Below, in pieces: positions 1 to 64,000 of a stretch of 64,000 nt of DNA. The notes below the pieces were generated by a model. It worked only from the letters and a program-made list of their open reading frames with translations, ran no database searches and had not been told where the DNA came from. A program made the position numbers and the translations under genes. The stretch's first letter is position 1, and each line of letters starts with the position of its first letter. The stretch comes from Erythrobacteraceae bacterium (lineage in GTDB: Bacteria > Pseudomonadota > Alphaproteobacteria > Sphingomonadales > Sphingomonadaceae). The stretch lies in contig CANJYE010000011.1 of NCBI GenBank assembly GCA_947479055.1, positions 1 to 64,000 on the forward strand, in the 5' to 3' direction.

Positions 1-103
1 AAAACAGCGAGAAAGGATCAAGCGAAAGACTATCGAACATCGGCGCTTGCAACACCGCAAGCTAGCCGCCTAACATCAACCCCCAGACGAGGCCCGCACT
101 CCG

Positions 104-739
104 CTAATTTACGCTGCAAATTGCGCCAAATGTTCTGACGACGGACACTGCGAGGCGAGCGGCATCCACCTCCTCTGGCTTGTCCGGAGGGAAGTTGTGA
201 ATTCCGACGCCTACCACGCGAAATTTTGCCTTTGCACTTAACTGATGGTTTTGGAAAACTCTGTAGGAGTAAACCAATCTTATCGCCTTGTGCATCGTCC
301 CTTTTTCATAAATTAACGACCATAATATCAGCTCACGATAGCAAGAGGGTATGTCAGATACAACCGGGGGATCTTCCGCCTTGAGGAATCCAATATAAGG
401 GCTATCATGTATGCTTACGACCGCGTCTTTGCCTTTATCGTAATTTTGATATTCGATTTTTCTGAGTTCTTCTATTTCTTTTTCAATCGGAACCGAATCT
501 CTCAAAAATTTTGAGATTTCTTCAGGCCTCTTTACCCGAAATGCATCTTTCAGCAACTCGGGCAGTATACCTCCCATGACGGTGGCCTGAGTCTGGTCCG
601 TGACGCCAACGTCTTTAATGGGAAAGACATGGAGTTCGCACTGGGCCGCTTCGCCCGACTCAGATGCATAGGCAGTTGTCGAGAGAGAAAGTAAAACGCC
701 GGTAGCAAAAAGCCTGGACCAAAACTCTCCGCATCCCAT
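104..739 (-). CDS. Secreted hypothetical protein
   Basis: A 211-residue protein that I do not recognise. Residues 1 to about 25 form a clear signal peptide (basic start, hydrophobic core VLLSLSTTA, cleavage probably after AYA), so it is probably periplasmic or outer. The mature part has only two or three cysteines, a charged helical stretch near residues 75-100 and no family motif I can name. A strong ribosome site (GGGAGGAGAA) lies about 6 bases before the ATG, which supports this start. Its base composition is poorer in G+C than the catabolic genes that follow, so it is probably not part of their operon. Bases 1-103, downstream of its stop, show nothing identifiable. Confidence 0.75.
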   Translation of the reverse strand: MGCGEFWSRLFATGVLLSLSTTAYASESGEAAQCELHVFPIKDVGVTDQTQATVMGGILPELLKDAFRVKRPEEISKFLRDSVPIEKEIEELRKIEYQNYDKGKDAVVSIHDSPYIGFLKAEDPPVVSDIPSCYRELILWSLIYEKGTMHKAIRLVYSYRVFQNHQLSAKAKFRVVGVGIHNFPPDKPEEVDAARLAVSVVRTFGAICSVN

Positions 740-814
740 TGCCGTTCTCCTCCCGCGTACTAGCGCTAGGTCAGATTAAGCACGCGCTATGAAGACTCAA
801 GGCAAGGAAAGTCT

Positions 815-2425
815 TTACCCCCAGTCCCCCCGCACCATATCCGCCGCCTTCTCCGCGATCATGATCGTCGGCGCGTGGGTGTTGCCCGAGGTGATGCTGG
901 GCATGACCGAGGCGTCCACCACCCGCAGGCCTTGCAGACCATGCACCTTGAGCCGCGCGTCCACCACCGCCATCGGATCGCTGGCCGGGCCCATCTTGGC
1001 CGTGCCGCAGAAGTGATAGCCCGACAGGCCCTGGCGGCGGGCGTAGTCCATCAGTTCGTCGTCGCTCTGCACCGCTGGGCCGGGCATCAGTTCTTCGGTG
1101 ACATATTTGCCCAGCGCCTGCGTGCCGAGCAGGCGGCGGATCAGTTTCTGGCCCGACAGCAGCACGCGCCGGTCGTTCTCCGCCGTCAGATAATTGGGCT
1201 GGATCATCGGCGCTTCGAACAGGTCGCGCGAACGCGCGCGGATGAAGCCTGTGCTTTCGGGGCGCAACTGCCACGCGCCCAGCGTCATCCCCGGCACCAC
1301 GTCGAGCTTGCCAAGGAAGCCTTCGCGAAAAGATCCGGGGGTGAAAGTCACCAGCATGTCCGGCCGGTCGAGATCGGGGTGCGATTTCCAGAAGATGTTG
1401 CCCAGCACCACGCCCATGCCGATGATGCTCGGCTGCCGCAGCAGCCAGCGGATGCCCTGGCCGATCAGGCGGGGGCCGCGCGCCATGTCGTTGATCGTCA
1501 CCGCGTCATGGACTTTCACCACGGTGCGCGGGGTGAAATGATCGTGCAGATTCTCGCCCACGCCGGGCAGGGCATGGACGACGGGCGCGCCAATGGATTT
1601 GAGCAGCTCAGGATTGCCGACGCCCGACACCTGCAGCAGGCGCGGCGTGTTGATCGCCCCGCCGCACAGGATCACTTCGCGCAGTGCCTTGACCTCACGG
1701 AAGGTCGAGCCGTTGTCGGTGGTGTAGCGGATGCCGGTGGCGCGGGTGCCGTCGAACAGCACCTGCGTGGCGCGTGCGCCGGTGCGCAGGTCGATCGCGC
1801 CGCGTTTCAGCGCCGGGCGCAGGAAGGCCTGGCCAGGGGCCATCCGCCGCCCGCCGCCGATGTTGTATTGATAGATGCCTGCCCCGGCCTGCGATGCGCC
1901 GTTGTAATCGGGGTTGCGCGGGATGCCCAGCTCGCCCGCCGCGCCGATGAAGGCGTCGACCAGATCGTTCTTGAGGTCCAGCCCGAAGATCGGCATCTGG
2001 CCCTTGTCGCCGCGCCACTGGTCGCCCCCTTCGCGGCGGCTTTCGCTCTTGCGGAAATAGGGCAGCACATCGTCATAACCCCAGCCGGGATTGCCCATTT
2101 GCGCCCAGCGGTTGAAATCATCGGCCTGGCCACGGACATAGATCATGCCGTTGACCGCGCCGGAACCGCCCACCACCTTGCCCTGGATCGCGGGCACGGA
2201 GCGCCCGTTGATCGCGTCGCCCGGCTCGCTCATGAAGCCCCACGTCAGCTTGGGATCGAAGATCACCTTGATGAAGCCGGCCGGGATATGGAGGAAAGGA
2301 TTGAGGTCCTTCGGCCCGGCTTCCAGTAGGCAGATGCGAACGCCCGGAATGTCCGAAAGCCGCGCCGCCAGCGTCGATCCGGCGGAACCCGCGCCGACGA
2401 TCACGTAGTCGTATGTCTCGCTCAT
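815..2425 (-). CDS. GMC-family FAD-dependent alcohol dehydrogenase (choline dehydrogenase-like)
   Basis: A 536-residue flavoprotein predicted to oxidise a primary or secondary alcohol with FAD. Seen: the N-terminal dinucleotide-binding motif GAGSAG (about residues 11-16), the GMC signature [15 protein letters not shown] (about 86-100), and the C-terminal catalytic pair, a His in [10 protein letters not shown] (about 470) and the motif SGNTH (about 513-517). Length is typical of the family. It is the last gene of a six-gene minus-strand operon; its ATG overlaps the stop of the acyl-CoA dehydrogenase gene by four bases. A second GMC enzyme lies at 19619-21217. The substrate is unknown; the operon suggests a hydroxylated intermediate of a CoA-linked pathway. 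Confidence 0.93.
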
Positions 2426-3573
2426 TTCGGTTCCCCCGCGCTGGCCGCGATATCGCGCCCGATGATCAGCTTCTGCACTTCGGACGCCCCTTCGTAGATC
2501 CGCATCGGCCTGACTTCGCGATAGAGCCGCTCGACCACCGAGCCATGGGTGACACCCAGCCCGCCGAACAGCTGCACCGCATCGTCGATCACCTGCTGCG
2601 CGGCCTCGGTCGCGACCATCTTGGCCATCGACACCTCGCGCGTGCAGCGCCCGCCCGAAATGTCCTTGGCCCAGGCCGCGCGGTAGACCAGCAGCGCCGC
2701 ACCCTCGACGGCGGTGGCCATTTCAGCGAGCTTCGACTGGACGCCCTCGATCGCGTTCATCGGCTTGCCGAACATCTCGCGGCTGGCAGTCCGCTCCACC
2801 GCCTCATCCAGCGCGCGGCGGGCAAAGCCGATGGCCGCCGCGCCGACCGAGGCGCGGAAGATGTCGAAAGTCTGCATCGCCAGCTTGAACCCGCCGCCGG
2901 GTGCGCCGATCAGCCGGTCCGTCGGCACCCGGCAATCGGTCAGGGTCAGATTGCCGCCGGGATGGGCGGCGACATAGCGCTGCTGCTCTGTGACCAGACC
3001 GGGGGTTCCGGCATCGACCAGGAAGGCGGACAGCCCGCGCGAACCGGGTGCCTCGCCGGTGCGGGCAACGATGATGTAATGGTCCGCGATCCCTGCATTG
3101 GTGATGAAGGTCTTGTCACCGTTGAGCACCCACTCGACGCCGTTGTGCAGCGCGGTGGTGGTGATATTCGCCACGTCCGACCCGGCCACCGGCTCGGTCA
3201 GGGCAAAGGCGGCGATGGTGCGGCCCGAACGGGCGGAAGCGAGCGCGGGCGTGTCATGCGCGCCGGACAGGGCGAGCGCGCCGGTGCCGATGCCCTGCAT
3301 GATGAAGACGCTGTCGGCCAGCCCGCCGCTGCGATAGCCGATGATCTCGCGGGCAAGGCAGATCGACCGCAAATCAAAGGCTTGTCCTTCTCGCGGAACC
3401 ACCAGTTCGAGCAGGTCCTGCTCCGCCATCGAGGCCAGCAGCGCGCGGGCCGGGGCTTCGAAATCCTGCGTGTCGTGATCGACATGGGGGATGTCCCAGG
3501 CCAGCAGTCGCTCCGCCAGCGCGCGGTGGCGATCCTCGAAGAAGGGGGTTTCCCACAGCGGCGAATAGCTCAT
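2422..3573 (-). CDS. Acyl-CoA dehydrogenase
   Basis: A 383-residue FAD enzyme that should introduce an alpha,beta double bond into an acyl-CoA. Seen: the first family signature [11 protein letters not shown] (near residue 125), the [11 protein letters not shown] segment, and the C-terminal signature with IYEGASE, whose Glu matches the catalytic base of the family. A longer reading frame exists upstream, but the start at 3573 is chosen because its ATG overlaps the stop of the DUF35 gene (ATGA) and gives the usual family length. It sits between the aldolase/DUF35 pair and the GMC dehydrogenase, consistent with a beta-oxidation-like step before aldol cleavage. Acyl specificity cannot be told. 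Confidence 0.95.
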
Positions 3574-4022
3574 TTTGCGTCTTTCACTATGCGGAAACGG
3601 GGGATCGCGCCACCTTCGACCGGGTCGAATAGGACAGACAGTTTCGCCCCGGAAACAATGTCTTCGATGGAACTCTCGACAATGTTTGTGATGATGCGGA
3701 TGCCGGGTGCACCATCCGGCTCGACCACGGCGGGAACATAGGGGATGCAATCCGCCAGTTCCAGCAGGATCGCCCGTTCGACCACGGTATGGCTGTAAAG
3801 CGTGGCAGTGCCGGGCAGTTCGATCCAGTCGATCTGCTGCGAGCGGCATTGCGGGCAGAACGGCGTTGGTGGCATGCGGAAAGTTACACAATTTTCGCAT
3901 TTTGCTGCGACAAGCTTACCTTGCGCGGCAGCATCCCAATAGGGCTGGGTCCACTGGTCGGTGACCAGCGTGAACAGGCTGTCGGGTGGGCGTTGCGCGG
4001 TTCGGGGGTCAGGTCGGCTCAT
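3570..4022 (-). CDS. DUF35 OB-fold/zinc-ribbon protein, partner of the adjacent aldolase
   Basis: A 150-residue small protein with a rubredoxin-like zinc ribbon (Cys42, Cys45, Cys56, Cys59) followed by an OB-fold half (TLYSHTVV onward). Known for the family: DUF35 proteins bind thiolase-like Ltp2/SAL aldolases or thiolases and are needed for their activity, as in steroid side-chain degradation (ChsH2-Ltp2). Here it directly follows such a gene and overlaps it by four bases, so the two subunits are very likely made together. A second DUF35 gene is at 30797-31192. It could instead partner a thiolase of another pathway. Confidence 0.9.
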   Translation of the reverse strand: MSRPDPRTAQRPPDSLFTLVTDQWTQPYWDAAAQGKLVAAKCENCVTFRMPPTPFCPQCRSQQIDWIELPGTATLYSHTVVERAILLELADCIPYVPAVVEPDGAPGIRIITNIVESSIEDIVSGAKLSVLFDPVEGGAIPRFRIVKDAK

Positions 4023-5200
4023 GGCTCGCTCCTCAGGATCAGGCCGCTTACCGGCAGGTTGGAGGGGCCGCCGGTGACAAGGCAGGTGCGGGCACCGGCC
4101 ACCTGATTGTGGGCAGTCCCGCGCAACTGGTCCACGGCCTCGCGCACATGGCTCATGCCCCAGATGTAGCCGCCGGAAAGCTGGCCGCCGTCGGTGTTGA
4201 TTGGCAGGCTGCCACCGTCATAGCGGATCGCCCCGCTGGCGACGAACGGGCCGCCTTCGCCCTTGGCGCAAAAACCATAATCTTCCAGTTGCATGATGAC
4301 CTGTGATGAGAAATGGTCGTAGATCTGCGCGACGTCGATATCGCCGGGGCCAAAGTCGCTCTTGGCGTAGAGCCGCCGGGCGATGGTGGCATGGCCGGAA
4401 GAGGCGAAACTTTCGTCCGGCATGCCCATCCAGTAGATCGAGCGGCCCCAGTCCACGCTCGCGCCATGTTCGCAGGAGTGGATGAAAACCGGCCTTGCGG
4501 AGAGGTCGCGCGCCCGTTCTGCAGCTGTCACGATCACCGCCACCGCGCCATCGGTCTCAAGGCAGAAGTCGAACAGGCAATGCGGCTCGGAAATCATCGG
4601 CGCGGCGAAATAATCCTCGCGGGTCATCGGCTTCTGCATCCGCGCGTCGGGATGGCCGACCGCATTGGCACGGATCGCCATGGCCACTTCGGCGAAATGA
4701 TCGCGGGTGGTGCCGTAAAGGTCCATGTGCCGCCGGGCGAGCAGGGCGAACATCTGGCCCGGTCCTGCGAGGCCTGCCGACTGGTAGAACACGCTTTCGG
4801 GGGTCGCGTCATAGGTCGATGGCATGGCGCCATAGCGCAGCGTCGCCTGCTGCACCCCGCCGACCACGACCACGGTCTTCGCCTGCCCGGAAACGATCGC
4901 CGCCGCCGCCAAGCCCAGCGCTCCGGCCGATCCGCCGCCGCTGCCAGTCAGCGTGGCGCTGAAACTCACGTCCCTGATGCCGAGCGTTTCCTGCAACGCG
5001 CCGGTGTCAAAGCCGCCCGCGAAATAGGCGAAGCCGTCAATGTCTGGTACGTCGATCCCGGCATCGGCAGCGGCGGAGATGATCGCCTTGCCGACCATTT
5101 CTTCCAGTGTCTGCGGCAGCGATGCGCCGCGCTTGTAATAGGGGGTTGCGCCCAGCCCGACGATGGCGGTGCGGTCCTTGATGGTGAAGTCCGTGCTCAT
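4019..5200 (-). CDS. Thiolase-superfamily lipid-transfer-type protein (Ltp2/SCPx-like), probable aldolase
   Basis: A 393-residue thiolase-fold protein. The segment where true thiolases carry the nucleophilic Cys reads TGSGGGSAGALG and has no Cys, so classical thiolysis is unlikely. The family motifs AQIYDHFS and NTDGGQLSGG near the C-terminus fit the Ltp2/SAL group, which cleaves branched beta-hydroxyacyl-CoA by retro-aldol reaction together with a DUF35 protein. The start at 5200 is chosen because its ATG overlaps the aldo/keto reductase stop; an upstream in-frame Met would add ten residues. The DUF35 partner follows with a four-base overlap. Assignment as aldolase rather than thiolase is inference from the missing Cys and the neighbour. 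Confidence 0.9.
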   Translation of the reverse strand: MSTDFTIKDRTAIVGLGATPYYKRGASLPQTLEEMVGKAIISAAADAGIDVPDIDGFAYFAGGFDTGALQETLGIRDVSFSATLTGSGGGSAGALGLAAAAIVSGQAKTVVVVGGVQQATLRYGAMPSTYDATPESVFYQSAGLAGPGQMFALLARRHMDLYGTTRDHFAEVAMAIRANAVGHPDARMQKPMTREDYFAAPMISEPHCLFDFCLETDGAVAVIVTAAERARDLSARPVFIHSCEHGASVDWGRSIYWMGMPDESFASSGHATIARRLYAKSDFGPGDIDVAQIYDHFSSQVIMQLEDYGFCAKGEGGPFVASGAIRYDGGSLPINTDGGQLSGGYIWGMSHVREAVDQLRGTAHNQVAGARTCLVTGGPSNLPVSGLILRSEP

Positions 5201-6201
5201 TTCGCCTCTTCCGTCGGGACCGTGCTCCACTTGCCGCCGCCTGCGACCTTGTCCGGGGTCAGGCTGCCGTCGAGCAGGGCGATGTCTTCCGCGCTGAGGC
5301 GGATGTCGACCGCGCCGGCGTTTTCTTCGAGGTATCGGACATTCTTGGTGCCGGGGATCGGCACGATGTCATCGCCCTTGTGGTGCAGCCAGGCCAGGGC
5401 GACCTGCCCCGGCTTCGCACCATAATGCGTGGCGATTTCCGCCACACTGTCCACCAGCGCGACATTGGCGGGAAGATTGGCGGGCGCAAAGATTGGCGCG
5501 TTGCGGCGCAGATCGTCGGGAGCGAGATCATCGACCGAGCGGATTCGGCCGGCCAGAATGCCCCGGCCCAGCGGGCTGTAGGGCAGGAAGGCTATGCCCA
5601 GTTCACGGCAGGTCGGCAGTATCTCGCGTTCGATATCGCGCGCGAACAGCGAATATTCGGATTGCAGCACGCTGATCGGGTGAGTGGCATGGGCGCGGCG
5701 CAGGATTTCGGGCGAGACTTCCGACAGGCCGATGCCCCTGATCTTGCCTTCTTCCGCCAGCCGGGAAAGGCCGCCGATCACTTCCTCGATCGGCATCGCC
5801 GGATCGTGGCGATGGACGTAGTAGAGATCGAGATGATCGGTGCCGAGCCGCCTGAGCGAAGCTTCGCAGGCTTCGCGCGCATGGGCCGGGCTGTTGTCCA
5901 GTTCCCGGTCATGGGTGCTGCCGAGCGGAGCATCGGGATCGCGCAAAATGCCGAACTTGGTGGCCAGCAGCACCTTGTCACGCGGGACGGACCTGAGGAA
6001 GCGGCCCAGCAGTTCCTCATTCGCGCCCTTGCCATAGAGGTCGGACGTATCGAGGTGGTTGATCCCCAGTTCGACCGCGCGGGCCAGCACGGCCTGCGAT
6101 TCCGCCTCGTCGCCCGCGCCGTAGAATTCGGACATGCCCATGCAGCCCAGACCTTGCACGGAGCTCAGCAGCCCCGAGGCGCCCAGCGGAACCTTGCGCA
6201 T
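5197..6201 (-). CDS. Aldo/keto reductase
   Basis: A 334-residue (beta/alpha)8 NAD(P)H-dependent reductase. The catalytic tetrad is visible: Asp and Tyr in LDTSDLYG, Lys in LLATKFG and His in YYVHRHDP; the cofactor-binding end reads IPGTKNVRYLEEN. Length is normal. It is the second gene of the minus-strand operon, starting four bases after the CoA ligase stop and overlapping the aldolase start by four bases. Retro-aldol cleavage by the next gene product would release a ketone or aldehyde, which this enzyme could reduce; that link is inference. Confidence 0.92.
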   Translation of the reverse strand: MRKVPLGASGLLSSVQGLGCMGMSEFYGAGDEAESQAVLARAVELGINHLDTSDLYGKGANEELLGRFLRSVPRDKVLLATKFGILRDPDAPLGSTHDRELDNSPAHAREACEASLRRLGTDHLDLYYVHRHDPAMPIEEVIGGLSRLAEEGKIRGIGLSEVSPEILRRAHATHPISVLQSEYSLFARDIEREILPTCRELGIAFLPYSPLGRGILAGRIRSVDDLAPDDLRRNAPIFAPANLPANVALVDSVAEIATHYGAKPGQVALAWLHHKGDDIVPIPGTKNVRYLEENAGAVDIRLSAEDIALLDGSLTPDKVAGGGKWSTVPTEEAK

Positions 6202-6205
6202 CCGC

Positions 6206-7870
6206 TCAGCCCTTCTTGCGTTCGTCTGCGAGCTTGCAGCCGGCCTTGACGCGGTCCCATGTCTTCGCGCTGTTGCCCATCTCCCGCAGTTCCTTCTTCT
6301 GGACCTTCTGCGAGGGGGTTTGCGGCAGGATTTCGATCAGTTCAAGGTAGCGCGGCACCATGAAGCCGGGCATGCGCGGATCGCACCAGGCGATCACCTC
6401 CTCGAACTGTACGGTCTCGCCTTCCACCGGGACGATGAAGGCCTTGACCTCGTCCTCGCCGCCTTCCTCGTCGGCCTTGGCCGCCACTACCGCGCATTCG
6501 GCCACGGCCGGGTGCGAGCGGACCACCGATTCCACTTCGAAGCTGGAGATATTCTCGCCCCGGCGGCGCAGCGCGTCCTTCACCCTGTCGACGAAATAAT
6601 ACCAGCCCTGCGCGTCGCGGCGCAGCGCATCGCCGGTGTGGAACCACAAATTGCGCCAGGTTTCCGCGGTCTTGTCGGGCATGCCGAGATAGCCGTTGCA
6701 CATGATGTAGGGAATCTTGTTGCGCACCACCAGTTCGCCGATCTCGCCCTCGGGCACTTCCTCGTCGGTTTCGGGATCGACCAGCCGGATTTCGAAGAAC
6801 TGGTCCACCAGTACGCCCGAGGCACCTGCCGGGCGCGGGGCCTGCCACGGGGTCTGGAACACGTTGGAAATCTCGGTCTGGCCGAAGCCATCGACGAAAG
6901 TGATGTCACCGAACCGTTCGACGAACCGCGCGCCAAGGTCGGGCGCCAGCGGGGCGGCATAGATGCGGCTGACCTTGTGCGCCTTGTCCAGATCGGAAGG
7001 CGGCTGGGCGAGGATGAAGGACATGGTCGCGCCCAGCAGGTTGCAGACCGTGCTGCCCGAGCGATAAAGCCGACCGATGAAGTCAGACGCGCTGAACCGT
7101 TCATAGAGCACGCAATGTGCGCCCGCGATCAGGCTGGGATAGACGGTCAGGAACTGGGCGTTGCCATGGAACAGCGGGAATGAAGTGGAATAGGTATCCT
7201 GGTCGGTCAGTCGCGTCAGGTTGGCGTCTTCTTCCGCGAAGAAGTGGAACTGGGAATGCGACATCAGCACGCCCTTGGACAGGCCCGTGGTGCCTGAAGT
7301 GAACAGCACCGCCGCCGTATCGCGCGGGCCGACCGGAATGCCGAGGTTGCTGTCGTCGTCCTCGTACAGCGCCTCGAACCGGCTGGTGGTGATGCGCTGG
7401 AACGCGGCAGGTTCGCCTTCGCCGACCAGGATCACATGTTCGGCATGGCCGATCTGGTCTTCGATGAAGGCCAGCCGTTCGGACAGGGCAGGGGTGGTGA
7501 TGATGATGCGGGGCCTGGACAAGCCGACCTGGTGTCGCAGGATTTCGCCCTTGTAGCTTTCCCCCACCGTCACCTCGATCGCGCCGAGCTTGGCCAGGGC
7601 ATACCAGGCCAGCACATATTCGAGCGCATTGGGCATGAAAATGACGACATAATCGCCCTTCTTCACGCCCATCTTCTGGAAACCGCGCGCGATGCGGTTG
7701 GCGGCGGCGTTCACCTGCGCAAAGCTGTGGACCTGACCGGCGTCGGTCCATTGCAGGCAGGGCCGGTCGGGCCGGACGCGGGCCTGATGTTCCAGCACGG
7801 TCGGCAATGCCCATTGCTCGCGCGGGAAATGCGGCTCGAAATGGGGATAGGTCAGGACATTGTGTGCCAT
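6206..7870 (-). CDS. AMP-forming acyl-CoA synthetase/ligase
   Basis: A 554-residue adenylating enzyme that activates a carboxylic acid to its CoA thioester with ATP. Seen in order: the phosphate-binding motif LFTSGTTGLSKG, the GFGQTE motif, the hinge VDRVKDALRRRGENIS, and the C-terminal catalytic Lys region TPSQKVQKKELR. The start at 7870 is preferred over longer in-frame starts because a purine-rich ribosome site (GGAGAGG) lies upstream and the protein then begins like its family. It is the first gene of the operon running down to 815, so CoA activation is probably the entry step of that pathway. Two other ligases lie at 41211-42806 and 61850-63391. Confidence 0.94.
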   Translation of the reverse strand: MAHNVLTYPHFEPHFPREQWALPTVLEHQARVRPDRPCLQWTDAGQVHSFAQVNAAANRIARGFQKMGVKKGDYVVIFMPNALEYVLAWYALAKLGAIEVTVGESYKGEILRHQVGLSRPRIIITTPALSERLAFIEDQIGHAEHVILVGEGEPAAFQRITTSRFEALYEDDDSNLGIPVGPRDTAAVLFTSGTTGLSKGVLMSHSQFHFFAEEDANLTRLTDQDTYSTSFPLFHGNAQFLTVYPSLIAGAHCVLYERFSASDFIGRLYRSGSTVCNLLGATMSFILAQPPSDLDKAHKVSRIYAAPLAPDLGARFVERFGDITFVDGFGQTEISNVFQTPWQAPRPAGASGVLVDQFFEIRLVDPETDEEVPEGEIGELVVRNKIPYIMCNGYLGMPDKTAETWRNLWFHTGDALRRDAQGWYYFVDRVKDALRRRGENISSFEVESVVRSHPAVAECAVVAAKADEEGGEDEVKAFIVPVEGETVQFEEVIAWCDPRMPGFMVPRYLELIEILPQTPSQKVQKKELREMGNSAKTWDRVKAGCKLADERKKG

Positions 7871-8006
7871 GGGGGTGGCCTCTCCGGCTGGCTTGTTTTC
7901 AGGCTTTGGCGGATACACGCAAACCTGTATAGACATCAACTGCAATTTCGGACACGAGAGTCGGAATGGGGCATCGCCGGATGCGCCGCGGGATGAGGCA
8001 GGAACC
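7871..8006. promoter_or_regulatory. Divergent promoter region with candidate operator
   Basis: This 136-base gap separates the divergent CoA-ligase operon and the LLM gene and must hold both promoters. At 7917-7947 it contains, read on the minus strand, TGCAGTTGATGTCTATACAG followed by GTTTG. This resembles a site at 11065-11093 in the next divergent gap. The common core AGTTG..T.TATRCARGTTTG may be an operator, possibly for the TetR protein at 12351-12953. The match was made by eye. Confidence 0.45.
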
Positions 8007-8936
8007 ATGGCTGGAACGCTCAAATTCACCATTAACGGCAATCACTTCGTTCATGACGGAGGGTTCGAGGCTCTGGTCGCCTTCGTGCGCGAGGCAGAAG
8101 CGCTGGGCTATGATTTCATTCGCCTTGTCGATCACGTGGTGGGAATCGTCGCGGAAGAACATCCAGACCTGCCGCCGACTCCCTATACCCATCGCAGCCA
8201 GTTCCAGGAGGTGTTCACCTTCATGTCCTACCTGTCCGCGATCACCAGCCGAATCGGCTTCCTGACCGGCGTGCTCGGCCTGCCGCAGCGCCAGACCGCG
8301 CTGGTCGCCAAGCAGGCGGCGCAGGTCGATTATATGTCCGGCGGGCGGCTGATCCTCGGGGTGGGTATCGGTTACAACCACATCGAGTTCGAGGCACTGG
8401 GCGAGGAGTTCAAGACGCGCGGCGCGCGGGTGGAAGAACAGGTCGAGGTGCTGCGCGCGCTGTGGACGCAGGAGGTGGTGAACTTCGAAGGGCGCTGGCA
8501 CAGGCTACGCCATGTCAACGTCAACCCGCTGCCAGTGCAGCGGCCGATCCCGATCTGGATGGGGGCAGGGCGGCAGGCCCAGCCGGTGCCGCCGTCCAAG
8601 GTGATCGAGCGGATCGCGAAATATGCCGATGGCTTCATGCCGCTGTTCCGGATCAACGATGCCACCGGCAGGCTGGAAGACGATGCGCTGGCGGCGCTGG
8701 CGGAAATTCGCCGGATCATGGCGGAACACGGGCGCGATCCGGCCTCGCTCGACCTCGAGGTCGGGCTCTATCCGCATGGCAAGGACGCCGGGCGGGTGAT
8801 GGAGGAAATAGCCTATCTCGAAGCGCAGGGCGTCACCCATGTCCACGCCCGCTTCCCGGATCGCGCGCTGGACGAACAGATCGCATTCCTGCGCGACTTT
8901 GCAGCGATCCGCGATCAATATGTGGCCGGACGCTGA
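8007..8936 (+). CDS. LLM-class flavin-dependent oxidoreductase
   Basis: A 309-residue luciferase-like monooxygenase-fold protein. The family pattern is clear: FIRLVDHVV near residue 40, RIGFLTGVLGLPQRQT near 85-100, then LSGGRL-type MSGGRLILGVGIG, then a PIPIWMG block. Such proteins use FMN or F420 in oxygenation or hydride transfer. Sphingomonads generally lack F420 biosynthesis, so FMN is the likelier cofactor (inference). The start at 8007 has AGGAACC just upstream and matches the family start. It is divergent from the CoA-ligase operon and followed after 18 bases by a DUF1330 gene, with which it probably forms an operon. Confidence 0.88.
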   Translation: MAGTLKFTINGNHFVHDGGFEALVAFVREAEALGYDFIRLVDHVVGIVAEEHPDLPPTPYTHRSQFQEVFTFMSYLSAITSRIGFLTGVLGLPQRQTALVAKQAAQVDYMSGGRLILGVGIGYNHIEFEALGEEFKTRGARVEEQVEVLRALWTQEVVNFEGRWHRLRHVNVNPLPVQRPIPIWMGAGRQAQPVPPSKVIERIAKYADGFMPLFRINDATGRLEDDALAALAEIRRIMAEHGRDPASLDLEVGLYPHGKDAGRVMEEIAYLEAQGVTHVHARFPDRALDEQIAFLRDFAAIRDQYVAGR

Positions 8937-8954
8937 AAGACGGTGAGGAAAGGG

Positions 8955-9257
8955 ATGAGCTGCTACCTGATCGCCGCGATCGATATCGAGGATCGCGAAA
9001 CCTACGGCAAATATGAGAACGCCGCCGCCCAGGTGCTGGCCGGGCGCAGCGACATCGAACTGCTGGCAATTGACGACAGCCCGTTCTTGCTGGAGGGGGC
9101 AATGCCCGGGCAGCGTATCGTCCTGCTGCGCTTCCCGTCAGAGGAAGTGTTCAAGGAATGGTACCACGGTGAAGGCTACCAGTCGGCTATGCAATTCCGC
9201 AAACTGGCTTCGAAGACCGCGTTCCTGCTGGGTGCCAAAGGCATTGAGCCGGGCTAA
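8955..9257 (+). CDS. DUF1330 domain protein
   Basis: A 100-residue single-domain protein of the dimeric alpha/beta-barrel (ferredoxin-like) DUF1330 family. Typical features are the YLIAAIDIEDRETYGKYEN start, the LLRFPSEEVFKEWYHGEGYQ central block and a short C-terminal tail. The biochemical function of the family is not established. The start at 8955 has GAGGAAAGGG just before it; a GTG 12 bases upstream is less likely. It follows the LLM gene by 18 bases. Its stop codon overlaps the stop of the convergent flavoprotein gene by four bases (9254-9257). Confidence 0.85.
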   Translation: MSCYLIAAIDIEDRETYGKYENAAAQVLAGRSDIELLAIDDSPFLLEGAMPGQRIVLLRFPSEEVFKEWYHGEGYQSAMQFRKLASKTAFLLGAKGIEPG

Positions 9258-10969
9258 CTTTGCCCGGACACGTGCCTGCCCGCAATGTAGCCAAAGGTCA
9301 GCGCCGGGCCCAGCGTGGAGCCCGGCCCGGGATAGACCCCGCCGAACACGCTGGCCTGATCGTTGCCGACGGCATAGAGGCCCCGAATAGGTGCACCGGC
9401 GGCATCCAGCACGCGGGCGTGTTCGTCGGTGGCGAGTCCCGCGAATGTGCCGATTTCGCCCGGCACGACCTTGACCGCGAAGAACGGACCTGTCTCGATC
9501 AGGCCAAGGCAGGGATTGGGGCCAACTTCCTCGTCGCCCTGATAAAGGTCGTAAGTGCGTTCGCCGCGCTTGAAGTCCAGATCCTTGCCGGTGCGGGCGT
9601 ATCCGTTGAACTTCTGCACGGTGGCTTCCAGCCCGGCGGGATCGATCCCGGCTTTCTTCGCCAGTTCGGCGATGCTGCTGGCCTTGATGAGATAGCCGTT
9701 GCGGACATAATTGCCGCGCGGCACCGGGAACGGGCGGACAAAGCCCATACCCCATTTGTCCACCGCCGATTTGCTCGCCACCAGCCAGCAGCACGCCTCG
9801 CTGTCGCCCGCCTCGGCGCAGACCCGCATCATCGGCGGGACGAAATGGTGGTAGGATGCGCTTTCATCGACAAAGCGGTTGCCGCGCCGGTCCACCGCGA
9901 TGAAGCCGGGCTTCTGCCGGTCGACCAGATGTGGCCAGGTGTTCTCGAAGCCGGTCTTGCCGGGAAGGACCGAGACCGGCATCCACGCGCCAACATTGGC
10001 GACCTGTCCGTTGAACGCCCCGCCCGCCTTTTCAGCGGCGGCGATGCCATCGCCGGTGTTGCCGGGAGCGGCAACGGTGGCGTGATTGGCCGTGCTGCCG
10101 AGCGGCGGATAGGTTGCCTTGCGGCGCGCTTCGTCGCCGGAATAGCCGCCGGCAGCCAGGATCACGCCCTTGCGTGCGGTGACGTGGATATCGCCCTTTG
10201 GGGTCGTAACGATTGCGCCCGTCACGCGCCCGCTGGCGTCCTTGACCAGTTCCTTCATCGGCGAGGACAGCCACATCGGAATACCCAGGTCGCGCGCGGA
10301 TTTGATGAAACGCGCAATCAGCGCGCGGCCGCGCACCACCTGTTCGTCATGGCCGTAGCGGGTCACATCGTAGAAGTGGCGCAGCATGCGCTTGACCACA
10401 AAGCCCATCGACTTGATCGAGCGGCCGGCGCGCATAAATTCCTTCATTTCGACGCTGGAGCCGATGGCAAGGCCCATGAACAGCATCTGCGGCAGCTGGT
10501 TCTTCAGGATCGCGCGATCATCGCCCAGCTTGGCCAGTTCGTAATCCATCGAGCCGATGCCACGGCAATCGCCCGATTCGGGCTGTTCGGAATAATAGTC
10601 GGGATAATCCATCCCGTAGAATTTCACGTCGGTTTCCTGTTCGAGGAACGAGATCATCCGGGGGCCGTTGTCCAGGAATGCGTCGAGCCTTGTCGGGTTC
10701 ACGTAATTGCCCCCTTCCGCCACGACATAGCTGCGGGCCGAGGCGACGGCATCTTCCATCGGGCGTCCGCGCACCACTTCGGACGAATGGGGATTGCCCG
10801 GAATCCAGAGCATTCCGCCCGATGTGGCGGTGGTCCCGCCCAGCAGCGCTTCCTTTTCGATCAGCAGCACATCAAGGCCTGCCTTGCGGGCGGTAACGGC
10901 GGCGGTGAAGCCGGCCCCGCCGCTGCCGACAACAAGAACGTCGCAAGCGGTTTCGCTGGGATTGCTCAT
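9254..10969 (-). CDS. FAD-dependent 3-ketosteroid Delta1-dehydrogenase-like protein
   Basis: A 571-residue flavoprotein. Seen: GSGGAG at residues about 14-19, LLGGTTATSGGMLWIPGN near 40-57, and near the C-terminus VYPGPGSTLGPALTFGYIAG. In characterised KstD enzymes a Tyr and Gly in the same YPGPG motif are active-site residues that polarise the C3 ketone, so this is the best KstD candidate in the window. It may therefore dehydrogenate the ring of a cyclic 3-ketone, though the family also contains fumarate-reductase-like and other ketone dehydrogenases. The start at 10969 has a GGAGAGG site upstream; the frame stays open far beyond it, but that extension is antisense to the transporter gene and not protein-like. 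Confidence 0.88.
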   Translation of the reverse strand: MSNPSETACDVLVVGSGGAGFTAAVTARKAGLDVLLIEKEALLGGTTATSGGMLWIPGNPHSSEVVRGRPMEDAVASARSYVVAEGGNYVNPTRLDAFLDNGPRMISFLEQETDVKFYGMDYPDYYSEQPESGDCRGIGSMDYELAKLGDDRAILKNQLPQMLFMGLAIGSSVEMKEFMRAGRSIKSMGFVVKRMLRHFYDVTRYGHDEQVVRGRALIARFIKSARDLGIPMWLSSPMKELVKDASGRVTGAIVTTPKGDIHVTARKGVILAAGGYSGDEARRKATYPPLGSTANHATVAAPGNTGDGIAAAEKAGGAFNGQVANVGAWMPVSVLPGKTGFENTWPHLVDRQKPGFIAVDRRGNRFVDESASYHHFVPPMMRVCAEAGDSEACCWLVASKSAVDKWGMGFVRPFPVPRGNYVRNGYLIKASSIAELAKKAGIDPAGLEATVQKFNGYARTGKDLDFKRGERTYDLYQGDEEVGPNPCLGLIETGPFFAVKVVPGEIGTFAGLATDEHARVLDAAGAPIRGLYAVGNDQASVFGGVYPGPGSTLGPALTFGYIAGRHVSGQS

Positions 10970-11064
10970 GGGTGACTGCCTCTCCGGACTGTTGCGGGAG
11001 TGGCGAACGCGGTTCGCCCGCCAATCGCGCCCCGACGTGCATTTTCCTGCCGGAGGTGCTATCC

Positions 11065-11093
11065 ATGCAAAGTTGTTTATGCAAGTTTGTAAT
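11065..11093 (+). promoter_or_regulatory. Candidate operator with 14-base direct repeat
   Basis: In the 195-base divergent gap between the KstD-like gene and the MFS gene, ATGCAA recurs at 11065 and 11079, giving two tandem 14-base units (ATGCAAAGTTGTTT and ATGCAAGTTTGTAA). The second unit and the bases before it match the site at 7917-7947. Probably a binding site for a local regulator; found by eye only. Confidence 0.45.
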
Positions 11094-11164
11094 GACTGCT
11101 TCGGGCGGATCAGGGGGATGGGGATGACGAAATCAGGACACAGGTCCGGCGCGGGAGCGATCCG

Positions 11165-12304
11165 GTGAGCGTGGGCAGCTTCACCCGTTCCGCCGGGATC
11201 GCGACGCTGGTGATCGGCGTCATCAGCGGCTTCATCCCGGCGCTGCAAAGCACGCTGCTGCCGCAGCTGGTCAGCGAAGGACGGCTGACGCTGGCCGAGC
11301 TTGGCCGGGTGGCGATGGCCGAAGCGATCGGGACGCTGGTGGCGGTCAGCCTTGCCACCGCCCTGCTGCGGCCTGAACGGTTGCGGTTGCTGGTGGTCGC
11401 CTCCGCCGTGATCGGCCTGGCGCTCGACCTCGTGACGCCGCAGCTTTCCGGCAGCCAGATCATCGCGGCCCGATTCGGCCACGGGCTGTGCGCGGGCGTG
11501 CTGCTGTGGGTGTGGGTCGGTTTCCTGACCCGGATCGACAATCCGGCGCGCTGGATCGCTATCTATGTGACCGTGCAGGCAGCGGTATTGCTGGTATTGT
11601 CCTATGTCTTCGCGGTGATCCTGTTGCCCTGGGGCGGGGCGATGGGCGGCTTTGCCACGGTGGCGATACTTTACGGCCTGATGGGAGTGCTGGCCTTGCT
11701 GATCGCGGATTCCTACCCGCCGCTCGGTGACGCCAGCGAATCGGTCATGCCCGGGCTGGCGGGTTTCGTCGGGTTGACGGCGGTGTTCTGCCAACTGGCC
11801 GCGATCCTGGCGCTGTGGGTCTATGTAAAGCCGTTCGGGCTGCAGATCGGAGTCGGTGAACAGGAGGCCGGTGTCGCGATGTCGATTGCGCTGGGATCGC
11901 AAATCCTGGCCGGACTGTGCGCGGCGGCTTTCGCCGGAAAGATCAGGCCGGTGCATGCGCTGGTCGGCACTTCCGTGGCGAGTATCGCGGCGATTGCCGT
12001 GCTCGGCTCGGCCAGTTCGACCATGGCCTATACTGTCGGCGCGGTCGGTTTTGCCTTCCTGTGGATGTTCGTGCCGCCGTTCCACATGCCCTACCTGATC
12101 GAGATCGATCCTTCGCGCCGGGCCGCGCTGCACATGTCGACCGCACAGCTGGCCGGGGTGGCGGCAGGCCCGGCGCTGGCTTCGCTGATGGTCAGCCAGC
12201 ACGATGTGCGCGGTGCCCTGCTGCTCGCGGCGCTGCTCTATGGGCTGGGCGGCCTGATCGTGGCGGTGACCGCCGCGCATGGCCGGATGAAGGGCGCAGC
12301 TTGA
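11165..12304 (+). CDS. MFS transporter
   Basis: A 379-residue integral membrane protein with about 11-12 hydrophobic segments, e.g. LVIGVISGFIPALQ near the N-terminus, VLLVLSYVFAVILLPWGGAMGG and AAIAVLGSASSTMAYTVGAV. It fits the major facilitator superfamily but has a weak loop 2-3 motif, so no substrate class can be assigned. The start is a GTG at 11165; no upstream in-frame ATG was found. It is divergent from the KstD-like gene across a gap with a candidate operator and followed by a TetR gene after 46 bases. Likely role: uptake or efflux of the catabolised compound or an intermediate. Confidence 0.82.
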   Translation: MSVGSFTRSAGIATLVIGVISGFIPALQSTLLPQLVSEGRLTLAELGRVAMAEAIGTLVAVSLATALLRPERLRLLVVASAVIGLALDLVTPQLSGSQIIAARFGHGLCAGVLLWVWVGFLTRIDNPARWIAIYVTVQAAVLLVLSYVFAVILLPWGGAMGGFATVAILYGLMGVLALLIADSYPPLGDASESVMPGLAGFVGLTAVFCQLAAILALWVYVKPFGLQIGVGEQEAGVAMSIALGSQILAGLCAAAFAGKIRPVHALVGTSVASIAAIAVLGSASSTMAYTVGAVGFAFLWMFVPPFHMPYLIEIDPSRRAALHMSTAQLAGVAAGPALASLMVSQHDVRGALLLAALLYGLGGLIVAVTAAHGRMKGAA

Positions 12305-12350
12305 ATGACCTGGCGTGGAATGCCACAATAGGCGCGGAGACCCAATTCCA

Positions 12351-12953
12351 GTGGCCAGACCAAGATCCTTCGACGAAAACGATGCGGTGGAAACCGCGTT
12401 GCAGGTGTTCATCGCCAAGGGCTATGAAGGCGCGTCAATTGCCGAACTGACTGCTGCGATGGGGATCAACCCCGCCAGCCTCTATGCCGCCTTCGGCGAC
12501 AAGCGCGGCCTGTTCGAGCGGGCGATGGATGCCTATGCCCGCCACCGCGCGCCGATCGTGGAAGCTGCGCTGTCTGCCAGTCGGATCGAGGATGTGGTCG
12601 GCGGGCTGATGCATGCCTATGCCGATGCGCTGACCGACGCGAAATTCGCGCCCGGCTGCCTCTATGTGCAGGGCGCGCTGTCCTGTTCGCAAACCAGCGA
12701 GCCGGTCAAGCAGGTGCTGGCCGCGCGCCGTCTCGCGATCGAACCGGAACTGGAACAGCGCTTCCGGCAGGCGATGGTGGCAGGCGAGCTGCGCCCGGAT
12801 GCCGATTGCCGGGAACTGGCGCGCTATGTCGCCACGCTGTTGCAGGGCATGGCCGTGCAGGCTTCGGGCGGCACTGCACGAGCGGACCTTCATGCCATGG
12901 CCGATGTGATCGCCAGCCAGTTCCGCGGTTCGCTGGCCTTTCAGGCGGCCTGA
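12351..12953 (+). CDS. TetR/AcrR-family transcriptional regulator
   Basis: A 200-residue repressor-type regulator. The N-terminal helix-turn-helix is plain: ALQVFIAKGYEGASIAELTA followed by MGINPASLYAAFGDKRGLFERAM (about residues 15-57). The rest is an all-helical ligand-binding domain with a conserved-looking CLYVQGALSCS segment. The start is taken as the GTG at 12351 (protein start ARPRSFDE), with GGAG about 11 bases upstream; an ATG at 12315 is possible but gives an atypical leader. It follows the MFS gene and probably controls it and the divergent KstD-like gene; the repeated sites at 7917 and 11065 are candidate targets. Confidence 0.9.
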   Translation: MARPRSFDENDAVETALQVFIAKGYEGASIAELTAAMGINPASLYAAFGDKRGLFERAMDAYARHRAPIVEAALSASRIEDVVGGLMHAYADALTDAKFAPGCLYVQGALSCSQTSEPVKQVLAARRLAIEPELEQRFRQAMVAGELRPDADCRELARYVATLLQGMAVQASGGTARADLHAMADVIASQFRGSLAFQAA

Positions 12954-13061
12954 TCCGCGCGCACGCAATTTTCTGGAGCGATCGTTACAAAATTCGATTG
13001 ACGCATTGCCCCCCGTCCAATTACTGAGCGATCCACCAACGCAGCAGGAGTTTTTGGGACA

Positions 13062-13802
13062 ATGGCCGGCCGGATGGATGGCAAGGTGGTAATCGTCACC
13101 GGCGGCACCCGCGGCATGGGCGAAGCCGAAGTGCGCGGGCTGGTGGCCGAAGGGGCCAGGGTCGTGTTCGGCGGGCGCGACGAGGGTGCGGGCAACCGGA
13201 TCGCGGCTGAACTTGGCGGCCATGCCGCCTATGTCCGGCAGGATGTCTCCAGCGAGGATGACTGGAAGCGGGTGGTGGCGATCACGCTGGACCGGTTTGG
13301 CGCCATCCACGGTCTCGTCAACAATGCCGGTGCACAGGCTGCTTCGCCGATCGCCAAGATCAAGCAGGAAGACATCGACTATCTTTACCGTGTGAACCAG
13401 CTCGGCCCGATCCTTGGCATCAAGCATGTCGTCGGGCCGATGCGCGAGGCGGGCTGCGGCTCCATCGTCAATATCGGCTCGCCCGCCGGGGTGAAGGGCC
13501 TGCCAATGCTGACCGCCTATGCCGCCAGCAAGGCTGCGTTGTCCGGCGTCACCCGCACCGTCGCGGTCGAACTCGCACCCCATGGGATCCGCGTCAATCT
13601 TGTCGTGCCCGGCTTCTTCGATACCGACCTGTTGAGCGAAAACACCGGCGGCAAGAGCGCGGAACTGGCCGAACGCTATGTGCCGATGCGCCGCATTGCC
13701 CAGCCGCAGGAGATGGTCGGCACCATCCTCTACCTCTTGTCCGATGACAGTCTCTATACCAGCGGCACCGAAATCCGGGTCGATGGCGCCTACACCATCT
13801 GA
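13062..13802 (+). CDS. SDR-family oxidoreductase (hydroxysteroid dehydrogenase-like)
   Basis: A 246-residue classical short-chain dehydrogenase. Seen: the cofactor motif TGGTRGMG (about residues 14-21), NNAG near 88, catalytic Ser in IVNIGSPAG, and the YAASK catalytic Tyr/Lys pair near 152-156. The C-terminal GTEIRVDGAYT is typical. Known relatives include 3alpha/20beta-hydroxysteroid dehydrogenases and many ketoreductases, so the substrate is open. An AGGAG site lies about 11 bases before the ATG. A possible promoter (TTGACG at 12998) lies upstream. The NTF2-like gene at 13834 follows after 31 bases and is probably co-transcribed. Confidence 0.93.
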   Translation: MAGRMDGKVVIVTGGTRGMGEAEVRGLVAEGARVVFGGRDEGAGNRIAAELGGHAAYVRQDVSSEDDWKRVVAITLDRFGAIHGLVNNAGAQAASPIAKIKQEDIDYLYRVNQLGPILGIKHVVGPMREAGCGSIVNIGSPAGVKGLPMLTAYAASKAALSGVTRTVAVELAPHGIRVNLVVPGFFDTDLLSENTGGKSAELAERYVPMRRIAQPQEMVGTILYLLSDDSLYTSGTEIRVDGAYTI

Positions 13803-13833
13803 AACCAGTCCAGATAACAAAGGGAGAATACCG

Positions 13834-14349
13834 ATGTCTGCCAATCCCGATCCGAAGCAGGTTGTACTCGACATGTTTGCCTGCATGGACAGCGAGGGAA
13901 CCCGCGTGGCCTTCCCGCGCTATTTGCACCCCGATGTCATCAAGTACGATACCGGCATGGGCAGCAATGTCGGACTCGACATGGTGATGACCGGCCTTGA
14001 AGCCTATCTTGAAGTGTTCGACCGGCCCAATGTCCATGCCGACATCAAGAATATCGCAGCGTCCGGCAATGTCGTTTTTGCAGAACGGGTGGAAACCAAT
14101 TTCAATCCCGAGACGGGCGACAAGTTCGTGGGTGAACTGGCCTCGGTGATGGTGGTTGAAGGCGACAAGATCATCCGCTGGTCGGATTATTACGATTCGT
14201 CCGAATACCGCTATGGCCGCGCCATGCCGCGCGTGCCCTCGATCCGTAAGCTGATGAAGATGTTCGGCGAACTGCACAAGACGGGCATCACCATGCGCAC
14301 CCGCCTGTGGGATTATGCCGAGGCACGCTACTTCGGCAAGTCGCAGTAA
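13834..14349 (+). CDS. SnoaL/NTF2-like protein
   Basis: A 171-residue protein of the NTF2-like cone fold, the fold of SnoaL cyclases, limonene-epoxide hydrolase and Delta5-3-ketosteroid isomerase. The family pattern is visible: a helical start (VVLDMFACMDSEG), YLHPDVIKYDTGMG, and the VVEGDKIIRWSDYYDSSEY strand block. The start at 13834 has GGGAG just upstream. It sits between an SDR and a Kst4D-like flavoprotein; a role as isomerase or epoxide hydrolase acting on the same cyclic substrate is inference. No catalytic residues can be assigned with confidence. Confidence 0.82.
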   Translation: MSANPDPKQVVLDMFACMDSEGTRVAFPRYLHPDVIKYDTGMGSNVGLDMVMTGLEAYLEVFDRPNVHADIKNIAASGNVVFAERVETNFNPETGDKFVGELASVMVVEGDKIIRWSDYYDSSEYRYGRAMPRVPSIRKLMKMFGELHKTGITMRTRLWDYAEARYFGKSQ

Positions 14350-14431
14350 GGCCGGTCCGCTGCCGGGCGGGGCAATGGACTTGCCGCGCAAATGGCCATA
14401 GTCTCCGCTTGGGACAAAAGGGGAGACGGCC

Positions 14432-16093
14432 ATGGCAGGAACAGACGGCATGCTGGCCGAACCGCCGCTGATGGTGGACGATCCCGATGCGCAGGCATGG
14501 GACGATGTGGCCGATGTTGTGGTGGTCGGCTTCGGCGGAGCGGGGGCTGCCGCCGCGTTGCAGGCGCGCGAAAGCGGGGCGGACGTTCTCGCCATAGACC
14601 GGTTCGAAGGGGGCGGGGCCACCGCCTACAGCGGCGGGATCATCTATTCGGGCGGCAACACTGCGATCCAGCGCGACGCCGGGGTGACCGACGATGTCGA
14701 GGAGATGGTCCGTTATCTCGGGCTCGAAGTCGGCAACACCGTCTCATCCGCCACGGTGCGGCGCTATTGCGAAGAAAGCGGCGAGACGATCGAATGGCTG
14801 ATCGGCCATGGCGTGCCTTACGAAGGCTCGCTGTTTTCCGACAAGACCGCCTATCCGCCCGATGGCTATCACCTCTATTATTCCGGCAATGAACAGGTGG
14901 CGGGCTTCAAGGAACACGCAAAGCCCGCCGCGCGCGGCCATCGCCCGGTCGGCGCGGGGATGACTGGCCACGTCATGTTCGAGGCGCTGCGCCAGGCCGC
15001 CGGGGCGCAGGGCGTGCGCTTGCTGAACCATGCCCCTGTCACGCAACTGGTGACCGACGCCAGCGGCACGGTGATCGGCGTGGTGGTCAATGCATTGGAC
15101 GAAGGCGGGGCGCAGCGGCATCAGGCGCAATACAAGCGGGTTGTGCCGATGCTGCCGTTCAAGAACGGCACGATCGAGGATGCCCGCCGCAAATCCGCCG
15201 AAATCGAGCGGGCGAGCGGCCAGCGGCGGATGATCCGGGCGCGGGCGGGGGTGGTTCTTTCCACCGGCGGCTTCGTCAACAATCTCGACATGATGAAGCG
15301 CCACACCCCGTTGCTGGCGAAAAACTACCGGTCGAGCCTGCGGCTGGGCTCGCTTGGCTGCGATGGCAGCGGCATTCAGCTGGGCCAGTCGGCCGGGGGC
15401 GACGTGGCGCGGCTCGATCACATGCTGATCGCCCGCAACCTTGCCCCGCCGATGGCGCTGCTGAGCGGCATCCTCGTCAACAGCCAGGGGGAGCGATTCA
15501 TCAACGAAGGGACCTATTCGGGTTTCATGGGCCAGGCCATCACCGAGCAGCCCGATGTCACCGCCTGGCTGGTGGTGGATGGCGCGATCCTGCGCGAGGC
15601 GTTGAAGCAGATCGTCACCGGCGGCTGGACGCTGTTCATGTTCAGCGGGCCGCAATTGCTCAACATCCTGGCCGGCGGGACCAGGCGCGGGCGCACGCTG
15701 GAAAAGCTGGCGGGCAAATGCGGGATCGATCCCGAAGGATTGCGCGCGACCATCGAAGGCTACAACCGGGCCTGCGCTGCAGGCCGCGATCCGCTCGGCA
15801 AGTCGAAGGATTATCTGCGCCCGATCGAACGGCCTTCGTTCTACGCGATCAACCAGTCGATCTGGGCGCGGATGGGGTTCACCATGCTGTTCTCGCTCGG
15901 CGGGCTGAAAGTGGAGGAGGAAACGGGCGAAGTGCTGGACACCAGCGGCCAGCCGATCCGCCAGCTCTACGCCGCTGGCCGTGCGGCGCTGGGGCTGTGC
16001 TCCAATTCCTACATCTCGGGCCTGTCGATCGGTGACGCGGTATTTTCCGGTCGCCGCGCGGCGCGCCATATTACCGGTCGGCTCAACCCTTAG
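14432..16093 (+). CDS. FAD-dependent ring dehydrogenase, 3-ketosteroid Delta4-(5alpha)-dehydrogenase-like
   Basis: A 553-residue flavoprotein, paralogue of 22300-23958 (similar along the whole length). Seen: VVVGFGGAGAAAALQARESG (about residues 28-47), FEGGGATAYSGG, and near the C-terminus LCSNSYISGLSIGDAVFSG. In characterised Kst4D of Rhodococcus jostii a Tyr and Ser in a Y-x-S-G-L-S motif act in catalysis, and this protein keeps that pattern. Dehydrogenation of a saturated cyclic ketone is therefore proposed. Other members of this succinate-dehydrogenase-like group act on different ketones. The start has AGGGGAGA upstream. Its stop overlaps the stop of the convergent P450 gene by four bases. 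Confidence 0.85.
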   Translation: MAGTDGMLAEPPLMVDDPDAQAWDDVADVVVVGFGGAGAAAALQARESGADVLAIDRFEGGGATAYSGGIIYSGGNTAIQRDAGVTDDVEEMVRYLGLEVGNTVSSATVRRYCEESGETIEWLIGHGVPYEGSLFSDKTAYPPDGYHLYYSGNEQVAGFKEHAKPAARGHRPVGAGMTGHVMFEALRQAAGAQGVRLLNHAPVTQLVTDASGTVIGVVVNALDEGGAQRHQAQYKRVVPMLPFKNGTIEDARRKSAEIERASGQRRMIRARAGVVLSTGGFVNNLDMMKRHTPLLAKNYRSSLRLGSLGCDGSGIQLGQSAGGDVARLDHMLIARNLAPPMALLSGILVNSQGERFINEGTYSGFMGQAITEQPDVTAWLVVDGAILREALKQIVTGGWTLFMFSGPQLLNILAGGTRRGRTLEKLAGKCGIDPEGLRATIEGYNRACAAGRDPLGKSKDYLRPIERPSFYAINQSIWARMGFTMLFSLGGLKVEEETGEVLDTSGQPIRQLYAAGRAALGLCSNSYISGLSIGDAVFSGRRAARHITGRLNP

Positions 16094-17280
16094 GCCTGCC
16101 GGATCATCAGCTTCTGCGGTCCCCTCAGCGGGAAGGAAATGCCGTAATCGACCTCACCGAGCGCATAGTGCCGGGTCAGGTCGAACAGCGTGTTGAAATA
16201 GCCCTTGCCTTCCAGCCGGGCGAGCTCCTTGCCCATGCAGGTGTGGAAGCTATGGCCGAAGCCGACATGCCCTTCGGTATCGCGGCGGATGTCATAGGCA
16301 TCGGGATTGTCCCAGCGGTCGGGATCGCGATTGGCCGCGCCATAGATCATGATCACCTGATCGCCATTGGGGATGGGCACGCCGCCCACAAGCGCATCGT
16401 CGGTCTGCGCCCGGCGGAAGGCGAAGTGGGTGACATGGTCATAACGCAGCGCCTCTTCCAGCGCGCCGGGCAGCAGGCTGCGGTCGGCCCGGACCTCGCG
16501 CTGGATCGCGGGATGGCGCCCCAGCAGGACCATCGTGTGGCCGAACCAGTTGGCAGTGGTCTCGTTGCCCGCCACCAGCAGCAGGCGGCAATTGTCGACC
16601 ATGCCTTCCTCGCCGATCTGGTCCTCTATGCCCGACGCCACCATCCGCCCGATCAGGTCGTCCTGCGGGTGGCGCCTGCGCCTGGCGATCTCTTCGCGCA
16701 GCAGATTGGCGACTTCGGTCTGGGCCTTGACCCGCCGCACTTCCACCGGATGTTCGGGCGGCAAGGCGTATCCGGTCATGTGGGTGATATCGTCGCTCCA
16801 CCCGGCAAAGCTGGCGTAATGTTCTTCCGGCACGCCCAGCAGGATGGCGGTGATTTCCACCGGCAGGGCGCGGTTGACCGGGGCCATGTCCACTTCCTCG
16901 CCCGCTGCCAGCCGTTCGGCCGCCGGGGCGATCAGGCGCTGGCTGGTGGCGGCGATCTGCGGCACCAGCCGTTCCAGCGCCTGCTTGAGGAAAGCCGCGT
17001 TCCACACGCTGCGGATCGCGCGGTGCAGCTTTCCGTCCTGCGCAAGTAGCGAATAGCGCCCGAAATTGTGCGAGACGATGCCGCCCTTCATGGTGAAGTT
17101 CTTCTCGTCGCGGCAGATCGCGACGATATCGTCATAATGAGGCACGATCCACGACTGGTAGGTGTCATGCCAGATCGCCCGGCCGGAATTGCGGATGGAG
17201 GCCAGCAGCGGATGGGGGTCCGCGTTGACTTGCGGCGTGTAGAAATCCCATCCGGCCGAAGCGGTTGCCGCCTGAGTCAT
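16090..17280 (-). CDS. Cytochrome P450
   Basis: A 396-residue soluble bacterial P450. Seen: the oxygen-activation motif of helix I, LLLVAGNETTANWF (about residues 233-246); the ExxR of helix K (EALRYDH); and the haem-binding FGHSFHTCMG with the Cys ligand near residue 350. It needs a ferredoxin and reductase, neither of which is in the window. It is divergent from the XRE-MFS pair and convergent with the Kst4D-like gene. Expected role: hydroxylation of the lipophilic substrate, a usual entry step for terpenoid or steroid degradation. Confidence 0.95.
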   Translation of the reverse strand: MTQAATASAGWDFYTPQVNADPHPLLASIRNSGRAIWHDTYQSWIVPHYDDIVAICRDEKNFTMKGGIVSHNFGRYSLLAQDGKLHRAIRSVWNAAFLKQALERLVPQIAATSQRLIAPAAERLAAGEEVDMAPVNRALPVEITAILLGVPEEHYASFAGWSDDITHMTGYALPPEHPVEVRRVKAQTEVANLLREEIARRRRHPQDDLIGRMVASGIEDQIGEEGMVDNCRLLLVAGNETTANWFGHTMVLLGRHPAIQREVRADRSLLPGALEEALRYDHVTHFAFRRAQTDDALVGGVPIPNGDQVIMIYGAANRDPDRWDNPDAYDIRRDTEGHVGFGHSFHTCMGKELARLEGKGYFNTLFDLTRHYALGEVDYGISFPLRGPQKLMIRQA

Positions 17281-17457
17281 GGTCCGTGTCTCTCCCTTGA
17301 ACGTGCAGCATCCTCCAATCGCTCCGATGGTTCAAGCCGCGCGACTTGTCTGGCCTTGATCGATTGGGACCCGGCTTGAGGCGCGGGTGACATTCCCCTA
17401 GACCCTATGTGGGAGAGTTGGGGCACCGTTCGGGCGCGCCGCTGGCGAAACGGGCTG

Positions 17458-18330
17458 ATGACGGCAACACGACACATTCTGCGGCAGAAGGAGCTGGGCC
17501 AGTTCCTGCGTTCCCGGCGCGAGCGGATGGTTGCGTCGCAGGAACTGATCGCCCGCCATCCGCGCCGTCGCACCCCCGGCCTGCGGCGCGAGGAAGTGGC
17601 CGAGGAAGCGGGTGTCGGGGTCAGCTGGTACACCTGGCTGGAACAGGGCCGCGACATCAAGGTTTCCGCCACCGTGCTGCGCCGGATCGCGCGCGCGCTG
17701 CGGCTTGATCGTGAGGAGACCGGCCATGTCCTGCGGCTGGCGGGCTTCGGCGTGCCGGAAGAGCCGCCACCGGTTGCCAGCACGGTCCGCCCCACGCTCC
17801 AGCGGGTGCTCGATGCGATGGATTACATCCCCGCCTATGTCCACAATGCCCGCTGGGACCGGATCGCCTGGAACGATGCCGCGCTGGCGCTGATGGGCGA
17901 TTTCGCCAGCGATCCGCCCGAACAGCGCAACACCGTCTGGCGCACCTTTGCCGATCCCGCCGTACGGGCCTATTCCGAAGACTGGGAACAGGTCGCGCGG
18001 ATCGTGATCGCGGAATTCAACGCCAGCGTCAGCCAGCAGTTCGACGATCCCTGGCTGATGGAATTCGTTGACCGGATTTCAGACCATTCATCTGAATTCC
18101 GGCGCTGGTGGGCGACGCGCGAGATCATCGCCCGGCAGGAAGGGGAAACGCGCATTCTCCACCGCACTGCGGGGCGGCTGCATCTTGAACGCTCGGTTTT
18201 TCAGGTGCCCTATGACGCCAGCCTCAGCCTGGTGATGTTCACGCCGCTGGCGGTGGACCGCACGCCGGAACGGCTGCGTGAACTGGTCGATGGTTACCGC
18301 GCGAGGCGTGGGCAAAGGGAGGACAGATGA
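17458..18330 (+). CDS. XRE-family regulator with MmyB-like ligand-binding domain
   Basis: A 290-residue regulator. The N-terminal helix-turn-helix is seen in RTPGLRREEVAEEAGVGVSW and the following YTWLEQGRDIKVS; the C-terminal part (DYIPAYVHNARWDRIAWNDAA and onward) fits the MmyB-like ligand-binding domain found in sphingomonad and actinobacterial regulators. The start at 17458 matches the family; another in-frame ATG at 17407 would add 17 residues and has no ribosome site. The MFS gene overlaps its stop by four bases, so it probably regulates that transporter and perhaps the divergent P450 across 17281-17457. Confidence 0.85.
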   Translation: MTATRHILRQKELGQFLRSRRERMVASQELIARHPRRRTPGLRREEVAEEAGVGVSWYTWLEQGRDIKVSATVLRRIARALRLDREETGHVLRLAGFGVPEEPPPVASTVRPTLQRVLDAMDYIPAYVHNARWDRIAWNDAALALMGDFASDPPEQRNTVWRTFADPAVRAYSEDWEQVARIVIAEFNASVSQQFDDPWLMEFVDRISDHSSEFRRWWATREIIARQEGETRILHRTAGRLHLERSVFQVPYDASLSLVMFTPLAVDRTPERLRELVDGYRARRGQREDR

Positions 18331-19622
18331 GCCGGAATATCACCCCTGCGGTTGGCGGCGATCCCGCCCCCAGTCCTGCCGAACTGCGCCGGATCATCGG
18401 CGCGACCATGATGGGTCAGGTGACCGAATGGTATGATTACGCGGTGTTCGCGCTGGTCGCGGTCCAGATCGGTGCGACCTTCTTCCCCGACCAGAGCGAG
18501 AGCACGCGGCTGCTTTCCTCGCTGGCGGTGTTCGGCATCGCCTTCATGGCCCGGCCTTTGGGTGGAATGCTGATCGGGCGTTACGGCGACCGGGCCGGAC
18601 GGCGCAGCGTGCTGGTGGCCAGCCTGATCCTGATGACTGCGGCGACCACGCTGATGGGGCTGTTGCCGGGTGCAGGGCTGATCGGCATCGCCGCGCCGGT
18701 TCTGCTGGTGCTGGCGCGCTTTATCCAGGGCATATCGGCGGCGGGGGAATCCACCTCTGCAATCACCTTCGTGGCCGAAAGCGTGCCGACGAAGCGCCGT
18801 GGCCTGCTGGTTGCACTGCTGTTTACCGGCAGTGCCGGTGGCTATCTGGTGGCCAATCTGGCGGTATGGGCGGCGCGCGAGGCGGTGGGCGTGGCGGCGT
18901 TCGACCAATGGGGCTGGCGCTTGCCTTTCCTCTTCGCCCTGCCGCTCGGGCTGACTGGCCTCTACATTCGCAGCAAGCTGACAGAATCGCCGGTGTTTGA
19001 AAGCCTGCTGGAAGAAGGGGCGATCTCGCCGACGCCGCTGGCCGACACATTCACCAGCGGGCTCGGCCAGACCTTGCAGGCGATCGGCATTTCGGCCTTG
19101 TCCTTCGTCGCCAATTATCTGCTGGTCGCCTACATGCCGACCCATCTGGCGCAGGTCGGGTTCGGGCCTCGCGATGCCTCGATCATCGGCGCGGCCAGCA
19201 CCGCGACACTGGTGGTCAGCTATCCTTTCATGGGTGCCCTGTCCGATCGGATCGGGCGGCGGGCGGTGATGCTGGGTGGAGCGGGCTTTCTCGCGCTGTT
19301 TGCCTGGCCGCTGTTCGCGGTCACGATTTCCGGCACATTTGCGCCGACCTTGCTGGCGGTGGTGCTGCTCGCCCTGCCGACCGCCGCTTTCATCGCCTGC
19401 CTTGGCCTTTATTGCACCGAATTCATCGACAAGTCGCGGCTGATGACCACATTTTCCAGCGGCTTCAACATCAGCAGCGCGTTGTTCGGCGGGACCAGCC
19501 TGTGGGCCTTCGCCATGCTCACACAGGCGACCGGCGATCTGCGGATGCCCGGCGCGATGGTGGTGGCTGCGGCGCTGCTGAGCTTTGTCGCGATGCTGAC
19601 GATCCGGCCCGCGCCCCGTTAG
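18327..19622 (+). CDS. MFS transporter, metabolite:H+ symporter (MHS) type
   Basis: A 431-residue inner-membrane symporter. The start GATMMGQVTEWYDYAVFALV and the loop motif GGMLIGRYGDRAGRR are hallmarks of the metabolite:H+ symporter group (proline/betaine, shikimate, dicarboxylate carriers); about 12 hydrophobic segments are visible. It is translationally coupled to the XRE/MmyB-like regulator by an ATGA overlap and converges on the GMC gene, sharing its stop bases (19619-19622). Likely substrate: an organic acid related to the pathway; this is inferred from the group only. Confidence 0.9.
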   Translation: MSRNITPAVGGDPAPSPAELRRIIGATMMGQVTEWYDYAVFALVAVQIGATFFPDQSESTRLLSSLAVFGIAFMARPLGGMLIGRYGDRAGRRSVLVASLILMTAATTLMGLLPGAGLIGIAAPVLLVLARFIQGISAAGESTSAITFVAESVPTKRRGLLVALLFTGSAGGYLVANLAVWAAREAVGVAAFDQWGWRLPFLFALPLGLTGLYIRSKLTESPVFESLLEEGAISPTPLADTFTSGLGQTLQAIGISALSFVANYLLVAYMPTHLAQVGFGPRDASIIGAASTATLVVSYPFMGALSDRIGRRAVMLGGAGFLALFAWPLFAVTISGTFAPTLLAVVLLALPTAAFIACLGLYCTEFIDKSRLMTTFSSGFNISSALFGGTSLWAFAMLTQATGDLRMPGAMVVAAALLSFVAMLTIRPAPR

Positions 19623-21217
19623 GCGTCTGCGAGAATCATATTTCCCGCGCGCGCGCCGATCATGATCGCGGCGGCGTTGGTATTGCCTGAAACGATGGCC
19701 GGCATGACCGAAGCATCGGCCACCCGCAGCCCCGACAGCCCCCGCACCAGCAGGCGCGGATCGACCACCGCACCCGCATCGCTGCCCATCCGGCAAGTGC
19801 CGACCGGGTGGAACATCGAGCCGGAATTGACCCGGGCGAAGGCCAGCAGGTCCTCGTCGCTTTGCACTGTAGCGCCGGGCAGCGTTTCGCGGGCGATTGC
19901 CGCCACTGGCTGTTCGGCAAAGATCCGGCGCATCATCCTGAGGCCCGCCACCATCAACCGTTCGTCATCCGGATCGGCGAGGAAATTGGGCTGCATCAGC
20001 GGCGGCTCGCGCCAATCGGCGCTGCGAAGCCTGAGCCAGCCGCGCGATTTCGGGCGGAGTGGCGATGCGGCAGTGGTCCAGCCGGGTCTTGCCCCCGGCA
20101 CGATCTTCGCGGCGGGCGACATCTCGATAGTATAGGGCTTGAACATCAGCTGTATGTCGGGCCGGTCCAGGGCGGGGTCGGACTTGAGGAACGCGGCGGC
20201 CTGCGACGCGCCGATGGTCAGCAGCCCGTCGCGCTTCAGCAGATAGCGCAGCACTTCAGGCACCAGCCGGGGGCCGCGCATCTGGCGGTTGATCGATTTG
20301 TCGGCGGCCACTTCGCTCAAGTGCTGGACCAGCATGTGGTCGTGCAGATTTTCGCCCACGCCGGGCAGGTCGTGCACCACTTCGATCCCCAGATCGCGCA
20401 GCTGCTGTGCCGGACCGACGCCTGAGAGCAGCAGCAGTTGCGGCGAATTGACCGCGCCCGCGCTCAGGATCACCTCGCCCGCGCGGATCGTCCTGGCTTG
20501 CCCCAGATGGAACAGGCTGACCCCGCAGGCGCGCGTGCCTTCGAACAGGATGCGCTCCGCCTGCGCGCCGGTCAGGACTGTGAGGTTGGCCCTGCCCTTC
20601 GCCGGGCGCAGGAACGCCGCCGCGCTGGAGGCGCGCATGCCATCCTTGATGGTGAACTGGTAGAATCCGGCGCCATGCTGGTCCGCGCCGTTGAAATCGG
20701 GCGTAAGCGGATAGCCCGCCGCGCGGCAGGCATCGATGAAGTCCTCGGACGACGGGTGGCGGAAGCGGGGGTGGGTGATCGTGAGCTCGCCCTGATCGCC
20801 GTGCCATGCGCTGGCCCCGTCGATATGGCGTTCGAGCGCCCTGTAGGCGGGCAGCACATCGTTCCAGCCCCAGCCGTGGCAACCGGCGGCCTCCCAATCG
20901 TCATAATCCTGAGCCTGTCCGCGGATATAGATCATCCCGTTGATCGCGCTCGACCCGCCCAGTGTGCGGCCGCGCGGCCAGTAGATCGCCCGGTTGTCGA
21001 GATGGGGCTGCGGCTCGGTCATGTAGCCCCAGTTCAGCGTGGGATGGACATAGGTCTTGCTGATCCCGGCCGGGATATGGATGAACGGGTTCCAGTCTCG
21101 CGGGCCGGCTTCGACCAGCAGCACGCTCATGCGGGGATTGGCGGACAGCCGGTTGGCCAGCGCGCAACCGGCCGAACCCGCGCCGATCACGATGGCGTCA
21201 TACTGGTCCTGCGGCAA
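19619..21217 (-). CDS. GMC-family FAD-dependent alcohol dehydrogenase
   Basis: A 532-residue paralogue of the GMC enzyme at 815-2425. Seen: GAGSAG (about residues 12-17), the signature GGSSAINGMIYIRGQ, MFHPVGTCRMG with the catalytic His near residue 470, and VSGNTNAAA near the end, where Asn stands in place of the second His. Relatives in sphingomonads include polyethylene-glycol and long-chain alcohol dehydrogenases. It is transcribed alone on the minus strand, divergent from the metallo-beta-lactamase-fold gene. Electron acceptor and substrate are unknown. Confidence 0.93.
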   Translation of the reverse strand: MPQDQYDAIVIGAGSAGCALANRLSANPRMSVLLVEAGPRDWNPFIHIPAGISKTYVHPTLNWGYMTEPQPHLDNRAIYWPRGRTLGGSSAINGMIYIRGQAQDYDDWEAAGCHGWGWNDVLPAYRALERHIDGASAWHGDQGELTITHPRFRHPSSEDFIDACRAAGYPLTPDFNGADQHGAGFYQFTIKDGMRASSAAAFLRPAKGRANLTVLTGAQAERILFEGTRACGVSLFHLGQARTIRAGEVILSAGAVNSPQLLLLSGVGPAQQLRDLGIEVVHDLPGVGENLHDHMLVQHLSEVAADKSINRQMRGPRLVPEVLRYLLKRDGLLTIGASQAAAFLKSDPALDRPDIQLMFKPYTIEMSPAAKIVPGARPGWTTAASPLRPKSRGWLRLRSADWREPPLMQPNFLADPDDERLMVAGLRMMRRIFAEQPVAAIARETLPGATVQSDEDLLAFARVNSGSMFHPVGTCRMGSDAGAVVDPRLLVRGLSGLRVADASVMPAIVSGNTNAAAIMIGARAGNMILADA

Positions 21218-21326
21218 TGGCTGCGCTCCTCTTTACCCGATCCGTCTGCAAGCCAAGACTTGTCGCGGCTGGAAGCGATGCCTAGCAATCTTGCGCAAGC
21301 CGGGGAAGCGCGGCAGGTTGTCTGGC

Positions 21327-22283
21327 ATGGACATCGGCGCGATCAGGATACAGCCCGTCATCGACGGCTACCTCACCTTCCCGGCAGAGGCGGATTATCC
21401 GCAGCCGGGCTCTCCCGACTATGAAGCGCACAAGGAGACGCTCCAGCCCGATGGGCGACGGCGGATGACGCTGGGCGGATTTCTCGTCCGTCTGCCACAG
21501 GCACCGGAACGGCTGATCCTGGTCGATGCCGGCAATGGCCCCTCCACGGGCGAGGTGTTCCGGCCGCTACCGTGCGGTTGCCCGGCCGATGCGCACCCGG
21601 CGATCCGCGCCTGGCACGATCATGCGGGAATGGACGATACCGCGCGGCAGGGCCATCTCGACTGGCTGGCGCAGACCGAAAGTTCCTACGGCCAGTTGCT
21701 CCACAGCCTGACCGGGCTGGGGGTACAGCCGGAGGATATCACCGATGTGGTTCTTTCGCACCTTCATTTTGACCATATCGGCTGGCTAAGCCATGATGGC
21801 GCGCCGACCTTCGCCAATGCCACGATCCGGGCCGAACGCCGCGACCTCGCGCATTTCCGGCAGGCCGGGCAGGCGATCGACGATGGAGTCTACCAGGCCG
21901 CGTGGAATGTCCGCTCGACTGCCGAAGTGCTGGCCCCGGTGATCGACCGGATCGAACCGTTCGATGGCGACAGCGCGATCGCGCCGGGTTTCGACGCGAT
22001 GTTCACGCCCGGCCACACGCCCGGCCATTCGATCTTCGTGCTTTCCGACGGGCAGGCGAGGGGCATGTTGCTGGGCGACATGGTGCATTGCCCGCTGCAA
22101 CTGACCGACCGCGATTTTTCGGTGATGGCCGATATCGACGCGGCGCTGGCCGAACAGCAGCGCGAACGGGTCTATCGCGAGATCGTGGGCGAGAATCTGC
22201 CAGTCGCCGCCGCGCATTTTCCGGGCCTCAGGTTCGGGCGGGTGCTGGAGGGGCAGGGCCGTTCCGGCTGGACCTACGTCTGA
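21327..22283 (+). CDS. Metallo-beta-lactamase-fold hydrolase
   Basis: A 318-residue hydrolase. The zinc motif HLHFDHIGW (HxHxDH) is at about residues 145-153 and a second ligand region GHTPGHSIFV follows near 231-240; LLGDMVH holds the bridging Asp. The fold covers lactonases, glyoxalase II and other esterases. The protein resembles the AHL-lactonase-type group in its RLILVDAGNG opening, so lactone hydrolysis is possible; near Baeyer-Villiger-type enzymes that would make sense, but this is inference. The Kst4D-like gene follows after 16 bases, in the same operon. Confidence 0.88.
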   Translation: MDIGAIRIQPVIDGYLTFPAEADYPQPGSPDYEAHKETLQPDGRRRMTLGGFLVRLPQAPERLILVDAGNGPSTGEVFRPLPCGCPADAHPAIRAWHDHAGMDDTARQGHLDWLAQTESSYGQLLHSLTGLGVQPEDITDVVLSHLHFDHIGWLSHDGAPTFANATIRAERRDLAHFRQAGQAIDDGVYQAAWNVRSTAEVLAPVIDRIEPFDGDSAIAPGFDAMFTPGHTPGHSIFVLSDGQARGMLLGDMVHCPLQLTDRDFSVMADIDAALAEQQRERVYREIVGENLPVAAAHFPGLRFGRVLEGQGRSGWTYV

Positions 22284-22299
22284 GCGCAAGGGAGAGAGC

Positions 22300-23958
22300 A
22301 TGGCCAATCTTGAAACATGGGACCGCCCGGTCGAACCGCCGCTGGTGGTCGATGATGCCGATGGCGTGGCATGGGCCGAGGCCGCCGATGTGGTCGTCGT
22401 CGGCTTCGGCGGCGCGGGGGCATGCGCGGCGATCGAGGCGCGGGAGAACGGGGCGGACGTGATCGCGCTCGACCGCTTCGCCGGGGGCGGCGCGACCCGT
22501 TACAGCGGCGGGCTGGTCTATCTTGGCGGCGGCACCCCGGTGCAGCAGGAAGCCGGGGTGCAGGACACGCCCGAGGAGATGGCCAGATATCTCGCGCTGG
22601 AAGTGGGCGATGCCGCATCGCCCGAAGTGATCCGCCGCTACAGCGAAGGCAGCCCGGCGGAATTCGCCTGGCTGACCCGCCATGGCGTGCCCTTTTCCGG
22701 GCCGATCTACACCGGCAAGGCGGTGCTCGCGCCGGAAGGCTATTTCCTGCAATATTCCGGCAACGAGAAATCCCCGGCCTACGCCAGGGTCGCCAAACCG
22801 GCCGCGCGCGGGCACCGCACGGTGGGGGTGGGCTTCACCGGCTATGCCTTCTTCGATCCGCTGCGTGAGGCAGCGCAAGCGCTGGGCGTGCGGGTGATGA
22901 CCCACAGTCCGGTCAGCCGGCTGGTGATGGACAAGGCCGGCCGCGTCATCGGAGTTGAAGCGCGGGTGCTGGACGAGAGCAAGCGGGTTGAGCACGACGC
23001 GCTCTATGCCAGATGCAACCCGATGGCCCCGTTCAACGCCAGGCCAGCCGCCGAAGCATCGCGCGCGGCGGGCCAGCTGGAGGAAGCCCATTCGCGCACC
23101 GTCCTGATCCGCGCCCGGCGCGGGGTGGTGCTGTCCACCGGCGGCTTTTCCCACAACCACACGATGCTGGGGGAGCATGTCCCGCTGGTAGCGCGCAATG
23201 TCCATGCGACGATGCGGATGGCCTCGCTCGGCTGCAATGGTTCGGGCCACCAGCTCGGCACGTCGGCGGGAGGCGAGGCCAAGGGCATGGACCATATCTA
23301 TCTTGGCCGGATCATGGTGCCCGCGCGCTATGTCCGTGGCGCGATGGTCAACCGCCGGGGGGAACGGTTCGCGGCGGAGGATGCCTATAATTCCATCCTC
23401 GGCGCGGCGATCATGGCCCAGCCGGACGGGGAAGCCCGGCTGATCCTCAACGCCCGCGATTTCTGGGCGATCGTGCGCGAATGCCTGTTCAGCGGCATGG
23501 TGTTCCTGCGCTTCTTCGGCGGCGCGGCGATGCTCAACATCCTGTTCGGCGGGACCAAGCGGTCGGGATCGCTGGCGAAACTGGCGCGCAAATGCGGGAT
23601 GGACCCGGCGGTGCTGGAACAGACCATCGCCCGCTACAACGCCCCCGCCAATGGCGAGGACGAATTCGGCAAGCTTGCCGACAATTGTGGGCCGATCCGC
23701 GACAGCAGCTATTACGCGGTCAATTTCTCGATCAGCAATACCTTCGCTTTCAGCCAGTTGTTCACGCTGGGCGGGCTGGCGGTGGACGAGAACAGCGGGC
23801 TGGTGCTGCGGCCAGATGGCAAACCTGTTTCCGGCCTCTATGCCGCCGGGCGGACGGCTTTCGGGCTTTGTTCCAACAACTATGTCAGCGGGCTGTCGCT
23901 GGGCGACAATGTGTTCTCGGGGCGGCGCGCGGGCAGGCACGCGGCGAGCGCGGGATAG
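22300..23958 (+). CDS. FAD-dependent ring dehydrogenase, 3-ketosteroid Delta4-(5alpha)-dehydrogenase-like
   Basis: A 552-residue paralogue of 14432-16093. Seen: VVVGFGGAGACAAIEARENG, FAGGGATRYSGG and the C-terminal CSNNYVSGLSLGDNVFSG, which keeps the Y-x-S-G-L-S pattern of Kst4D catalytic residues. GGAGAGAGC precedes the ATG. It is co-transcribed with the metallo-beta-lactamase-fold hydrolase. Having two paralogues about 7 kb apart suggests successive or stereochemically different dehydrogenations of one substrate series; that is inference. Confidence 0.85.
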   Translation: MANLETWDRPVEPPLVVDDADGVAWAEAADVVVVGFGGAGACAAIEARENGADVIALDRFAGGGATRYSGGLVYLGGGTPVQQEAGVQDTPEEMARYLALEVGDAASPEVIRRYSEGSPAEFAWLTRHGVPFSGPIYTGKAVLAPEGYFLQYSGNEKSPAYARVAKPAARGHRTVGVGFTGYAFFDPLREAAQALGVRVMTHSPVSRLVMDKAGRVIGVEARVLDESKRVEHDALYARCNPMAPFNARPAAEASRAAGQLEEAHSRTVLIRARRGVVLSTGGFSHNHTMLGEHVPLVARNVHATMRMASLGCNGSGHQLGTSAGGEAKGMDHIYLGRIMVPARYVRGAMVNRRGERFAAEDAYNSILGAAIMAQPDGEARLILNARDFWAIVRECLFSGMVFLRFFGGAAMLNILFGGTKRSGSLAKLARKCGMDPAVLEQTIARYNAPANGEDEFGKLADNCGPIRDSSYYAVNFSISNTFAFSQLFTLGGLAVDENSGLVLRPDGKPVSGLYAAGRTAFGLCSNNYVSGLSLGDNVFSGRRAGRHAASAG

Positions 23959-23963
23959 ATATC

Positions 23964-24007
23964 CTGTTACCAACAGTCCCATGATAAACATTGGACTGCC
24001 ACCAGTC
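23964..24007. promoter_or_regulatory. Cluster of short palindromes before the LLM gene
   Basis: In the 149-base gap between the Kst4D-like and LLM genes there are overlapping inverted repeats: CTGTT-ACC-AACAG (23964-23976), CAGTCC with GGACTG (23974-23998), and GACTG-CCAC-CAGTC (23994-24007). They could be an operator or an attenuator/terminator of the upstream gene. There is no T-run, so an operator is a little likelier. Confidence 0.4.
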
Positions 24008-24107
24008 TGCCGGAACCTTAGTATCGGGTCTTGAGGGTGCCCCTGGCGTGGCCGTGATCGCACGGCGCGGACGGCGTCCCTGGAATTGATGAGCAGGAGC
24101 GCTGGAC

Positions 24108-25403
24108 ATGAAATTTGGCATTTTCGCGGAACTCGAACACCCGCGCCCCTGGACCGAGAACGGCGAGAAGGAGCTGTTTGACAACACGCTGGAACAGATC
24201 GAGCTCGCCGACCGGCTGGGCATCGATTACGCGTGGTCGGTCGAGCATCACTTCATGGAGGAATATTCCCATTCCACCGCGCCCGAAGTGTTCCTGGCCG
24301 CCGCCGCCGCGCGCACAAAGAACATCCGCATTGGTCATGGCGTCCGCCTGCTGCCGACTGAATATGCCCATCCCGCCCGGATCGCAGAGGCCACCGCCAC
24401 GCTGGACATCATCTCGGGCGGGCGGGTTGAATTCGGCACCGGCGAATCCGGCTCGCGGATCGAGCTGGAAGGCTATGGCATCGATCCCGACAGCAAGCGC
24501 GCGCAATGGACCGAAAGCATCGAACAGATCGCCGACATGATGGCGATGGACCCCTATCCGGGGTTCAATGGCAAATTCTTCTCCATGCCGGCGCGCAATG
24601 TCCTGCCCAAGAGCCTGCAGAAGCCGCATCCGCCGATGTGGGTGGCCTGTTCCAACAAGAAGACCATTCACCTCGCCGCCCGGCTGGGGCTGGGTGCGGC
24701 ATCGTTCACTTTCCTTGATCCGGCAGACGCCAAGCAGTGGATCGACGAATATTACGAGATTTTCCGCACCGAATGCGTGCCGATCGGCCATTCGGTCAAT
24801 CCCAATATCCTGCTGGTCACCGGCTTTGGCGTTCACCAGCAGCAACAGGTGGCGATGGACCGTTTCCTCGACGGTATCCGCTTCTTCCAGTACGCGCTCA
24901 ACCATTATTACCGCACCGGCGACCACCAGCCGGGCCGCACCGACCTGTGGGGCAGCTATATGGCGGAGCGCGAGGAACTGCTGAAGGCCGATCTCGATCC
25001 GTTGCTGATGCGCAATGTTGCCAACAGCCGGGGTGCGATCGGTTCGGTTGAGACCGTGCGCGAACATATCCGCAAGTTCCACGATATCGGCGTCGACCAG
25101 CTGGTGCTGCTGCAACAGGCAGGCAAGAACAAGCACGAGCATGTCTGCGAATCGCTGGAGCTGTTCGCGAAGGAAATCATGCCGGAATTCCACGAGGAGG
25201 AGGAAGAACGCCAGAAGAAGAAGGCGTCCGACCTTGCCCCCTTTATCGCCAAGGCGTTCGAGCGGAAGGCCGACAAGCGCCCGCTGCGGATGCCGGACGA
25301 GGACGTGCCGATCTTCCCTGCGGTGGATTATGTGCGCGGCTTCAACCGCACGCAGCCCTATCTCGGGAGCGTGCACGATCCCAAGGCGGCCGAGCGGCTG
25401 TAA
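24108..25403 (+). CDS. LLM-class flavin-dependent monooxygenase, long form
   Basis: A 431-residue bacterial-luciferase-like protein. Seen: IDYAWSVEHHFMEEYSHSTA (about residues 40-59), the LDIISGGRVEFGTGES block near 101-116 and PPMWVACSNKKTIHLAA near 175-191. It is longer than the other LLM proteins here, with a charged EEEEERQKKK stretch and a unique tail. The EHH-type motif is shared with alkanal monooxygenases, which need reduced FMN from a separate reductase; none is in the window. CAGGAG precedes the ATG. The esterase gene starts 31 bases after it, so it may be the first gene of the operon ending at 31990. Confidence 0.88.
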   Translation: MKFGIFAELEHPRPWTENGEKELFDNTLEQIELADRLGIDYAWSVEHHFMEEYSHSTAPEVFLAAAAARTKNIRIGHGVRLLPTEYAHPARIAEATATLDIISGGRVEFGTGESGSRIELEGYGIDPDSKRAQWTESIEQIADMMAMDPYPGFNGKFFSMPARNVLPKSLQKPHPPMWVACSNKKTIHLAARLGLGAASFTFLDPADAKQWIDEYYEIFRTECVPIGHSVNPNILLVTGFGVHQQQQVAMDRFLDGIRFFQYALNHYYRTGDHQPGRTDLWGSYMAEREELLKADLDPLLMRNVANSRGAIGSVETVREHIRKFHDIGVDQLVLLQQAGKNKHEHVCESLELFAKEIMPEFHEEEEERQKKKASDLAPFIAKAFERKADKRPLRMPDEDVPIFPAVDYVRGFNRTQPYLGSVHDPKAAERL

Positions 25404-25434
25404 GCGGGCGGCGGGATAGGCTATCGGCAGGGCC

Positions 25435-26310
25435 ATGGCATTGCGTGCGATCAGCTATGTCGGCGAAAGGCAGGGCAGCAAGCCCGCGCCTGCCGCCATG
25501 GCCGAACGGCGCAGGGCGATGAACGCGCGCGGCGATCCGGTTCCGGCTGGCGTCTCACTGGTCTCGGACGAAAGCGGGCCGGGCCGGAGCGAATGGGTCC
25601 TGCCCGAAGGGCTGCGCAGGCCGGGGACGATCCTCTATTGCCACGGCAGCGGCTATTCCAAGGGTTCGCCCGCCAGCCATCGCCCGCTGGTGGCTGCAAT
25701 CGTGCGCGAAAGCGGGATGGCCGCCTATGCGCTCGATTACCGGCTGGCGCCCGAACACCGCTTCCCCGCCGCGCTGGAAGATGCGCTGGCGGCCTATCGC
25801 CGCATGCTGGACAAGGTCGGGGCCGATTCGCTGGCGCTGGTTGGCGATTCCGCCGGGGGCGGGCTGGTGCTGGCCACGCTGCTGGCCGCGAAGGAGGAAG
25901 GGCTGGCGATGCCCGCCGCCGCCGTGACGCTTTCGGCCTGGACCGACCTTGCCGTCACCGGCGATCCCCGGCCCGATCTTGGCGATCCGCTGGTAACGCA
26001 ACCGATGCTGCGCGAGGCGGCGGCGCTTTATCTCGATGGGGCCGATCGGCGCGATCCCTATGCCTCGCCGCTGTACGGCGATCTTTCCGGCCTGCCACCG
26101 CTGCTGATGCAGGTCGGCGGGCGGGAGATCATGCTGGAGGATACCAGCCGCTTTGCAGCCCGGGCGAAGGCGGCGGGCGTGGCGGTGCGGCAGGCGATCT
26201 ATCCCGGCATGGCCCATGTCTTCCAGCTGAGCCATCCCGAAGCTTTCGAGGCCGGGACTGCGATCACCGAACTGGCGCATTTCGTGGCGGGCTGGATGCC
26301 AGGCAAATGA
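25435..26310 (+). CDS. HSL-family alpha/beta-hydrolase (esterase/lactonase)
   Basis: A 291-residue esterase of the hormone-sensitive-lipase group. The oxyanion-hole motif reads YCHGSGYSKGS (HGSG instead of the usual HGGG) near residue 66; DYRLAPEHRFPAALEDA is the typical family block; the nucleophile Ser is in GDSAGG (near 140); the Asp probably lies in GGREIMLED and the His in GMAHVFQ. It overlaps the next LLM gene by ATGA. Next to a possible flavin Baeyer-Villiger enzyme, opening of an ester or lactone is a reasonable role, though not shown. Confidence 0.92.
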   Translation: MALRAISYVGERQGSKPAPAAMAERRRAMNARGDPVPAGVSLVSDESGPGRSEWVLPEGLRRPGTILYCHGSGYSKGSPASHRPLVAAIVRESGMAAYALDYRLAPEHRFPAALEDALAAYRRMLDKVGADSLALVGDSAGGGLVLATLLAAKEEGLAMPAAAVTLSAWTDLAVTGDPRPDLGDPLVTQPMLREAAALYLDGADRRDPYASPLYGDLSGLPPLLMQVGGREIMLEDTSRFAARAKAAGVAVRQAIYPGMAHVFQLSHPEAFEAGTAITELAHFVAGWMPGK

Positions 26311-27242
26311 AATACGGCGTCACCATCCCGCAGGTCGAGATTGGCCGCGATCCCGCCCCGGTGCGCGCGCTGGCGCAGCGGGCCGAGGCGCTCGGCTATG
26401 ATTACCTCATGCTCTACGACCACGTGCTGGGCGCGGACATGGACATCCACAAGGACTGGCGGCCAAGGAACGGTGCCCCGCCGATCTACACCAGGGACGA
26501 TCTGTTCCACGAACCGCTGGTGCTCTACGGCTATCTCGCCGCCGTGACCGAGCAGATCGGGCTGGCCACCGGGGTCATCATCCTGCCCCAGCGCCAGACC
26601 GCTCTGCTGGCCAAGCAGGCGGCGGAAGTGGACGTGCTGTCGGGCGGGCGGCTGCGGCTGGGCTTCGGCACCGGCTGGAACGAGCTGGAATATCAGGGCC
26701 TCGGCATGAATTTCCATGATCGCGGCAAGCGCAGCGAGGAACAGATCGCGGTGCTGCGGATGCTGTGGACGCAGCCTTCGGTCAGCTTCAAGGGCCAGTG
26801 GCACGAACTGGACGGTGTCGGCATCAATCCGCTGCCCGATCAGCAGCCGATCCCGATCTGGCTGGGCGGGGCGGCCGATGCGGTGCTGGACCGGGTCGCG
26901 CGGCTGGCCGATGGCTGGTATCCGCCATCCTCCCTGCCGGAAGAGCGGCTGAGGGACAGCATCGCCACGCTCCATGCCTGTGCGACGCGGGCCGGGCGCA
27001 ATCCGGCCAGCATCGGGATCGAGGGCATCGTCCGCCTGCGCGACCGGACGATGGACGAATGCATCGACAATGTCCTGATGTGGCAGCGGCTGGGCGCCAG
27101 CCGGGTGACATTCAACACCGAATCCCCGATCATGTGGAACCGGCTGGGCGGCAACCGGCCCGATCGGGAAAACGCCGGCATGTCCCACCAGCAGCGGCTG
27201 GAACGGATTGCAGAGTTCAAGCAACGCGTGGACGCGCTGTGA
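26307..27242 (+). CDS. LLM-class flavin-dependent oxidoreductase
   Basis: A 311-residue luciferase-like protein, of the same subgroup as 8007-8936. Seen: LGYDYLMLYDHVLGADM near the N-terminus, QIGLATGVIILPQRQTALL, LSGGRLRLGFGTGWNELEY and PIPIWLGG. The start at 26307 is fixed by ATGA overlap with the esterase stop; the frame is open much further upstream inside the esterase gene, but that is a shadow. Known members of this class include type II Baeyer-Villiger monooxygenases (FMN-dependent), which would fit an esterase partner. F420 use is less likely in this type of organism. Confidence 0.9.
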   Translation: MKYGVTIPQVEIGRDPAPVRALAQRAEALGYDYLMLYDHVLGADMDIHKDWRPRNGAPPIYTRDDLFHEPLVLYGYLAAVTEQIGLATGVIILPQRQTALLAKQAAEVDVLSGGRLRLGFGTGWNELEYQGLGMNFHDRGKRSEEQIAVLRMLWTQPSVSFKGQWHELDGVGINPLPDQQPIPIWLGGAADAVLDRVARLADGWYPPSSLPEERLRDSIATLHACATRAGRNPASIGIEGIVRLRDRTMDECIDNVLMWQRLGASRVTFNTESPIMWNRLGGNRPDRENAGMSHQQRLERIAEFKQRVDAL

Positions 27243-27274
27243 TGGCGCGGGCCACCAAGGAGAGGAATGCAGCG

Positions 27275-28420
27275 ATGAGCGACGGCGAGGTCTTCCAGAT
27301 CAACACCGAGATCAACGAGCAGGAGATCGCCCGCGCGCGCGAATTCCTGAACGTGCCGCTGCGCATCCAGCAGTACAACCACGAGGCGACCCGCGACACG
27401 ATCCGCCACTATGCCTATGGCGTGGGCGACGACAATCCGCTGTGGTGCGATCCGGCCTATGCGGCGCAAGGCCCGCACGGCGTGATCGTGGCACCGCCGA
27501 CCTTCTACTACACCTTCTTTTCCGCCGGGATCACGCCCTGCTTCGATGGGCTTCAGGCCTTCTTCGGCGGCGGCAGGTTCAAGGTTCACCGGCTGGTCCG
27601 GCGCGGCGAGGAAGTGGTGGCAACCGCCAGGCTGGTCGACATGTACGAGGCCAGCGGCAAGACCGCTGCCAAGATGGTGATCCAGGTCGGCAATGTCGCC
27701 TATCACACCAGGGACGGCGAACTCTTGTGCGAATATGAAAGCCGCGCGATCCGCACACCGCGCAGCAAGGGTTCGGGCGGCCCGACCCACGCCCCGCGCG
27801 AGGCCTATCGCTACAGCGATGCGGAATATGCCGCGATCGAGGCGGAGGTGCTTGCCCAGACCCGGCGCGGCGCGGATGCGCGCTATTGGGAAGATGTCGC
27901 AGTGGGCGAGGAACTGCCCGCCCGCGTCAAAGGCCCGATGAACATGGCCACCTACATGTCGTACTATGCCGGCAACCTCAACGGCGCGGGCTATGTCGCT
28001 TGCGAGATGCAGTGGCGCACCCGCCACAACGCGCAGCACCACCCGGAACTGGTCCCCAACAATCGTGGCCTTGGCTGGCTGATCGAGCAGACCTGGCCGG
28101 GCGTTGCCCATACCGACGACAAGACCGCTCGCGCGGTCGGCATGCCGGGGGCCTATGACAATGGCTGGAACCGGCTTGGCTGGATGAGCCAGGTGGTGAC
28201 CGACTGGTGCGGCGATGACGGGCATCTCGATGAAATCGACGTGCGCGTGCGCAAGCCCAACATCATGGGCGACACCACGTGGTGCAAGGGCAAGGTCACG
28301 GCCAAGCGGGTGGAGGATGGCCAGCACATCGTCGATGTCGAGTTGACCGGCACCAACCAGCTTGGCGATGTCAACACCACCGGCACCGCCAGCGTCATCC
28401 TCCCCTCGCGCGCTGCCTGA
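27275..28420 (+). CDS. Double-hotdog MaoC-like acyl-CoA dehydratase
   Basis: A 381-residue protein made of two hotdog halves. The N-terminal half (FAS1-like dehydratase type) carries YAYGVGDDNPLWCDPAYA and VIVAPPTFYYTFF; the C-terminal half begins near residue 200 with RYWEDVAVGEELP. This layout fits MaoC-type enoyl-CoA hydratases/dehydratases of side-chain or unusual fatty-acid oxidation. The start at 27275 is chosen for the AAGGAGAGG site 9 bases upstream; an ATG at 27242 overlapping the LLM stop would add eleven residues. The CoA-transferase follows after two bases. Confidence 0.88.
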   Translation: MSDGEVFQINTEINEQEIARAREFLNVPLRIQQYNHEATRDTIRHYAYGVGDDNPLWCDPAYAAQGPHGVIVAPPTFYYTFFSAGITPCFDGLQAFFGGGRFKVHRLVRRGEEVVATARLVDMYEASGKTAAKMVIQVGNVAYHTRDGELLCEYESRAIRTPRSKGSGGPTHAPREAYRYSDAEYAAIEAEVLAQTRRGADARYWEDVAVGEELPARVKGPMNMATYMSYYAGNLNGAGYVACEMQWRTRHNAQHHPELVPNNRGLGWLIEQTWPGVAHTDDKTARAVGMPGAYDNGWNRLGWMSQVVTDWCGDDGHLDEIDVRVRKPNIMGDTTWCKGKVTAKRVEDGQHIVDVELTGTNQLGDVNTTGTASVILPSRAA

Positions 28421-28422
28421 CG

Positions 28423-29649
28423 ATGCTGCCGCTGGAAGGCATCCGGGTCCTCGCGCTCGAACAATATTATGCCGGCAATATCGGCAGCCTGATCCTGCGC
28501 CGTTTCGGGGCGGAAGTGATCAAGGTCGAGATGCCCGGCGCGGGCGATGCCATGCGCCACATCGGCCCTCGCGACGAAGGGGCGGACGGGCACAGCCGCA
28601 GCCTGTCCGAACTGCGGGTGATGCTGGGCAAGAAGAGCGTGGCGGTGGACATGGGTACGCCGGAAGGCAAGGCAATCGTCCTTGGCCTCGCGGCGAAGAG
28701 CGATGTCGTGTGGTCGAACATGAAGCCGTCCTCGCTGCGCAAGCTTGGCTTCACCTTCGAGGCGTTCCAGCAGGCCAACCCGGAGATCATCTATACCACC
28801 CTTTCGGGCTTCGGTCATGACGATGTCGTGCCCGACGGGCCGATGGGTGATTGGGTGGCGTTCGACATCATCGCGCAGGGGCTGGCGGGGCTCCAGTTCC
28901 GGGTCGAGACCGAGGGCGAGAGCGACGAGCCGCGTTACAACGGCCTCGCACTGGGCGATCAGGTCACCGCGCTGCAAGCCGTGATCGGCACGGTGATGGC
29001 GCTGTACAAGCGAAAGCGGGATGGCGGGGCACAGCGGGTCGATGTGGCGATGCACGATGCGATGCTGCAACTGAACGAGCTGTCGCTGGCCTTCACCGAC
29101 TGGACCGGCAAGCCGCCCTCGCGCGGGCGCTCCAGCACCAGTTCGCCCTATGGGGCGTTTCGCAGCAAGGATGGCTTCGTCAACATTGCGGTGGGCGGCA
29201 CGCCCGTCTGGCGACGCTTTGCCAGGGCGATGGGGCGGCCCGAACTGGCCGACGATCCCCGCTTCAGGGAAGCGCGCAGCCGGGTGGCCAACAACAGCGA
29301 GCTGGAAGCGATCGTCACTGGCTGGAGCCTGTTGCACACCACCGATGAAGTGGTCGCCATGCTCCATGCCGAAGGCGTGCCCAGCGCGCCGGTCTATACC
29401 CTGCCGCAGGTGCTGGAGAGCCCGCAGGTGCCAGCACGCAACATGCTCTACACCATCGACGATGCCGCGATCGGCCCGCGCCGGGTGCTGGGCAATCCGA
29501 TCAAGCTGGCGGGCGTGCCGGACGAACCTTCGGGCACCGCGCCCGACATTGCCCGCGACACGCGCGCGGTCCTGGCCGAACTGCTGGGCATGGACCAGTC
29601 GCGCATTGAGGAACTGGCCTGCGCCGGGATCGTCGGGCTGCCGGCATGA
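28423..29649 (+). CDS. Class III (CaiB/BaiF) CoA-transferase or acyl-CoA racemase
   Basis: A 408-residue protein of the formyl-CoA transferase/alpha-methylacyl-CoA racemase family. Seen: the opening LEGIRVLALEQYYAGNIGS, FGAEVIKVE, the W-S-N-M-K-P block, and AFDIIAQGLAGLQ, where the Asp matches the catalytic Asp of the family. Transfer of CoA between acids and racemisation at a 2-methyl branch cannot be told apart from sequence alone. A racemase would fit branched side chains of isoprenoid or steroid type. It lies within the tight operon 25435-31990 and overlaps the aldolase start by four bases. Confidence 0.92.
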   Translation: MLPLEGIRVLALEQYYAGNIGSLILRRFGAEVIKVEMPGAGDAMRHIGPRDEGADGHSRSLSELRVMLGKKSVAVDMGTPEGKAIVLGLAAKSDVVWSNMKPSSLRKLGFTFEAFQQANPEIIYTTLSGFGHDDVVPDGPMGDWVAFDIIAQGLAGLQFRVETEGESDEPRYNGLALGDQVTALQAVIGTVMALYKRKRDGGAQRVDVAMHDAMLQLNELSLAFTDWTGKPPSRGRSSTSSPYGAFRSKDGFVNIAVGGTPVWRRFARAMGRPELADDPRFREARSRVANNSELEAIVTGWSLLHTTDEVVAMLHAEGVPSAPVYTLPQVLESPQVPARNMLYTIDDAAIGPRRVLGNPIKLAGVPDEPSGTAPDIARDTRAVLAELLGMDQSRIEELACAGIVGLPA

Positions 29650-30797
29650 GCAAGGCGCGCATCACCGGAGCTTTTGACACCGCCGTGGGCGAACTGCCCG
29701 GCTCGACCTGCATGGGCCTCCATGCCGAGGCCGCCATGGGCGCAGTGGCGGATGCCGGGCTCAGGCTGGCGGACATCGACGGGGTGATCTGCGCCTATTC
29801 CTTCACCGAACCGCATCTGATGCTGGCCTCGGTGTTCTGCGAGCATCTGGGCATCCACCCCGACGTCAATTTCGCGATCCAGGCAGGCGGGGCGACCGCC
29901 GCGATCATGCTGATGCAGGCCGCCGCGCTGGTCGAGAGCGGGCAATGCCGCCATGTCCTGATCGTGGCGGGCGACAATCGCATCACGGGGATGAGCCGGG
30001 ATGGCGCGGTGGCGGCGCTGTCCGAAGTTGGCCACCAGCAGTTCGAGCGGCCCTATGGCATCTCGGTGCCCGCCTCCTACGCGCTGGTCGCGCGCCGCTA
30101 CATGGACGAATACGGTGCGACGCTGGAGCATCTCGCTGCGATTGCGGTGCAGCATCGCGAACACGCCATGCGGCACCCCAAGGCGCAGAAGCGCGGAGAC
30201 CTGACCATTGCCGATGTGATGGCCTCACGCATCATTTCCTCGCCGCTGCGGATCTTCGATTGCTGCCTGATCTCCGATGGCGGCGCGGCGCTGGTGGTAA
30301 GCGCCGCCGATGCCGCCGCCGACACGCGGCAAGCGCGCGTCGATATCCTCGGTTGCGGGCAGGGCCATACGCATGAACATATCAGCCAGGCCCCATCGCT
30401 GACCGACTTCGGCTGCAAGCAATCCAGCGCCATTGCCTTCGGCAGGGCGGGAGTCGCCGCGCGCGATATCGACGTGGCGGAAATCTATGACAGCTTCACC
30501 ATTACCCTGCTGGTGGAACTGGAATCGATCGGATTCTTCGAGCGCGGCGCGGCCGGGCCAGCGGCGCTGGACGGCGCGCTGGGCCTGGGCGGGAGCCTGC
30601 CCTGCAACACCCATGGCGGCTTGCTGTCCTACGGCCATTCCGGCGCGGCGGGGGGCATGTTCCATATCATCGAGGCGGTCCACCAGTTGCGTGGGACTGC
30701 CGATGCGCGGCAGGTGAGTGATGCAAAGCTCGCCTTCATCCATGGCGATGGCGGCATCCTGTCTGCCCATTGCTCCGCCGTGCTGGGGAGGGTCTGA
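29646..30797 (+). CDS. Thiolase-superfamily Ltp2-like protein, probable aldolase
   Basis: A 383-residue thiolase-fold protein, second of its kind in the window. As in 4019-5200, the usual nucleophilic Cys is missing (segment QAGGATAAIMLMQ). The motifs VAEIYDSFTIT and NTHGGLLSYGHSGAAGG are kept. It overlaps the CoA-transferase by ATGA, and the DUF35 gene starts on its last base. By analogy to Ltp2-ChsH2 of actinobacteria it should carry out retro-aldol cleavage of a hydrated acyl-CoA; this is inference from the family and the gene order. Confidence 0.9.
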   Translation: MSKARITGAFDTAVGELPGSTCMGLHAEAAMGAVADAGLRLADIDGVICAYSFTEPHLMLASVFCEHLGIHPDVNFAIQAGGATAAIMLMQAAALVESGQCRHVLIVAGDNRITGMSRDGAVAALSEVGHQQFERPYGISVPASYALVARRYMDEYGATLEHLAAIAVQHREHAMRHPKAQKRGDLTIADVMASRIISSPLRIFDCCLISDGGAALVVSAADAAADTRQARVDILGCGQGHTHEHISQAPSLTDFGCKQSSAIAFGRAGVAARDIDVAEIYDSFTITLLVELESIGFFERGAAGPAALDGALGLGGSLPCNTHGGLLSYGHSGAAGGMFHIIEAVHQLRGTADARQVSDAKLAFIHGDGGILSAHCSAVLGRV

Positions 30798-31192
30798 TGG
30801 GCATTCCGCTGCCAAAGACCAATGCCGATACGCAGCCCTATTGGGATGCGGCTGCCGAGGGTCGGTTGATCTATCAGCACTGCCTTACCTGCAACAAGTC
30901 GCAGTTCTATCCGCGCAGCCTGTGCGCCACCTGCCATGGCGGCGCGCTGGAATGGCGGGAATCCCAAGGGCAGGGCACTGTCGCGACTTTCACCGAAGTG
31001 CTGCGCGCGCCAACCGCCGCGTTCAAGGAACTGGCCCCCTATGTCATCGCGCTCATTGATCTGGACGAGGGTTTCCGGATGATGGTCAACATCGTCGAAG
31101 GCGACATGGAAAGGCTCGCCATCGGCGCGCGCACCCGCACGGTTTTCCGGGAAGTGGACGGCATCACCCTGCCGCAGGGAGCGCTGGCATGA
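30797..31192 (+). CDS. DUF35 OB-fold/zinc-ribbon protein
   Basis: A 131-residue protein with the zinc-ribbon cysteines in HCLTCNKSQFYPRSLCATC (CxxC...CxxC, about residues 27-45) and a C-terminal OB-fold part (GTVATFTEVLRAP onward). It shares the QPYWDAAAEGRL opening with the DUF35 protein at 3570-4022. It starts on the last base of the aldolase stop (TGATG) and overlaps the next hotdog gene by four bases. In mycobacteria this domain is fused to a MaoC hotdog as ChsH2; here the two parts are separate genes. Confidence 0.9.
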   Translation: MGIPLPKTNADTQPYWDAAAEGRLIYQHCLTCNKSQFYPRSLCATCHGGALEWRESQGQGTVATFTEVLRAPTAAFKELAPYVIALIDLDEGFRMMVNIVEGDMERLAIGARTRTVFREVDGITLPQGALA

Positions 31193-31587
31193 CGGACAAG
31201 GTGATGCTCTTTGCGGACTTCGTTCCGGGCGTCCTGCTCGCTGAAGTCGATGACCACATCAGCGCTGAACAGCTTGCCGAATGGGCCCAGCTTTACCCGT
31301 GGGACAAGGCCAGCGAAGGCTTCGTCCCCACAAGCCTTGCCACCGTTCTTCTCATGCGTAGCTATCACAAGGCGATCCCGCATCGCCCGCCGGGCAATAT
31401 CCATGCCGGACAAAAGATGCAGTTCCTGTCCTCGATCCGGCCCGGCGAAACCGTGACGACTATCGTTGTCTGCCAGGCGGCGGAGCGCAAGGGTGAACGT
31501 CGCAAGCTTGAGCTTGGCGTCGTCGGCCGGGGCGAGGACGGGCGCACGGTTTACACAGGTCTCATCACACTGTTCTGGGCTGCATGA
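31189..31587 (+). CDS. Single-hotdog MaoC/FAS1-like dehydratase subunit
   Basis: A 132-residue protein with a hotdog-like pattern: an N-terminal strand (MLFADFVPGVLL), the central helix region PTSLATVLLMRSYHKAIPHR, then GNIHAGQKMQFLSSIRPGETV and the final strands. It lacks the D-x-x-x-x-H hydratase motif of catalytic MaoC proteins, so it is probably the non-catalytic half of a heteromeric hydratase with the next gene. It overlaps the DUF35 gene by ATGA and ends one base before the MaoC start. Family assignment is by pattern and is less certain than for its neighbours. Confidence 0.75.
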   Translation: MTDKVMLFADFVPGVLLAEVDDHISAEQLAEWAQLYPWDKASEGFVPTSLATVLLMRSYHKAIPHRPPGNIHAGQKMQFLSSIRPGETVTTIVVCQAAERKGERRKLELGVVGRGEDGRTVYTGLITLFWAA

Positions 31588-31588
31588 C

Positions 31589-31990
31589 ATGAACGCGAAA
31601 ACGCTCGAACCCGTCAGCCTTGCGGTCGATGAGGCCGCCATCCAGCGATACGCCCGGATCACTGGCGACTATAACCCGATCCATGTCGACCCCGCCTTCG
31701 CCGCGAACACCGAAATGGGTGGAGTGATCGCTCATGGCACGATGTCGCTCAACCTCATCTGGCAGGCGCTGGAAAAGACGCTGGGCAGCGCGGTTCTGCC
31801 TTCGGTCGAACTCGAAATCCGCTTCCGCCGGCCGGTCAGGCCGGGCGATGTGATCGAAGGCGGCGGCGTGCTGGATGCGGATGGCACCAGCTACAGCGTG
31901 TGGGCGCGCAACCAGCGGGGGGAGAACGTGATCGAAGGAACAGCCCGGCTGGATGGAACGGCGAAACCCGTTCCGCTCAGCCCAGGTTGA
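31589..31990 (+). CDS. MaoC-type (R)-specific enoyl-CoA hydratase subunit
   Basis: A 133-residue single-hotdog hydratase. The catalytic segment is clear: YARITGDYNPIHVDPAFA (about residues 22-39; Asp and His of the hydratase motif) followed by GVIAHGTMSLNLIWQ. It is the last gene of the operon and follows its likely partner by one base. It corresponds in size and place to ChsH1 of the actinobacterial igr operon. Its 3' end overlaps the end of the convergent aldehyde dehydrogenase gene by 14 bases. Confidence 0.9.
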   Translation: MNAKTLEPVSLAVDEAAIQRYARITGDYNPIHVDPAFAANTEMGGVIAHGTMSLNLIWQALEKTLGSAVLPSVELEIRFRRPVRPGDVIEGGGVLDADGTSYSVWARNQRGENVIEGTARLDGTAKPVPLSPG

Positions 31991-33473
31991 TCCAGACGGA
32001 CTTGGTCTCAAGGTACTGATAGAGATGTTCGATCCCGCTTTCCCGCCCGATCCCGCTGGACTTGAACCCGCCGAACGGCATGGCCGGGTCGGTCGACTGG
32101 TAGCAGTTGATCCAGACCGATCCGGCGCGCAGGCCCTTGGCCATCTTGTGCGCGGTGGACAGATTGGTGGTCCACACCCCGCTGCCGAGGCCGTATTCGG
32201 TGTCGTTGGCGCGGCGCATCACATCGTCGATATCGCTGAACGGCAGGGCGGAAATGACCGGGCCGAAGATCTCCTCGCGGGCGATCGCCATCTCGTCGCG
32301 CACGCCCTTGAACACGGTCGGGGCAACGAAGAAGCCCTTGTCGTAATCGCCCCCGGTCAGCCGGGCGCCGCCGGAGAGGGCAATCGCGCCCTCGCTCGGC
32401 CCGCTGGCGAGATAGCGCTGCACCGTCTCCAGCTGGCGGGCGGACACCACCGGGCCGATTTGCGTTTCGGGCAGCGCGCTGTCGCCCACTTTCAGCGCCT
32501 TGCCAAAAGCGGCGACCCGTTCGACGAATTCGTCATAGACCGGTGCTTCCACGAACAGCCTTGTGCCGGCCGAGCAGATCTGGCCGGAATTGGCGAACAC
32601 CGCCATCGCCGCCCCGGGGACGGCGGCATCGAGATCGGCATCGGCAAAGACGATGTTGGGAGACTTCCCGCCCAGTTCCAGGCTCAGCCGCTTGAAATTG
32701 CCCGCGCTCGCCTCGATCAACCGGCGGCCGGTGCCGGTCGATCCGGTGAAGGCGACTTTGTCCACCCCCGGATGCGCGGCCAGCGCCGCCCCGGCCTGGT
32801 GGCCATAGCCGGTGACGATATTGACCACGCCAGCGGGCAGGCCCGCTTCCATCAGCAATTCGCCCAGCCGCAGCGCTGTCAGCGGCGCTTCCTCGGACGG
32901 CTTGAGCACCACGGTGCAGCCGGTGGCCAGCGCCGGGGCGATCTTCCAGACGCAAGCGACCAGCGGCCCGTTCCACGGAATGATCGCGCCGACCACGCCG
33001 ATCGGGTCCTTCAGCGTGAAGGAGGCGAAATTGCCGGGCATGGAGTTCTCGACCGTCTCGCCATGCAGCGCAGTGGCCATTCCGGCGTAGAAGCGCAGCA
33101 TCCCGATCACCCGCTGGCGGCGCATCCGGGTGACGCTGATCGGTGCGCCCATGTCGAGCGTGTCGAGCCAGCACAGTTCCTCGAAGTTGGCGTCGATCAG
33201 ATCGGCCCATTTGAGCAGGATTTCCTGCCGCTGGAACGGCTTGAAGCGCGCCCATTCGCCTTCGAAAGCGGCGCGCGCGGCGGCAACGGCGCGGTTCACA
33301 TCTTCCGCGTCACCGGCGGCAAAATTGGCCAGCAGTTCACCGGTGGAGGGGTTGAGCGTGGCAATGGTCGCGCCTCTTGCGGCGCTGACCCACTGGCCGC
33401 CGATCAGCAGCTTCCTGTCCTGCCCGTCGAGGAAGCGGTGTCCCCGGCGGCTGTCGGGCGTGGCGTCGTTCAT
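31977..33473 (-). CDS. Aldehyde dehydrogenase (NAD(P)-dependent)
   Basis: A 498-residue enzyme oxidising an aldehyde to the acid. Seen: the cofactor motif AFTGSTGTGRRL, the catalytic Glu in LELGGKSPN (about residue 265), and the nucleophilic Cys in NSGQICSAG (about 299). Length is normal. It is convergent with the MaoC operon and divergent from the Baeyer-Villiger monooxygenase gene. It could act on the aldehyde left by alcohol oxidation (GMC enzymes) or by aldol cleavage. Confidence 0.95.
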   Translation of the reverse strand: MNDATPDSRRGHRFLDGQDRKLLIGGQWVSAARGATIATLNPSTGELLANFAAGDAEDVNRAVAAARAAFEGEWARFKPFQRQEILLKWADLIDANFEELCWLDTLDMGAPISVTRMRRQRVIGMLRFYAGMATALHGETVENSMPGNFASFTLKDPIGVVGAIIPWNGPLVACVWKIAPALATGCTVVLKPSEEAPLTALRLGELLMEAGLPAGVVNIVTGYGHQAGAALAAHPGVDKVAFTGSTGTGRRLIEASAGNFKRLSLELGGKSPNIVFADADLDAAVPGAAMAVFANSGQICSAGTRLFVEAPVYDEFVERVAAFGKALKVGDSALPETQIGPVVSARQLETVQRYLASGPSEGAIALSGGARLTGGDYDKGFFVAPTVFKGVRDEMAIAREEIFGPVISALPFSDIDDVMRRANDTEYGLGSGVWTTNLSTAHKMAKGLRAGSVWINCYQSTDPAMPFGGFKSSGIGRESGIEHLYQYLETKSVWINLG

Positions 33474-33542
33474 GATGTCCTCTTTCGCTTCAAACTTCCT
33501 GCCCCGTTCCTAGGGGCGCAGCCGATGCAATTCAACGCCCGG

Positions 33543-33616
33543 CGATGTGTCCGTGATGGCACTGGCCCACGCCGGGATTTCGGATACACCAATCGAGGGC
33601 CAGCCGGGACACATCG
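33543..33616. repeat. Long inverted repeat between the aldehyde dehydrogenase and BVMO genes
   Basis: CGATGTGTCC (33543-33552) and its exact complement GGACACATCG (33607-33616) enclose a second pair, CTGGCCC (33562-33568) and GGGCCAG (33597-33603). The whole could form one long interrupted hairpin of about 74 bases in the divergent gap. It may be a palindromic repeat unit or a regulatory site for either gene. No second copy was noticed in the window. Confidence 0.55.
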
Positions 33617-33661
33617 GCGCCTTGCAGAGCGAAGCTTGGCAACAAGCCTGAAAGGAACTTC

Positions 33662-35458
33662 ATGACCGACGTGCCCCGGACGAGCGAGGAACTGCACCTG
33701 CTCAAGCAGAAATATCTGGAGGAGCGCGACAAGCGGCTGCGCCCCGAAGGGCTGGGCCAGTATCGCGAGGTTGACCTGGCCGGGGCCGAATATGGTGACG
33801 ATCCCTATGCCCCGCCGATCGAGCGCGCGGCGATCGAGCGCGAGGTCGATGTGCTGATGATCGGTGGCGGCCATGCGGGGCTGCTGGTGGCCGATGCGCT
33901 GATCAAGGGCAGAGTCGATGATTTCCTGATCGTGGAGAAGGCCGGCGGCTTTGGCGGGACATGGTACTGGAACCGCTACCCGGACTGCCGCTGCGATATC
34001 GAAGCCTATATCTACATGCCGCTGGTCGATGAAGACGGCGTCATGCCCAGCCAGAAATATGTCCGCTCCTCCGAAATCCGCGCCAATGCCGCGCGGATCG
34101 GGGCAAAGCTGGGGCTGGGCGACAAGACCCTGTTCCAGACCGGCGTGTCCTCCGCCCGCTGGGACGAGGCGGCGATGCGCTGGGTGATCGGCACCGACCG
34201 GGGCGACACCATCCGCGCCCGCTTCGTCTGCCTTGGCAGCGGGCCGATGAGCCGACCCAAACTGCCCGACATTGCGGGGATCGAGCGCTTCAAGGGCCGC
34301 ACCTTCCACACCTCGCGCTGGGATTATAGCTATACCGGCGGGGATGAGACCGGGAACCTGACCGGCTTGGCCGACAAGCGGGTGGCGCTGATCGGGACTG
34401 GGGCATCGGGGGTGCAGGTGATCCCCCGGCTGGCCGAATCGGCCGGCCATTTCTACGTCGTCCAGCGCACCCCGGCGGCGGTTGATGATCGCTACAACCA
34501 GGTGACGCAGGTTGATTGGTGGAACAGCCTGAAGCCCGGCTGGTGGGAAGAACGCGCCGCCAATTTCGCCGGGATTTCGGTAGGCGAAGCGCCAGGCTTC
34601 GATCTGGTTGCGGACAACTGGACCGCGCTGTTCGCCAAATTCAACTCCGCTGCGGCAGCCGCTGCCGCCGCAGGCGTGCGCAAGGAAGTGCTGTCTTCCT
34701 CCGAAGCGGTCGACTTCGCGATCATGAATGCCATCCGCAACAAGATCGACGAGCGGGTGCAGGACAGGGCGACAGCCGAGGCGCTCAAGCCGTGGTACAA
34801 TTATTTCTGCAAGCGGCCGCTGTTTCTCGATGGCTATTACGAGACTTTCAACCGCCCCAATGTGAAGCTGGTCGACACGCAGGGGCGCGGGCTGGACGCG
34901 GTGACCGAAAACGCCATCGTGTTCGACGGCAAGGAGCATGAGGTCGATTGCATCATCTATGCCTCCGGCTTCGAAGTGGCGGTGCCGCTGGACCGCGCGG
35001 GCGGGTTCGAGCTGTTCGGCCGCGACGGGGTCAGGCTGAGCGAGCACTGGCAGGACGGGATGGTCACGCTCCACGGGCTGTTCACCGATGGCTTTCCCAA
35101 CCTGTGCATGATCGGCGGGGTGCGGCAGGCCTCGTTCAGCTGGAACGTCTCCTACATCCTCAAGCGGCAGGCGGAGCATTTCACCCGGGTGGTGAAGCAT
35201 TGCCTTGGCTCGGGCAGCCGGGGCTTTACCGTCCGCCAGCAGGCCGAACAGGAATGGCTGGCCGAACTGGATCGCGCGTCAGCAGTGGACATCATGTTCC
35301 TGTCCGAATGCACCCCCGGCTATCTCAACAACGAAGGCAGCGATGTGGCGGGGGGCCTCGCCTCTCAGGGCTATGGCCGGGGCGTGCTGGCCTATGCACG
35401 CCAGCTGGAGGAGTGGCGGGAGAAGGCGATGGGCAGCGATCTGGAACTGCTGGGCTGA
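33662..35458 (+). CDS. Flavoprotein Baeyer-Villiger monooxygenase (type I)
   Basis: A 598-residue NADPH/FAD monooxygenase. Seen: the FAD motif [13 protein letters not shown] near residue 62, the second nucleotide-binding motif [12 protein letters not shown] near 242-253, and between them the Baeyer-Villiger fingerprint [13 protein letters not shown] (F-x-G-x3-H-x3-W-D). AAAGGA precedes the ATG. Length and N-terminal extension fit the cyclopentadecanone/phenylacetone/steroid monooxygenase type. It should insert oxygen next to a ketone, giving a lactone or ester. It is monocistronic, divergent from the aldehyde dehydrogenase. Confidence 0.95.
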
Positions 35459-35552
35459 GTGGAGCTGGCGAGGGGCGTTCTGCCATCGTGGCGCTGCGCT
35501 CCCCTCCCCATTGGGGCCGGGCTATCGCATGTTCCCGGTTTTTCCCGCATTC

Positions 35553-35689
35553 GTCGCCCTGAACTAGTTTCAGGATCCATCTTGCGGCAAGCCCGGAGCC
35601 AGCCGAATTGCTGCAATCGTGAGGATTTCGCCCGAAATCCACGCTCCGGGTGCGCGGAGATATGGATCCTGAAACTAGTTCAGGATGAC
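35553..35689. repeat. REP-like palindromic element, copy 1
   Basis: A 137-base element in the 302-base gap after the BVMO gene. The ends are inverted repeats (CCTGAACTAGTTTCAGGATC and its near complement ending at 35689), and inside lies a second pair, CCCGGAGC and GCTCCGGG. It is closely similar to 36591-36730. Such short palindromes are common between genes in sphingomonads. The rest of the gap (35459-35552, 35690-35760) shows nothing else. Confidence 0.8.
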
Positions 35690-35760
35690 GAAAATGAAAG
35701 TTCGGGTGAATATGCGATAGACCTCCCCGCCGGGGGAAGGCACGCGGGCCGGATTATCGT

Positions 35761-36495
35761 CTAATCCTTCTTACCGAAGGCGGCCAGCCGCTCCCTCGCG
35801 GCCGGATCGACCCCGGGGTGGGTATCGCGTTCATGGGCGAGGCCGCGGGCGAGGTCCCAGCCGTCAGTCTGGTTCAGCACGCGCTTGTTGTGGAAGTGCG
35901 AAAACCAGCTTTTGGAGAGGATTTCGCCGAGATAGCCTGCGACCCTGTCGGCGAATTCCCCCTCGGCGAAGCACTGGTCGGCCAGCCCCATCGCCAGCGC
36001 CGCCTGCGCATCGTAGCGGCGGGTGGTGAACATCATTTCCCTGGCTTTCGACAACCCGACCCGGCGGGGCAGCCGCTGGCTCATCCCCCAGCGCGGGGAC
36101 AGGCCGAACTGGGCGTGGGTATCGCCGAACTGGGCATTGCCCGACGCGAGGATCAGATCGGCGGCCAGCGCCAGTTCGAGCGCGCCGGTGAAGCAATAGC
36201 CATGCACCGCCGCGACCACCGGCACCGGCAGCGCGGCCAGCCGGTCGATCACCTGCGGCTGGCGGCCGGGGCCGGTCTTCCCGATCCTTGTGACGTCATT
36301 GCCCGCCGAAAAACACGATCCCGCGCCCTTGAGCAACACCGCGCCGATCCGGCCCGATGCGGCTTCGATCGTGTCGAGATGGCGGTCGATCAGATCGAAC
36401 ATCTCCGGCGTCAGCGCGTTGCGTTTGTCCGGCCGGTTGAGCGTGATGGTGGCAAGGCCATCGCCGCTTCGTTCGAACAGGATTTCTTCGGACAT
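35761..36495 (-). CDS. Enoyl-CoA hydratase/isomerase family protein, atypical active site
   Basis: A 244-residue crotonase-fold protein. The oxyanion-hole region and first Glu are present (HGYCFTGALELALAAD), but at the second catalytic position the usual PE of FGxPE...GxxPGAGG is replaced by TH, and the glycine-rich turn reads SPRWGMSQ. A simple hydratase usually needs both Glu residues, so this is likelier an isomerase, hydrolase or other crotonase activity. It stands alone on the minus strand between two REP-like elements (35553-35689 and 36591-36730). The start has a GGGAA site upstream. Confidence 0.87.
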   Translation of the reverse strand: MSEEILFERSGDGLATITLNRPDKRNALTPEMFDLIDRHLDTIEAASGRIGAVLLKGAGSCFSAGNDVTRIGKTGPGRQPQVIDRLAALPVPVVAAVHGYCFTGALELALAADLILASGNAQFGDTHAQFGLSPRWGMSQRLPRRVGLSKAREMMFTTRRYDAQAALAMGLADQCFAEGEFADRVAGYLGEILSKSWFSHFHNKRVLNQTDGWDLARGLAHERDTHPGVDPAARERLAAFGKKD

Positions 36496-36590
36496 GGCTG
36501 TTCCCGGTATGGCGCGAATCGGCGCGATGGGAACTTAGAGCATTGGCCGTAAAACGGCAGCCTGCTGGCAACATCCAAATGTCTCAAGAC

Positions 36591-36730
36591 CGTCACCCTG
36601 AACTTGTTTCAGGGTCCATCGCGCGGCAAGCTCGGAGCATGCCGTATTGACACAATCCGTAAGGCATCCTCCCGCAGTCCACGCTCCGGGCGTGCGGAGA
36701 AATGGATCCTGAAACAAGTTCAGGATGACG
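36591..36730. repeat. REP-like palindromic element, copy 2
   Basis: A 140-base second copy of the element at 35553. Its ends are CCTGAACTTGTTTCAGGGTC and the near complement ATCCTGAAACAAGTTCAGGA; the inner palindrome half CGCTCCGGGCG is kept. In the central bases of the outer arms CTAG of copy 1 is replaced by CTTG on one arm and CAAG on the other, a paired change. With copy 1 it flanks the crotonase gene. It lies in a 496-base gap (36496-36991) that also holds the two hairpins below. Confidence 0.8.
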
Positions 36731-36802
36731 GAAAAGGGAAGCGACTTGCGTTCCATGTGGCAAAGGTCAGAACTCTGGCGGAAGAATGTGCCATGGTGCC
36801 CG

Positions 36803-36881
36803 CTAGTGGATTGATTTTGACATTTGCATCCCGCTAACCGGATAGCACAGTCGCAAATGTCAAAATCGTAAAATCCACTAG
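36803..36881. repeat. Imperfect palindrome, first of a tandem pair
   Basis: A 79-base hairpin-forming unit. The outer arms are CTAGTGGATT and AATCCACTAG; the inner arms GATTTTGACATTTGC and GCAAATGTCAAAATC are exact complements; a four-base bulge lies on the right side. The loop of 25 bases contains CTAACCGGATAG. The next unit at 36895 has the same plan with compensating base changes. Confidence 0.8.
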
Positions 36882-36894
36882 AATCATAAGATTG

Positions 36895-36971
36895 CTAGTG
36901 GTCCGAAGAGATTCTGACATTTGTCCACCACCTAGCCGATAGGGATGCAAATGTCAGAATCGGACCACTAG
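36895..36971. repeat. Imperfect palindrome, second of a tandem pair
   Basis: A 77-base unit 13 bases after the first. The outer arms are CTAGTGGTCC and GGACCACTAG, the inner arms GATTCTGACATTTG and CAAATGTCAGAATC; a five-base bulge is on the left side. The loop holds CTAGCCGATAG, close to CTAACCGGATAG of the first unit. It ends 20 bases before the TTG start of the MFS gene, so it could lie in that gene's leader. Identity (mobile palindrome, paired operators, or RNA element) is unknown. Confidence 0.8.
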
Positions 36972-36991
36972 GGGAACGGGGAGGGACGCAA

Positions 36992-38239
36992 TTGACAGGC
37001 AATCCGGTCAGGCAGTCGGAATGGCAACGCGGCTGGCGTCCGCTGCTGGCGGCCTTTGCCGGCAATGGCGTCGGCTTCAGCATGTTCCTGATGGTCTCGG
37101 GCATTTTCATCATCCCGATGCAGCAGCAATTCGGCCTGTCGCGCACGGCGGCCAGCCTCGGCGCGATTGTCGGGCTGGCGGTGGCGTTCCTCACCCCGGT
37201 GGCTGCACATTGGGTGGACCGCTATGGCCCGCGCCGCTTTGCCATCGCCGGGCTGCTGGGGCTGGCGTCGGCTTATGGCCTGATGGCGGTGCTGCCGGCG
37301 CATCCGGTGATCTTCTATGCGCTGGCGGCGATGATGGCGCTGGCCGGGCCGATTTCCAACCCGATGATCTATTGCCGGGGCGTGGTGACCTGGTTCAGCC
37401 GCAATGCCGGGCTGGCTTTCGGGATCACCATGTGCGGCACCTCGCTGATTACCGCGATTGCCTCGCCGGTGCTGAGCGATGTGGTGGTGCACCATGGCTG
37501 GCGCTGGGGCTATGCGCTGTGGGGGACGATCGTGGTGGTCTGCGGACTGCCGCCGGTCATCGTCTGGTTCCGGCAAAACCCGCATCCCTTGGCCGAAGCA
37601 ATCGAAGCGGCGGACCGCGCGGGTTCGGCCAGCAGCGCCCGCCAGGCAGCGCGGACCGTGCCGTTCTGGCTGGTGTTCGGCTCGCTCGCCTGCGCTGCGC
37701 TGGCGGTTGGCGGAATCATCAGCCAGCTTTATCCGATCCTGATCGCCGCTGGCTATTCGCCCGAACTGGCGGCAGGCACGGTCTCGTTCTACGCCATCTC
37801 GATGGGCGTGGGGCGAGTGATTGCCGGATCGCTGCTCGACCGGTTCGATCCGGTCTGGGTGGCCGGCGGGAGCCTGTTTCTGGCCGCGATAGGATCGATG
37901 ATTCTGCTGTTCGCGCTGTTCGGTGGCGGGCCTTGGATGCTGGCCTTTCTCGCTGCTTTCATGCTTGGCTGGGGGCAGGGCGCGGAAGGCGATTACATCG
38001 GCTTCTTCACCCAGCACCTGTTCGGACGGCAGGCCTTCGCCGCAATCTACAGCTGGTTCAACCTCGCGGTGGGCAGCGGACTGGCGCTGGGTGGGCTGCT
38101 GTTCGCCCGGATCTTCGACATCTACGGCAATTACCAGCTGGCGGTGACGATCGGCGTCGGGCTGTGGCTGGCTTCGGCGGTGCTGATGCTGGGTTTGCGC
38201 TGGTTTGCCCGCGCTTGCCCCCGTCTTGACCGCGCTTGA
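36992..38239 (+). CDS. MFS transporter, monocarboxylate/oxalate-formate antiporter-like
   Basis: A 415-residue membrane protein with about 12 hydrophobic segments. The opening LLAAFAGNGVGFSMFLMVSG and the loop motif HWVDRYGPRRFAIAG fit the OFA/monocarboxylate-porter type of MFS. The start is a TTG with GGGGAGGG about 7 bases upstream; no better start was seen. Directly upstream lie the paired palindromes. Transport of a carboxylate substrate or product is likely. A weak hairpin followed by T residues at 38253-38269 could end its transcript. Confidence 0.88.
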   Translation: MTGNPVRQSEWQRGWRPLLAAFAGNGVGFSMFLMVSGIFIIPMQQQFGLSRTAASLGAIVGLAVAFLTPVAAHWVDRYGPRRFAIAGLLGLASAYGLMAVLPAHPVIFYALAAMMALAGPISNPMIYCRGVVTWFSRNAGLAFGITMCGTSLITAIASPVLSDVVVHHGWRWGYALWGTIVVVCGLPPVIVWFRQNPHPLAEAIEAADRAGSASSARQAARTVPFWLVFGSLACAALAVGGIISQLYPILIAAGYSPELAAGTVSFYAISMGVGRVIAGSLLDRFDPVWVAGGSLFLAAIGSMILLFALFGGGPWMLAFLAAFMLGWGQGAEGDYIGFFTQHLFGRQAFAAIYSWFNLAVGSGLALGGLLFARIFDIYGNYQLAVTIGVGLWLASAVLMLGLRWFARACPRLDRA

Positions 38240-38291
38240 CCGCGCTCAATCCAGGCAAATGGCCTTTTTCTTGCCCGCGACGTGTGAATGT

Positions 38292-38316
38292 TATAGGCTT
38301 TTTGCAATAGGATTGG
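38292..38316 (+). promoter_or_regulatory. Candidate LysR-regulator box, upstream of its own gene
   Basis: TATAGG (38292), AATAGG (38306) and ATTGG (38312) are arranged almost as TATAGG (39259), GATAGG (39275) and ATTGG (39282) upstream of the LLM gene that follows the LysR gene. The repeat of spaced ATAGG half-sites before both genes suggests autoregulation and control of the LLM gene. Seen by eye only. Confidence 0.45.
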
Positions 38317-38344
38317 CCCATTACGCCTGCCGGAGGGCACGCCT

Positions 38345-39250
38345 TTGCTGACCGATGTTCCGAAAATCCGGACCTTCATGGCGATTGTCGAGGAAGGCTC
38401 GTTCACCGGTGCCGCCAACCGGCTGAACACCGCCCAGCCGTGGGTTTCCAGCCAGCTCCGCAAGCTGGAGGAGATGGTCGGGCTGAAGCTGGTCGAACGC
38501 TCCAAGGGCAAGACGGTGCGGATCACTCCGCAGGGCCGGGAGCTTTACCGCATCGCCGAACGGCTGTTCGCCTCGCTGGCCGAAGCGGAAGAGCAGATCC
38601 GCGAACTGAGCCAGGTCGTGCGCGGCAGGCTGGTGCTGGGGGTCGATCCGATCACGCTCTACATCCCCGAACGCAACCGGCTGCTCGCGCTGTTCATGGC
38701 CAAGGAAACCGATATCGATCTCCAGATGGTCAGCCGCACTCCCAACGAATTGTTCGAAGGGCTGCGCCGGGGCGAGCTCGATCTGATCCTCACCAGCGCG
38801 CCTTTTCCCGAGGGTGACCGGATCGAGATGCTGCCGCTGTACGAATATGATCTGAGCCTGCTGGTGCCCAAGGTGGCGGCCCATGCCTACAGCCAGCTTG
38901 CGCCCGGCAGCCTGCGCGGGGCGGAAATCATGGTGTTGCAGGACAGCTACCACACAGGCATCTTCCCGTGGTTGCGGACCACGCTGGAACCCTATGGGGT
39001 GCGATGGCGCGATTGCCCGGAACTGGCCTTCCCGGCGCTGATGCAATTCGCCACGCTGATGGGCGTCGCCACGCTGGTGCCGGACTTTTCCGAAACCATG
39101 CCCGAAATCAGGGACGGGATGGAGGTCCGCTCGATCGACGATCCCCGCCTCACCGTCCGCTGGGGGCTGATGCGGCGGGCCGGGGGGCCGCGCAAGACCG
39201 CCGACCGGCTGTGGCGGATGGCGGCGGAGCACAGGTTGGCGGAGTTATAA
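38345..39250 (+). CDS. LysR-family transcriptional regulator
   Basis: A 301-residue regulator. The N-terminal winged helix-turn-helix is clear: KIRTFMAIVEEGSFTGAANR, then LNTAQPWVSSQLRKLEEMVG, followed by LKLVERS; the rest is the periplasmic-binding-protein-like effector domain (RGRLVLGVDPITLYIPE onward). The start is a TTG at 38345 with CGGAGGG 7 bases upstream. The next gene, in the same direction, is an LLM monooxygenase, and similar boxes lie before both genes, so it probably controls that gene, the SDR behind it, and itself. Confidence 0.92.
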   Translation: MLTDVPKIRTFMAIVEEGSFTGAANRLNTAQPWVSSQLRKLEEMVGLKLVERSKGKTVRITPQGRELYRIAERLFASLAEAEEQIRELSQVVRGRLVLGVDPITLYIPERNRLLALFMAKETDIDLQMVSRTPNELFEGLRRGELDLILTSAPFPEGDRIEMLPLYEYDLSLLVPKVAAHAYSQLAPGSLRGAEIMVLQDSYHTGIFPWLRTTLEPYGVRWRDCPELAFPALMQFATLMGVATLVPDFSETMPEIRDGMEVRSIDDPRLTVRWGLMRRAGGPRKTADRLWRMAAEHRLAEL

Positions 39251-39258
39251 CAGATCAC

Positions 39259-39286
39259 TATAGGTTGCGCTGGCGATAGGTATTGG
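39259..39286 (+). promoter_or_regulatory. Candidate LysR-regulator box, upstream of the LLM gene
   Basis: Contains TATAGG, then GATAGG ten bases later, then ATTGG, as at 38292-38316 where the spacer is two bases shorter. It lies 83 bases before the LLM start, a usual place for a LysR-type activation site. Confidence 0.45.
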
Positions 39287-39368
39287 ACTTGCACTCCCAA
39301 AAGCCGCACATTTACCCCATCACGCGATCGTCCGGTTAGGGCGACGCTCATTCGGGATGGAGAGTGCG

Positions 39369-40436
39369 ATGAAGGTCGGTGTCCTTTTTACCTTTCAGAA
39401 TTTCATGGACCAGGTTTCGGACAAGGAATCCTACGAGCGCGATCTGGCGCTTGCGGAACTGGTCGAGCCGATGGGCTATGACTGGATCAGCGCGGTGGAG
39501 CATCACTTCACCAGCTACGCCATGTCGCCCGACAATTTCGGCTTCCTTGCCTATATGGCCGCCAAGACCGAGCGGATAGGGCTGATGCTGGGCGCGATCA
39601 TCCTGCCGTGGAACGATCCGCTGCGTGCGGTGGAACGAATGATCATGCTCGATCATTTGTCCAAGGGCCGGGCGCAGCTGGGCATTGGCCGCGGCCTTGC
39701 GATTCGCGAATACAAGGCCTTCGGCATCGACATGAACGAAGCGCGCGACCGCTTCGATGAATCGGCCGAAATCATCGTCAACGCACTGGAGACCGGGATC
39801 GTCTCCGCGCATGGCCAGTTCTATTCCTATCCGGAAGATCTGCCGATCCGCCCCGGTCCCTATGCCAGCTTCAAGGACCGATTCAATTGCGTCGCCATGT
39901 CGCCCGACACCGTGCCGGTCTGCGCGCGGCTGGGCGGCCGGCTGATGAGCTTCGCGATCAAGCCGTGGGATCAGCTGGCCCCGCAGTTCATCGAATACCG
40001 CCGGTTGTTTGAGCTGCACCATAACCGCCCGGCGCTCGATCCGATGTGCGTCGATTCCTGCTTCTGCGACGAAAGCGCGGAGAAGGCCGAGGCCAAGGCG
40101 CGCGAGTGCATTTCCAACTACTATCTGACCGTGATGGACCATTACGAGATGGCGGGCGCGCATTTCCGTGATCTCAAGGGCTACACCGGCTATGCCGATG
40201 CCGCCGACATGCTGAAGTCGGTGGGGATGGAAGCGGGCGCGGAAGGCTATTTTCACGCCAACATCTGGGGCACGCCGCAGCAGATCCTCGACCGGCTCGA
40301 CCAGCGCCGCGACCTGATCGGCCATTTTGACCTGATGCTGTCGCTGTCGTTTGGCGGCCTCAGCAAGGACGAGGTGACCAATTCGATGCGCCTGATCGCC
40401 GAAAAGGTGATCCCCGAAGTCCATTCGTGGAAGTGA
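39369..40436 (+). CDS. LLM-class flavin-dependent monooxygenase
   Basis: A 355-residue luciferase-like protein. Seen: YDWISAVEHHFTSYAMSPDN near residue 38, RIGLMLGAIILPWNDPLR, LDHLSKGRAQLGIGRGLA and the late block FHANIWGTPQQILDRLD. The EHHF motif links it to the long-form protein at 24108-25403 rather than to the two shorter LLM proteins. The start at 39369 follows GGAGAG; an ATG 12 bases earlier is possible. It follows the LysR gene and precedes an SDR gene by five bases, so it probably belongs to a LysR-controlled LLM-SDR operon. Confidence 0.88.
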   Translation: MKVGVLFTFQNFMDQVSDKESYERDLALAELVEPMGYDWISAVEHHFTSYAMSPDNFGFLAYMAAKTERIGLMLGAIILPWNDPLRAVERMIMLDHLSKGRAQLGIGRGLAIREYKAFGIDMNEARDRFDESAEIIVNALETGIVSAHGQFYSYPEDLPIRPGPYASFKDRFNCVAMSPDTVPVCARLGGRLMSFAIKPWDQLAPQFIEYRRLFELHHNRPALDPMCVDSCFCDESAEKAEAKARECISNYYLTVMDHYEMAGAHFRDLKGYTGYADAADMLKSVGMEAGAEGYFHANIWGTPQQILDRLDQRRDLIGHFDLMLSLSFGGLSKDEVTNSMRLIAEKVIPEVHSWK

Positions 40437-40441
40437 GCAAG

Positions 40442-41218
40442 ATGCACGATTTTCTGGGATATGCGCCGGGCACGGCGATGGTCGTCACCGGTTCGGGCAG
40501 CGGGATTGGCGAGGCTATCGCCCTGACGGCGGGCAAGCTCGGGCTGAAAGTCGCCTCGTGGGACCTTTCGCCCGAAGCGGCGGAACGCACGGCGGCGGCG
40601 ATCCGCGCTGCCGGTGGCGACGCGATTGCCTGCGCGGGCGACGTCTCCGACAAGGCCGTGGTGGCCGATGCCTGGGCGCGCACCACCGACGCCTTTGGCG
40701 CGGTGGCCTGCCTTGCCGCTTCCGCTGGGCCGCCCAGCTTTGGCGACAAGGATTTCACCTCCGCGCTCAACCTTGCGATCGACTGCATGCGCCTGCCGAC
40801 CGAAGGCTGGCTGGAACAGCCCGATGCCGGTTCGCGCGCGGCGATCTATCTCTCCTCCGTGCAGGGGCCGCGCTATGGCGCGGGGGTGCCATGGTACACG
40901 GTCGCGAAAAGCGGGATCGACGGCTACATGCGCTCGCTCGCCGCGATGCGCCCGGGCGGCATCCGCGCCAACGCCATCTTGCCCGACTGGCTGCGCACCG
41001 CTCGGACCGAACAATATATCGACGCGACCGGCGGCGACGGTTGGGAAACCAATCCGATGGGCCGGGTCGGCTATGCGCAGGATTCGGCCAATGCGGCGAT
41101 TTTCCTTCTTTCGCCCGCCGCAGACTACATCAACGGCATCTCGCTTGAGGTCGATGGCGGCGCGAAGCTGCGTTCGATGGCCTGGATGCGGATGTGGGAG
41201 GCCTCGAAATCTAGCTGA
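40442..41218 (+). CDS. SDR-family oxidoreductase, divergent
   Basis: A 258-residue short-chain dehydrogenase. The cofactor motif is TGSGSGIGEA (near residue 16); the catalytic Ser/Tyr/Lys are in IYLSSVQGPRYG and WYTVAKSG. The usual NNAG motif is degenerate (AASAGPP), and the segment after it is shorter than in classical members. The start at 40442 is preferred over a GTG 15 bases earlier that lies inside the LLM gene. Its 3' end overlaps the end of the convergent CoA ligase by eight bases. It may oxidise or reduce the product of the LLM enzyme. Confidence 0.88.
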   Translation: MHDFLGYAPGTAMVVTGSGSGIGEAIALTAGKLGLKVASWDLSPEAAERTAAAIRAAGGDAIACAGDVSDKAVVADAWARTTDAFGAVACLAASAGPPSFGDKDFTSALNLAIDCMRLPTEGWLEQPDAGSRAAIYLSSVQGPRYGAGVPWYTVAKSGIDGYMRSLAAMRPGGIRANAILPDWLRTARTEQYIDATGGDGWETNPMGRVGYAQDSANAAIFLLSPAADYINGISLEVDGGAKLRSMAWMRMWEASKSS

Positions 41219-42806
41219 CCAATACCGCCCGATTATGCTGTGCGTGCCAGGGATCGCGGAAATCGCGCAGCAGGTTCTTGCGGATCTTGCCGAACGGGGT
41301 GAGCGGGAATTCGCGCACCACGAACATCTGCTCCAGCTGCTTCTGCTTCGCGAGACCAGTTGCAAGGATATGCGCGTTCAGTTCCTCGCGGGTGAAGGGG
41401 GCATCGCCCTTCGGGATGACGAAGCCCGCGATCCGTTCGCCCAGCCGGGAATCGGGATCGAACACGCCGACCACGGCCACCCGGTCGATCGCCGGATGGG
41501 TCTGCAGCGCGTCCTCGATTTCCTTGGCGCTGATGTTCTCGCCGCCACGAATGATCAGGTCCTTGATCCGCCCGGTTATGACCACATTGCCGTCGGCATC
41601 GATGAAGCCCATGTCGCCGGAACGGAAAAAGCCGTCGGGGTGGAAGGCCTTGGCGTTGTCATCATCATGCATGTAGCCCAGCATCAGCGCCGCGCCGCGC
41701 ATGCAGATCTCGCCCTCCTTGCCGGGGGGGAGCAAGTTGCCGTCCTCGTCCCGTGCTTCGATTTCGAAGCCGTTGGGATAACCGTCGGTAAGTGCGGCTG
41801 ATTTGAGGTCGAACGGCCCGGGCCGCCGCATCGAGGAATTGGGCGCTTCGGTCATCCCGTAGCAGCGATGGGCAATCCGGCCCGGTTGCCCGGCGACGAA
41901 ATCCTCGATCACCTTGGGTGGCACCGCTGCCCCGCCGCAGGCAAACAGACGCAGGCTCGGCCAGTTCCAGCCGGTCTCGCGGGCATGGCCGATGATATCC
42001 TGAAGGAACGCGGTCGCGCCGGTGGCATGGGTCAGCCCCAGCGTCCGCACCAGTTCGGCCGCTTCGGCCACGTTCCAGCGCTCGACCATGGCGGAGGGGG
42101 AGCGCATCACGATCGGGAACAGCACGGCGTAGATGTAGCCACCGAGATGGCCGACCGGCCCCAGCACCAGCGCCTTGTCATCATCGCGCAGGCCGTAATT
42201 GTCGGCAGTGTTGCGGGTGCAGGTGGCCAGCGTGCGGTGGCTGTGGCGCACGCCCTTGGCCCGGCCGGTGGTGCCGGAGGTGTACATCAGCATCTTGAGG
42301 TTGTCCGGCATGACCAATGTGGTGGAGCGAAACTGCGGGTCCCCCGTCGCGACCAGCGAGTCGAACGTCACCGGGCCATCCCCGCGCAGGGTGATGACAT
42401 GGCGCAGCGCGGGCAGTTCCTGCTGAAGCGCCAGCATCATCGCCAGGTAATCGTGATTGCCGAAGGAGGGCGGGATAAAGATTGCCTTCGCTTCGCAATC
42501 GGCCAGGATCTGGCGAAGCTCCGCCTCGCGATAGATCAGCACCACCGGATTGATCACCAGCCCCAGCGCGGCGGCGGCATAATCGATCGCGATCGCTTCG
42601 GCCCAGTTGGGCATCTGGGTGCTGATCACGTCGCCCTGGCGCAGCCCCATGGCGGCCAGTGAGCACGCCAGCGCGCGGCCCTGCTCGGCAAGGGCCGAGG
42701 AGGTCCACCATTGGCCCCCGGCAAACAGCAGCTGCTTGTCCGGCGCTTCTGCCGCGATGATGTCGAGTTGTTGCGCGGTGGTCAGTGCGTACCAGTCATC
42801 CATCAT
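41211..42806 (-). CDS. AMP-forming acyl-CoA synthetase/ligase
   Basis: A 531-residue adenylate-forming enzyme. Seen: MYTSGTTGRAKGVRHSH, the YGMTEAPNS motif, the hinge ITGRIKDLIIRGGENIS and the catalytic Lys in LTPFGKIRKNLLRD. It resembles cyclohexanecarboxylate- and medium/long-chain-acid ligases in general layout, but specificity cannot be read. Two adjacent ATG codons (42806 and 42803) could start it. It is monocistronic, divergent from gcvT across 186 bases in which I see no further gene. Confidence 0.93.
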   Translation of the reverse strand: MMDDWYALTTAQQLDIIAAEAPDKQLLFAGGQWWTSSALAEQGRALACSLAAMGLRQGDVISTQMPNWAEAIAIDYAAAALGLVINPVVLIYREAELRQILADCEAKAIFIPPSFGNHDYLAMMLALQQELPALRHVITLRGDGPVTFDSLVATGDPQFRSTTLVMPDNLKMLMYTSGTTGRAKGVRHSHRTLATCTRNTADNYGLRDDDKALVLGPVGHLGGYIYAVLFPIVMRSPSAMVERWNVAEAAELVRTLGLTHATGATAFLQDIIGHARETGWNWPSLRLFACGGAAVPPKVIEDFVAGQPGRIAHRCYGMTEAPNSSMRRPGPFDLKSAALTDGYPNGFEIEARDEDGNLLPPGKEGEICMRGAALMLGYMHDDDNAKAFHPDGFFRSGDMGFIDADGNVVITGRIKDLIIRGGENISAKEIEDALQTHPAIDRVAVVGVFDPDSRLGERIAGFVIPKGDAPFTREELNAHILATGLAKQKQLEQMFVVREFPLTPFGKIRKNLLRDFRDPWHAQHNRAVLVS

Positions 42807-42992
42807 CTGATTTTTGTCCTCACCCGGTGCGGTTCATGCACGAAGGAAGTGCCCTTTCTTGCATTCGTCAGACAATACAGCATCGGTTCGAGCGGCCAAG
42901 CCTGACGAGTGGTTAGCTGTCGTCAGCTTTCTCCACATCTAATTTTGCCCGTCCTCCCCAAGAATCGGCCATAGCGGTTAAGGCGATAGGCG

Positions 42993-44138
42993 ATGACAAA
43001 GCCCGACAATAGCGCCACTACTGACGCCGAAATGGCCGATCTGCCAGACGAGACCTTGCCGCTCGATGCCTGGCACCGTTCGCGCAGGGGCCGAATGGTG
43101 TCGTTTGCGGGCTATGCGATGCCGATCCAGTATGAAGGGATCATGGCGGAACACCTGTGGACGCGCGACCATGCCGGGCTGTTCGATGTCTCGCACATGG
43201 GTCAGCTCGAACTGAGCGGGGAGGGTGTCGTTGCCGCACTGGAAGCGCTGGTGCCCGGCGATATCGCCGCGCTGGCGCCAGGGCGGATCCGCTACAGCCT
43301 GCTGCTGAACGCGGATGGCGGCATCCTGGACGATCTGATGATTACCAATGCCGGCGATCACCTGTTCCTGGTGGTGAACGGCGCGACCAAGTGGGACGAT
43401 ATCGCCCATCTGCGCGAAGAACTGCCCGATGAAATCACGATCAACCACCTGGACGAGCATGCCCTGCTGGCGTTGCAGGGGCCGGAAGCGGCAGCGGCGC
43501 TGGCGGCGCTGGTACCGGATGCCACCGGGCTGTTCTTCATGGAAGCCGGCCAGTTCACCTGGAACGGCGTGCCGCTGGGCATCAGCCGCTCGGGCTATAC
43601 CGGCGAGGATGGCTTCGAGATTTCGCTCCCGGCCGAGCGGGCGGAAGCTTTCGCCGATGCGCTCTGCGCCTTGCCGCAGGTCAGGCCGATCGGGCTTGGC
43701 GCGCGCGATTCACTGCGGCTGGAAGCGGGTCTGCCGCTTTACGGCCACGATCTGGACGAGGGGGTGACCCCGGTCGAGGGCGATCTGGCCTTCGCGATTT
43801 CGAAACGTCGCCGGGCTGAGGGCGGTTTCCCCGGTGCGGACCGGATACTGGCCCAGCTGGCCGGGGGCGCGCCGCGTCGCCGGGTCGGGCTGGCGATCGG
43901 GGGACGCCAGCCGGTGCGCGAAGGTGCGCCGCTGTTCCTTGGCGGGCAGGACGTGGGCGTGGTCACCTCGGGCGGCTTTGCCCCCAGTGTCGGCGCCCCG
44001 GTTGCGATGGGCTTCGTCGCTGCTGCCCATGCCGCGCCCGGCACCGCGCTGGAGGCCGAAGTGCGCGGCCGGAGGATCGCGGTCAGGGTCGCTCCATTGC
44101 CCTTTATCCCCCACCGCTACCACCGCAGAGGAGGCTGA
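42993..44138 (+). CDS. gcvT: Glycine cleavage system T protein (aminomethyltransferase)
   Basis: A 381-residue tetrahydrofolate-dependent enzyme that releases ammonia and passes the C1 unit to THF, giving methylene-THF. Seen: the typical opening MVSFAGYAMPIQYEGIMAEH, DHAGLFDVSHMGQ, the SRSGYTGEDGFEI block, and the C-terminal barrel domain with APVAMGFV. Residues 1-13 are an extra leader; an internal Met (codon 14) is a possible alternative start. It is first in gcvT-gcvH-gcvPA-gcvPB, three bases before gcvH. No glycine riboswitch was recognised upstream. Confidence 0.96.
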   Translation: MTKPDNSATTDAEMADLPDETLPLDAWHRSRRGRMVSFAGYAMPIQYEGIMAEHLWTRDHAGLFDVSHMGQLELSGEGVVAALEALVPGDIAALAPGRIRYSLLLNADGGILDDLMITNAGDHLFLVVNGATKWDDIAHLREELPDEITINHLDEHALLALQGPEAAAALAALVPDATGLFFMEAGQFTWNGVPLGISRSGYTGEDGFEISLPAERAEAFADALCALPQVRPIGLGARDSLRLEAGLPLYGHDLDEGVTPVEGDLAFAISKRRRAEGGFPGADRILAQLAGGAPRRRVGLAIGGRQPVREGAPLFLGGQDVGVVTSGGFAPSVGAPVAMGFVAAAHAAPGTALEAEVRGRRIAVRVAPLPFIPHRYHRRGG

Positions 44139-44141
44139 CGC

Positions 44142-44516
44142 ATGAGCCGCTATTTTACCGATGAACATGAATGGATCGACGTGGAAGGCGATATCGCGAC
44201 CGTCGGCATCACCGATTACGCGCAGGAACAGCTTGGCGATATCGTGTTCGTCGAGCTGCCCGCACCGGGCGCAACCATCGAAGCGGGCAAAGAAGCGGCC
44301 GTGGTCGAATCCGTAAAGGCGGCTTCGGACGTGTTCTCGCCGATCAGCGGGGAAGTGGTCGATACCAATTCCGACCTGGAAGACGATCCCGCGCTGGCCA
44401 ACGCCAGCCCCGAAGCCGACGGGTGGTTCTTCCGCTTGCGGATGAGCGATCCGGCCCAGCTTCAGGGCCTGATGGATGATGCCGGCTACAAGGCCTTCCT
44501 CGAAACCCTCGATTAA
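44142..44516 (+). CDS. gcvH: Glycine cleavage system H protein
   Basis: A 124-residue lipoyl carrier that shuttles the aminomethyl group between P and T proteins. The lipoylation site is Lys59 in VVESVKAASDVFSPISGEV. The opening YFTDEHEWIDVEGD and the length are standard. A GGAGG site lies at the end of gcvT. It is co-transcribed with gcvT and gcvPA. Confidence 0.97.
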   Translation: MSRYFTDEHEWIDVEGDIATVGITDYAQEQLGDIVFVELPAPGATIEAGKEAAVVESVKAASDVFSPISGEVVDTNSDLEDDPALANASPEADGWFFRLRMSDPAQLQGLMDDAGYKAFLETLD

Positions 44517-44531
44517 GGCTGCGGTTCCCCG

Positions 44532-45890
44532 ATGCGTTACCTCCCGCTCAACGATGCCGACCGCGCCGCGATGTGCGCGAAAATCGGCGTGGCTGCGATC
44601 GACGATCTGTTCGTGGACGTGCCGGCCGAAGCCCGCCTCACCGGCCCGATTGAAGGGCTGCCGCCGCACGCCACCGAACTGGCGGTGGAGCGGCACATGG
44701 CGGCGCTGGCCCGGCGCAACCTTTCCGCCGGGGACGCGCCGTTCTTCCTTGGCGCGGGGGCCTATCGCCATCATATCCCGGCCAGTGTCGACCATCTGAT
44801 CCAGCGCGGCGAATTCCTGACCGCCTATACGCCCTACCAGCCGGAAATTGCGCAGGGCACGCTGCAGATGCTGTTCGAATTCCAGACCCAGGTGGCGCGG
44901 CTGTTCGGCTGCGATGTCGCCAATGCCTCGATGTACGATGGCTCGACCGCTTGCTGGGAGGCGATCTCGATGGCGCGGCGGATCACGAAGCGGGGGCGGG
45001 TGCAGCTGTCGGGTGGGCTTCATCCACATTACGTCTCGGTCGCGCAGACCATGGCCCGCTTCACCGGCGATGTGCTGGATGTCGCCGCGCCTGATCTTTC
45101 CGCCGCGAACGACAGCGAGGCGCTGATCGCCGCGATTGACGAGCGGACAAGCTGCGTGGTGGTCCAGTATCCCGACATCCTTGGCCGGATCGGCGATCTC
45201 GCCGCGTTGGCGGTAGCCGCTCATGCCAAAGGCGCACTGCTGGTGGCGGTGGTGACCGAACCGGTGGCGCTGGGCGCGATCAGGAGCCCGGGCGAAATGG
45301 GCGCGGATATCGTGGTGGGCGAAGGCCAGGCGATCGGCGTCGGCCTGCAATTCGGCGGGCCGTATCTCGGCCTGTTTGCCACCCGCAAGGAATATGTCCG
45401 CCAGATGCCGGGCCGTCTGTGCGGGCAGACGGTGGATGCCGAAGGGCGGCGCGGCTTCGTGCTGACGCTCTCCACTCGCGAACAGCATATCAGACGCGAG
45501 AAAGCGACTTCCAATATCTGCACCAATTCAGGGCTTTGTGCGCTAGCCTTCTCAATTCACATGAGTTTGCTGGGCGAACAGGGGCTGCGCGCGCTGGCCC
45601 TGCAGAACCATGCCCTTGCCACTGCGGCGGCGGACCGGCTGGCGCAGGTGCCGGGGGTCAGGGTTGTCAATGACCACTATTTCAACGAGTTCACGATCGA
45701 ACTTCCCACGGAATCGCGCGGCGTGGTCCGCACGCTGGCTGACCGGGGCATTCTCGCCGGGGTGCCGCTGGGCAAGCTCTATCCGGGCCATGCCGCGCTC
45801 GCCAACGGGCTGGTGGTGGCGGTGACCGAGACGACCACGGCGCAGGATGTCGAACAGCTGGCGGTTGCCCTTGCGGAGGTGCTGTCATGA
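44532..45890 (+). CDS. gcvPA: Glycine dehydrogenase (decarboxylating) subunit 1
   Basis: A 452-residue alpha half of the split P protein, which decarboxylates glycine with PLP together with GcvPB. Seen: the opening [44 protein letters not shown] and the [19 protein letters not shown] block. It does not carry the PLP lysine, which is on GcvPB. Fifteen bases separate it from gcvH; it overlaps gcvPB by ATGA. Confidence 0.97.
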
Positions 45891-47443
45891 GCCTGAACCC
45901 CACCGGCTGGCGCCCTGAATTGAGCCCAGAATTGACCGGGGCCGAAAGCGGCGGCCAGCCGACTTTCACCGGCAACCGCGCGTTGATGCTGGAAGAACCG
46001 CTGCTGTTCGAAATCGGCTCGATCACCACCACCGGGGTGGATTTCCCCGCCATCGACCCATCCGCAGCCAACCGCCTCGGCGGGCTGGAGCGCGCTGGGC
46101 CGATTGGCCTGCCCGGCCTGTCGGAACCGGAAACGGTGCGCCATTACACCAGGCTGAGCCGCCAGAACTACGGGATCGATCTTGGCGCGTTTCCGCTCGG
46201 CTCCTGCACCATGAAGCACAATCCGCGCCTGAACGAGAAAGTGGCGCGACTGCCCGGTTTTGCCGATCTCCATCCGCTCGCCCCGGTCTCGACCGTGCAG
46301 GGCGCGCTGGCGGTGATCCACCAGCTGGGCGAATGGCTGAAGACGCTGACCGGCATGCCCGGCGTGGCGATGAGCCCCAAGGCCGGCGCGCATGGCGAGC
46401 TGTGCGGGTTGCTGGCGATCCGCGCCGCGCTGGAGGCGCGCGGCGATGCCCGCGCCGTCGTGCTGGTGCCGACCAGCGCCCACGGCACCAACCCCGCCAC
46501 CGCCGCCTTCTGCGGCTATGCGGTGGAGGAAATCCCGGCGACGGCGGAAGGCCGGGCCGATCTGGCGGCGCTGCAGGCCCGGCTCGAGTCGGACGTGGCG
46601 GCGGTGATGATCACCAACCCCAACACCTGCGGCCTGTTCGAGCGCGATCTTGGCCGGATCGGCGAGCTGGCCCATGCGGCCGGCGCGTTCCTCTATTGCG
46701 ACGGGGCCAATTTCAACGCCATCGTCGGCCGGGTTCGCCCGGGCGACCTCGGCGTTGATGCGATGCACATCAATCTGCACAAGACCTTCTCTACCCCGCA
46801 TGGCGGTGGCGGGCCGGGCAGCGGGCCGGTGGTCTTTTCAGAGGCGCTCGCCCCCTTCGCCCCGCTGCCGGTGATCGAGCGGGACGGGCAGGGCTACCAC
46901 CTGGTCGAGGAGGAAACCGCCGGCGATCATCACGCCTCCAGCTTCGGGCGGATGGTGGCGTTCCACGGCCAGATGGGCATGTTCACCCGCGCGCTGACCT
47001 ATATCCTCAGCCACGGCGCGGACGGGCTGGCGCAGGTTTCGGGCGATGCGGTGCTCAACGCCAACTATATCCTGCGCAGCCTTGAAGACGTGCTCGACGC
47101 ACCCTTCGCCGCCTCGGGCCCCTGCATGCATGAGGCGCTGTTCAGCGACAAGGGCTTCGGCGAAGGGCTGACTACGCTCGACCTTGCCAAGTCGCTGATC
47201 GACGAGGGCTATCACCCGATGACGATGTATTTCCCGCTGGTCGTCCATGGCGCGATGCTGGTCGAACCGACCGAAACCGAAAGCAAACCCGCGCTCGACC
47301 AGCTGATCGGCGCGCTGCGCCACCTGGCCGAACGCGCGCGCGCGGGCGATGCGACGATGAAACAGGCCCCGTTCTTCGCGCCCCGGCGGCGGCTGGACGA
47401 AACGCTGGCGGCAAGAAAGCCGGTGCTGGTGTGGGAGGGGTGA
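45887..47443 (+). CDS. gcvPB: Glycine dehydrogenase (decarboxylating) subunit 2
   Basis: A 518-residue beta half of the split P protein. The PLP-binding Lys is Lys299 in [19 protein letters not shown]. Other family blocks seen are [21 protein letters not shown] and NPNTCGLFE. It is translationally coupled to gcvPA. With gcvT and gcvH it gives a complete system except for the shared L protein (dihydrolipoamide dehydrogenase), normally encoded elsewhere. The operon probably ends here; the hairpin at 47535-47558 lies downstream. Confidence 0.97.
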
Positions 47444-47534
47444 GGGCGAATTGAGCGCAATTGGCCACTGAAACCAATTCTGTTCGGTTTGCAGGGAGTC
47501 TGGACGGCACTCGAGGTGCGGTCAAACACAGAAA

Positions 47535-47558
47535 GTCGGCCCTCCTGCGAGGACCGAC
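47535..47558 (-). terminator. Intrinsic terminator between gcvPB and the lipoprotein gene
   Basis: GTCGG-C-CCTC, loop CTGC, GAGG-A-CCGAC forms a nine-pair hairpin with one mismatch. On the minus strand it is followed by TTTCTGTGTTT, so it fits best as terminator of the lipoprotein gene; on the plus strand the T-run is poor (CTTCCGT) but it may also help end the gcv transcript. Confidence 0.65.
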
Positions 47559-47582
47559 CTTCCGTATTGACTGGCCAACCGA

Positions 47583-47888
47583 TTATTGCGGGGTCTTGTC
47601 CATCTTGTCGGCCTTATTTTCCATCGCGTCGGCCTTGGCATCACCGGTTTCACGAACAGCAGCGGCCTTGTCTTCCTGTGCGTTCTCGGCAGCGGAATCG
47701 ACGCCATCCGTGACCGGATCCTTGGCATCGGCGCTGTTTTCCATCGAGTCTGCCGTGGCATCGGCAGAATCCCGGACAGCGTCCGCCTGCTCTTCAGCGG
47801 CATTTTCCTTCTTGCTGTCGCAGGCGGCGACGCTCAGGGCCATTGCGGTCAAAGAGACGATCATTGCCGATTTCATAAGTACTTTCAT
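47583..47888 (-). CDS. Small repeat-containing lipoprotein
   Basis: A 101-residue lipoprotein-like protein. The signal ends in the lipobox LSVAAC (Cys near residue 21), then KKE. The mature part is almost wholly Ala, Asp, Glu and Lys and predicted helical. It contains two related units of about 22 residues, AVRDSADATADSMENSAD and AVRETGDAKADAMENKAD. No enzyme motif is present; it may be a structural or stress-related envelope protein. The start at 47888 is chosen at MKVLMKSAM, with GGGAG upstream; an ATG 18 bases earlier is less likely. Convergent with the gcv operon. Confidence 0.8.
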   Translation of the reverse strand: MKVLMKSAMIVSLTAMALSVAACDSKKENAAEEQADAVRDSADATADSMENSADAKDPVTDGVDSAAENAQEDKAAAVRETGDAKADAMENKADKMDKTPQ

Positions 47889-48239
47889 GGAGAACTCCCG
47901 TTGCATTGGATATGAATAGTCTGGTCGCGTACGGGTGCCGCTGACATGCGCGACAACGACACCCGAAACGACGATGTGGTTCAGTTCTCAGAAAGCTGAA
48001 CGGCAGCTAAACCTCCCGCTGCGCCTGTTGTTCCGGATGACTCCGCTTTATTATCTTCCTGGTACAGTGGCCCGAGATGATGTGGTGGTTGTCCACACAA
48101 TCCCATTCGGAATTTAAAGGTCCTGGCAGGAGTTTTCCGATCTACAAGCCTCACGCGCGGTACAATGGAACCTTTCGATTTGCCGCGCGAATCCGTGCTG
48201 ATATGGTGCCCGAAGGGCTTGGCCGGGGAGGAGAGAGCA
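47889..48239. other. Intergenic region of about 350 bases
   Basis: This gap separates the divergent lipoprotein and flavoprotein genes. It is poorer in G+C than its surroundings and should hold both promoters. I see a short inverted repeat GTTCAG...CTGAAC near 47980-48002, but no convincing gene, RNA or repeat. Confidence 0.5.
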
Positions 48240-49661
48240 ATGGAGCGCAATGCCGATGTCGTGGTGATCGGTGGCGGCGGCGCTGGGATGAGTGCGGCGC
48301 TTTTTGCCAGTTCAGCGGGCGCTTCGGTCACCCTCCTCGAAGCGGACTCCAAGCTGGGCGGCGCGACGGCACTCAGCGATGCGGTGATCTATGCGGCCGG
48401 CACCAGTGTGCAGCGGCGGCTGGGGATCGCGGACAGCGCCGATGCGATGTATTTCTACATCATGACGCTGAATGCCTGGCAGACGCGCCCGGACATCATC
48501 CGCATCCTGTCCGATCGCAGCAGCGAGGCGATAGAGTGGGCGATGCAACTGGGCGTCGGCTTTGACTGGGTTGCCGAGTCGGGGGTTGATGGCGTCGCTC
48601 GCGGCCATTGCACCAACGGCGGCGGCGCGGCGCTTTGCGCGGCGCTTGCCGCCGAGATGGCGCGTCACGATATCGAGGTGTGCCTGGGGGTAAGGGCGGA
48701 GCGCCTGCTGACCGAAGGCGGGGCGGTTACCGGGGTGCATGCAGACGGTGTTGATTACCGGGCGAAGGCGGTTGTCGTGACGACGGGAGGCTTCGGCAAC
48801 AGCCCGGAGATGCGCGCCCGCCATTTCCCCACAGCGGCCCAGCATGGCAGCTGGGTCTATGCCGTCCACCACAACGCGCCCTTCATCCTGGGTGACGGGA
48901 TCAAGCTGGGCGAAGCTGTCGGCGCGGCGATTTCCGGGCACGACACCGGCCTGCTCAATCCGTCGGCCAACCTCGTGCCCTTCGTGATCGAAGCCTATCT
49001 TCCCGACTGGATCATGGTCGTCAACGACTATGGTCGCCGCTTCATGCCCGAGAATATCTCCTATGCGGTTTCGGGTTACCTGATGAACCAGCAACCAAAC
49101 GCCCATGCCTGGGCGGTCTTCAGCGAAAGCGCGCTGGTGGCCGGAACCGAGGCCGGGCGCGAATTGACCCCCTACCGCAGCGGCTTGCTGTCCGAGACTT
49201 GGAACGCCGGGCGGATCAGGGGCGAGGCGGAAAATGGCCGCGTCCGCAAGGCTGGATCGCTGGCCGAGCTGGCCGAAATCACGGGTACCGATGGCCTGGG
49301 CCTGGAAGCGACGGTGGAGCGCTACAACGCGGCTTGCCGGGAAGGGACCGATCGCGAATGGTCCAAGCAGATGCGGCCGGAGTTCGTGATCGACGGGCCA
49401 CCCTATTACGCGATCGAGCTCAAGGCATCATCCATCGGCCAGACCAGCGCGGGCCTGACGATCGACGCCGACGGGCGGGTGCAGGATGCCCACGGCCGAC
49501 CGATCGCCGGGCTTTATGCCGCTGGCGAAACGCTCGGCTGCGTCCAGGGTCGGCGCTATGCCGGGGGCGGCATGGGGATCGCCAGCGCGCTGGTATTCGG
49601 ACGCCTCGCTGGCGAGGAAGCGGGCAAGTTCGCGAAGGGTGGCAGCGCGCAGGAAGTTTGA
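48240..49661 (+). CDS. FAD-dependent KstD/fumarate-reductase-like flavoprotein
   Basis: A 473-residue flavoprotein, smaller than its three relatives in the window. Seen: VVVIGGGGAGMSAALFASSAG at the N-terminus, LGGATALSDAVIYAAGTS, and at the C-terminus GRRYAGGGMGIASALVFGRLAG. It lacks both the YPGPG motif of the KstD-like protein and the Y-x-S-G-L-S motif of the Kst4D-like pair, so its reaction may differ. The start at 48240 has GGGGAGGAGAGAG upstream; a longer start at 48165 is possible but has no site. The SDR gene follows after about 100 bases. Confidence 0.85.
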   Translation: MERNADVVVIGGGGAGMSAALFASSAGASVTLLEADSKLGGATALSDAVIYAAGTSVQRRLGIADSADAMYFYIMTLNAWQTRPDIIRILSDRSSEAIEWAMQLGVGFDWVAESGVDGVARGHCTNGGGAALCAALAAEMARHDIEVCLGVRAERLLTEGGAVTGVHADGVDYRAKAVVVTTGGFGNSPEMRARHFPTAAQHGSWVYAVHHNAPFILGDGIKLGEAVGAAISGHDTGLLNPSANLVPFVIEAYLPDWIMVVNDYGRRFMPENISYAVSGYLMNQQPNAHAWAVFSESALVAGTEAGRELTPYRSGLLSETWNAGRIRGEAENGRVRKAGSLAELAEITGTDGLGLEATVERYNAACREGTDREWSKQMRPEFVIDGPPYYAIELKASSIGQTSAGLTIDADGRVQDAHGRPIAGLYAAGETLGCVQGRRYAGGGMGIASALVFGRLAGEEAGKFAKGGSAQEV

Positions 49662-49759
49662 AGGGCGGCGCAAACTGCCGCTGGTGCAAAAGGGCGATTG
49701 CGGGCATCAGATGGAGTGTGATTCCGGACAATCATTCCGGGACGGAGCGGGAGTGACTG

Positions 49760-50458
49760 ATGGCAGCAGTGGTAATCACCGGAGCCAGTCGTGGCATTGG
49801 CCTTGCCACCGCGCGGGAATTTGCCCGGGCGGGGGACCATGTCCATGCCATGTGCCGCAATCCCGCAGGCGCGGGCGATCTGCACAGCCTTGCCGCCGAA
49901 ACCGGCAATGTCACCCTGCACCAGATGGATGTGACCGATTTCGCCTCGATCGACCGGGCCGCGGCTGAAATCGGCGATGCGGTCATCGATGTGATCATCA
50001 ACAATGCCGGGATCGTCGGCAATTTCGAGCATCAGCATATCGACAGCATGGATTACGATGCCTGGCGCCATGTGCTGGAAACGATGATGCTGGGGCCGCT
50101 GCGGGTGACCCAGGCGCTGATGGGCAATCTGGCCCGCAGCAAGGCGGCGAAGATCATCTTCATTTCGAGCGAGTGGGGATCGTCCGTCTATGATTCCAAG
50201 GGCCTGTATCTATATGCCTATGCCAGCGCCAAGGGCGGGCTGAACCGGGTGGCGCAGCTGATGGCGGCACAGCTGCGCGAGCGCAATATCATCGTTGTGC
50301 CGATCCATCCGGGCTACGTCCGCACGGATATGGCGGGGCCGATCGCGGATATCTCGCCGGAAGAAAGCGGCGCGGGCATCCACAGCGTGACCAATTCGCT
50401 GACCATGGCCGACAGCGGCAAGTTCTACAGATGGAATGGCACGATCCATCCCTGGTGA
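49760..50458 (+). CDS. SDR-family oxidoreductase
   Basis: A 232-residue short-chain dehydrogenase of the C-factor/sniffer-like type. Seen: ITGASRGIG (about residues 6-14), NNAGIVGNF, catalytic Ser in IFISSEWGS and YASAKGG. The C-terminal HPGYVRTDMAG is the usual cofactor loop. GGGAG lies upstream of the ATG. It probably shares a transcript with the flavoprotein gene. Just downstream a pair of NTF2-like genes runs in the opposite direction. Confidence 0.92.
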   Translation: MAAVVITGASRGIGLATAREFARAGDHVHAMCRNPAGAGDLHSLAAETGNVTLHQMDVTDFASIDRAAAEIGDAVIDVIINNAGIVGNFEHQHIDSMDYDAWRHVLETMMLGPLRVTQALMGNLARSKAAKIIFISSEWGSSVYDSKGLYLYAYASAKGGLNRVAQLMAAQLRERNIIVVPIHPGYVRTDMAGPIADISPEESGAGIHSVTNSLTMADSGKFYRWNGTIHPW

Positions 50459-50468
50459 GGTTGCGGGG

Positions 50469-50882
50469 CTATGCCAACCCTTCGGTCAGCGCGGCGGCCG
50501 CAGCGGGCGAATCGTAATACCACACCCGCCCTTCGCGCAGCGTGCCATCGACGATCCGCCAATATTCGGAGGTCAGCACTTCCACCGGTTTGCCGCTGCC
50601 GGGCGCCTTGCCGGAATTGCGGATGATCAGGAGAATGCCATCGCCGCCCGGCTCGTCGAGGAAGGAGAGGCATTCGGTCCGCAGGTCCTGCCAGGCGGCC
50701 ACCACATTGCTGACTAGCTGGACGAAGCCATCCGGCCCGCGATAGACCCCGCCATAGGGCATGCCCGGATCCTCGTGGACGACGAAATCGGGGTGAACCA
50801 GCGTGGCGATCTCGCTAATCCGCCCTTCGTGCATCAGGCTCTCGACCGCGCGCATGACCGCGATCTTGTCTTCGAAGGTCAT
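50469..50882 (-). CDS. SnoaL/NTF2-like protein
   Basis: A 137-residue NTF2-like fold protein: helix AVMRAVESLMHEGRISEIAT, then LVHPDFVVHEDPGMPYGGVY, and the C-terminal YWRIVDGTLREGRVWYYD strand block. The start at 50882 gives the family length; the frame runs on inside the next gene without a likely start. It follows its paralogue by two bases, so the two may form a heteromer. Function unknown; members include isomerases, cyclases and epoxide hydrolases. Confidence 0.82.
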   Translation of the reverse strand: MTFEDKIAVMRAVESLMHEGRISEIATLVHPDFVVHEDPGMPYGGVYRGPDGFVQLVSNVVAAWQDLRTECLSFLDEPGGDGILLIIRNSGKAPGSGKPVEVLTSEYWRIVDGTLREGRVWYYDSPAAAAALTEGLA

Positions 50883-50884
50883 GC

Positions 50885-51277
50885 TCACAGCAGGTCGCAC
50901 ACTTGCTTGCTGTCGTGCCACATTGCATGGATTTCCTTGACCTTGCCATCGCCAAAGCGCCAGTATTCTACCAGCGGCATGGTGAAGCTGCCCTTGGCGG
51001 TGCGGCCGTGCAGCGTGCACTGGAAGGCGAGCATGTCCTTGCCATCGGAGAAGATGCTGCCCGGCTCGACACTGAATTCGAGAAAGGTTCCCATGATCGC
51101 GCGCATCAGCGCCGCAAAACCGGAAGGCCCCACCCAGTCTCCGCCGAACGGCAGCGAGGGCGCTTCGTGCACCACGCAATCATCGGCGATCAGATCGCCC
51201 AGTTCAGCCTCTGTCATGGTCGCGAAATTCTGCTGCACCGCGCTGGCGACGGCGAGGGGGTCGAATGGCTGGCTCAT
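50885..51277 (-). CDS. SnoaL/NTF2-like protein
   Basis: A 130-residue paralogue of the next gene, with the same plan: ELGDLIADDCVVHEAPSLPF, GPSGFAALMRAIMGTF and the end block EYWRFGDGKVKEIHAMWHDS. It is first in a two-gene minus-strand operon, divergent from two further NTF2-like genes across about 100 bases. A purine-rich GGAGAGAGA site lies upstream of its ATG. Function not assignable. Confidence 0.82.
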   Translation of the reverse strand: MSQPFDPLAVASAVQQNFATMTEAELGDLIADDCVVHEAPSLPFGGDWVGPSGFAALMRAIMGTFLEFSVEPGSIFSDGKDMLAFQCTLHGRTAKGSFTMPLVEYWRFGDGKVKEIHAMWHDSKQVCDLL

Positions 51278-51379
51278 GTCTCTCTCTCCATTGCGCTTCC
51301 ATGGCGCTCTGCATTGTTGCTATGTCGGGGCGAAGGACGTGTCAAAGCGATCCGCAACAATCTCGGGAAAGGATGCTTC

Positions 51380-51967
51380 ATGAGCGACGGGGGCCTGGCC
51401 GATCGGCTGGCGAAAGTGGAGGCGCAGCTGGCGATCCAGCAATTGGGAGTGCGCTATGCCCGCGCCATCGACGCGCGCGATATCGAGGGGCTGAGCGAGC
51501 TCTATTCCCCGACCTGCGATTACACCCGGTTCGGCTTCAGCGACCAGACCGGGCCGGAGGGTGTGCGGGCAATGTTCGACAGCGATGGCATCCTTACCCA
51601 GTTCTACCGCTCGATGCATCAGGTCTGCGGCCATGTGATCGAACTGGACGATGCCGACAATGCCCATGGCACGGTCTATTGCCGGGTCGAGCACGAGGAT
51701 GGCGACGACTGGATCATCCAGCTGATGGTCTATTTCGACCGCTATCGCCGGGTCGATGGTGTCTGGTTGTTCGAGGAGCGGCAGATGGCCTATTTCCACA
51801 CCGGCGATCCCCGCCAGACCCCGCAGGAGGTGGGCTTCAACAACTGGCCGGGCTGGGAGAACTCCGAAGTAATGTTCGCCCCCGCCCTGCCGCATATCTG
51901 GCCGACCTGGGGGCCGTTCTGGGAACGGCACGCGGCGTTTGTTGCCCGGCGGACGGGGCGCCCCTGA
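51380..51967 (+). CDS. SnoaL/NTF2-like protein, long form
   Basis: A 195-residue SnoaL-like protein of the group with the start LAIQQLGVRYARAIDARDIEG, then LSELYSPTCDYTRFGF and a conserved HQVCGHVIELDD segment carrying two potential acid/base residues. The group includes bile-acid 7alpha-dehydratase (BaiE)-like and ring-hydroxylating-dioxygenase small-subunit-like folds, so dehydratase activity on a cyclic substrate is possible, not shown. The start at 51380 has GGAAAGGA upstream. The next NTF2-like gene follows after 31 bases. Confidence 0.82.
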   Translation: MSDGGLADRLAKVEAQLAIQQLGVRYARAIDARDIEGLSELYSPTCDYTRFGFSDQTGPEGVRAMFDSDGILTQFYRSMHQVCGHVIELDDADNAHGTVYCRVEHEDGDDWIIQLMVYFDRYRRVDGVWLFEERQMAYFHTGDPRQTPQEVGFNNWPGWENSEVMFAPALPHIWPTWGPFWERHAAFVARRTGRP

Positions 51968-51998
51968 TCGCCTGTCAATCCATGCCAGGAGTACCGTA

Positions 51999-52496
51999 AT
52001 GAACGACGATGCAGCCAGCCGGCAGGCCATTACCGACGTGATCCATCGCTATTGCCGGTCGATGGACCGGATCGACGCGGAGCTGGGCTATGGCGTCTGG
52101 CACGAGGGAGGCACTGCCGATTATGGCCCTGTTTTCCAGGGCACCGGACGCGGGTTCATCGACTGGGTGTGCGAATTTCACCGCACGCTGGACAGCCATC
52201 ACCATCAGGTCGGAAACATCCTGATCGACCTGCGCGGCAATGAAGCGGGGAGCGAGACTTACATCACCGTCAATTTGCTGGCGAAGGAGGAGGCCGATGG
52301 CAAACGCACGATCAGGACCGGCCGTGGTCGCTACCTCGATCGATGGTCGCGGCGCGACGGGCGTTGGGCGATCGACCATCGCCACTTCATCCTCGACTTC
52401 GTTGTGACGCATGGAGTGGATGTGGTGACCGGCTGGTCGCACCGCGACAGCAACGATCCATCCTATGGCGTGCTGGCCGCGCAGGGCGCAGCCTGA
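51999..52496 (+). CDS. SnoaL/NTF2-like protein, long form
   Basis: A 165-residue SnoaL-like protein: ITDVIHRYCRSMDRIDAELG is the family opening (Tyr, Asp pattern), followed by GVWHEGGTADYGPVF and LDSHHHQVGNILIDL. Like its neighbour it resembles the dehydratase-type NTF2 proteins. CCAGGAG lies about 8 bases before the ATG; the in-frame ATG at 51939 is inside the previous gene. It is the last catabolic gene before the repeat-bounded region at 52600. Confidence 0.82.
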   Translation: MNDDAASRQAITDVIHRYCRSMDRIDAELGYGVWHEGGTADYGPVFQGTGRGFIDWVCEFHRTLDSHHHQVGNILIDLRGNEAGSETYITVNLLAKEEADGKRTIRTGRGRYLDRWSRRDGRWAIDHRHFILDFVVTHGVDVVTGWSHRDSNDPSYGVLAAQGAA

Positions 52497-52820
52497 AGGA
52501 CGGGTCCGCGCGGTTGCGATCACCCTCGCCACTGGACATAATGCGGGCGACGTCGGAGATTGTCGTAAACACGCGGTGACGGGGCGGTGGCCCGGCGGGA
52601 CACGGCGCGTGGCACCGTAATTCAGGTGAGTTTGGGGGTTAAGTCATGTGTCACCGTAACCCTCGGCCTTGATGGGGGCGGGGCTATCACCCCGGGGACA
52701 CGCGTGTCCCCGGCCGAGGTGGCGACTGCAGAGTGGCGGGGCGGGCTGCGGCGGGGGGTTTCGGAGTTAAGTGAAGTGTCACCGTAACCCCAAGTGTCAC
52801 CGTAACCCCGTAACCCGGTG
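52497..52820. repeat. Left border: copies of TGTCACCGTAACC
   Basis: A 324-base gap without a convincing gene. TGTCACCGTAACC occurs at about 52649-52661, 52777-52789 and 52795-52807, with a partial copy GGCACCGTAA at 52611-52620. The complement (GGTTACGGTGACA) recurs at 53957-53988 and 54230-54271, so the region between is bracketed by inverted copies. Confidence 0.75.
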
Positions 52821-53135
52821 ATGCAGGCTATCGGCAAGGGCAATATGGTGTTATCGCTGCGCTCGACGGATATCGATGTGGGCATCGGCAATCGCAGCTA
52901 CGGAAAAATTCCTTCACCGCACGGATGGCTGGACCTGTCTGACAAGAATGATCGCATCAAGATTGCCAATAATGGATTCGACTGGCTTCAACGCAACATT
53001 TTTTCGGATGCCGGAAAGTTCACCAGCTTCTTTGGTGAAAACAGCATATTGAAGGAATTCCGCAATCCCGGAAATCTTGCCCCGGCACCGGTGCAGATCA
53101 AAAATCCTTGGTCCTACGGTCTTGGCCCAATCTAG
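52821..53135 (+). CDS. Unrecognised 104-residue protein, possibly a gene 3' fragment
   Basis: I do not recognise this protein. It starts 13 bases after the last left-border repeat, has no ribosome site, and is rich in Asn, Ser, Lys and aromatic residues (KNDRIKIANNGFDWLQRN, FFGENSILKEF), unlike the neighbouring genes. The end, PAPVQIKNPWSYGLGPI, looks like the tail of a larger protein. One reading is that it is the surviving C-terminus of a large surface or toxin-type protein cut by repeat recombination, with 53154-53915 as its companion. That is speculation from composition and order. A start at the GTG 52818 is also possible. Confidence 0.5.
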   Translation: MQAIGKGNMVLSLRSTDIDVGIGNRSYGKIPSPHGWLDLSDKNDRIKIANNGFDWLQRNIFSDAGKFTSFFGENSILKEFRNPGNLAPAPVQIKNPWSYGLGPI

Positions 53136-53153
53136 TTTAGGGAATGGCAGGCG

Positions 53154-53915
53154 ATGCGCTTCAAACATGCGGTGATCGCGTTGTTGGGCGCAATGCTCGC
53201 CTATTCGGGAATCAAAGCCATGCTACCCTTGCCAACTGTCACCATCGAACTGGGACAGACGGTGGATGAATTTCTCAAGTCCAACACCTATCCTTTTGTC
53301 GACGATTGTGATCGCACAAATACGTGCTCGTTCGGTATGCGCCATGATCGGGTCAATATAAATTTGCCTATCGATGGCGAAACCCTGTCCTTCCCGGATA
53401 GCGGCGGGCCGATGATGTTTCAGTCCATCATTTTCAGCAGTCCCGAGGGCATCGCCAGAAATCCGCCAATCAAGAACCCAAAGAACAGGATCGAAAGCCT
53501 TTCTATCATTCCCCAGCATCGCCTGCTTACCATCGACGAGGTCATCACAGAACTTCACCGTACCGAAAAGTGGTTGAGAGATCACGGATTTGTCGAAGAC
53601 CAGAGCGAATACGGACCACACCGCGCCTTCCAAGCCAATTCCGCAATTTTGGACGAAAATGCTGAGGTCGTGGATCTCAAGATCGAAGACTATGATGAGT
53701 TCAAAAAGCAATTTTTGTATAACAAGCACGAGATAATCGCAGTGAATGGGTTTTCACTTGTCAAAGGTAAGCGTGCGTTTTGGTCAGAAATAACCAACAT
53801 AAGACGTTACAACCATCGTGGTCACGGATACAAATTACGGGCAGAAGATACACTGGAGACAGAACAAATGTATTTAATTGAATTCAGTTATTTTCTTCAT
53901 AATTATATAGAATAG
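53154..53915 (+). CDS. Unrecognised membrane-anchored or secreted protein
   Basis: A 253-residue protein that I do not recognise. Residues 6-24 (AVIALLGAMLAYSGIKAML) form an uncleaved anchor or signal peptide. The remainder is mixed alpha/beta with two Cys (DDCDRTNTCSFG) that could form a disulfide, and a helical TIDEVITELHRTEKWLRDHG stretch. G+C is clearly lower than in the catabolic genes. It begins 18 bases after the previous stop; AGGGAATGGCAGG precedes the ATG. It could be the immunity partner of a toxin remnant upstream, or an unrelated cargo gene. Confidence 0.65.
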   Translation: MRFKHAVIALLGAMLAYSGIKAMLPLPTVTIELGQTVDEFLKSNTYPFVDDCDRTNTCSFGMRHDRVNINLPIDGETLSFPDSGGPMMFQSIIFSSPEGIARNPPIKNPKNRIESLSIIPQHRLLTIDEVITELHRTEKWLRDHGFVEDQSEYGPHRAFQANSAILDENAEVVDLKIEDYDEFKKQFLYNKHEIIAVNGFSLVKGKRAFWSEITNIRRYNHRGHGYKLRAEDTLETEQMYLIEFSYFLHNYIE

Positions 53916-53956
53916 TGCGGAATTATTGCGAATTACGGTGCCATTTTACCAAATAT

Positions 53957-53988
53957 GGTTACGGGGACAGTTTGGTTACGGTGACACC
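53957..53988. repeat. Inverted border repeats GGTTACGGTGACA
   Basis: Two copies, GGTTACGGGGACAG (53957-53970, one change) and GGTTACGGTGACACC (53974-53988), in opposite orientation to the left-border copies. They lie between the unrecognised gene and the IS110 fragment. Confidence 0.75.
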
Positions 53989-54058
53989 GCGTAATTGATG
54001 TAGCCACCCTCCTGGTTGGCACGGAGTCGCAGATGCGCTCCAAACGAGGAGGGTGACC

Positions 54059-54229
54059 ATGGTTATTTATGCAGGAATGGACGTGAGTGACAAGACCACG
54101 CATCTGTGCGTGGTTGACGGCGAAGGCGTGGTGCTGCGGCGCGATTGTGTTGCGAGTGACCCCGATGTTCTGGCGCGGTGGCTAAAGAGCCATGCCAAGG
54201 GTGCAGTGCGGGTGGTGCTGGAGACCGGG
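54059..54229 (+). pseudogene. IS110-family transposase, N-terminal fragment
   Basis: The first 57 codons of an IS110/IS1111-type transposase. The start VIYAGMDVSDKTTHLCVVD carries the first Asp (residue 8) of the RuvC-like DEDD site, and VRVVLETG carries the Glu. The reading then runs into GGTTACGGTGGGGG repeats, which encode a glycine-rich false tail to 54268. An AGGAGGG site precedes the ATG, so the 5' end of the element is intact. The remaining several hundred codons are absent, so it cannot be active. Confidence 0.85.
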
Positions 54230-54271
54230 GGTTACGGTGGGGGTTACGGTGACAGGGGGTTACGGTGACAG
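54230..54271. repeat. Right border: tandem copies of GGTTACGGTGACA
   Basis: Three near-tandem copies: GGTTACGGTGG (54230-54240), GGTTACGGTGACAG (54242-54255) and GGTTACGGTGACAG (54258-54271). They truncate the IS110 fragment and mark the right edge of the low-GC region. Confidence 0.8.
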
Positions 54272-54626
54272 TTGCAATAACCCCTTATCTCCACGCCAAA
54301 AGCGCTGTCCTACAGGCTCCTCGCCCGCTATCCCCAACGCCATGTCGCGAAGCCAGCCTGCTCCTTCACCCTTCGACAGGCTCAGGAGGCTCAGGATGAG
54401 CGGGCTCAGCCCCCTCGCCAGCCGCAACCACCCGCTTCAGCACCCTCGGGCTTTCCTCCCTGGACTGTGTCAACTGTGTCAACCTTGTCAGGAAATCGCC
54501 GCGAAAGCTGAACGCCGGGCTGTTCCGGCTGGCCCGGGAATTTTTTCCCGCCGCCCCCTGTGAAGATGCCTCGTCCTGATTTACTAGAGCGTCAAAGTGT
54601 TTGTGATCGATGGGGATGAGCCTGCC
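54272..54626. other. Intergenic region with short repeats before the formaldehyde dehydrogenase gene
   Basis: About 355 bases without a gene. It holds a REP-like segment CTTCGACAGGCTCAGG...CTCAGGATGAGC (54371-54400) and a tandem nine-base repeat TGTGTCAAC (54467-54483, near-copy after it). The promoter of the formaldehyde dehydrogenase gene should be here. No other structure was recognised. Confidence 0.55.
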
Positions 54627-55733
54627 GTGAAGACCCGTGCCGCCGTTGCCTTTGCCGCGAAACAGCCGCTGGAGATTGTCGAGCTGGACCTCGAAGGCCC
54701 CCGCGCGGGCGAAGTGCTGGTCGAGATCATGGCGACCGGCATCTGCCACACCGATGCCTATACGCTGGACGGGCTGGATTCGGAGGGGATATTCCCCTCG
54801 GTGCTGGGCCATGAAGGCGCCGGGATCGTCCGCGAGGTTGGGCCGGGGGTGACTTCGGTCAAGCCGGGGGACCATGTCATCCCGCTTTACACGCCGGAAT
54901 GCCGCCAGTGCAAAAGCTGCCTGTCGGGAAAGACCAATCTGTGCACTGCGATCCGGGCGACGCAGGGCAAGGGGCTGATGCCCGATGGCACCAGTCGCTT
55001 CAGCTACAAGGGCGAGACGATCTTCCATTACATGGGCTGCTCGACCTTCTCCAACTTCACCGTCCTGCCGGAAATCGCCGTGGCGAAAATCCGCGAGGAC
55101 GCGCCGTTCCAGACCAGCTGCTACATCGGCTGCGGGGTGACGACGGGCGTGGGCGCGGTGGTCAACACCGCCAAGGTCGCACCCGGCGACAATGTGGTGG
55201 TGTTCGGCCTCGGCGGGATCGGGCTGAACGTGATCCAGGGCGCGCGGATGGCGGGGGCGGACCGGATCGTCGGGGTCGATATCAATGGCGACAAGGAAGA
55301 ATGGGGCCGCCGCTTCGGGATGACCCATTTCGTCAATCCGAAAGCCGTGGGCGATGTGGTGGCGGAAATCGTCGCGATTACCGATGGCGGGGCGGATTAT
55401 TCGTTCGACTGCACCGGTAATACGGATGTCATGCGAGCAGCGCTGGAATGCTGCCATCGCGGCTGGGGCACCTCGATCATCATCGGCGTGGCGGAAGCGG
55501 GCAAGGAAATTTCCACTCGTCCGTTCCAGCTGGTGACGGGGCGCAACTGGCGCGGTACGGCGTTTGGCGGGGCGAAGGGGCGGACGGACGTGCCGAAGAT
55601 CGTCGATTGGTACATGAACGGGAAGATCGAGATCGATCCGATGATCACCCATGTCCTGACGCTGGAAGAGATCAACAAGGGGTTCGAACTGATGCATGAA
55701 GGCAAGTCGATCCGCTCTGTTGTGGTGTTTTGA
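54627..55733 (+). CDS. frmA: S-(hydroxymethyl)glutathione dehydrogenase / class III alcohol dehydrogenase
   Basis: A 368-residue zinc enzyme that oxidises the formaldehyde-glutathione adduct to S-formylglutathione with NAD. Seen: the catalytic-zinc region [12 protein letters not shown] and LGHEGAGIV; the structural-zinc cysteines in [28 protein letters not shown] as cofactor motif; and the class III block [14 protein letters not shown]. The start is taken as the GTG at 54627 (protein start KTRAAVAF), which gives the standard length; an upstream ATG at 54597 adds ten atypical residues. It is first in a run toward formate dehydrogenase. Confidence 0.95.
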
Positions 55734-55760
55734 GTGAGTTTTTAACTGGGAGTAATGGGA

Positions 55761-56144
55761 ATGTTCAGTCACGTAATGGTCGGTACCAATGATATGGCTG
55801 CCGCGCAGAAGTTCTACGATGCCACTTTCGCTGTCCTGGGCGTCGGCCCGGGCTTCACCGATCCGCTCGGCCGGGTGTTCTATGCCTCGCCGACCGGCAA
55901 TTTCGCCGTGACCAAGCCGATCGACGGCTCGCCCGCCTGCGGCGCCAATGGCGGCACGATTGGCTTTGCGTTCGATTCGCCGGAGAAGGTCGATGCCTGG
56001 CACGCCGCCGGCGTCGCCAATGGCGGCACCACCTGCGAAGACCCGCCGGGCGTGCGTGACATGGGCGATTTCGGCAAGCTCTACCTCGCTTATCTGCGCG
56101 ATCCGGACGGCAACAAGCTCTGCGCGCTGCACGGCATGGGCTGA
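55761..56144 (+). CDS. VOC-family (glyoxalase/dioxygenase-like) protein
   Basis: A 127-residue vicinal-oxygen-chelate protein. Seen: the opening HVMVGTNDMAAAQKFYDATF with a metal-ligand His, FAFDSPEKVDAWHAAGV, and YLAYLRDPDGNKLCALH with the terminal ligand block. Such small members are often metal-dependent isomerases or lyases on glutathione or aromatic substrates. It lies between the formaldehyde dehydrogenase and formate dehydrogenase genes, where an S-formylglutathione hydrolase would be expected. The start at 55761 is preferred (GGGAG 8 bases upstream); an ATG six bases earlier is too close to the site. Confidence 0.88.
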   Translation: MFSHVMVGTNDMAAAQKFYDATFAVLGVGPGFTDPLGRVFYASPTGNFAVTKPIDGSPACGANGGTIGFAFDSPEKVDAWHAAGVANGGTTCEDPPGVRDMGDFGKLYLAYLRDPDGNKLCALHGMG

Positions 56145-56151
56145 TCCATTT

Positions 56152-56565
56152 GTGAGCCTGGACGCCATCATCGAGCGGCACCGGGGGCGGGAAGGCCCGC
56201 TCCTGCCGATCCTGCATGACGTCCAGGCCACAGTCGGCTGCATCGATACCGCAGCCGAGGCGGCGATTGCCGCCGCGCTCAACCTCTCCCGCGCCGAAGT
56301 GCACGGGGTGGTGAGTTTTTATCATGATTTCACGGCCACAGCTGATCCACGTCCCTGCCTCGAACTGTGCCGGGCCGAAGCCTGCCAGGCGCGCGGGGTG
56401 GAGGCGATGGTTGCCGCTGCCGAAGCGGCTGCGGGTGATCGGGTGCGGCTGAAGCCGGTCTACTGCCTCGGGCTGTGCAGCGTCGGGCCCAATGCGCGAA
56501 TTGGCGACACGCTCCACGCGCGGCTGGACGAGGCGAGCCTTGTCGCCCTGATCGGGCAGGCATGA
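56152..56565 (+). CDS. fdsG: NAD-dependent formate dehydrogenase gamma subunit (2Fe-2S)
   Basis: A 137-residue NuoE-like thioredoxin-fold [2Fe-2S] subunit of the soluble molybdenum formate dehydrogenase. The four cluster cysteines are visible as ELCRAEACQARG (C-x4-C) and YCLGLCSVGPNA (C-x3-C). HGVVSFYHDF is a typical family segment. The start is a GTG at 56152. It overlaps fdsB by ATGA. Order here is fdsG-fdsB-fdhD-fdsA-fdsD. Confidence 0.94.
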   Translation: MSLDAIIERHRGREGPLLPILHDVQATVGCIDTAAEAAIAAALNLSRAEVHGVVSFYHDFTATADPRPCLELCRAEACQARGVEAMVAAAEAAAGDRVRLKPVYCLGLCSVGPNARIGDTLHARLDEASLVALIGQA

Positions 56566-58013
56566 CCATCGTCCGCATCTCCGACGATGTGCTGGCGCTG
56601 GCTTGCGGGGCCGATGCGGTGGCCGCTGCCTTCGCGGAGGTGGGTTGCACAGTGGAGCGGGTGTCCAGCTGGGGCATGCACTGGTTGGAGCCGCTGGTCG
56701 AGATCGACGGGATCGGCTGGGGTCCGGTCAAGCCAGGCGATGTCGCAGCGATCCTCTGCGGAACAAGCGACAAGGCCATCGGCTCCATCGCCGACCACCC
56801 ATTCATCGCCCGCCAGAAGCGGCTGACCTTTGCCCGGGCAGGCAGGACGAGGCCCTTGAACCTTGACGATTACGCCGCAACTGGCGGCTGGGCCGGGCTG
56901 AACCGTGCCCGCGCGCTGACACCCGTTACGATCATCGCCGAAGTCACCCAGTCCGGCCTGCGCGGGCGCGGCGGGGCGGGGTTTCCGGCCGGTGTCAAAT
57001 GGCGGACCGTCGCCGCGGCGCCGGGCGCCCGAAAATACATCGTCTGCAATGCCGACGAAGGCGACAGCGGCACTTTTGCCGACCGGATTCTGATGGAAGG
57101 CGATCCCTTCGCCCTGATCGAGGGGATGGCGATTGCCGCCCATGCGGTGGGGGCGCAGGCAGGGACTATCTACGTCCGAAGCGAATATCCCCATGCTATC
57201 GCCAAGCTGAACGCGGCGATCGATCTTGCCGCCGCCATCATCGCGCCGTTCCGGCTGGAAGTGCGCGTCGGTGCAGGCGCTTATGTCTGCGGGGAAGAAA
57301 CGGCGCTGCTCAACAGCCTTGAAGGCAAGCGCGGCGAAGTGCGGACCAAGCCGCCGCTCCCGGCGATCGAAGGGCTGTTCGGCTGCCCGACGGCGGTCAA
57401 CAACGTGCTGACGATTGCGGCGGTTAGTCATATCATGAGGCCCGGTGGAGGAGATCTCTATGCCAGTCTTGGCACTGGCCGTTCGCGCGGGACCATGCCG
57501 ATCCAGTTGGCCGGCAACATCCGCCACGGCGGGTTGTTCGAAGCGCCGTTCGGCCTGACCCTCTACGAACTGATCCACGACATCGGTGGCGGCACCGCAA
57601 CCGGTCGCCCGGTGAAGGCGGTGCAGGTCGGCGGGCCGCTCGGGGCCTATATCCACCCGCGCGATTTTGCGCTTCCCTTCGATTACGAAGCCTATGCGGC
57701 GGCGGATGCGCTGATCGGCCATGGCGGGATCACCGTGTTCGACGACAGCGTCGACATGGGCGCGATGGCGCGCTTCGCCATGCAATTCTGCGCCATCGAA
57801 AGCTGCGGAAAATGCACTCCCTGCCGGATTGGTTCGACCCGGGGAGTGGAACTGATCGACCGCATTCGCTCCACCCCAAGGCAAGCGGATATCACCCTGC
57901 TGGAAGATTTGTGCGAAACGCTGAAGGACGCCTCGCTCTGCGCGCTGGGCGGGTTCACTCCCTATCCGGTCCTCTCGGCGCTGAAGCACTGGCCCGGGGA
58001 TTTCGGGCGATGA
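56562..58013 (+). CDS. fdsB: NAD-dependent formate dehydrogenase beta subunit (FMN, 4Fe-4S)
   Basis: A 483-residue NuoF-like diaphorase subunit that passes electrons to NAD. An N-terminal thioredoxin-like part (to about residue 110) precedes the FMN/NAD domain with GRGGAGFPAGVKW, the NADEGDSGTFADR block and YVCGEETALLNSLEG. The [4Fe-4S] cysteines are in ESCGKCTPCRIGSTRG near residue 410, with a fourth Cys about 40 residues later. It overlaps fdhD by ATGA. Confidence 0.96.
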   Translation: MTIVRISDDVLALACGADAVAAAFAEVGCTVERVSSWGMHWLEPLVEIDGIGWGPVKPGDVAAILCGTSDKAIGSIADHPFIARQKRLTFARAGRTRPLNLDDYAATGGWAGLNRARALTPVTIIAEVTQSGLRGRGGAGFPAGVKWRTVAAAPGARKYIVCNADEGDSGTFADRILMEGDPFALIEGMAIAAHAVGAQAGTIYVRSEYPHAIAKLNAAIDLAAAIIAPFRLEVRVGAGAYVCGEETALLNSLEGKRGEVRTKPPLPAIEGLFGCPTAVNNVLTIAAVSHIMRPGGGDLYASLGTGRSRGTMPIQLAGNIRHGGLFEAPFGLTLYELIHDIGGGTATGRPVKAVQVGGPLGAYIHPRDFALPFDYEAYAAADALIGHGGITVFDDSVDMGAMARFAMQFCAIESCGKCTPCRIGSTRGVELIDRIRSTPRQADITLLEDLCETLKDASLCALGGFTPYPVLSALKHWPGDFGR

Positions 58014-58813
58014 GCCTTTCGTCCGACCGCCCGGTTACCCGGATGGGCCTTGCCCTGGCGGAGCGAGAGGTGGAGGATCGCGCCATCGCCATCGAGGCTC
58101 CCATTGCGCTTGAATACAATGGGATCGCATATGCAGTAATGATGGCCTCTCCGGCGGACCTTACGGAATTCGCAGTCGGCTTCACCCTGTCGGAAGGGCT
58201 GGTGGCGGATCGTGGCGAGATCGGGAACATCGCCATCGCCGAGGTCGAAGGCGGATGGGTGATCCGCATCGCCCTGTCGCCTGATCGTGCCGCGCCGGTG
58301 ATGGAGCGGGTGCGGCTGCGCGTGTCCGAAGGAAGCTGCGGCCTGTGCGGGATGGAAAGCATCGAACAGGTGCTGCGCCCGCTGCCGTCCGTTACCGCGC
58401 GCATCTCCACCACGCGCGCGGCACTGTCGCGTGCGCTGGCGGCGCTGGATGCGCACCAGCCCGGCGGGCGCAGGACCGGGGCACTGCATGCCGCCGCTTT
58501 CTGCCTGCCGGACGGGATGATCGTGCGGGCGATGGAGGATGTCGGGCGGCATAACGCGCTCGACAAATTGCTGGGCGCGCTGGCGCTCGCCGGGGTCGAC
58601 CCGCGAGAGGGCTTTCTGCTGCTGTCGGCCCGGTGCAGTTATGAGCTGGTCGAAAAGGCAGTACGCTCCGGCTGCCCGATGCTGGTGACCATTTCGGCGC
58701 CGACCAGCCTGGCGGTGGAGCGGGCGCAGGTCACAGACCTGACCCTGCTGGCGCTGGCCCGACCGGATTCGGTGCTGATCCTCAACGATCCGCATGGTAG
58801 TATTGTGGGATGA
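58010..58813 (+). CDS. fdhD: Formate dehydrogenase accessory sulfurtransferase FdhD
   Basis: A 267-residue protein that transfers sulfur to the molybdenum bis-MGD cofactor of formate dehydrogenase; called FdsC in fds operons. Seen: the conserved sulfur-carrying cysteines in SCGLCGMES, the EFAVGFTLSEGLV block, and EDVGRHNALDKLLG near the end. Unusually it lies between fdsB and fdsA rather than after fdsA. It overlaps both neighbours by four bases, so all five proteins are made from one message. Confidence 0.95.
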   Translation: MSLSSDRPVTRMGLALAEREVEDRAIAIEAPIALEYNGIAYAVMMASPADLTEFAVGFTLSEGLVADRGEIGNIAIAEVEGGWVIRIALSPDRAAPVMERVRLRVSEGSCGLCGMESIEQVLRPLPSVTARISTTRAALSRALAALDAHQPGGRRTGALHAAAFCLPDGMIVRAMEDVGRHNALDKLLGALALAGVDPREGFLLLSARCSYELVEKAVRSGCPMLVTISAPTSLAVERAQVTDLTLLALARPDSVLILNDPHGSIVG

Positions 58814-61656
58814 ACGGTTACACGCCCCAGGCCGATTTCGGCACGCCGGAAGTGTCCGCCGATACAGTGGTGACGCTGACTATCGATGGCCGCGCGGTGA
58901 CAGTGCCCGCAGGCAGCAGCGTGATGCGCGCGGCGGCGGAATGTGGCGGGTCTATCCCCAAGCTGTGCGCCAGCGACAATCTCGCGGCGTTCGGTTCCTG
59001 CCGTCTGTGCCTGGTCGAGGTGGAGGGAATGCGCGGCACGCCCGCCAGCTGCACTACCCCGGCGGCAGACGGCATGGTGGTCCATACCCAGACCCCGCGT
59101 CTGCAGAAACTGCGGCGCGGGGTGATGGAGCTGTATATCTCCGACCACCCGCTCGATTGCCTGACCTGCAGCGCCAACAACGATTGCGAACTACAGGACC
59201 AGGCGGCGGCGGTGGGCCTGCGCGATGTGCGCTATGGCTATGAGGGAGCCAGCCACCTTGGCGCGGAAGCGGACACATCCAACCCCTATTTTGATTTCGA
59301 TCCAAGCAAATGCATCGTCTGCTCGCGCTGCGTGCGCGCTTGCGACGAGGTGCAGGGCACTTTTGCGCTTACCATCGATGGGCGCGGTTTTGCCTCCCAA
59401 GTCAGCGCGGGGCAGGCGGGGGATGATTTCCTGTCGTCCGAATGCGTCAGCTGCGGGGCCTGCGTGCAGGCCTGCCCGACTGCGACCTTGCAGGAAAAGG
59501 CAGTCAAGCAGATCGGCTTGCCCGAGCGGGCGGTGGTCACCACCTGTGCCTATTGCGGAGTCGGCTGCACGTTTCGAGCGGAAATGCGGGGGCAGCAGCT
59601 GGTGCGGATGGTGCCGTGGAAGGACGGCAAGGCCAATCGCGGCCACAGCTGCGTCAAGGGCCGCTTCGCCTGGGGCTATGCCCACCACCAGGACCGCATC
59701 ACCAGCCCGATGATCCGCGACAGCGTGGACCAGCCCTGGCGCATAGTCGGCTGGGATGAAGCGCTGGACTATACCGCCAGCAAGCTGGCCGCGATCAAGG
59801 CGCAGCATGGCGCGCGGGCGCTGGGCGGGATCACTTCCAGCCGCTGCACCAATGAAGAGACCTTCCTGGTCCAGAAGCTGGTGCGGGCCGGGTTCGGTTC
59901 CAACAATGTCGATACCTGCGCGCGAGTGTGCCATTCGCCCACCGGATACGGGTTGAAAACCACTTTCGGCACCAGCGCGGGCACGCAGGATTTCGACAGC
60001 GTGATGGACGCCGATGTCATCATGGTGATCGGTGCCAATCCCACCGACGCGCATCCGGTGTTCGCATCGCGGATGAAGCGGCGGTTGCGGAAAGGCGCAA
60101 AGCTGATCGTGATCGATCCGCGCCGGATCGACCTGGTCCACAGCCCGCATGTCGAGGCGGCCCATCACCTGGCCTTGCAGCCGGGCACCAATGTGGCGGT
60201 GCTGACCGCGCTGGCCCATGTCATTGTCAGCGAAGGGCTGGCCGACGAAGCCTTTATCCGCGAACGGTGCGACTGGGACGAATATCAGGACTGGGCGCGC
60301 TTCGTGGCCGACGCCCGCCACAGCCCGGAAGCGCTGGAGCCGGTCACTCGCGTGCCGGCCGGTGAATTGCGCGCCGCCGCCCGCCTGTTCGCCACCGGCG
60401 GAAACGGCGCGATCTATTACGGCCTGGGCGTGACCGAACATTCGCAAGGTTCCTCCACCGTCATGGCCATCGCCAATCTCGCCATGGCGACCGGCAATAT
60501 CGGCCGGCGCGGGGTGGGGGTGAACCCCTTGCGCGGGCAGAACAACGTGCAAGGCGCCTGCGACATGGGCAGCTTCCCGCATGAGCTTTCGGGCTATCGC
60601 CACATCTCCGACGCGGGCGTGCGCGCGCTGTTCGAGGGCGATTGGGGCGTCACGCTCGATCCCGAGCCGGGCCTCAGGATACCCAACATGCTGGACGCCG
60701 CGCTCGATGGCTCGTTTCGCGCGCTCTACATCCAGGGCGAGGATATCCTCCAGTCGGATCCCAACACCCACCACGTGGCAGCGGGGCTGGCGGCGATGGA
60801 ACTGGTGATCGTCCACGACCTGTTCCTCAACGAAACCGCCAATTACGCCCATGTCTTCCTGCCGGGCAGCACGTTCCTCGAAAAGAACGGCACTTTCACC
60901 AATGCCGAACGGCGGATCCAGCCGGTGCGCAAGGTTATGGAACCGGCGAATGGACTTGAGGACTGGCAGGTGACCCAGGCGCTGGCCAATGCACTGGGGC
61001 TTGACTGGAACTATACCCACCCGTCGGAGATTCTCGACGAGATCGCCCGGCTGACCCCCACCTTTGCGGGCGTGTCGTGGGAGCGGCTGGAACTGGACGG
61101 ATCGCTGCAATGGCCGGTCAATGCTGATCATCCCGATGGTAGCCCGATCATGCACGAGGCGGGCTTCGTCCGGGGTAAGGGCAAGTTCGTGGTGACGGAT
61201 TATGTCCCGACCGACGAGAAGACCGGCCCACGCTTCCCACTGCTGCTGACCACCGGACGCATTCTCAGTCAGTACAATGTCGGTGCGCAGACCCGGCGTA
61301 CCGCCAACAGCATCTGGCACGGGGAGGATGTGCTGGAAATCCACGCCTCCGATGCCGAAAATCGCGGCATCGGCGATGGCGACTGGGTCCGCCTCACCAG
61401 CCGCACCGGCGAGACAACCTTGCGGGCCGACGTGACAGATCGCGTCGCGCCGGGCGTGGTCTACACCACTTTCCACCACCCGGCGACGCAGGCCAATGTG
61501 GTGACGACCGAGTATTCCGACTGGGCCACCAATTGCCCCGAATACAAGGTAACGGCGGTGCAGGTTTCGCTCTCCAACGGACCGAGCGAATGGCAGGAGG
61601 AATATGCCGACCTCACTGCCCGCGCCCGGCGGATCGCGGCGGAGGCGGCGGAATAA
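58810..61656 (+). CDS. fdsA: NAD-dependent formate dehydrogenase alpha (catalytic) subunit
   Basis: A 948-residue molybdenum subunit that oxidises formate to CO2. In order: an N-terminal [2Fe-2S] domain (CGGSIPKLC, GSCRLCLVEV), a NuoG-like His/Cys cluster block (HPLDCLTCSANNDCELQ), two [4Fe-4S] motifs (CIVCSRCVRAC and CVSCGACVQAC), the extra cluster CAYCGVGC, then the bis-MGD domains. The Mo ligand is Cys374 followed by His375 in ARVCHSPTGYGL. Length and domain order match FdsA of Cupriavidus and Rhodobacter type. Confidence 0.96.
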   Translation: MNGYTPQADFGTPEVSADTVVTLTIDGRAVTVPAGSSVMRAAAECGGSIPKLCASDNLAAFGSCRLCLVEVEGMRGTPASCTTPAADGMVVHTQTPRLQKLRRGVMELYISDHPLDCLTCSANNDCELQDQAAAVGLRDVRYGYEGASHLGAEADTSNPYFDFDPSKCIVCSRCVRACDEVQGTFALTIDGRGFASQVSAGQAGDDFLSSECVSCGACVQACPTATLQEKAVKQIGLPERAVVTTCAYCGVGCTFRAEMRGQQLVRMVPWKDGKANRGHSCVKGRFAWGYAHHQDRITSPMIRDSVDQPWRIVGWDEALDYTASKLAAIKAQHGARALGGITSSRCTNEETFLVQKLVRAGFGSNNVDTCARVCHSPTGYGLKTTFGTSAGTQDFDSVMDADVIMVIGANPTDAHPVFASRMKRRLRKGAKLIVIDPRRIDLVHSPHVEAAHHLALQPGTNVAVLTALAHVIVSEGLADEAFIRERCDWDEYQDWARFVADARHSPEALEPVTRVPAGELRAAARLFATGGNGAIYYGLGVTEHSQGSSTVMAIANLAMATGNIGRRGVGVNPLRGQNNVQGACDMGSFPHELSGYRHISDAGVRALFEGDWGVTLDPEPGLRIPNMLDAALDGSFRALYIQGEDILQSDPNTHHVAAGLAAMELVIVHDLFLNETANYAHVFLPGSTFLEKNGTFTNAERRIQPVRKVMEPANGLEDWQVTQALANALGLDWNYTHPSEILDEIARLTPTFAGVSWERLELDGSLQWPVNADHPDGSPIMHEAGFVRGKGKFVVTDYVPTDEKTGPRFPLLLTTGRILSQYNVGAQTRRTANSIWHGEDVLEIHASDAENRGIGDGDWVRLTSRTGETTLRADVTDRVAPGVVYTTFHHPATQANVVTTEYSDWATNCPEYKVTAVQVSLSNGPSEWQEEYADLTARARRIAAEAAE

Positions 61657-61853
61657 TGGAGATCGAGCGGCTGGTTTACATGGCCAACCAGATCGGGCGG
61701 AACCTCGCGACAGAGGACAATCCGGCAGCAGCCACGGCTGACCATATCCGGCTGTTCTGGGACCCGAGGATGAAAGCGGCGATTGCGGCGCATTTCGTGG
61801 CAGGCGGGGAAGGGCTGGACGCGGTGGTGAGGGATGCGCTGACGGGAAGTTAA
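61656..61853 (+). CDS. fdsD: NAD-dependent formate dehydrogenase delta subunit
   Basis: A 65-residue small subunit, with the typical MANQIGRNLATED opening and IRLFWDPRMKAAIAAH. It helps assembly or stability of the Fds complex in known systems. It starts on the last base of the fdsA stop codon and ends the operon; its stop codon overlaps by four bases that of the convergent CoA ligase. Confidence 0.94.
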   Translation: MEIERLVYMANQIGRNLATEDNPAAATADHIRLFWDPRMKAAIAAHFVAGGEGLDAVVRDALTGS

Positions 61854-63391
61854 GGCCGGATGCCGGGTGTGAGCACCCCCAAAACCTCATCATTCTTCCC
61901 AAAGTACGCATCCCGGAGCAGGCGCTTCATCAGCTTGCCGGTCGGCAGGCGCGGGAGCTCTGGCATGAAGTCGATCCGGCGCGGGAGTTTGACCGGGCTC
62001 AGCCGCTCGCGCAGGAATGCCCGCAATTCCCCGGCCAGCTCCGGCCCGGCGGCGCTCCAGTCGCGCGGTTCGATGACGGCGGCGACCATTTCGCCAAGGT
62101 CGGCATGCGGCGCGCCGATTACTGCTGCATCGCGCACGGCGGGGTGGGTGAGCAGCGCGTCTTCGATCTCGCGCGGATAGATGTTAACCCCGCCGGAAAT
62201 GATCATGAAATCCTTGCGGTCGGTGAGGTAGAGATAGCCGTCGGCATCGACATAGCCGGTATCGCCCATCGTCGCCCAACCATATTGGTTGTAGGCTGAC
62301 TGTGTTTTAACCGGATCGTTGAAATATTCGAAGGCCTGCCCGTCAGCCAGATAGACCGTGCCGATTTCGTCGGGCGGCAGCACCTCGCCATCCTCGCCGC
62401 AGATGCGGATGGTGCAGCCATGCGCGCGGCCGACCGTGCCGGGGCGGGCGAGCCATTCCTCCGGCGGGACGATGGTGTTGCCGATCCCTTCGCTGCCGCC
62501 ATAGAATTCCCAGATAATCGGGCCGAGCCATTCTATCATCTTCTGCTTGACCGGCACCGGGCAAGGCGCGGCGGCGTGGATCACGACCTTGAGCGAAGAC
62601 AGGTCATATCGGGCCCGCACCTCTTCCGGCAGGTCGAGCATCCGGGCGAAATGGGTCGGCACGAACTGGGCATGGGTCACCCGGTGCCGCTCGATCAGCC
62701 GCAGCACCTCCTCCGCATCGAACTTGCGCATCGCGATCACCGTGCCGCCCAGTTGCTGGATCGCCATGCACCAGCGCAGGGGCGCGGCGTGATAAAGCGG
62801 GGCCGGGCTGAGATAGACGCTGCCCGCCCCCGCGCCATAGCGGGCGGAAGCCATCGCGGTGATCCGGGTCGGTGCTTCGATCGGGCCATGCGGCACGGTT
62901 GGCTTGACCCCCTTGGGGCGCCCGGTGGTGCCGGAGGAATAGACCATGTCGAACCCGGCACATTCATCCTCCAACGGTCCAGCGGCGAAAGTTCCGCGCA
63001 GGGCCAGATAGGCGTCGTTCGCCAGCACCAGCGGGGTGCCGCCTGCCAACTGCGTGGCCTTCGCCGCCACGTCGCCCAGCGACGGGGAAGCAAACAGCAG
63101 CTTTGCTCCGCAATCCTTGAGGATATAGCCCAGTTCATCCGCCGTCAGCCGCGATGATGCTGGCACCATGCACACCCCAATCCGCTGGCAGGCCCACAAC
63201 AGCTCGAAATAGGCGGGCTCGTTTTCAAGGAACAGCGCGACGAAATCGCCCTTACCTACCCCGGCCGCGCGGATCAGCCGGGCGGCCTGGTTGGCTGCCG
63301 CTTCCAGTTCGGCATAGCTCTGGACTTCGCCCGAAGAAAACACCGTGGCCGGCTTGTCCGGATGGGCGAGGGCATGATGGCGGGGGTGCAT
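61850..63391 (-). CDS. AMP-forming acyl-CoA synthetase/ligase
   Basis: A 513-residue adenylating enzyme. Seen: VYSSGTTGRPKGVKPT, YGGSEGIGNT, LTDRKDFMIISGGVNIYPRE and the catalytic Lys in LPTGKLMKRLLRD. The start at 63391 (protein start HPRHHALAHPDKPA) matches the family; an ATG at 63436 would add 15 residues, and neither has a clear ribosome site. It is monocistronic. Long- or medium-chain or bile-acid-type acids are possible substrates; nothing here decides. Confidence 0.92.
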   Translation of the reverse strand: MHPRHHALAHPDKPATVFSSGEVQSYAELEAAANQAARLIRAAGVGKGDFVALFLENEPAYFELLWACQRIGVCMVPASSRLTADELGYILKDCGAKLLFASPSLGDVAAKATQLAGGTPLVLANDAYLALRGTFAAGPLEDECAGFDMVYSSGTTGRPKGVKPTVPHGPIEAPTRITAMASARYGAGAGSVYLSPAPLYHAAPLRWCMAIQQLGGTVIAMRKFDAEEVLRLIERHRVTHAQFVPTHFARMLDLPEEVRARYDLSSLKVVIHAAAPCPVPVKQKMIEWLGPIIWEFYGGSEGIGNTIVPPEEWLARPGTVGRAHGCTIRICGEDGEVLPPDEIGTVYLADGQAFEYFNDPVKTQSAYNQYGWATMGDTGYVDADGYLYLTDRKDFMIISGGVNIYPREIEDALLTHPAVRDAAVIGAPHADLGEMVAAVIEPRDWSAAGPELAGELRAFLRERLSPVKLPRRIDFMPELPRLPTGKLMKRLLRDAYFGKNDEVLGVLTPGIRP

Positions 63392-63462
63392 GGCGTGTTT
63401 GCTGCTTGATTGTCGGGTGACTTGTTGGTGAAACATGGCACGATTAACGCGGACCGGACCAT

Positions 63463-64000
63463 ATGAACAGTCGCACGCTTGCCCCTGTCTTCCATTCACT
63501 GCTGCTGGCGGCGGCCTTGCTGCTGCCGAGTTGCCAGCAGGCGGCCCCTTCGCAAGCGAAAGCGGCCAGTGTCAGTGTCGAAAGCCTGCTCAAGGACCAG
63601 CGCCGGGTGCTGACGCTGGAAGGCGGCAAGAATTTCCGCGACCTGGGCGGTTACCGCACGGCAAGCGGGATGGCGGTCAAATGGCGCACGCTGTTCCGTT
63701 CCGGCGACCCATCCGGCCTGACCCCGGCGGACGAGAAGAAGCTGGCGGGCTATGGCATCCGCACCGTCTGCGACCTGCGCGACAATGACGAGCGCGAGGA
63801 AGAACCCAATCGCTGGGTCGAACATGCCGGGCTGGATTACTGGACCCGCGACTATGCGATGGACCTCTCGCCCTTGGCCGCTGCGATGCGCGATCCGCAG
63901 CCGAGCCATGACAAGAGCCGGGCCGGGATGCTGGCGCTTTATCGCCAGCTGCCGGAAGAGCAGGCTGAAAGCTACGCCGCCATGTTCGGCAAGCTGGTCG
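63463..64000 (+). CDS. Tyrosine phosphatase-like lipoprotein (partial, runs off the window)
   Basis: The first 179 codons of a gene that continues past the window. The start is a lipoprotein signal (HSLLLAAALLLPSC; lipobox Cys near residue 24). The mature part begins GGKNFRDLGGYRT and continues VKWRTLFRSGDPSGL and TVCDLRDNDEREEEP, which is the pattern of the DSP-like tyrosine phosphatase family (Y_phosphatase3). The Cys-x5-Arg catalytic loop would lie beyond the edge, so activity cannot be judged. Divergent from the CoA ligase; about 70 bases separate the two starts. Confidence 0.82.
   Translation, partial: MNSRTLAPVFHSLLLAAALLLPSCQQAAPSQAKAASVSVESLLKDQRRVLTLEGGKNFRDLGGYRTASGMAVKWRTLFRSGDPSGLTPADEKKLAGYGIRTVCDLRDNDEREEEPNRWVEHAGLDYWTRDYAMDLSPLAAAMRDPQPSHDKSRAGMLALYRQLPEEQAESYAAMFGKLV

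Follow-up and report, generated by a model that had tools for sequence, protein, structure and literature searches.

A recurrent four-gene cassette predicted to encode a heteromeric enoyl-CoA hydratase and a DUF35-dependent retro-aldolase

In a 64,000-nucleotide stretch of an Erythrobacteraceae genome (hereafter referred to as the window), four separate genes on the + strand at 29646–31990 encode an Ltp2-like lyase, a free DUF35 protein, a single hotdog protein (HDa) and a MaoC hotdog. We consider it fairly likely that this cassette specifies a heteromeric enoyl-CoA hydratase and a DUF35-dependent retro-aldolase for a β-substituted acyl-CoA, probably in a non-steroid pathway. Most characterised hydratase/aldolase complexes of this type come from steroid catabolism. 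The computed results comprise gene content, folds, motifs, homology and conservation of the operon; from these we infer that the products form complexes, as well as the order of the reactions, the roles of residues and the substrate.

Organization of the cassette

The four genes are tightly packed, with junctions of −1, −4 and +1 bp (lyase/DUF35/HDa/MaoC), confirming the layout described in an earlier sequence-only reading, and the CoA-transferase gene just 5′ shares 4 bp with the lyase gene. That reading had also placed the cassette behind an esterase, an LLM monooxygenase and a CoA-transferase; these genes are present, but a 381-residue double-hotdog protein encoded between the last two had been omitted. 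The run and its neighbour are as follows.

24108–25403, + strand: LLM-class monooxygenase, opening the co-directional run
25435–26310, + strand: alpha/beta-hydrolase esterase of the hormone-sensitive-lipase type, same operon
26307–27242, + strand: LLM-class monooxygenase of the TIGR03619 family, same operon
27275–28420, + strand: double-hotdog protein (FAS1_DH / MaoC), 381 aa, same operon
28423–29649, + strand: class III CoA-transferase, which could provide an activation step
29646–30797, + strand: Ltp2-like thiolase-fold lyase, 383 aa, with Tyr281, Ser283, His323, His331 and His366 and without a nucleophilic Cys
30797–31192, + strand: free DUF35 protein, 131 aa, zinc ribbon (C29-C32-C43-C46) plus OB fold
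31189–31587, + strand: HDa, single hotdog of 132 aa without D-x4-H, with invariant RPxGNxHxxQ (R66–Q75)
31589–31990, + strand: catalytic MaoC hotdog, 133 aa, with Asp27 and His32 (DYNPIH)
31977–33473, − strand: aldehyde dehydrogenase, convergent neighbour, which could oxidise an aldehyde product

Pfam assigned the lyase to Thiolase_C_1 (1.3e-56), the DUF35 protein to zf-ChsH2 (5.5e-14) and OB_ChsH2_C (3.6e-19), and the partner hotdog to MaoC (4.8e-21); the match of HDa to FAS1_DH_region (7.6e-4) fell just under the cut-off. No acyl-CoA dehydrogenase gene lies within 24108–31990, and the sole one among the annotated window genes (2422–3573) is on the opposite strand.

HDa is a conserved hotdog without the catalytic motif

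The single-chain AlphaFold2 model of HDa (pLDDT 92.4, pTM 0.84) adopts a hotdog fold, as had been proposed for 31189–31587. Foldseek searches with this model returned HadA (1.2e-6, the best match, with 14% sequence identity in the alignment), PhaJ1 (3.1e-6) and a ChsH1–ChsH2 chain (5.5e-6), all with a probability of 1.00, and an HDa profile also matched PhaJ1 (7.7e-6). As a single sequence, HDa found no match in the PDB even at E 10. In a profile comparison, HDa and MaoC matched only weakly (13% probability); fold, and not sequence, is what links the two.

The predicted division into an inert and a catalytic hotdog is seen in the homologues at the level of sequence: D-x-N-P-x-H occurs in 83 of 84 partner MaoC proteins and in 0 of 85 HDa proteins. 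RPxGNxHxxQ is invariant in 85/85 copies of the otherwise fast-evolving HDa, and we therefore rejected the idea that HDa is a decayed pseudo-subunit. The (3R)-hydroxyacyl-ACP dehydratases HadAB and HadBC show the same catalytic/non-catalytic division, HadA being the non-catalytic partner of HadB (PMC11321319); they differ in serving ACP-linked mycolic acid synthesis, and RPxGNxHxxQ belongs to HDa.

The central helix of HDa spans residues 48–62 (15 residues), and the central helices of both window hotdogs are 15–16 residues long in the models. These lengths are PhaJ-like: the helix has 16 residues in PhaJ, whereas the steroid hydratases ChsH2 and Shy have one of 9 (PMC11321319). Together with the non-steroid contexts of homologous operons described below, they speak against the steroid side-chain substrate that had been suggested.

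The cassette recurs among many Proteobacteria

A search of the genome contigs with the single HDa sequence found no locus. Distant copies recovered by tblastn against plasmids gave a usable profile for a locus scan, in which HDa was the only bait and 79 loci were readable. The order lyase–DUF35–HDa–MaoC is identical in 54/79 of these independently found loci, so the window arrangement is not due to chance; the order is permuted in 5/79. Hosts of the cassette include Burkholderiales, Azospirillum, Roseomonas relatives and roseobacters. A lyase-seeded search led to Bradyrhizobium-type relatives with ~50% identity, in operons without hotdogs, and the conclusion drawn from it, that the cassette is not conserved, was overturned by the HDa-seeded scan. 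Conservation among other sphingomonads was not seen: a survey of 300 further genomes from the same family turned up no clear HDa homologue. The window operon was probably gained by horizontal transfer. A literature search of partial coverage for the four-gene operon returned no match.

At 78 of the 79 loci, the gene after HDa is MaoC. The pair occurs without an adjacent lyase in 16/79, indicating that the hydratase and lyase activities do not have to reside in a single complex. At three loci, what follows HDa–MaoC is not the Ltp2-like and DUF35 pair but a citrate-lyase-type C–C lyase (HpcH_HpaI, 1.1e-30 in the single case tested), a non-homologous swap that keeps hydration followed by aldol-type cleavage.

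Among 63 cassette loci, neighbouring genes encode acyl-CoA dehydrogenase (47), ADP-forming ligase (36), E1-alpha (22) and E2 (14). Homologous operons adjoin organic-acid transporters, acyl-CoA ligases and 2-oxoacid dehydrogenases, and not steroid genes. The ECH and acyl-CoA dehydrogenase genes that usually lie upstream of the cassette elsewhere are missing from the window, so its substrate may differ from that of the other loci.

A narrower form of our preferred reading would take β-carboxylated enoyl-CoAs (itaconyl- or mesaconyl-like, alkyl-substituted) as substrates, with Arg66, Asn70 and His72 of HDa binding the carboxylate, and would yield acyl-CoA and a 2-oxo acid for consumption by the neighbouring E1/E2 dehydrogenase. 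The invariant HDa motif, the E1-alpha and E2 neighbours, the organic-acid transporters and the HDa–MaoC–CitE arrangement are consistent with such substrates. We nevertheless regard this form as rather unlikely: it is drawn purely from context, E1/E2 and organic-acid transporter genes are absent from the operon in the window, and Arg66 could instead bind CoA.

The lyase forms a clade apart from Ltp2 and Sal

The aldolase had been said to lack the thiolase Cys, and it does: the nucleophile position is occupied by Gly82, aligned with Gly89 of CtSal. None of 64 aligned cassette lyases has a nucleophilic Cys, whereas Tyr281, Ser283, His331 and His366 are invariant in all 64. A true thiolase of the SCP2-thiolase type was thus rejected. 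In a tree that included the PDB entries for Sal and Ltp2 as partial sequences, the cassette lyases form their own clade, apart from both, and the window lyase is nested among 16 members including betaproteobacterial sequences (support 0.947). No reported activity, complex or function came to light for any member of the clade. The residue set of the clade is YDSF, His331 and His366, compared with YDHF/Tyr344 in Ltp2 and YDCY/Cys304 in Sal. Tyr281 aligns with the base Y294 of TcLtp2, His331 with its catalytic acid Tyr344, and Ser283 occupies the position of CtSal Cys304. As Cys304Ser abolishes CtSal activity (PMC12329534), the acid in this clade must lie elsewhere; from the alignment, we propose His331.

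The closest solved relative is PDB 4U4E (4.9e-83), followed by CtSal (5e-56). 4U4E shares YDSF, HGxGG and a His at the His331 position, but has Asn for His323 and lies outside the cassette clade.

It is unlikely, in our judgement, that the Ltp2-like/DUF35 pair is another thiolase-superfamily catalyst (a PhlC-like C–C-forming acyltransferase, a decarboxylase or a retro-Claisen hydrolase), with the hotdog pair serving that pathway as an ordinary hydratase. In favour of this view, the His331 (GHxG) position is characteristic of thiolases, and we know of no function for 4U4E; DUF35 partners are also known in PhlABC and BbsAB (PMC12329534). The missing Cys, the invariant retro-aldolase Tyr281 and the replacement of the lyase by a citrate-lyase-type enzyme at three loci speak against it.

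DUF35 and HDa are encoded by separate open reading frames, with no ChsH2-like fusion. The C4 zinc finger (CxxC...CxxC) is present in the window DUF35 and in 63/67 cassette DUF35 proteins, the other four being start-truncated gene calls. The thiolase-fold gene adjoins its zinc-ribbon/OB partner gene, as in DUF35-dependent thiolase-superfamily systems, and the two products are predicted to form a complex. Among solved relatives, CtSal–ShyDUF35 and TcLtp2–ChsH2DUF35 pair their subunits in the same way and are retro-aldolases (PMC12329534). Free-standing DUF35 genes are usual, and the same genome has 11 genes for DUF35 and 11 for thiolase-like proteins. The idea that the gene set arose by a recent splitting of ChsH2 was rejected because the cassette loci have separate DUF35 genes and a lyase of a different clade.

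Comparison with steroid-degrading systems

The cassette had been read as a split igr system in a Gram-negative. A hydratase and a DUF35-dependent, Cys-less lyase encoded as four proteins remain from that description, but the lyase is not of the Ltp2 clade, and the window has a true Ltp2-type pair at another site (3570–5200), the 4019–5200 protein having TcLtp2 as its best PDB match, with YDHF and the aligned Tyr. The mycobacterial ChsH1–ChsH2–Ltp2 machine (TcLtp2–ChsH2DUF35, PDB 6OK1) likewise combines a Cys-less thiolase-fold lyase, a C4 DUF35 and, by sequence, one catalytic and one non-catalytic hotdog. It differs in its DUF35–hotdog fusion, the 9-residue helix of its inert hotdog, which opens a pocket for steroids, and the adjacent ChsE1–ChsE2 acyl-CoA dehydrogenase pair, of which there is no counterpart in 24108–31990.

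An igr-type complex in the strict sense, with unfused subunits acting on a C3 or C5 side chain of a steroid or steroid-like terpenoid, therefore seems improbable to us. The window does encode KstD-like FAD proteins, a P450 and GMC oxidoreductases besides the Ltp2-type pair, and the genome has eight KstD-like proteins at 400–500 bits. All eight fall below the family cut-off, however, the genome has no TIGR03213 extradiol dioxygenase, and the active-site residues, clade, helix lengths and neighbourhoods elsewhere all point away from igr.

Gram-negative igr counterparts are already published. Shy–Sal of Comamonas testosteroni (PDB 9MYR, 8VWR) is also a proteobacterial hydratase with a DUF35-dependent aldolase, but Shy is a single MaoC–DUF35 fusion, homodimeric and with a short helix, its zinc finger is C3H1 rather than C4, and Sal carries Tyr302/Cys304. 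We know of no hydratase pair accompanying ipfD and ipfE, unfused genes of an ibuprofen-degrading sphingomonad that are a described precedent for such separate coding. Their thiolase-like enzyme is described as a retro-aldolase (PMC9195938), its substrate being an aryl-propionyl-CoA dihydrodiol. ORF40–44 of C. testosteroni TA441 encode a hydratase pair and an aldolase but are steroid-specific, with a natural MaoC–DUF35 fusion in a mega-cluster that includes ChsE1–ChsE2 dehydrogenase genes (PMC12502768). The Comamonas MaoC and DUF35 domains retained both activities when expressed separately (PMC12502768), so a natural split is workable.

Proposed function

In the mechanism we favour, HDa would bind the substrate and MaoC, through Asp27/His32, would catalyse, the two forming a heteromeric (R)-type enzyme that hydrates a 2-enoyl-CoA. 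The lyase and DUF35 would then cleave the resulting 3-hydroxyacyl-CoA in a retro-aldol reaction, releasing a carbonyl compound along with acetyl- or acyl-CoA, with Tyr281 as the base acting on the hydroxyl and His331 as the likely acid. Such a route would serve acids whose β carbon cannot be oxidised to the ketone that ordinary thiolysis requires. A steroid is probably not the substrate; the neighbourhoods at other loci suggest smaller organic acids, possibly β-carboxylated ones that would release a 2-oxo acid.

More tentatively, the cassette may represent an unnamed class of hydratase/retro-aldolase, with Tyr281/His331 as a third active-site solution and an inert hotdog whose RPxGNxHxxQ site takes a carboxylated substrate, for the breakdown of branched organic acids outside steroid metabolism. 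If so, a widespread non-steroid operon with other catalytic residues would make the design a general one, and many proteins now labelled 'acetyl-CoA acetyltransferases' or 'hypothetical' hotdogs could be re-annotated with its help. The small, unfused four-protein set would also offer a direct test bed for the need for fusion and substrate channelling.

Architecture of the cassette operon

The cassette lies on contig C11 of a 3.03-Mb draft genome (94.5% complete), within a run of nine genes in one direction.

24108-31990: LLM monooxygenase, esterase, second LLM monooxygenase, double-hotdog protein, class III CoA-transferase and the four cassette genes, in this order

The junctions from the CoA-transferase through lyase, DUF35, HDa and MaoC measure -4, -1, -4 and +1 bp, suggesting spacing typical of a single operon with translational coupling. 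Downstream come an aldehyde dehydrogenase in convergent orientation and a monooxygenase of the Baeyer-Villiger type. The double-hotdog protein (381 aa, 27275-28420) is encoded two genes upstream of the cassette, and the operon thus holds two different hydratase-type enzymes, this protein and the cassette pair. Several parts of the window operon other than the lyase recur in a gammaproteobacterial MAG (L219, 3161-9312), where consecutive genes encode a double hotdog, HDa, MaoC, an 801-aa protein of unknown type, ECH and an esterase. Elsewhere in the window, a 379-aa protein (11165-12304) matched neither Pfam nor NCBIfam families under the thresholds applied. Genes for glycine cleavage (T, H, P) and others similar to those of an NAD-linked molybdopterin formate dehydrogenase (43095-47443 and 56562-61656) look unrelated to the cassette.

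The lyase matched the PDB entries 4u4e (4.9e-83), 9myr_A (5e-56) and 6ok1_A (6.5e-45). On residue numbering, we identified 9myr_A as CtSal, the Comamonas testosteroni enzyme, because a constant offset of 24 puts Tyr302, Cys304, Gln352 and Gly89 at their published positions (PMC12329534). The cassette DUF35 matches the DUF35 partners in the complexes matched by the lyase, and MaoC is a standard R-hydratase hotdog. HDa, the hotdog protein without the catalytic motif, had only sub-threshold Pfam matches. Its AlphaFold2 model (alignment of 66 sequences) is a confident hotdog (pLDDT 92.4), with HadA as the best Foldseek match; MaoC-like proteins, PhaJ1 and a ChsH1-ChsH2 chain come next. The hotdog fold proposed for 31189-31587, on which the cassette interpretation depended, thus holds, and the objection that this protein is not a hotdog fails.

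Active site of the lyase

HMMER alignments of the lyase to PDB sequences place Tyr281 at CtSal Tyr302 and Tyr294 of TcLtp2, the igr-type aldolase; Ser283 at Cys304 and His296; and His331 at Gln352 and Tyr344, respectively. Gly82 aligns with CtSal Gly89, confirming the sequence-only reading that the aldolase lacks the thiolase Cys. The catalytic acid is Cys304 in CtSal and Tyr344 in TcLtp2 (PMC12329534), and the window lyase has neither at the aligned sites. We propose that His331, occupying the site of the TcLtp2 acid, would serve as the acid of the window lyase. All 64 cassette-linked lyases examined share Tyr281, Asp282, Ser283, Phe284, His323, His331 and His366. A third catalytic constellation, beside those of Ltp2 and Sal, is plausible but unproven. 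Relatives on Achromobacter and Celeribacter plasmids (L142, L143) carry YDCF in place of YDSF, with a MaoC gene adjoining, and may represent a step between the active sites of the Sal and cassette types.

Conservation and origin of the cassette

Among 300 further genomes of its family, HDa gave three weak partial matches but no clear homologue, and a 399-genome sample of the phylum contained no strong one; as far as sampled, the gene order is not conserved in other sphingomonads. Searching plasmids with HDa by tblastn gave ~34% identity in Azospirillum and similar levels in roseobacters. Around these matches, the four-gene order is identical in Azospirillum argentinense and Roseovarius indicus and permuted in Paracoccaceae La 6, and in Sulfitobacter and Antarctobacter no lyase adjoins HDa. 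Scanning 84,980 species genomes with an HDa alignment yielded at least 80 loci, a lower bound resting on one peptide pattern, many of them in Burkholderiales, Azospirillum, Roseomonas relatives and roseobacters. Loci were gene-called anew, with gene starts in other genomes depending on that caller, and 79/80 were readable.

Gene arrangements at the 79 readable loci
Lyase-DUF35-HDa-MaoC: 54
HDa-MaoC alone: 16
HDa-MaoC-lyase-DUF35: 5
DUF35 present, adjacent lyase absent: 3 (one at a contig edge)
Other: 1

The cassette is real and conserved; an incomplete literature search found no description of the operon. Large alphaproteobacterial genomes (L078-L084, L086, L107, L108) carry a YDSF lyase and DUF35 without the hotdog pair, in operons that also include genes for CoA-transferase and acyl-CoA dehydrogenase.

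The window proteins and their homologues share a median identity of 72% for the lyase, 49% for MaoC, 45% for DUF35 and 35% for HDa. The lyase is thus under the strongest constraint and HDa, its motif apart, under the weakest. A tree built with partial PDB sequences groups the window lyase with proteins from Achromobacter, Bordetella and Comamonas in a 16-member clade (support 0.947). Because of this grouping, and because same-family genomes lack a clear HDa, the simplest inference is horizontal acquisition from a betaproteobacterium. Base composition is unremarkable.

Substrate and proposed pathway

A steroid substrate would fit the KstD-like FAD proteins, P450 and GMC oxidoreductases of the window and the eight strong KstD-like proteins of the genome.

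KstD-like FAD_binding_2 proteins in the window (more genome-wide)
9254-10969 (-)
14450-16093
22300-23958
48240-49661

However, every KstD-like match is under the family cut-off, the eight genomic proteins scoring 400-500 bits against 3-oxosteroid 1-dehydrogenase (cut-off 788), and the TIGR03213 extradiol dioxygenase was not found in the 94.5% complete draft. Central helices span 16 residues in PhaJ, 18 in ChsH1 and 9 in Shy and ChsH2 (PMC11321319); those of HDa and MaoC, read from single-chain models, span 15 and 16, unlike Shy and ChsH2. Neighbours at 63 cassette loci also point away from steroids, among them ECH-type hydratase (53), acyl-CoA dehydrogenase (47), ADP-forming ligase (36), E1 alpha (22) and components of transporters. 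The catabolic island of the window may handle a terpenoid or steroid, in which case the substrate of the cassette would be a side chain or a small fragment of it.

In the proposed pathway, the class III CoA-transferase would activate the substrate and HDa-MaoC, judging from dyad and fold, would hydrate it. The lyase with DUF35 would then perform retro-aldol cleavage, as suggested by its homology, its Tyr base and its lack of the thiolase nucleophile. The product would be oxidized by the adjoining aldehyde dehydrogenase in the window and by E1/E2 complexes elsewhere. At three loci, in Sulfitobacter, Chachezhania and Thalassospira, the gene behind HDa-MaoC encodes a citrate-lyase-type enzyme that has no kinship with the thiolase superfamily (Sulfitobacter protein: HpcH_HpaI 1.1e-30).

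Loci with a CitE/HpcH-type C-C lyase behind HDa-MaoC
L139 11989-13569
L209 9953-11575
L210

Known relatives of this enzyme cleave by an aldol-type reaction. It is a non-homologous replacement of Ltp2-like/DUF35 behind the same hydratase pair; this pairing independently supports the order of hydration, then cleavage.

Relation to igr, Ltp2 and Sal

The YDSF clade comprises the cassette lyases and Bradyrhizobium-type relatives (support 0.987) and leaves out CtSal, TcLtp2 and 4u4e, so that the description of the cassette as a split igr operon was not upheld. The window contains a second pair:

3570-4022 (-): free DUF35 gene, overlapping the next by 4 bp
4019-5200 (-): Ltp2-type protein, best match TcLtp2 (3.7e-61), YDHF, aligned Tyr present

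This protein groups with TcLtp2 at a tree support of only 0.26, so that the motif and the pairwise score are the basis for assigning it. The pair is a better candidate than the cassette for an igr-like function; it adjoins acyl-CoA dehydrogenase, aldo/keto reductase and acyl-CoA ligase genes. DUF35 is as a rule a free gene in this genome, whose 11 Thiolase_C_1 and 11 DUF35 proteins are mostly encoded by separate adjacent genes (contigs C2, C4, C11, C12, C17, C18, C39, C41, C54 and C68), with differing Thiolase_C_1 active-site motifs (YDHF, YDAF, YDPF, YDGF, YENF, YDSF and HDCF).

ORF40-44 of Comamonas testosteroni TA441 are a Gram-negative igr counterpart in which MaoC and DUF35 domains still work when separated (PMC12502768), and Shy/Sal is another (PMC11321319, PMC12329534). 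Gram-negative counterparts of igr are thus already known; the cassette is a new version of an established type of enzyme system.
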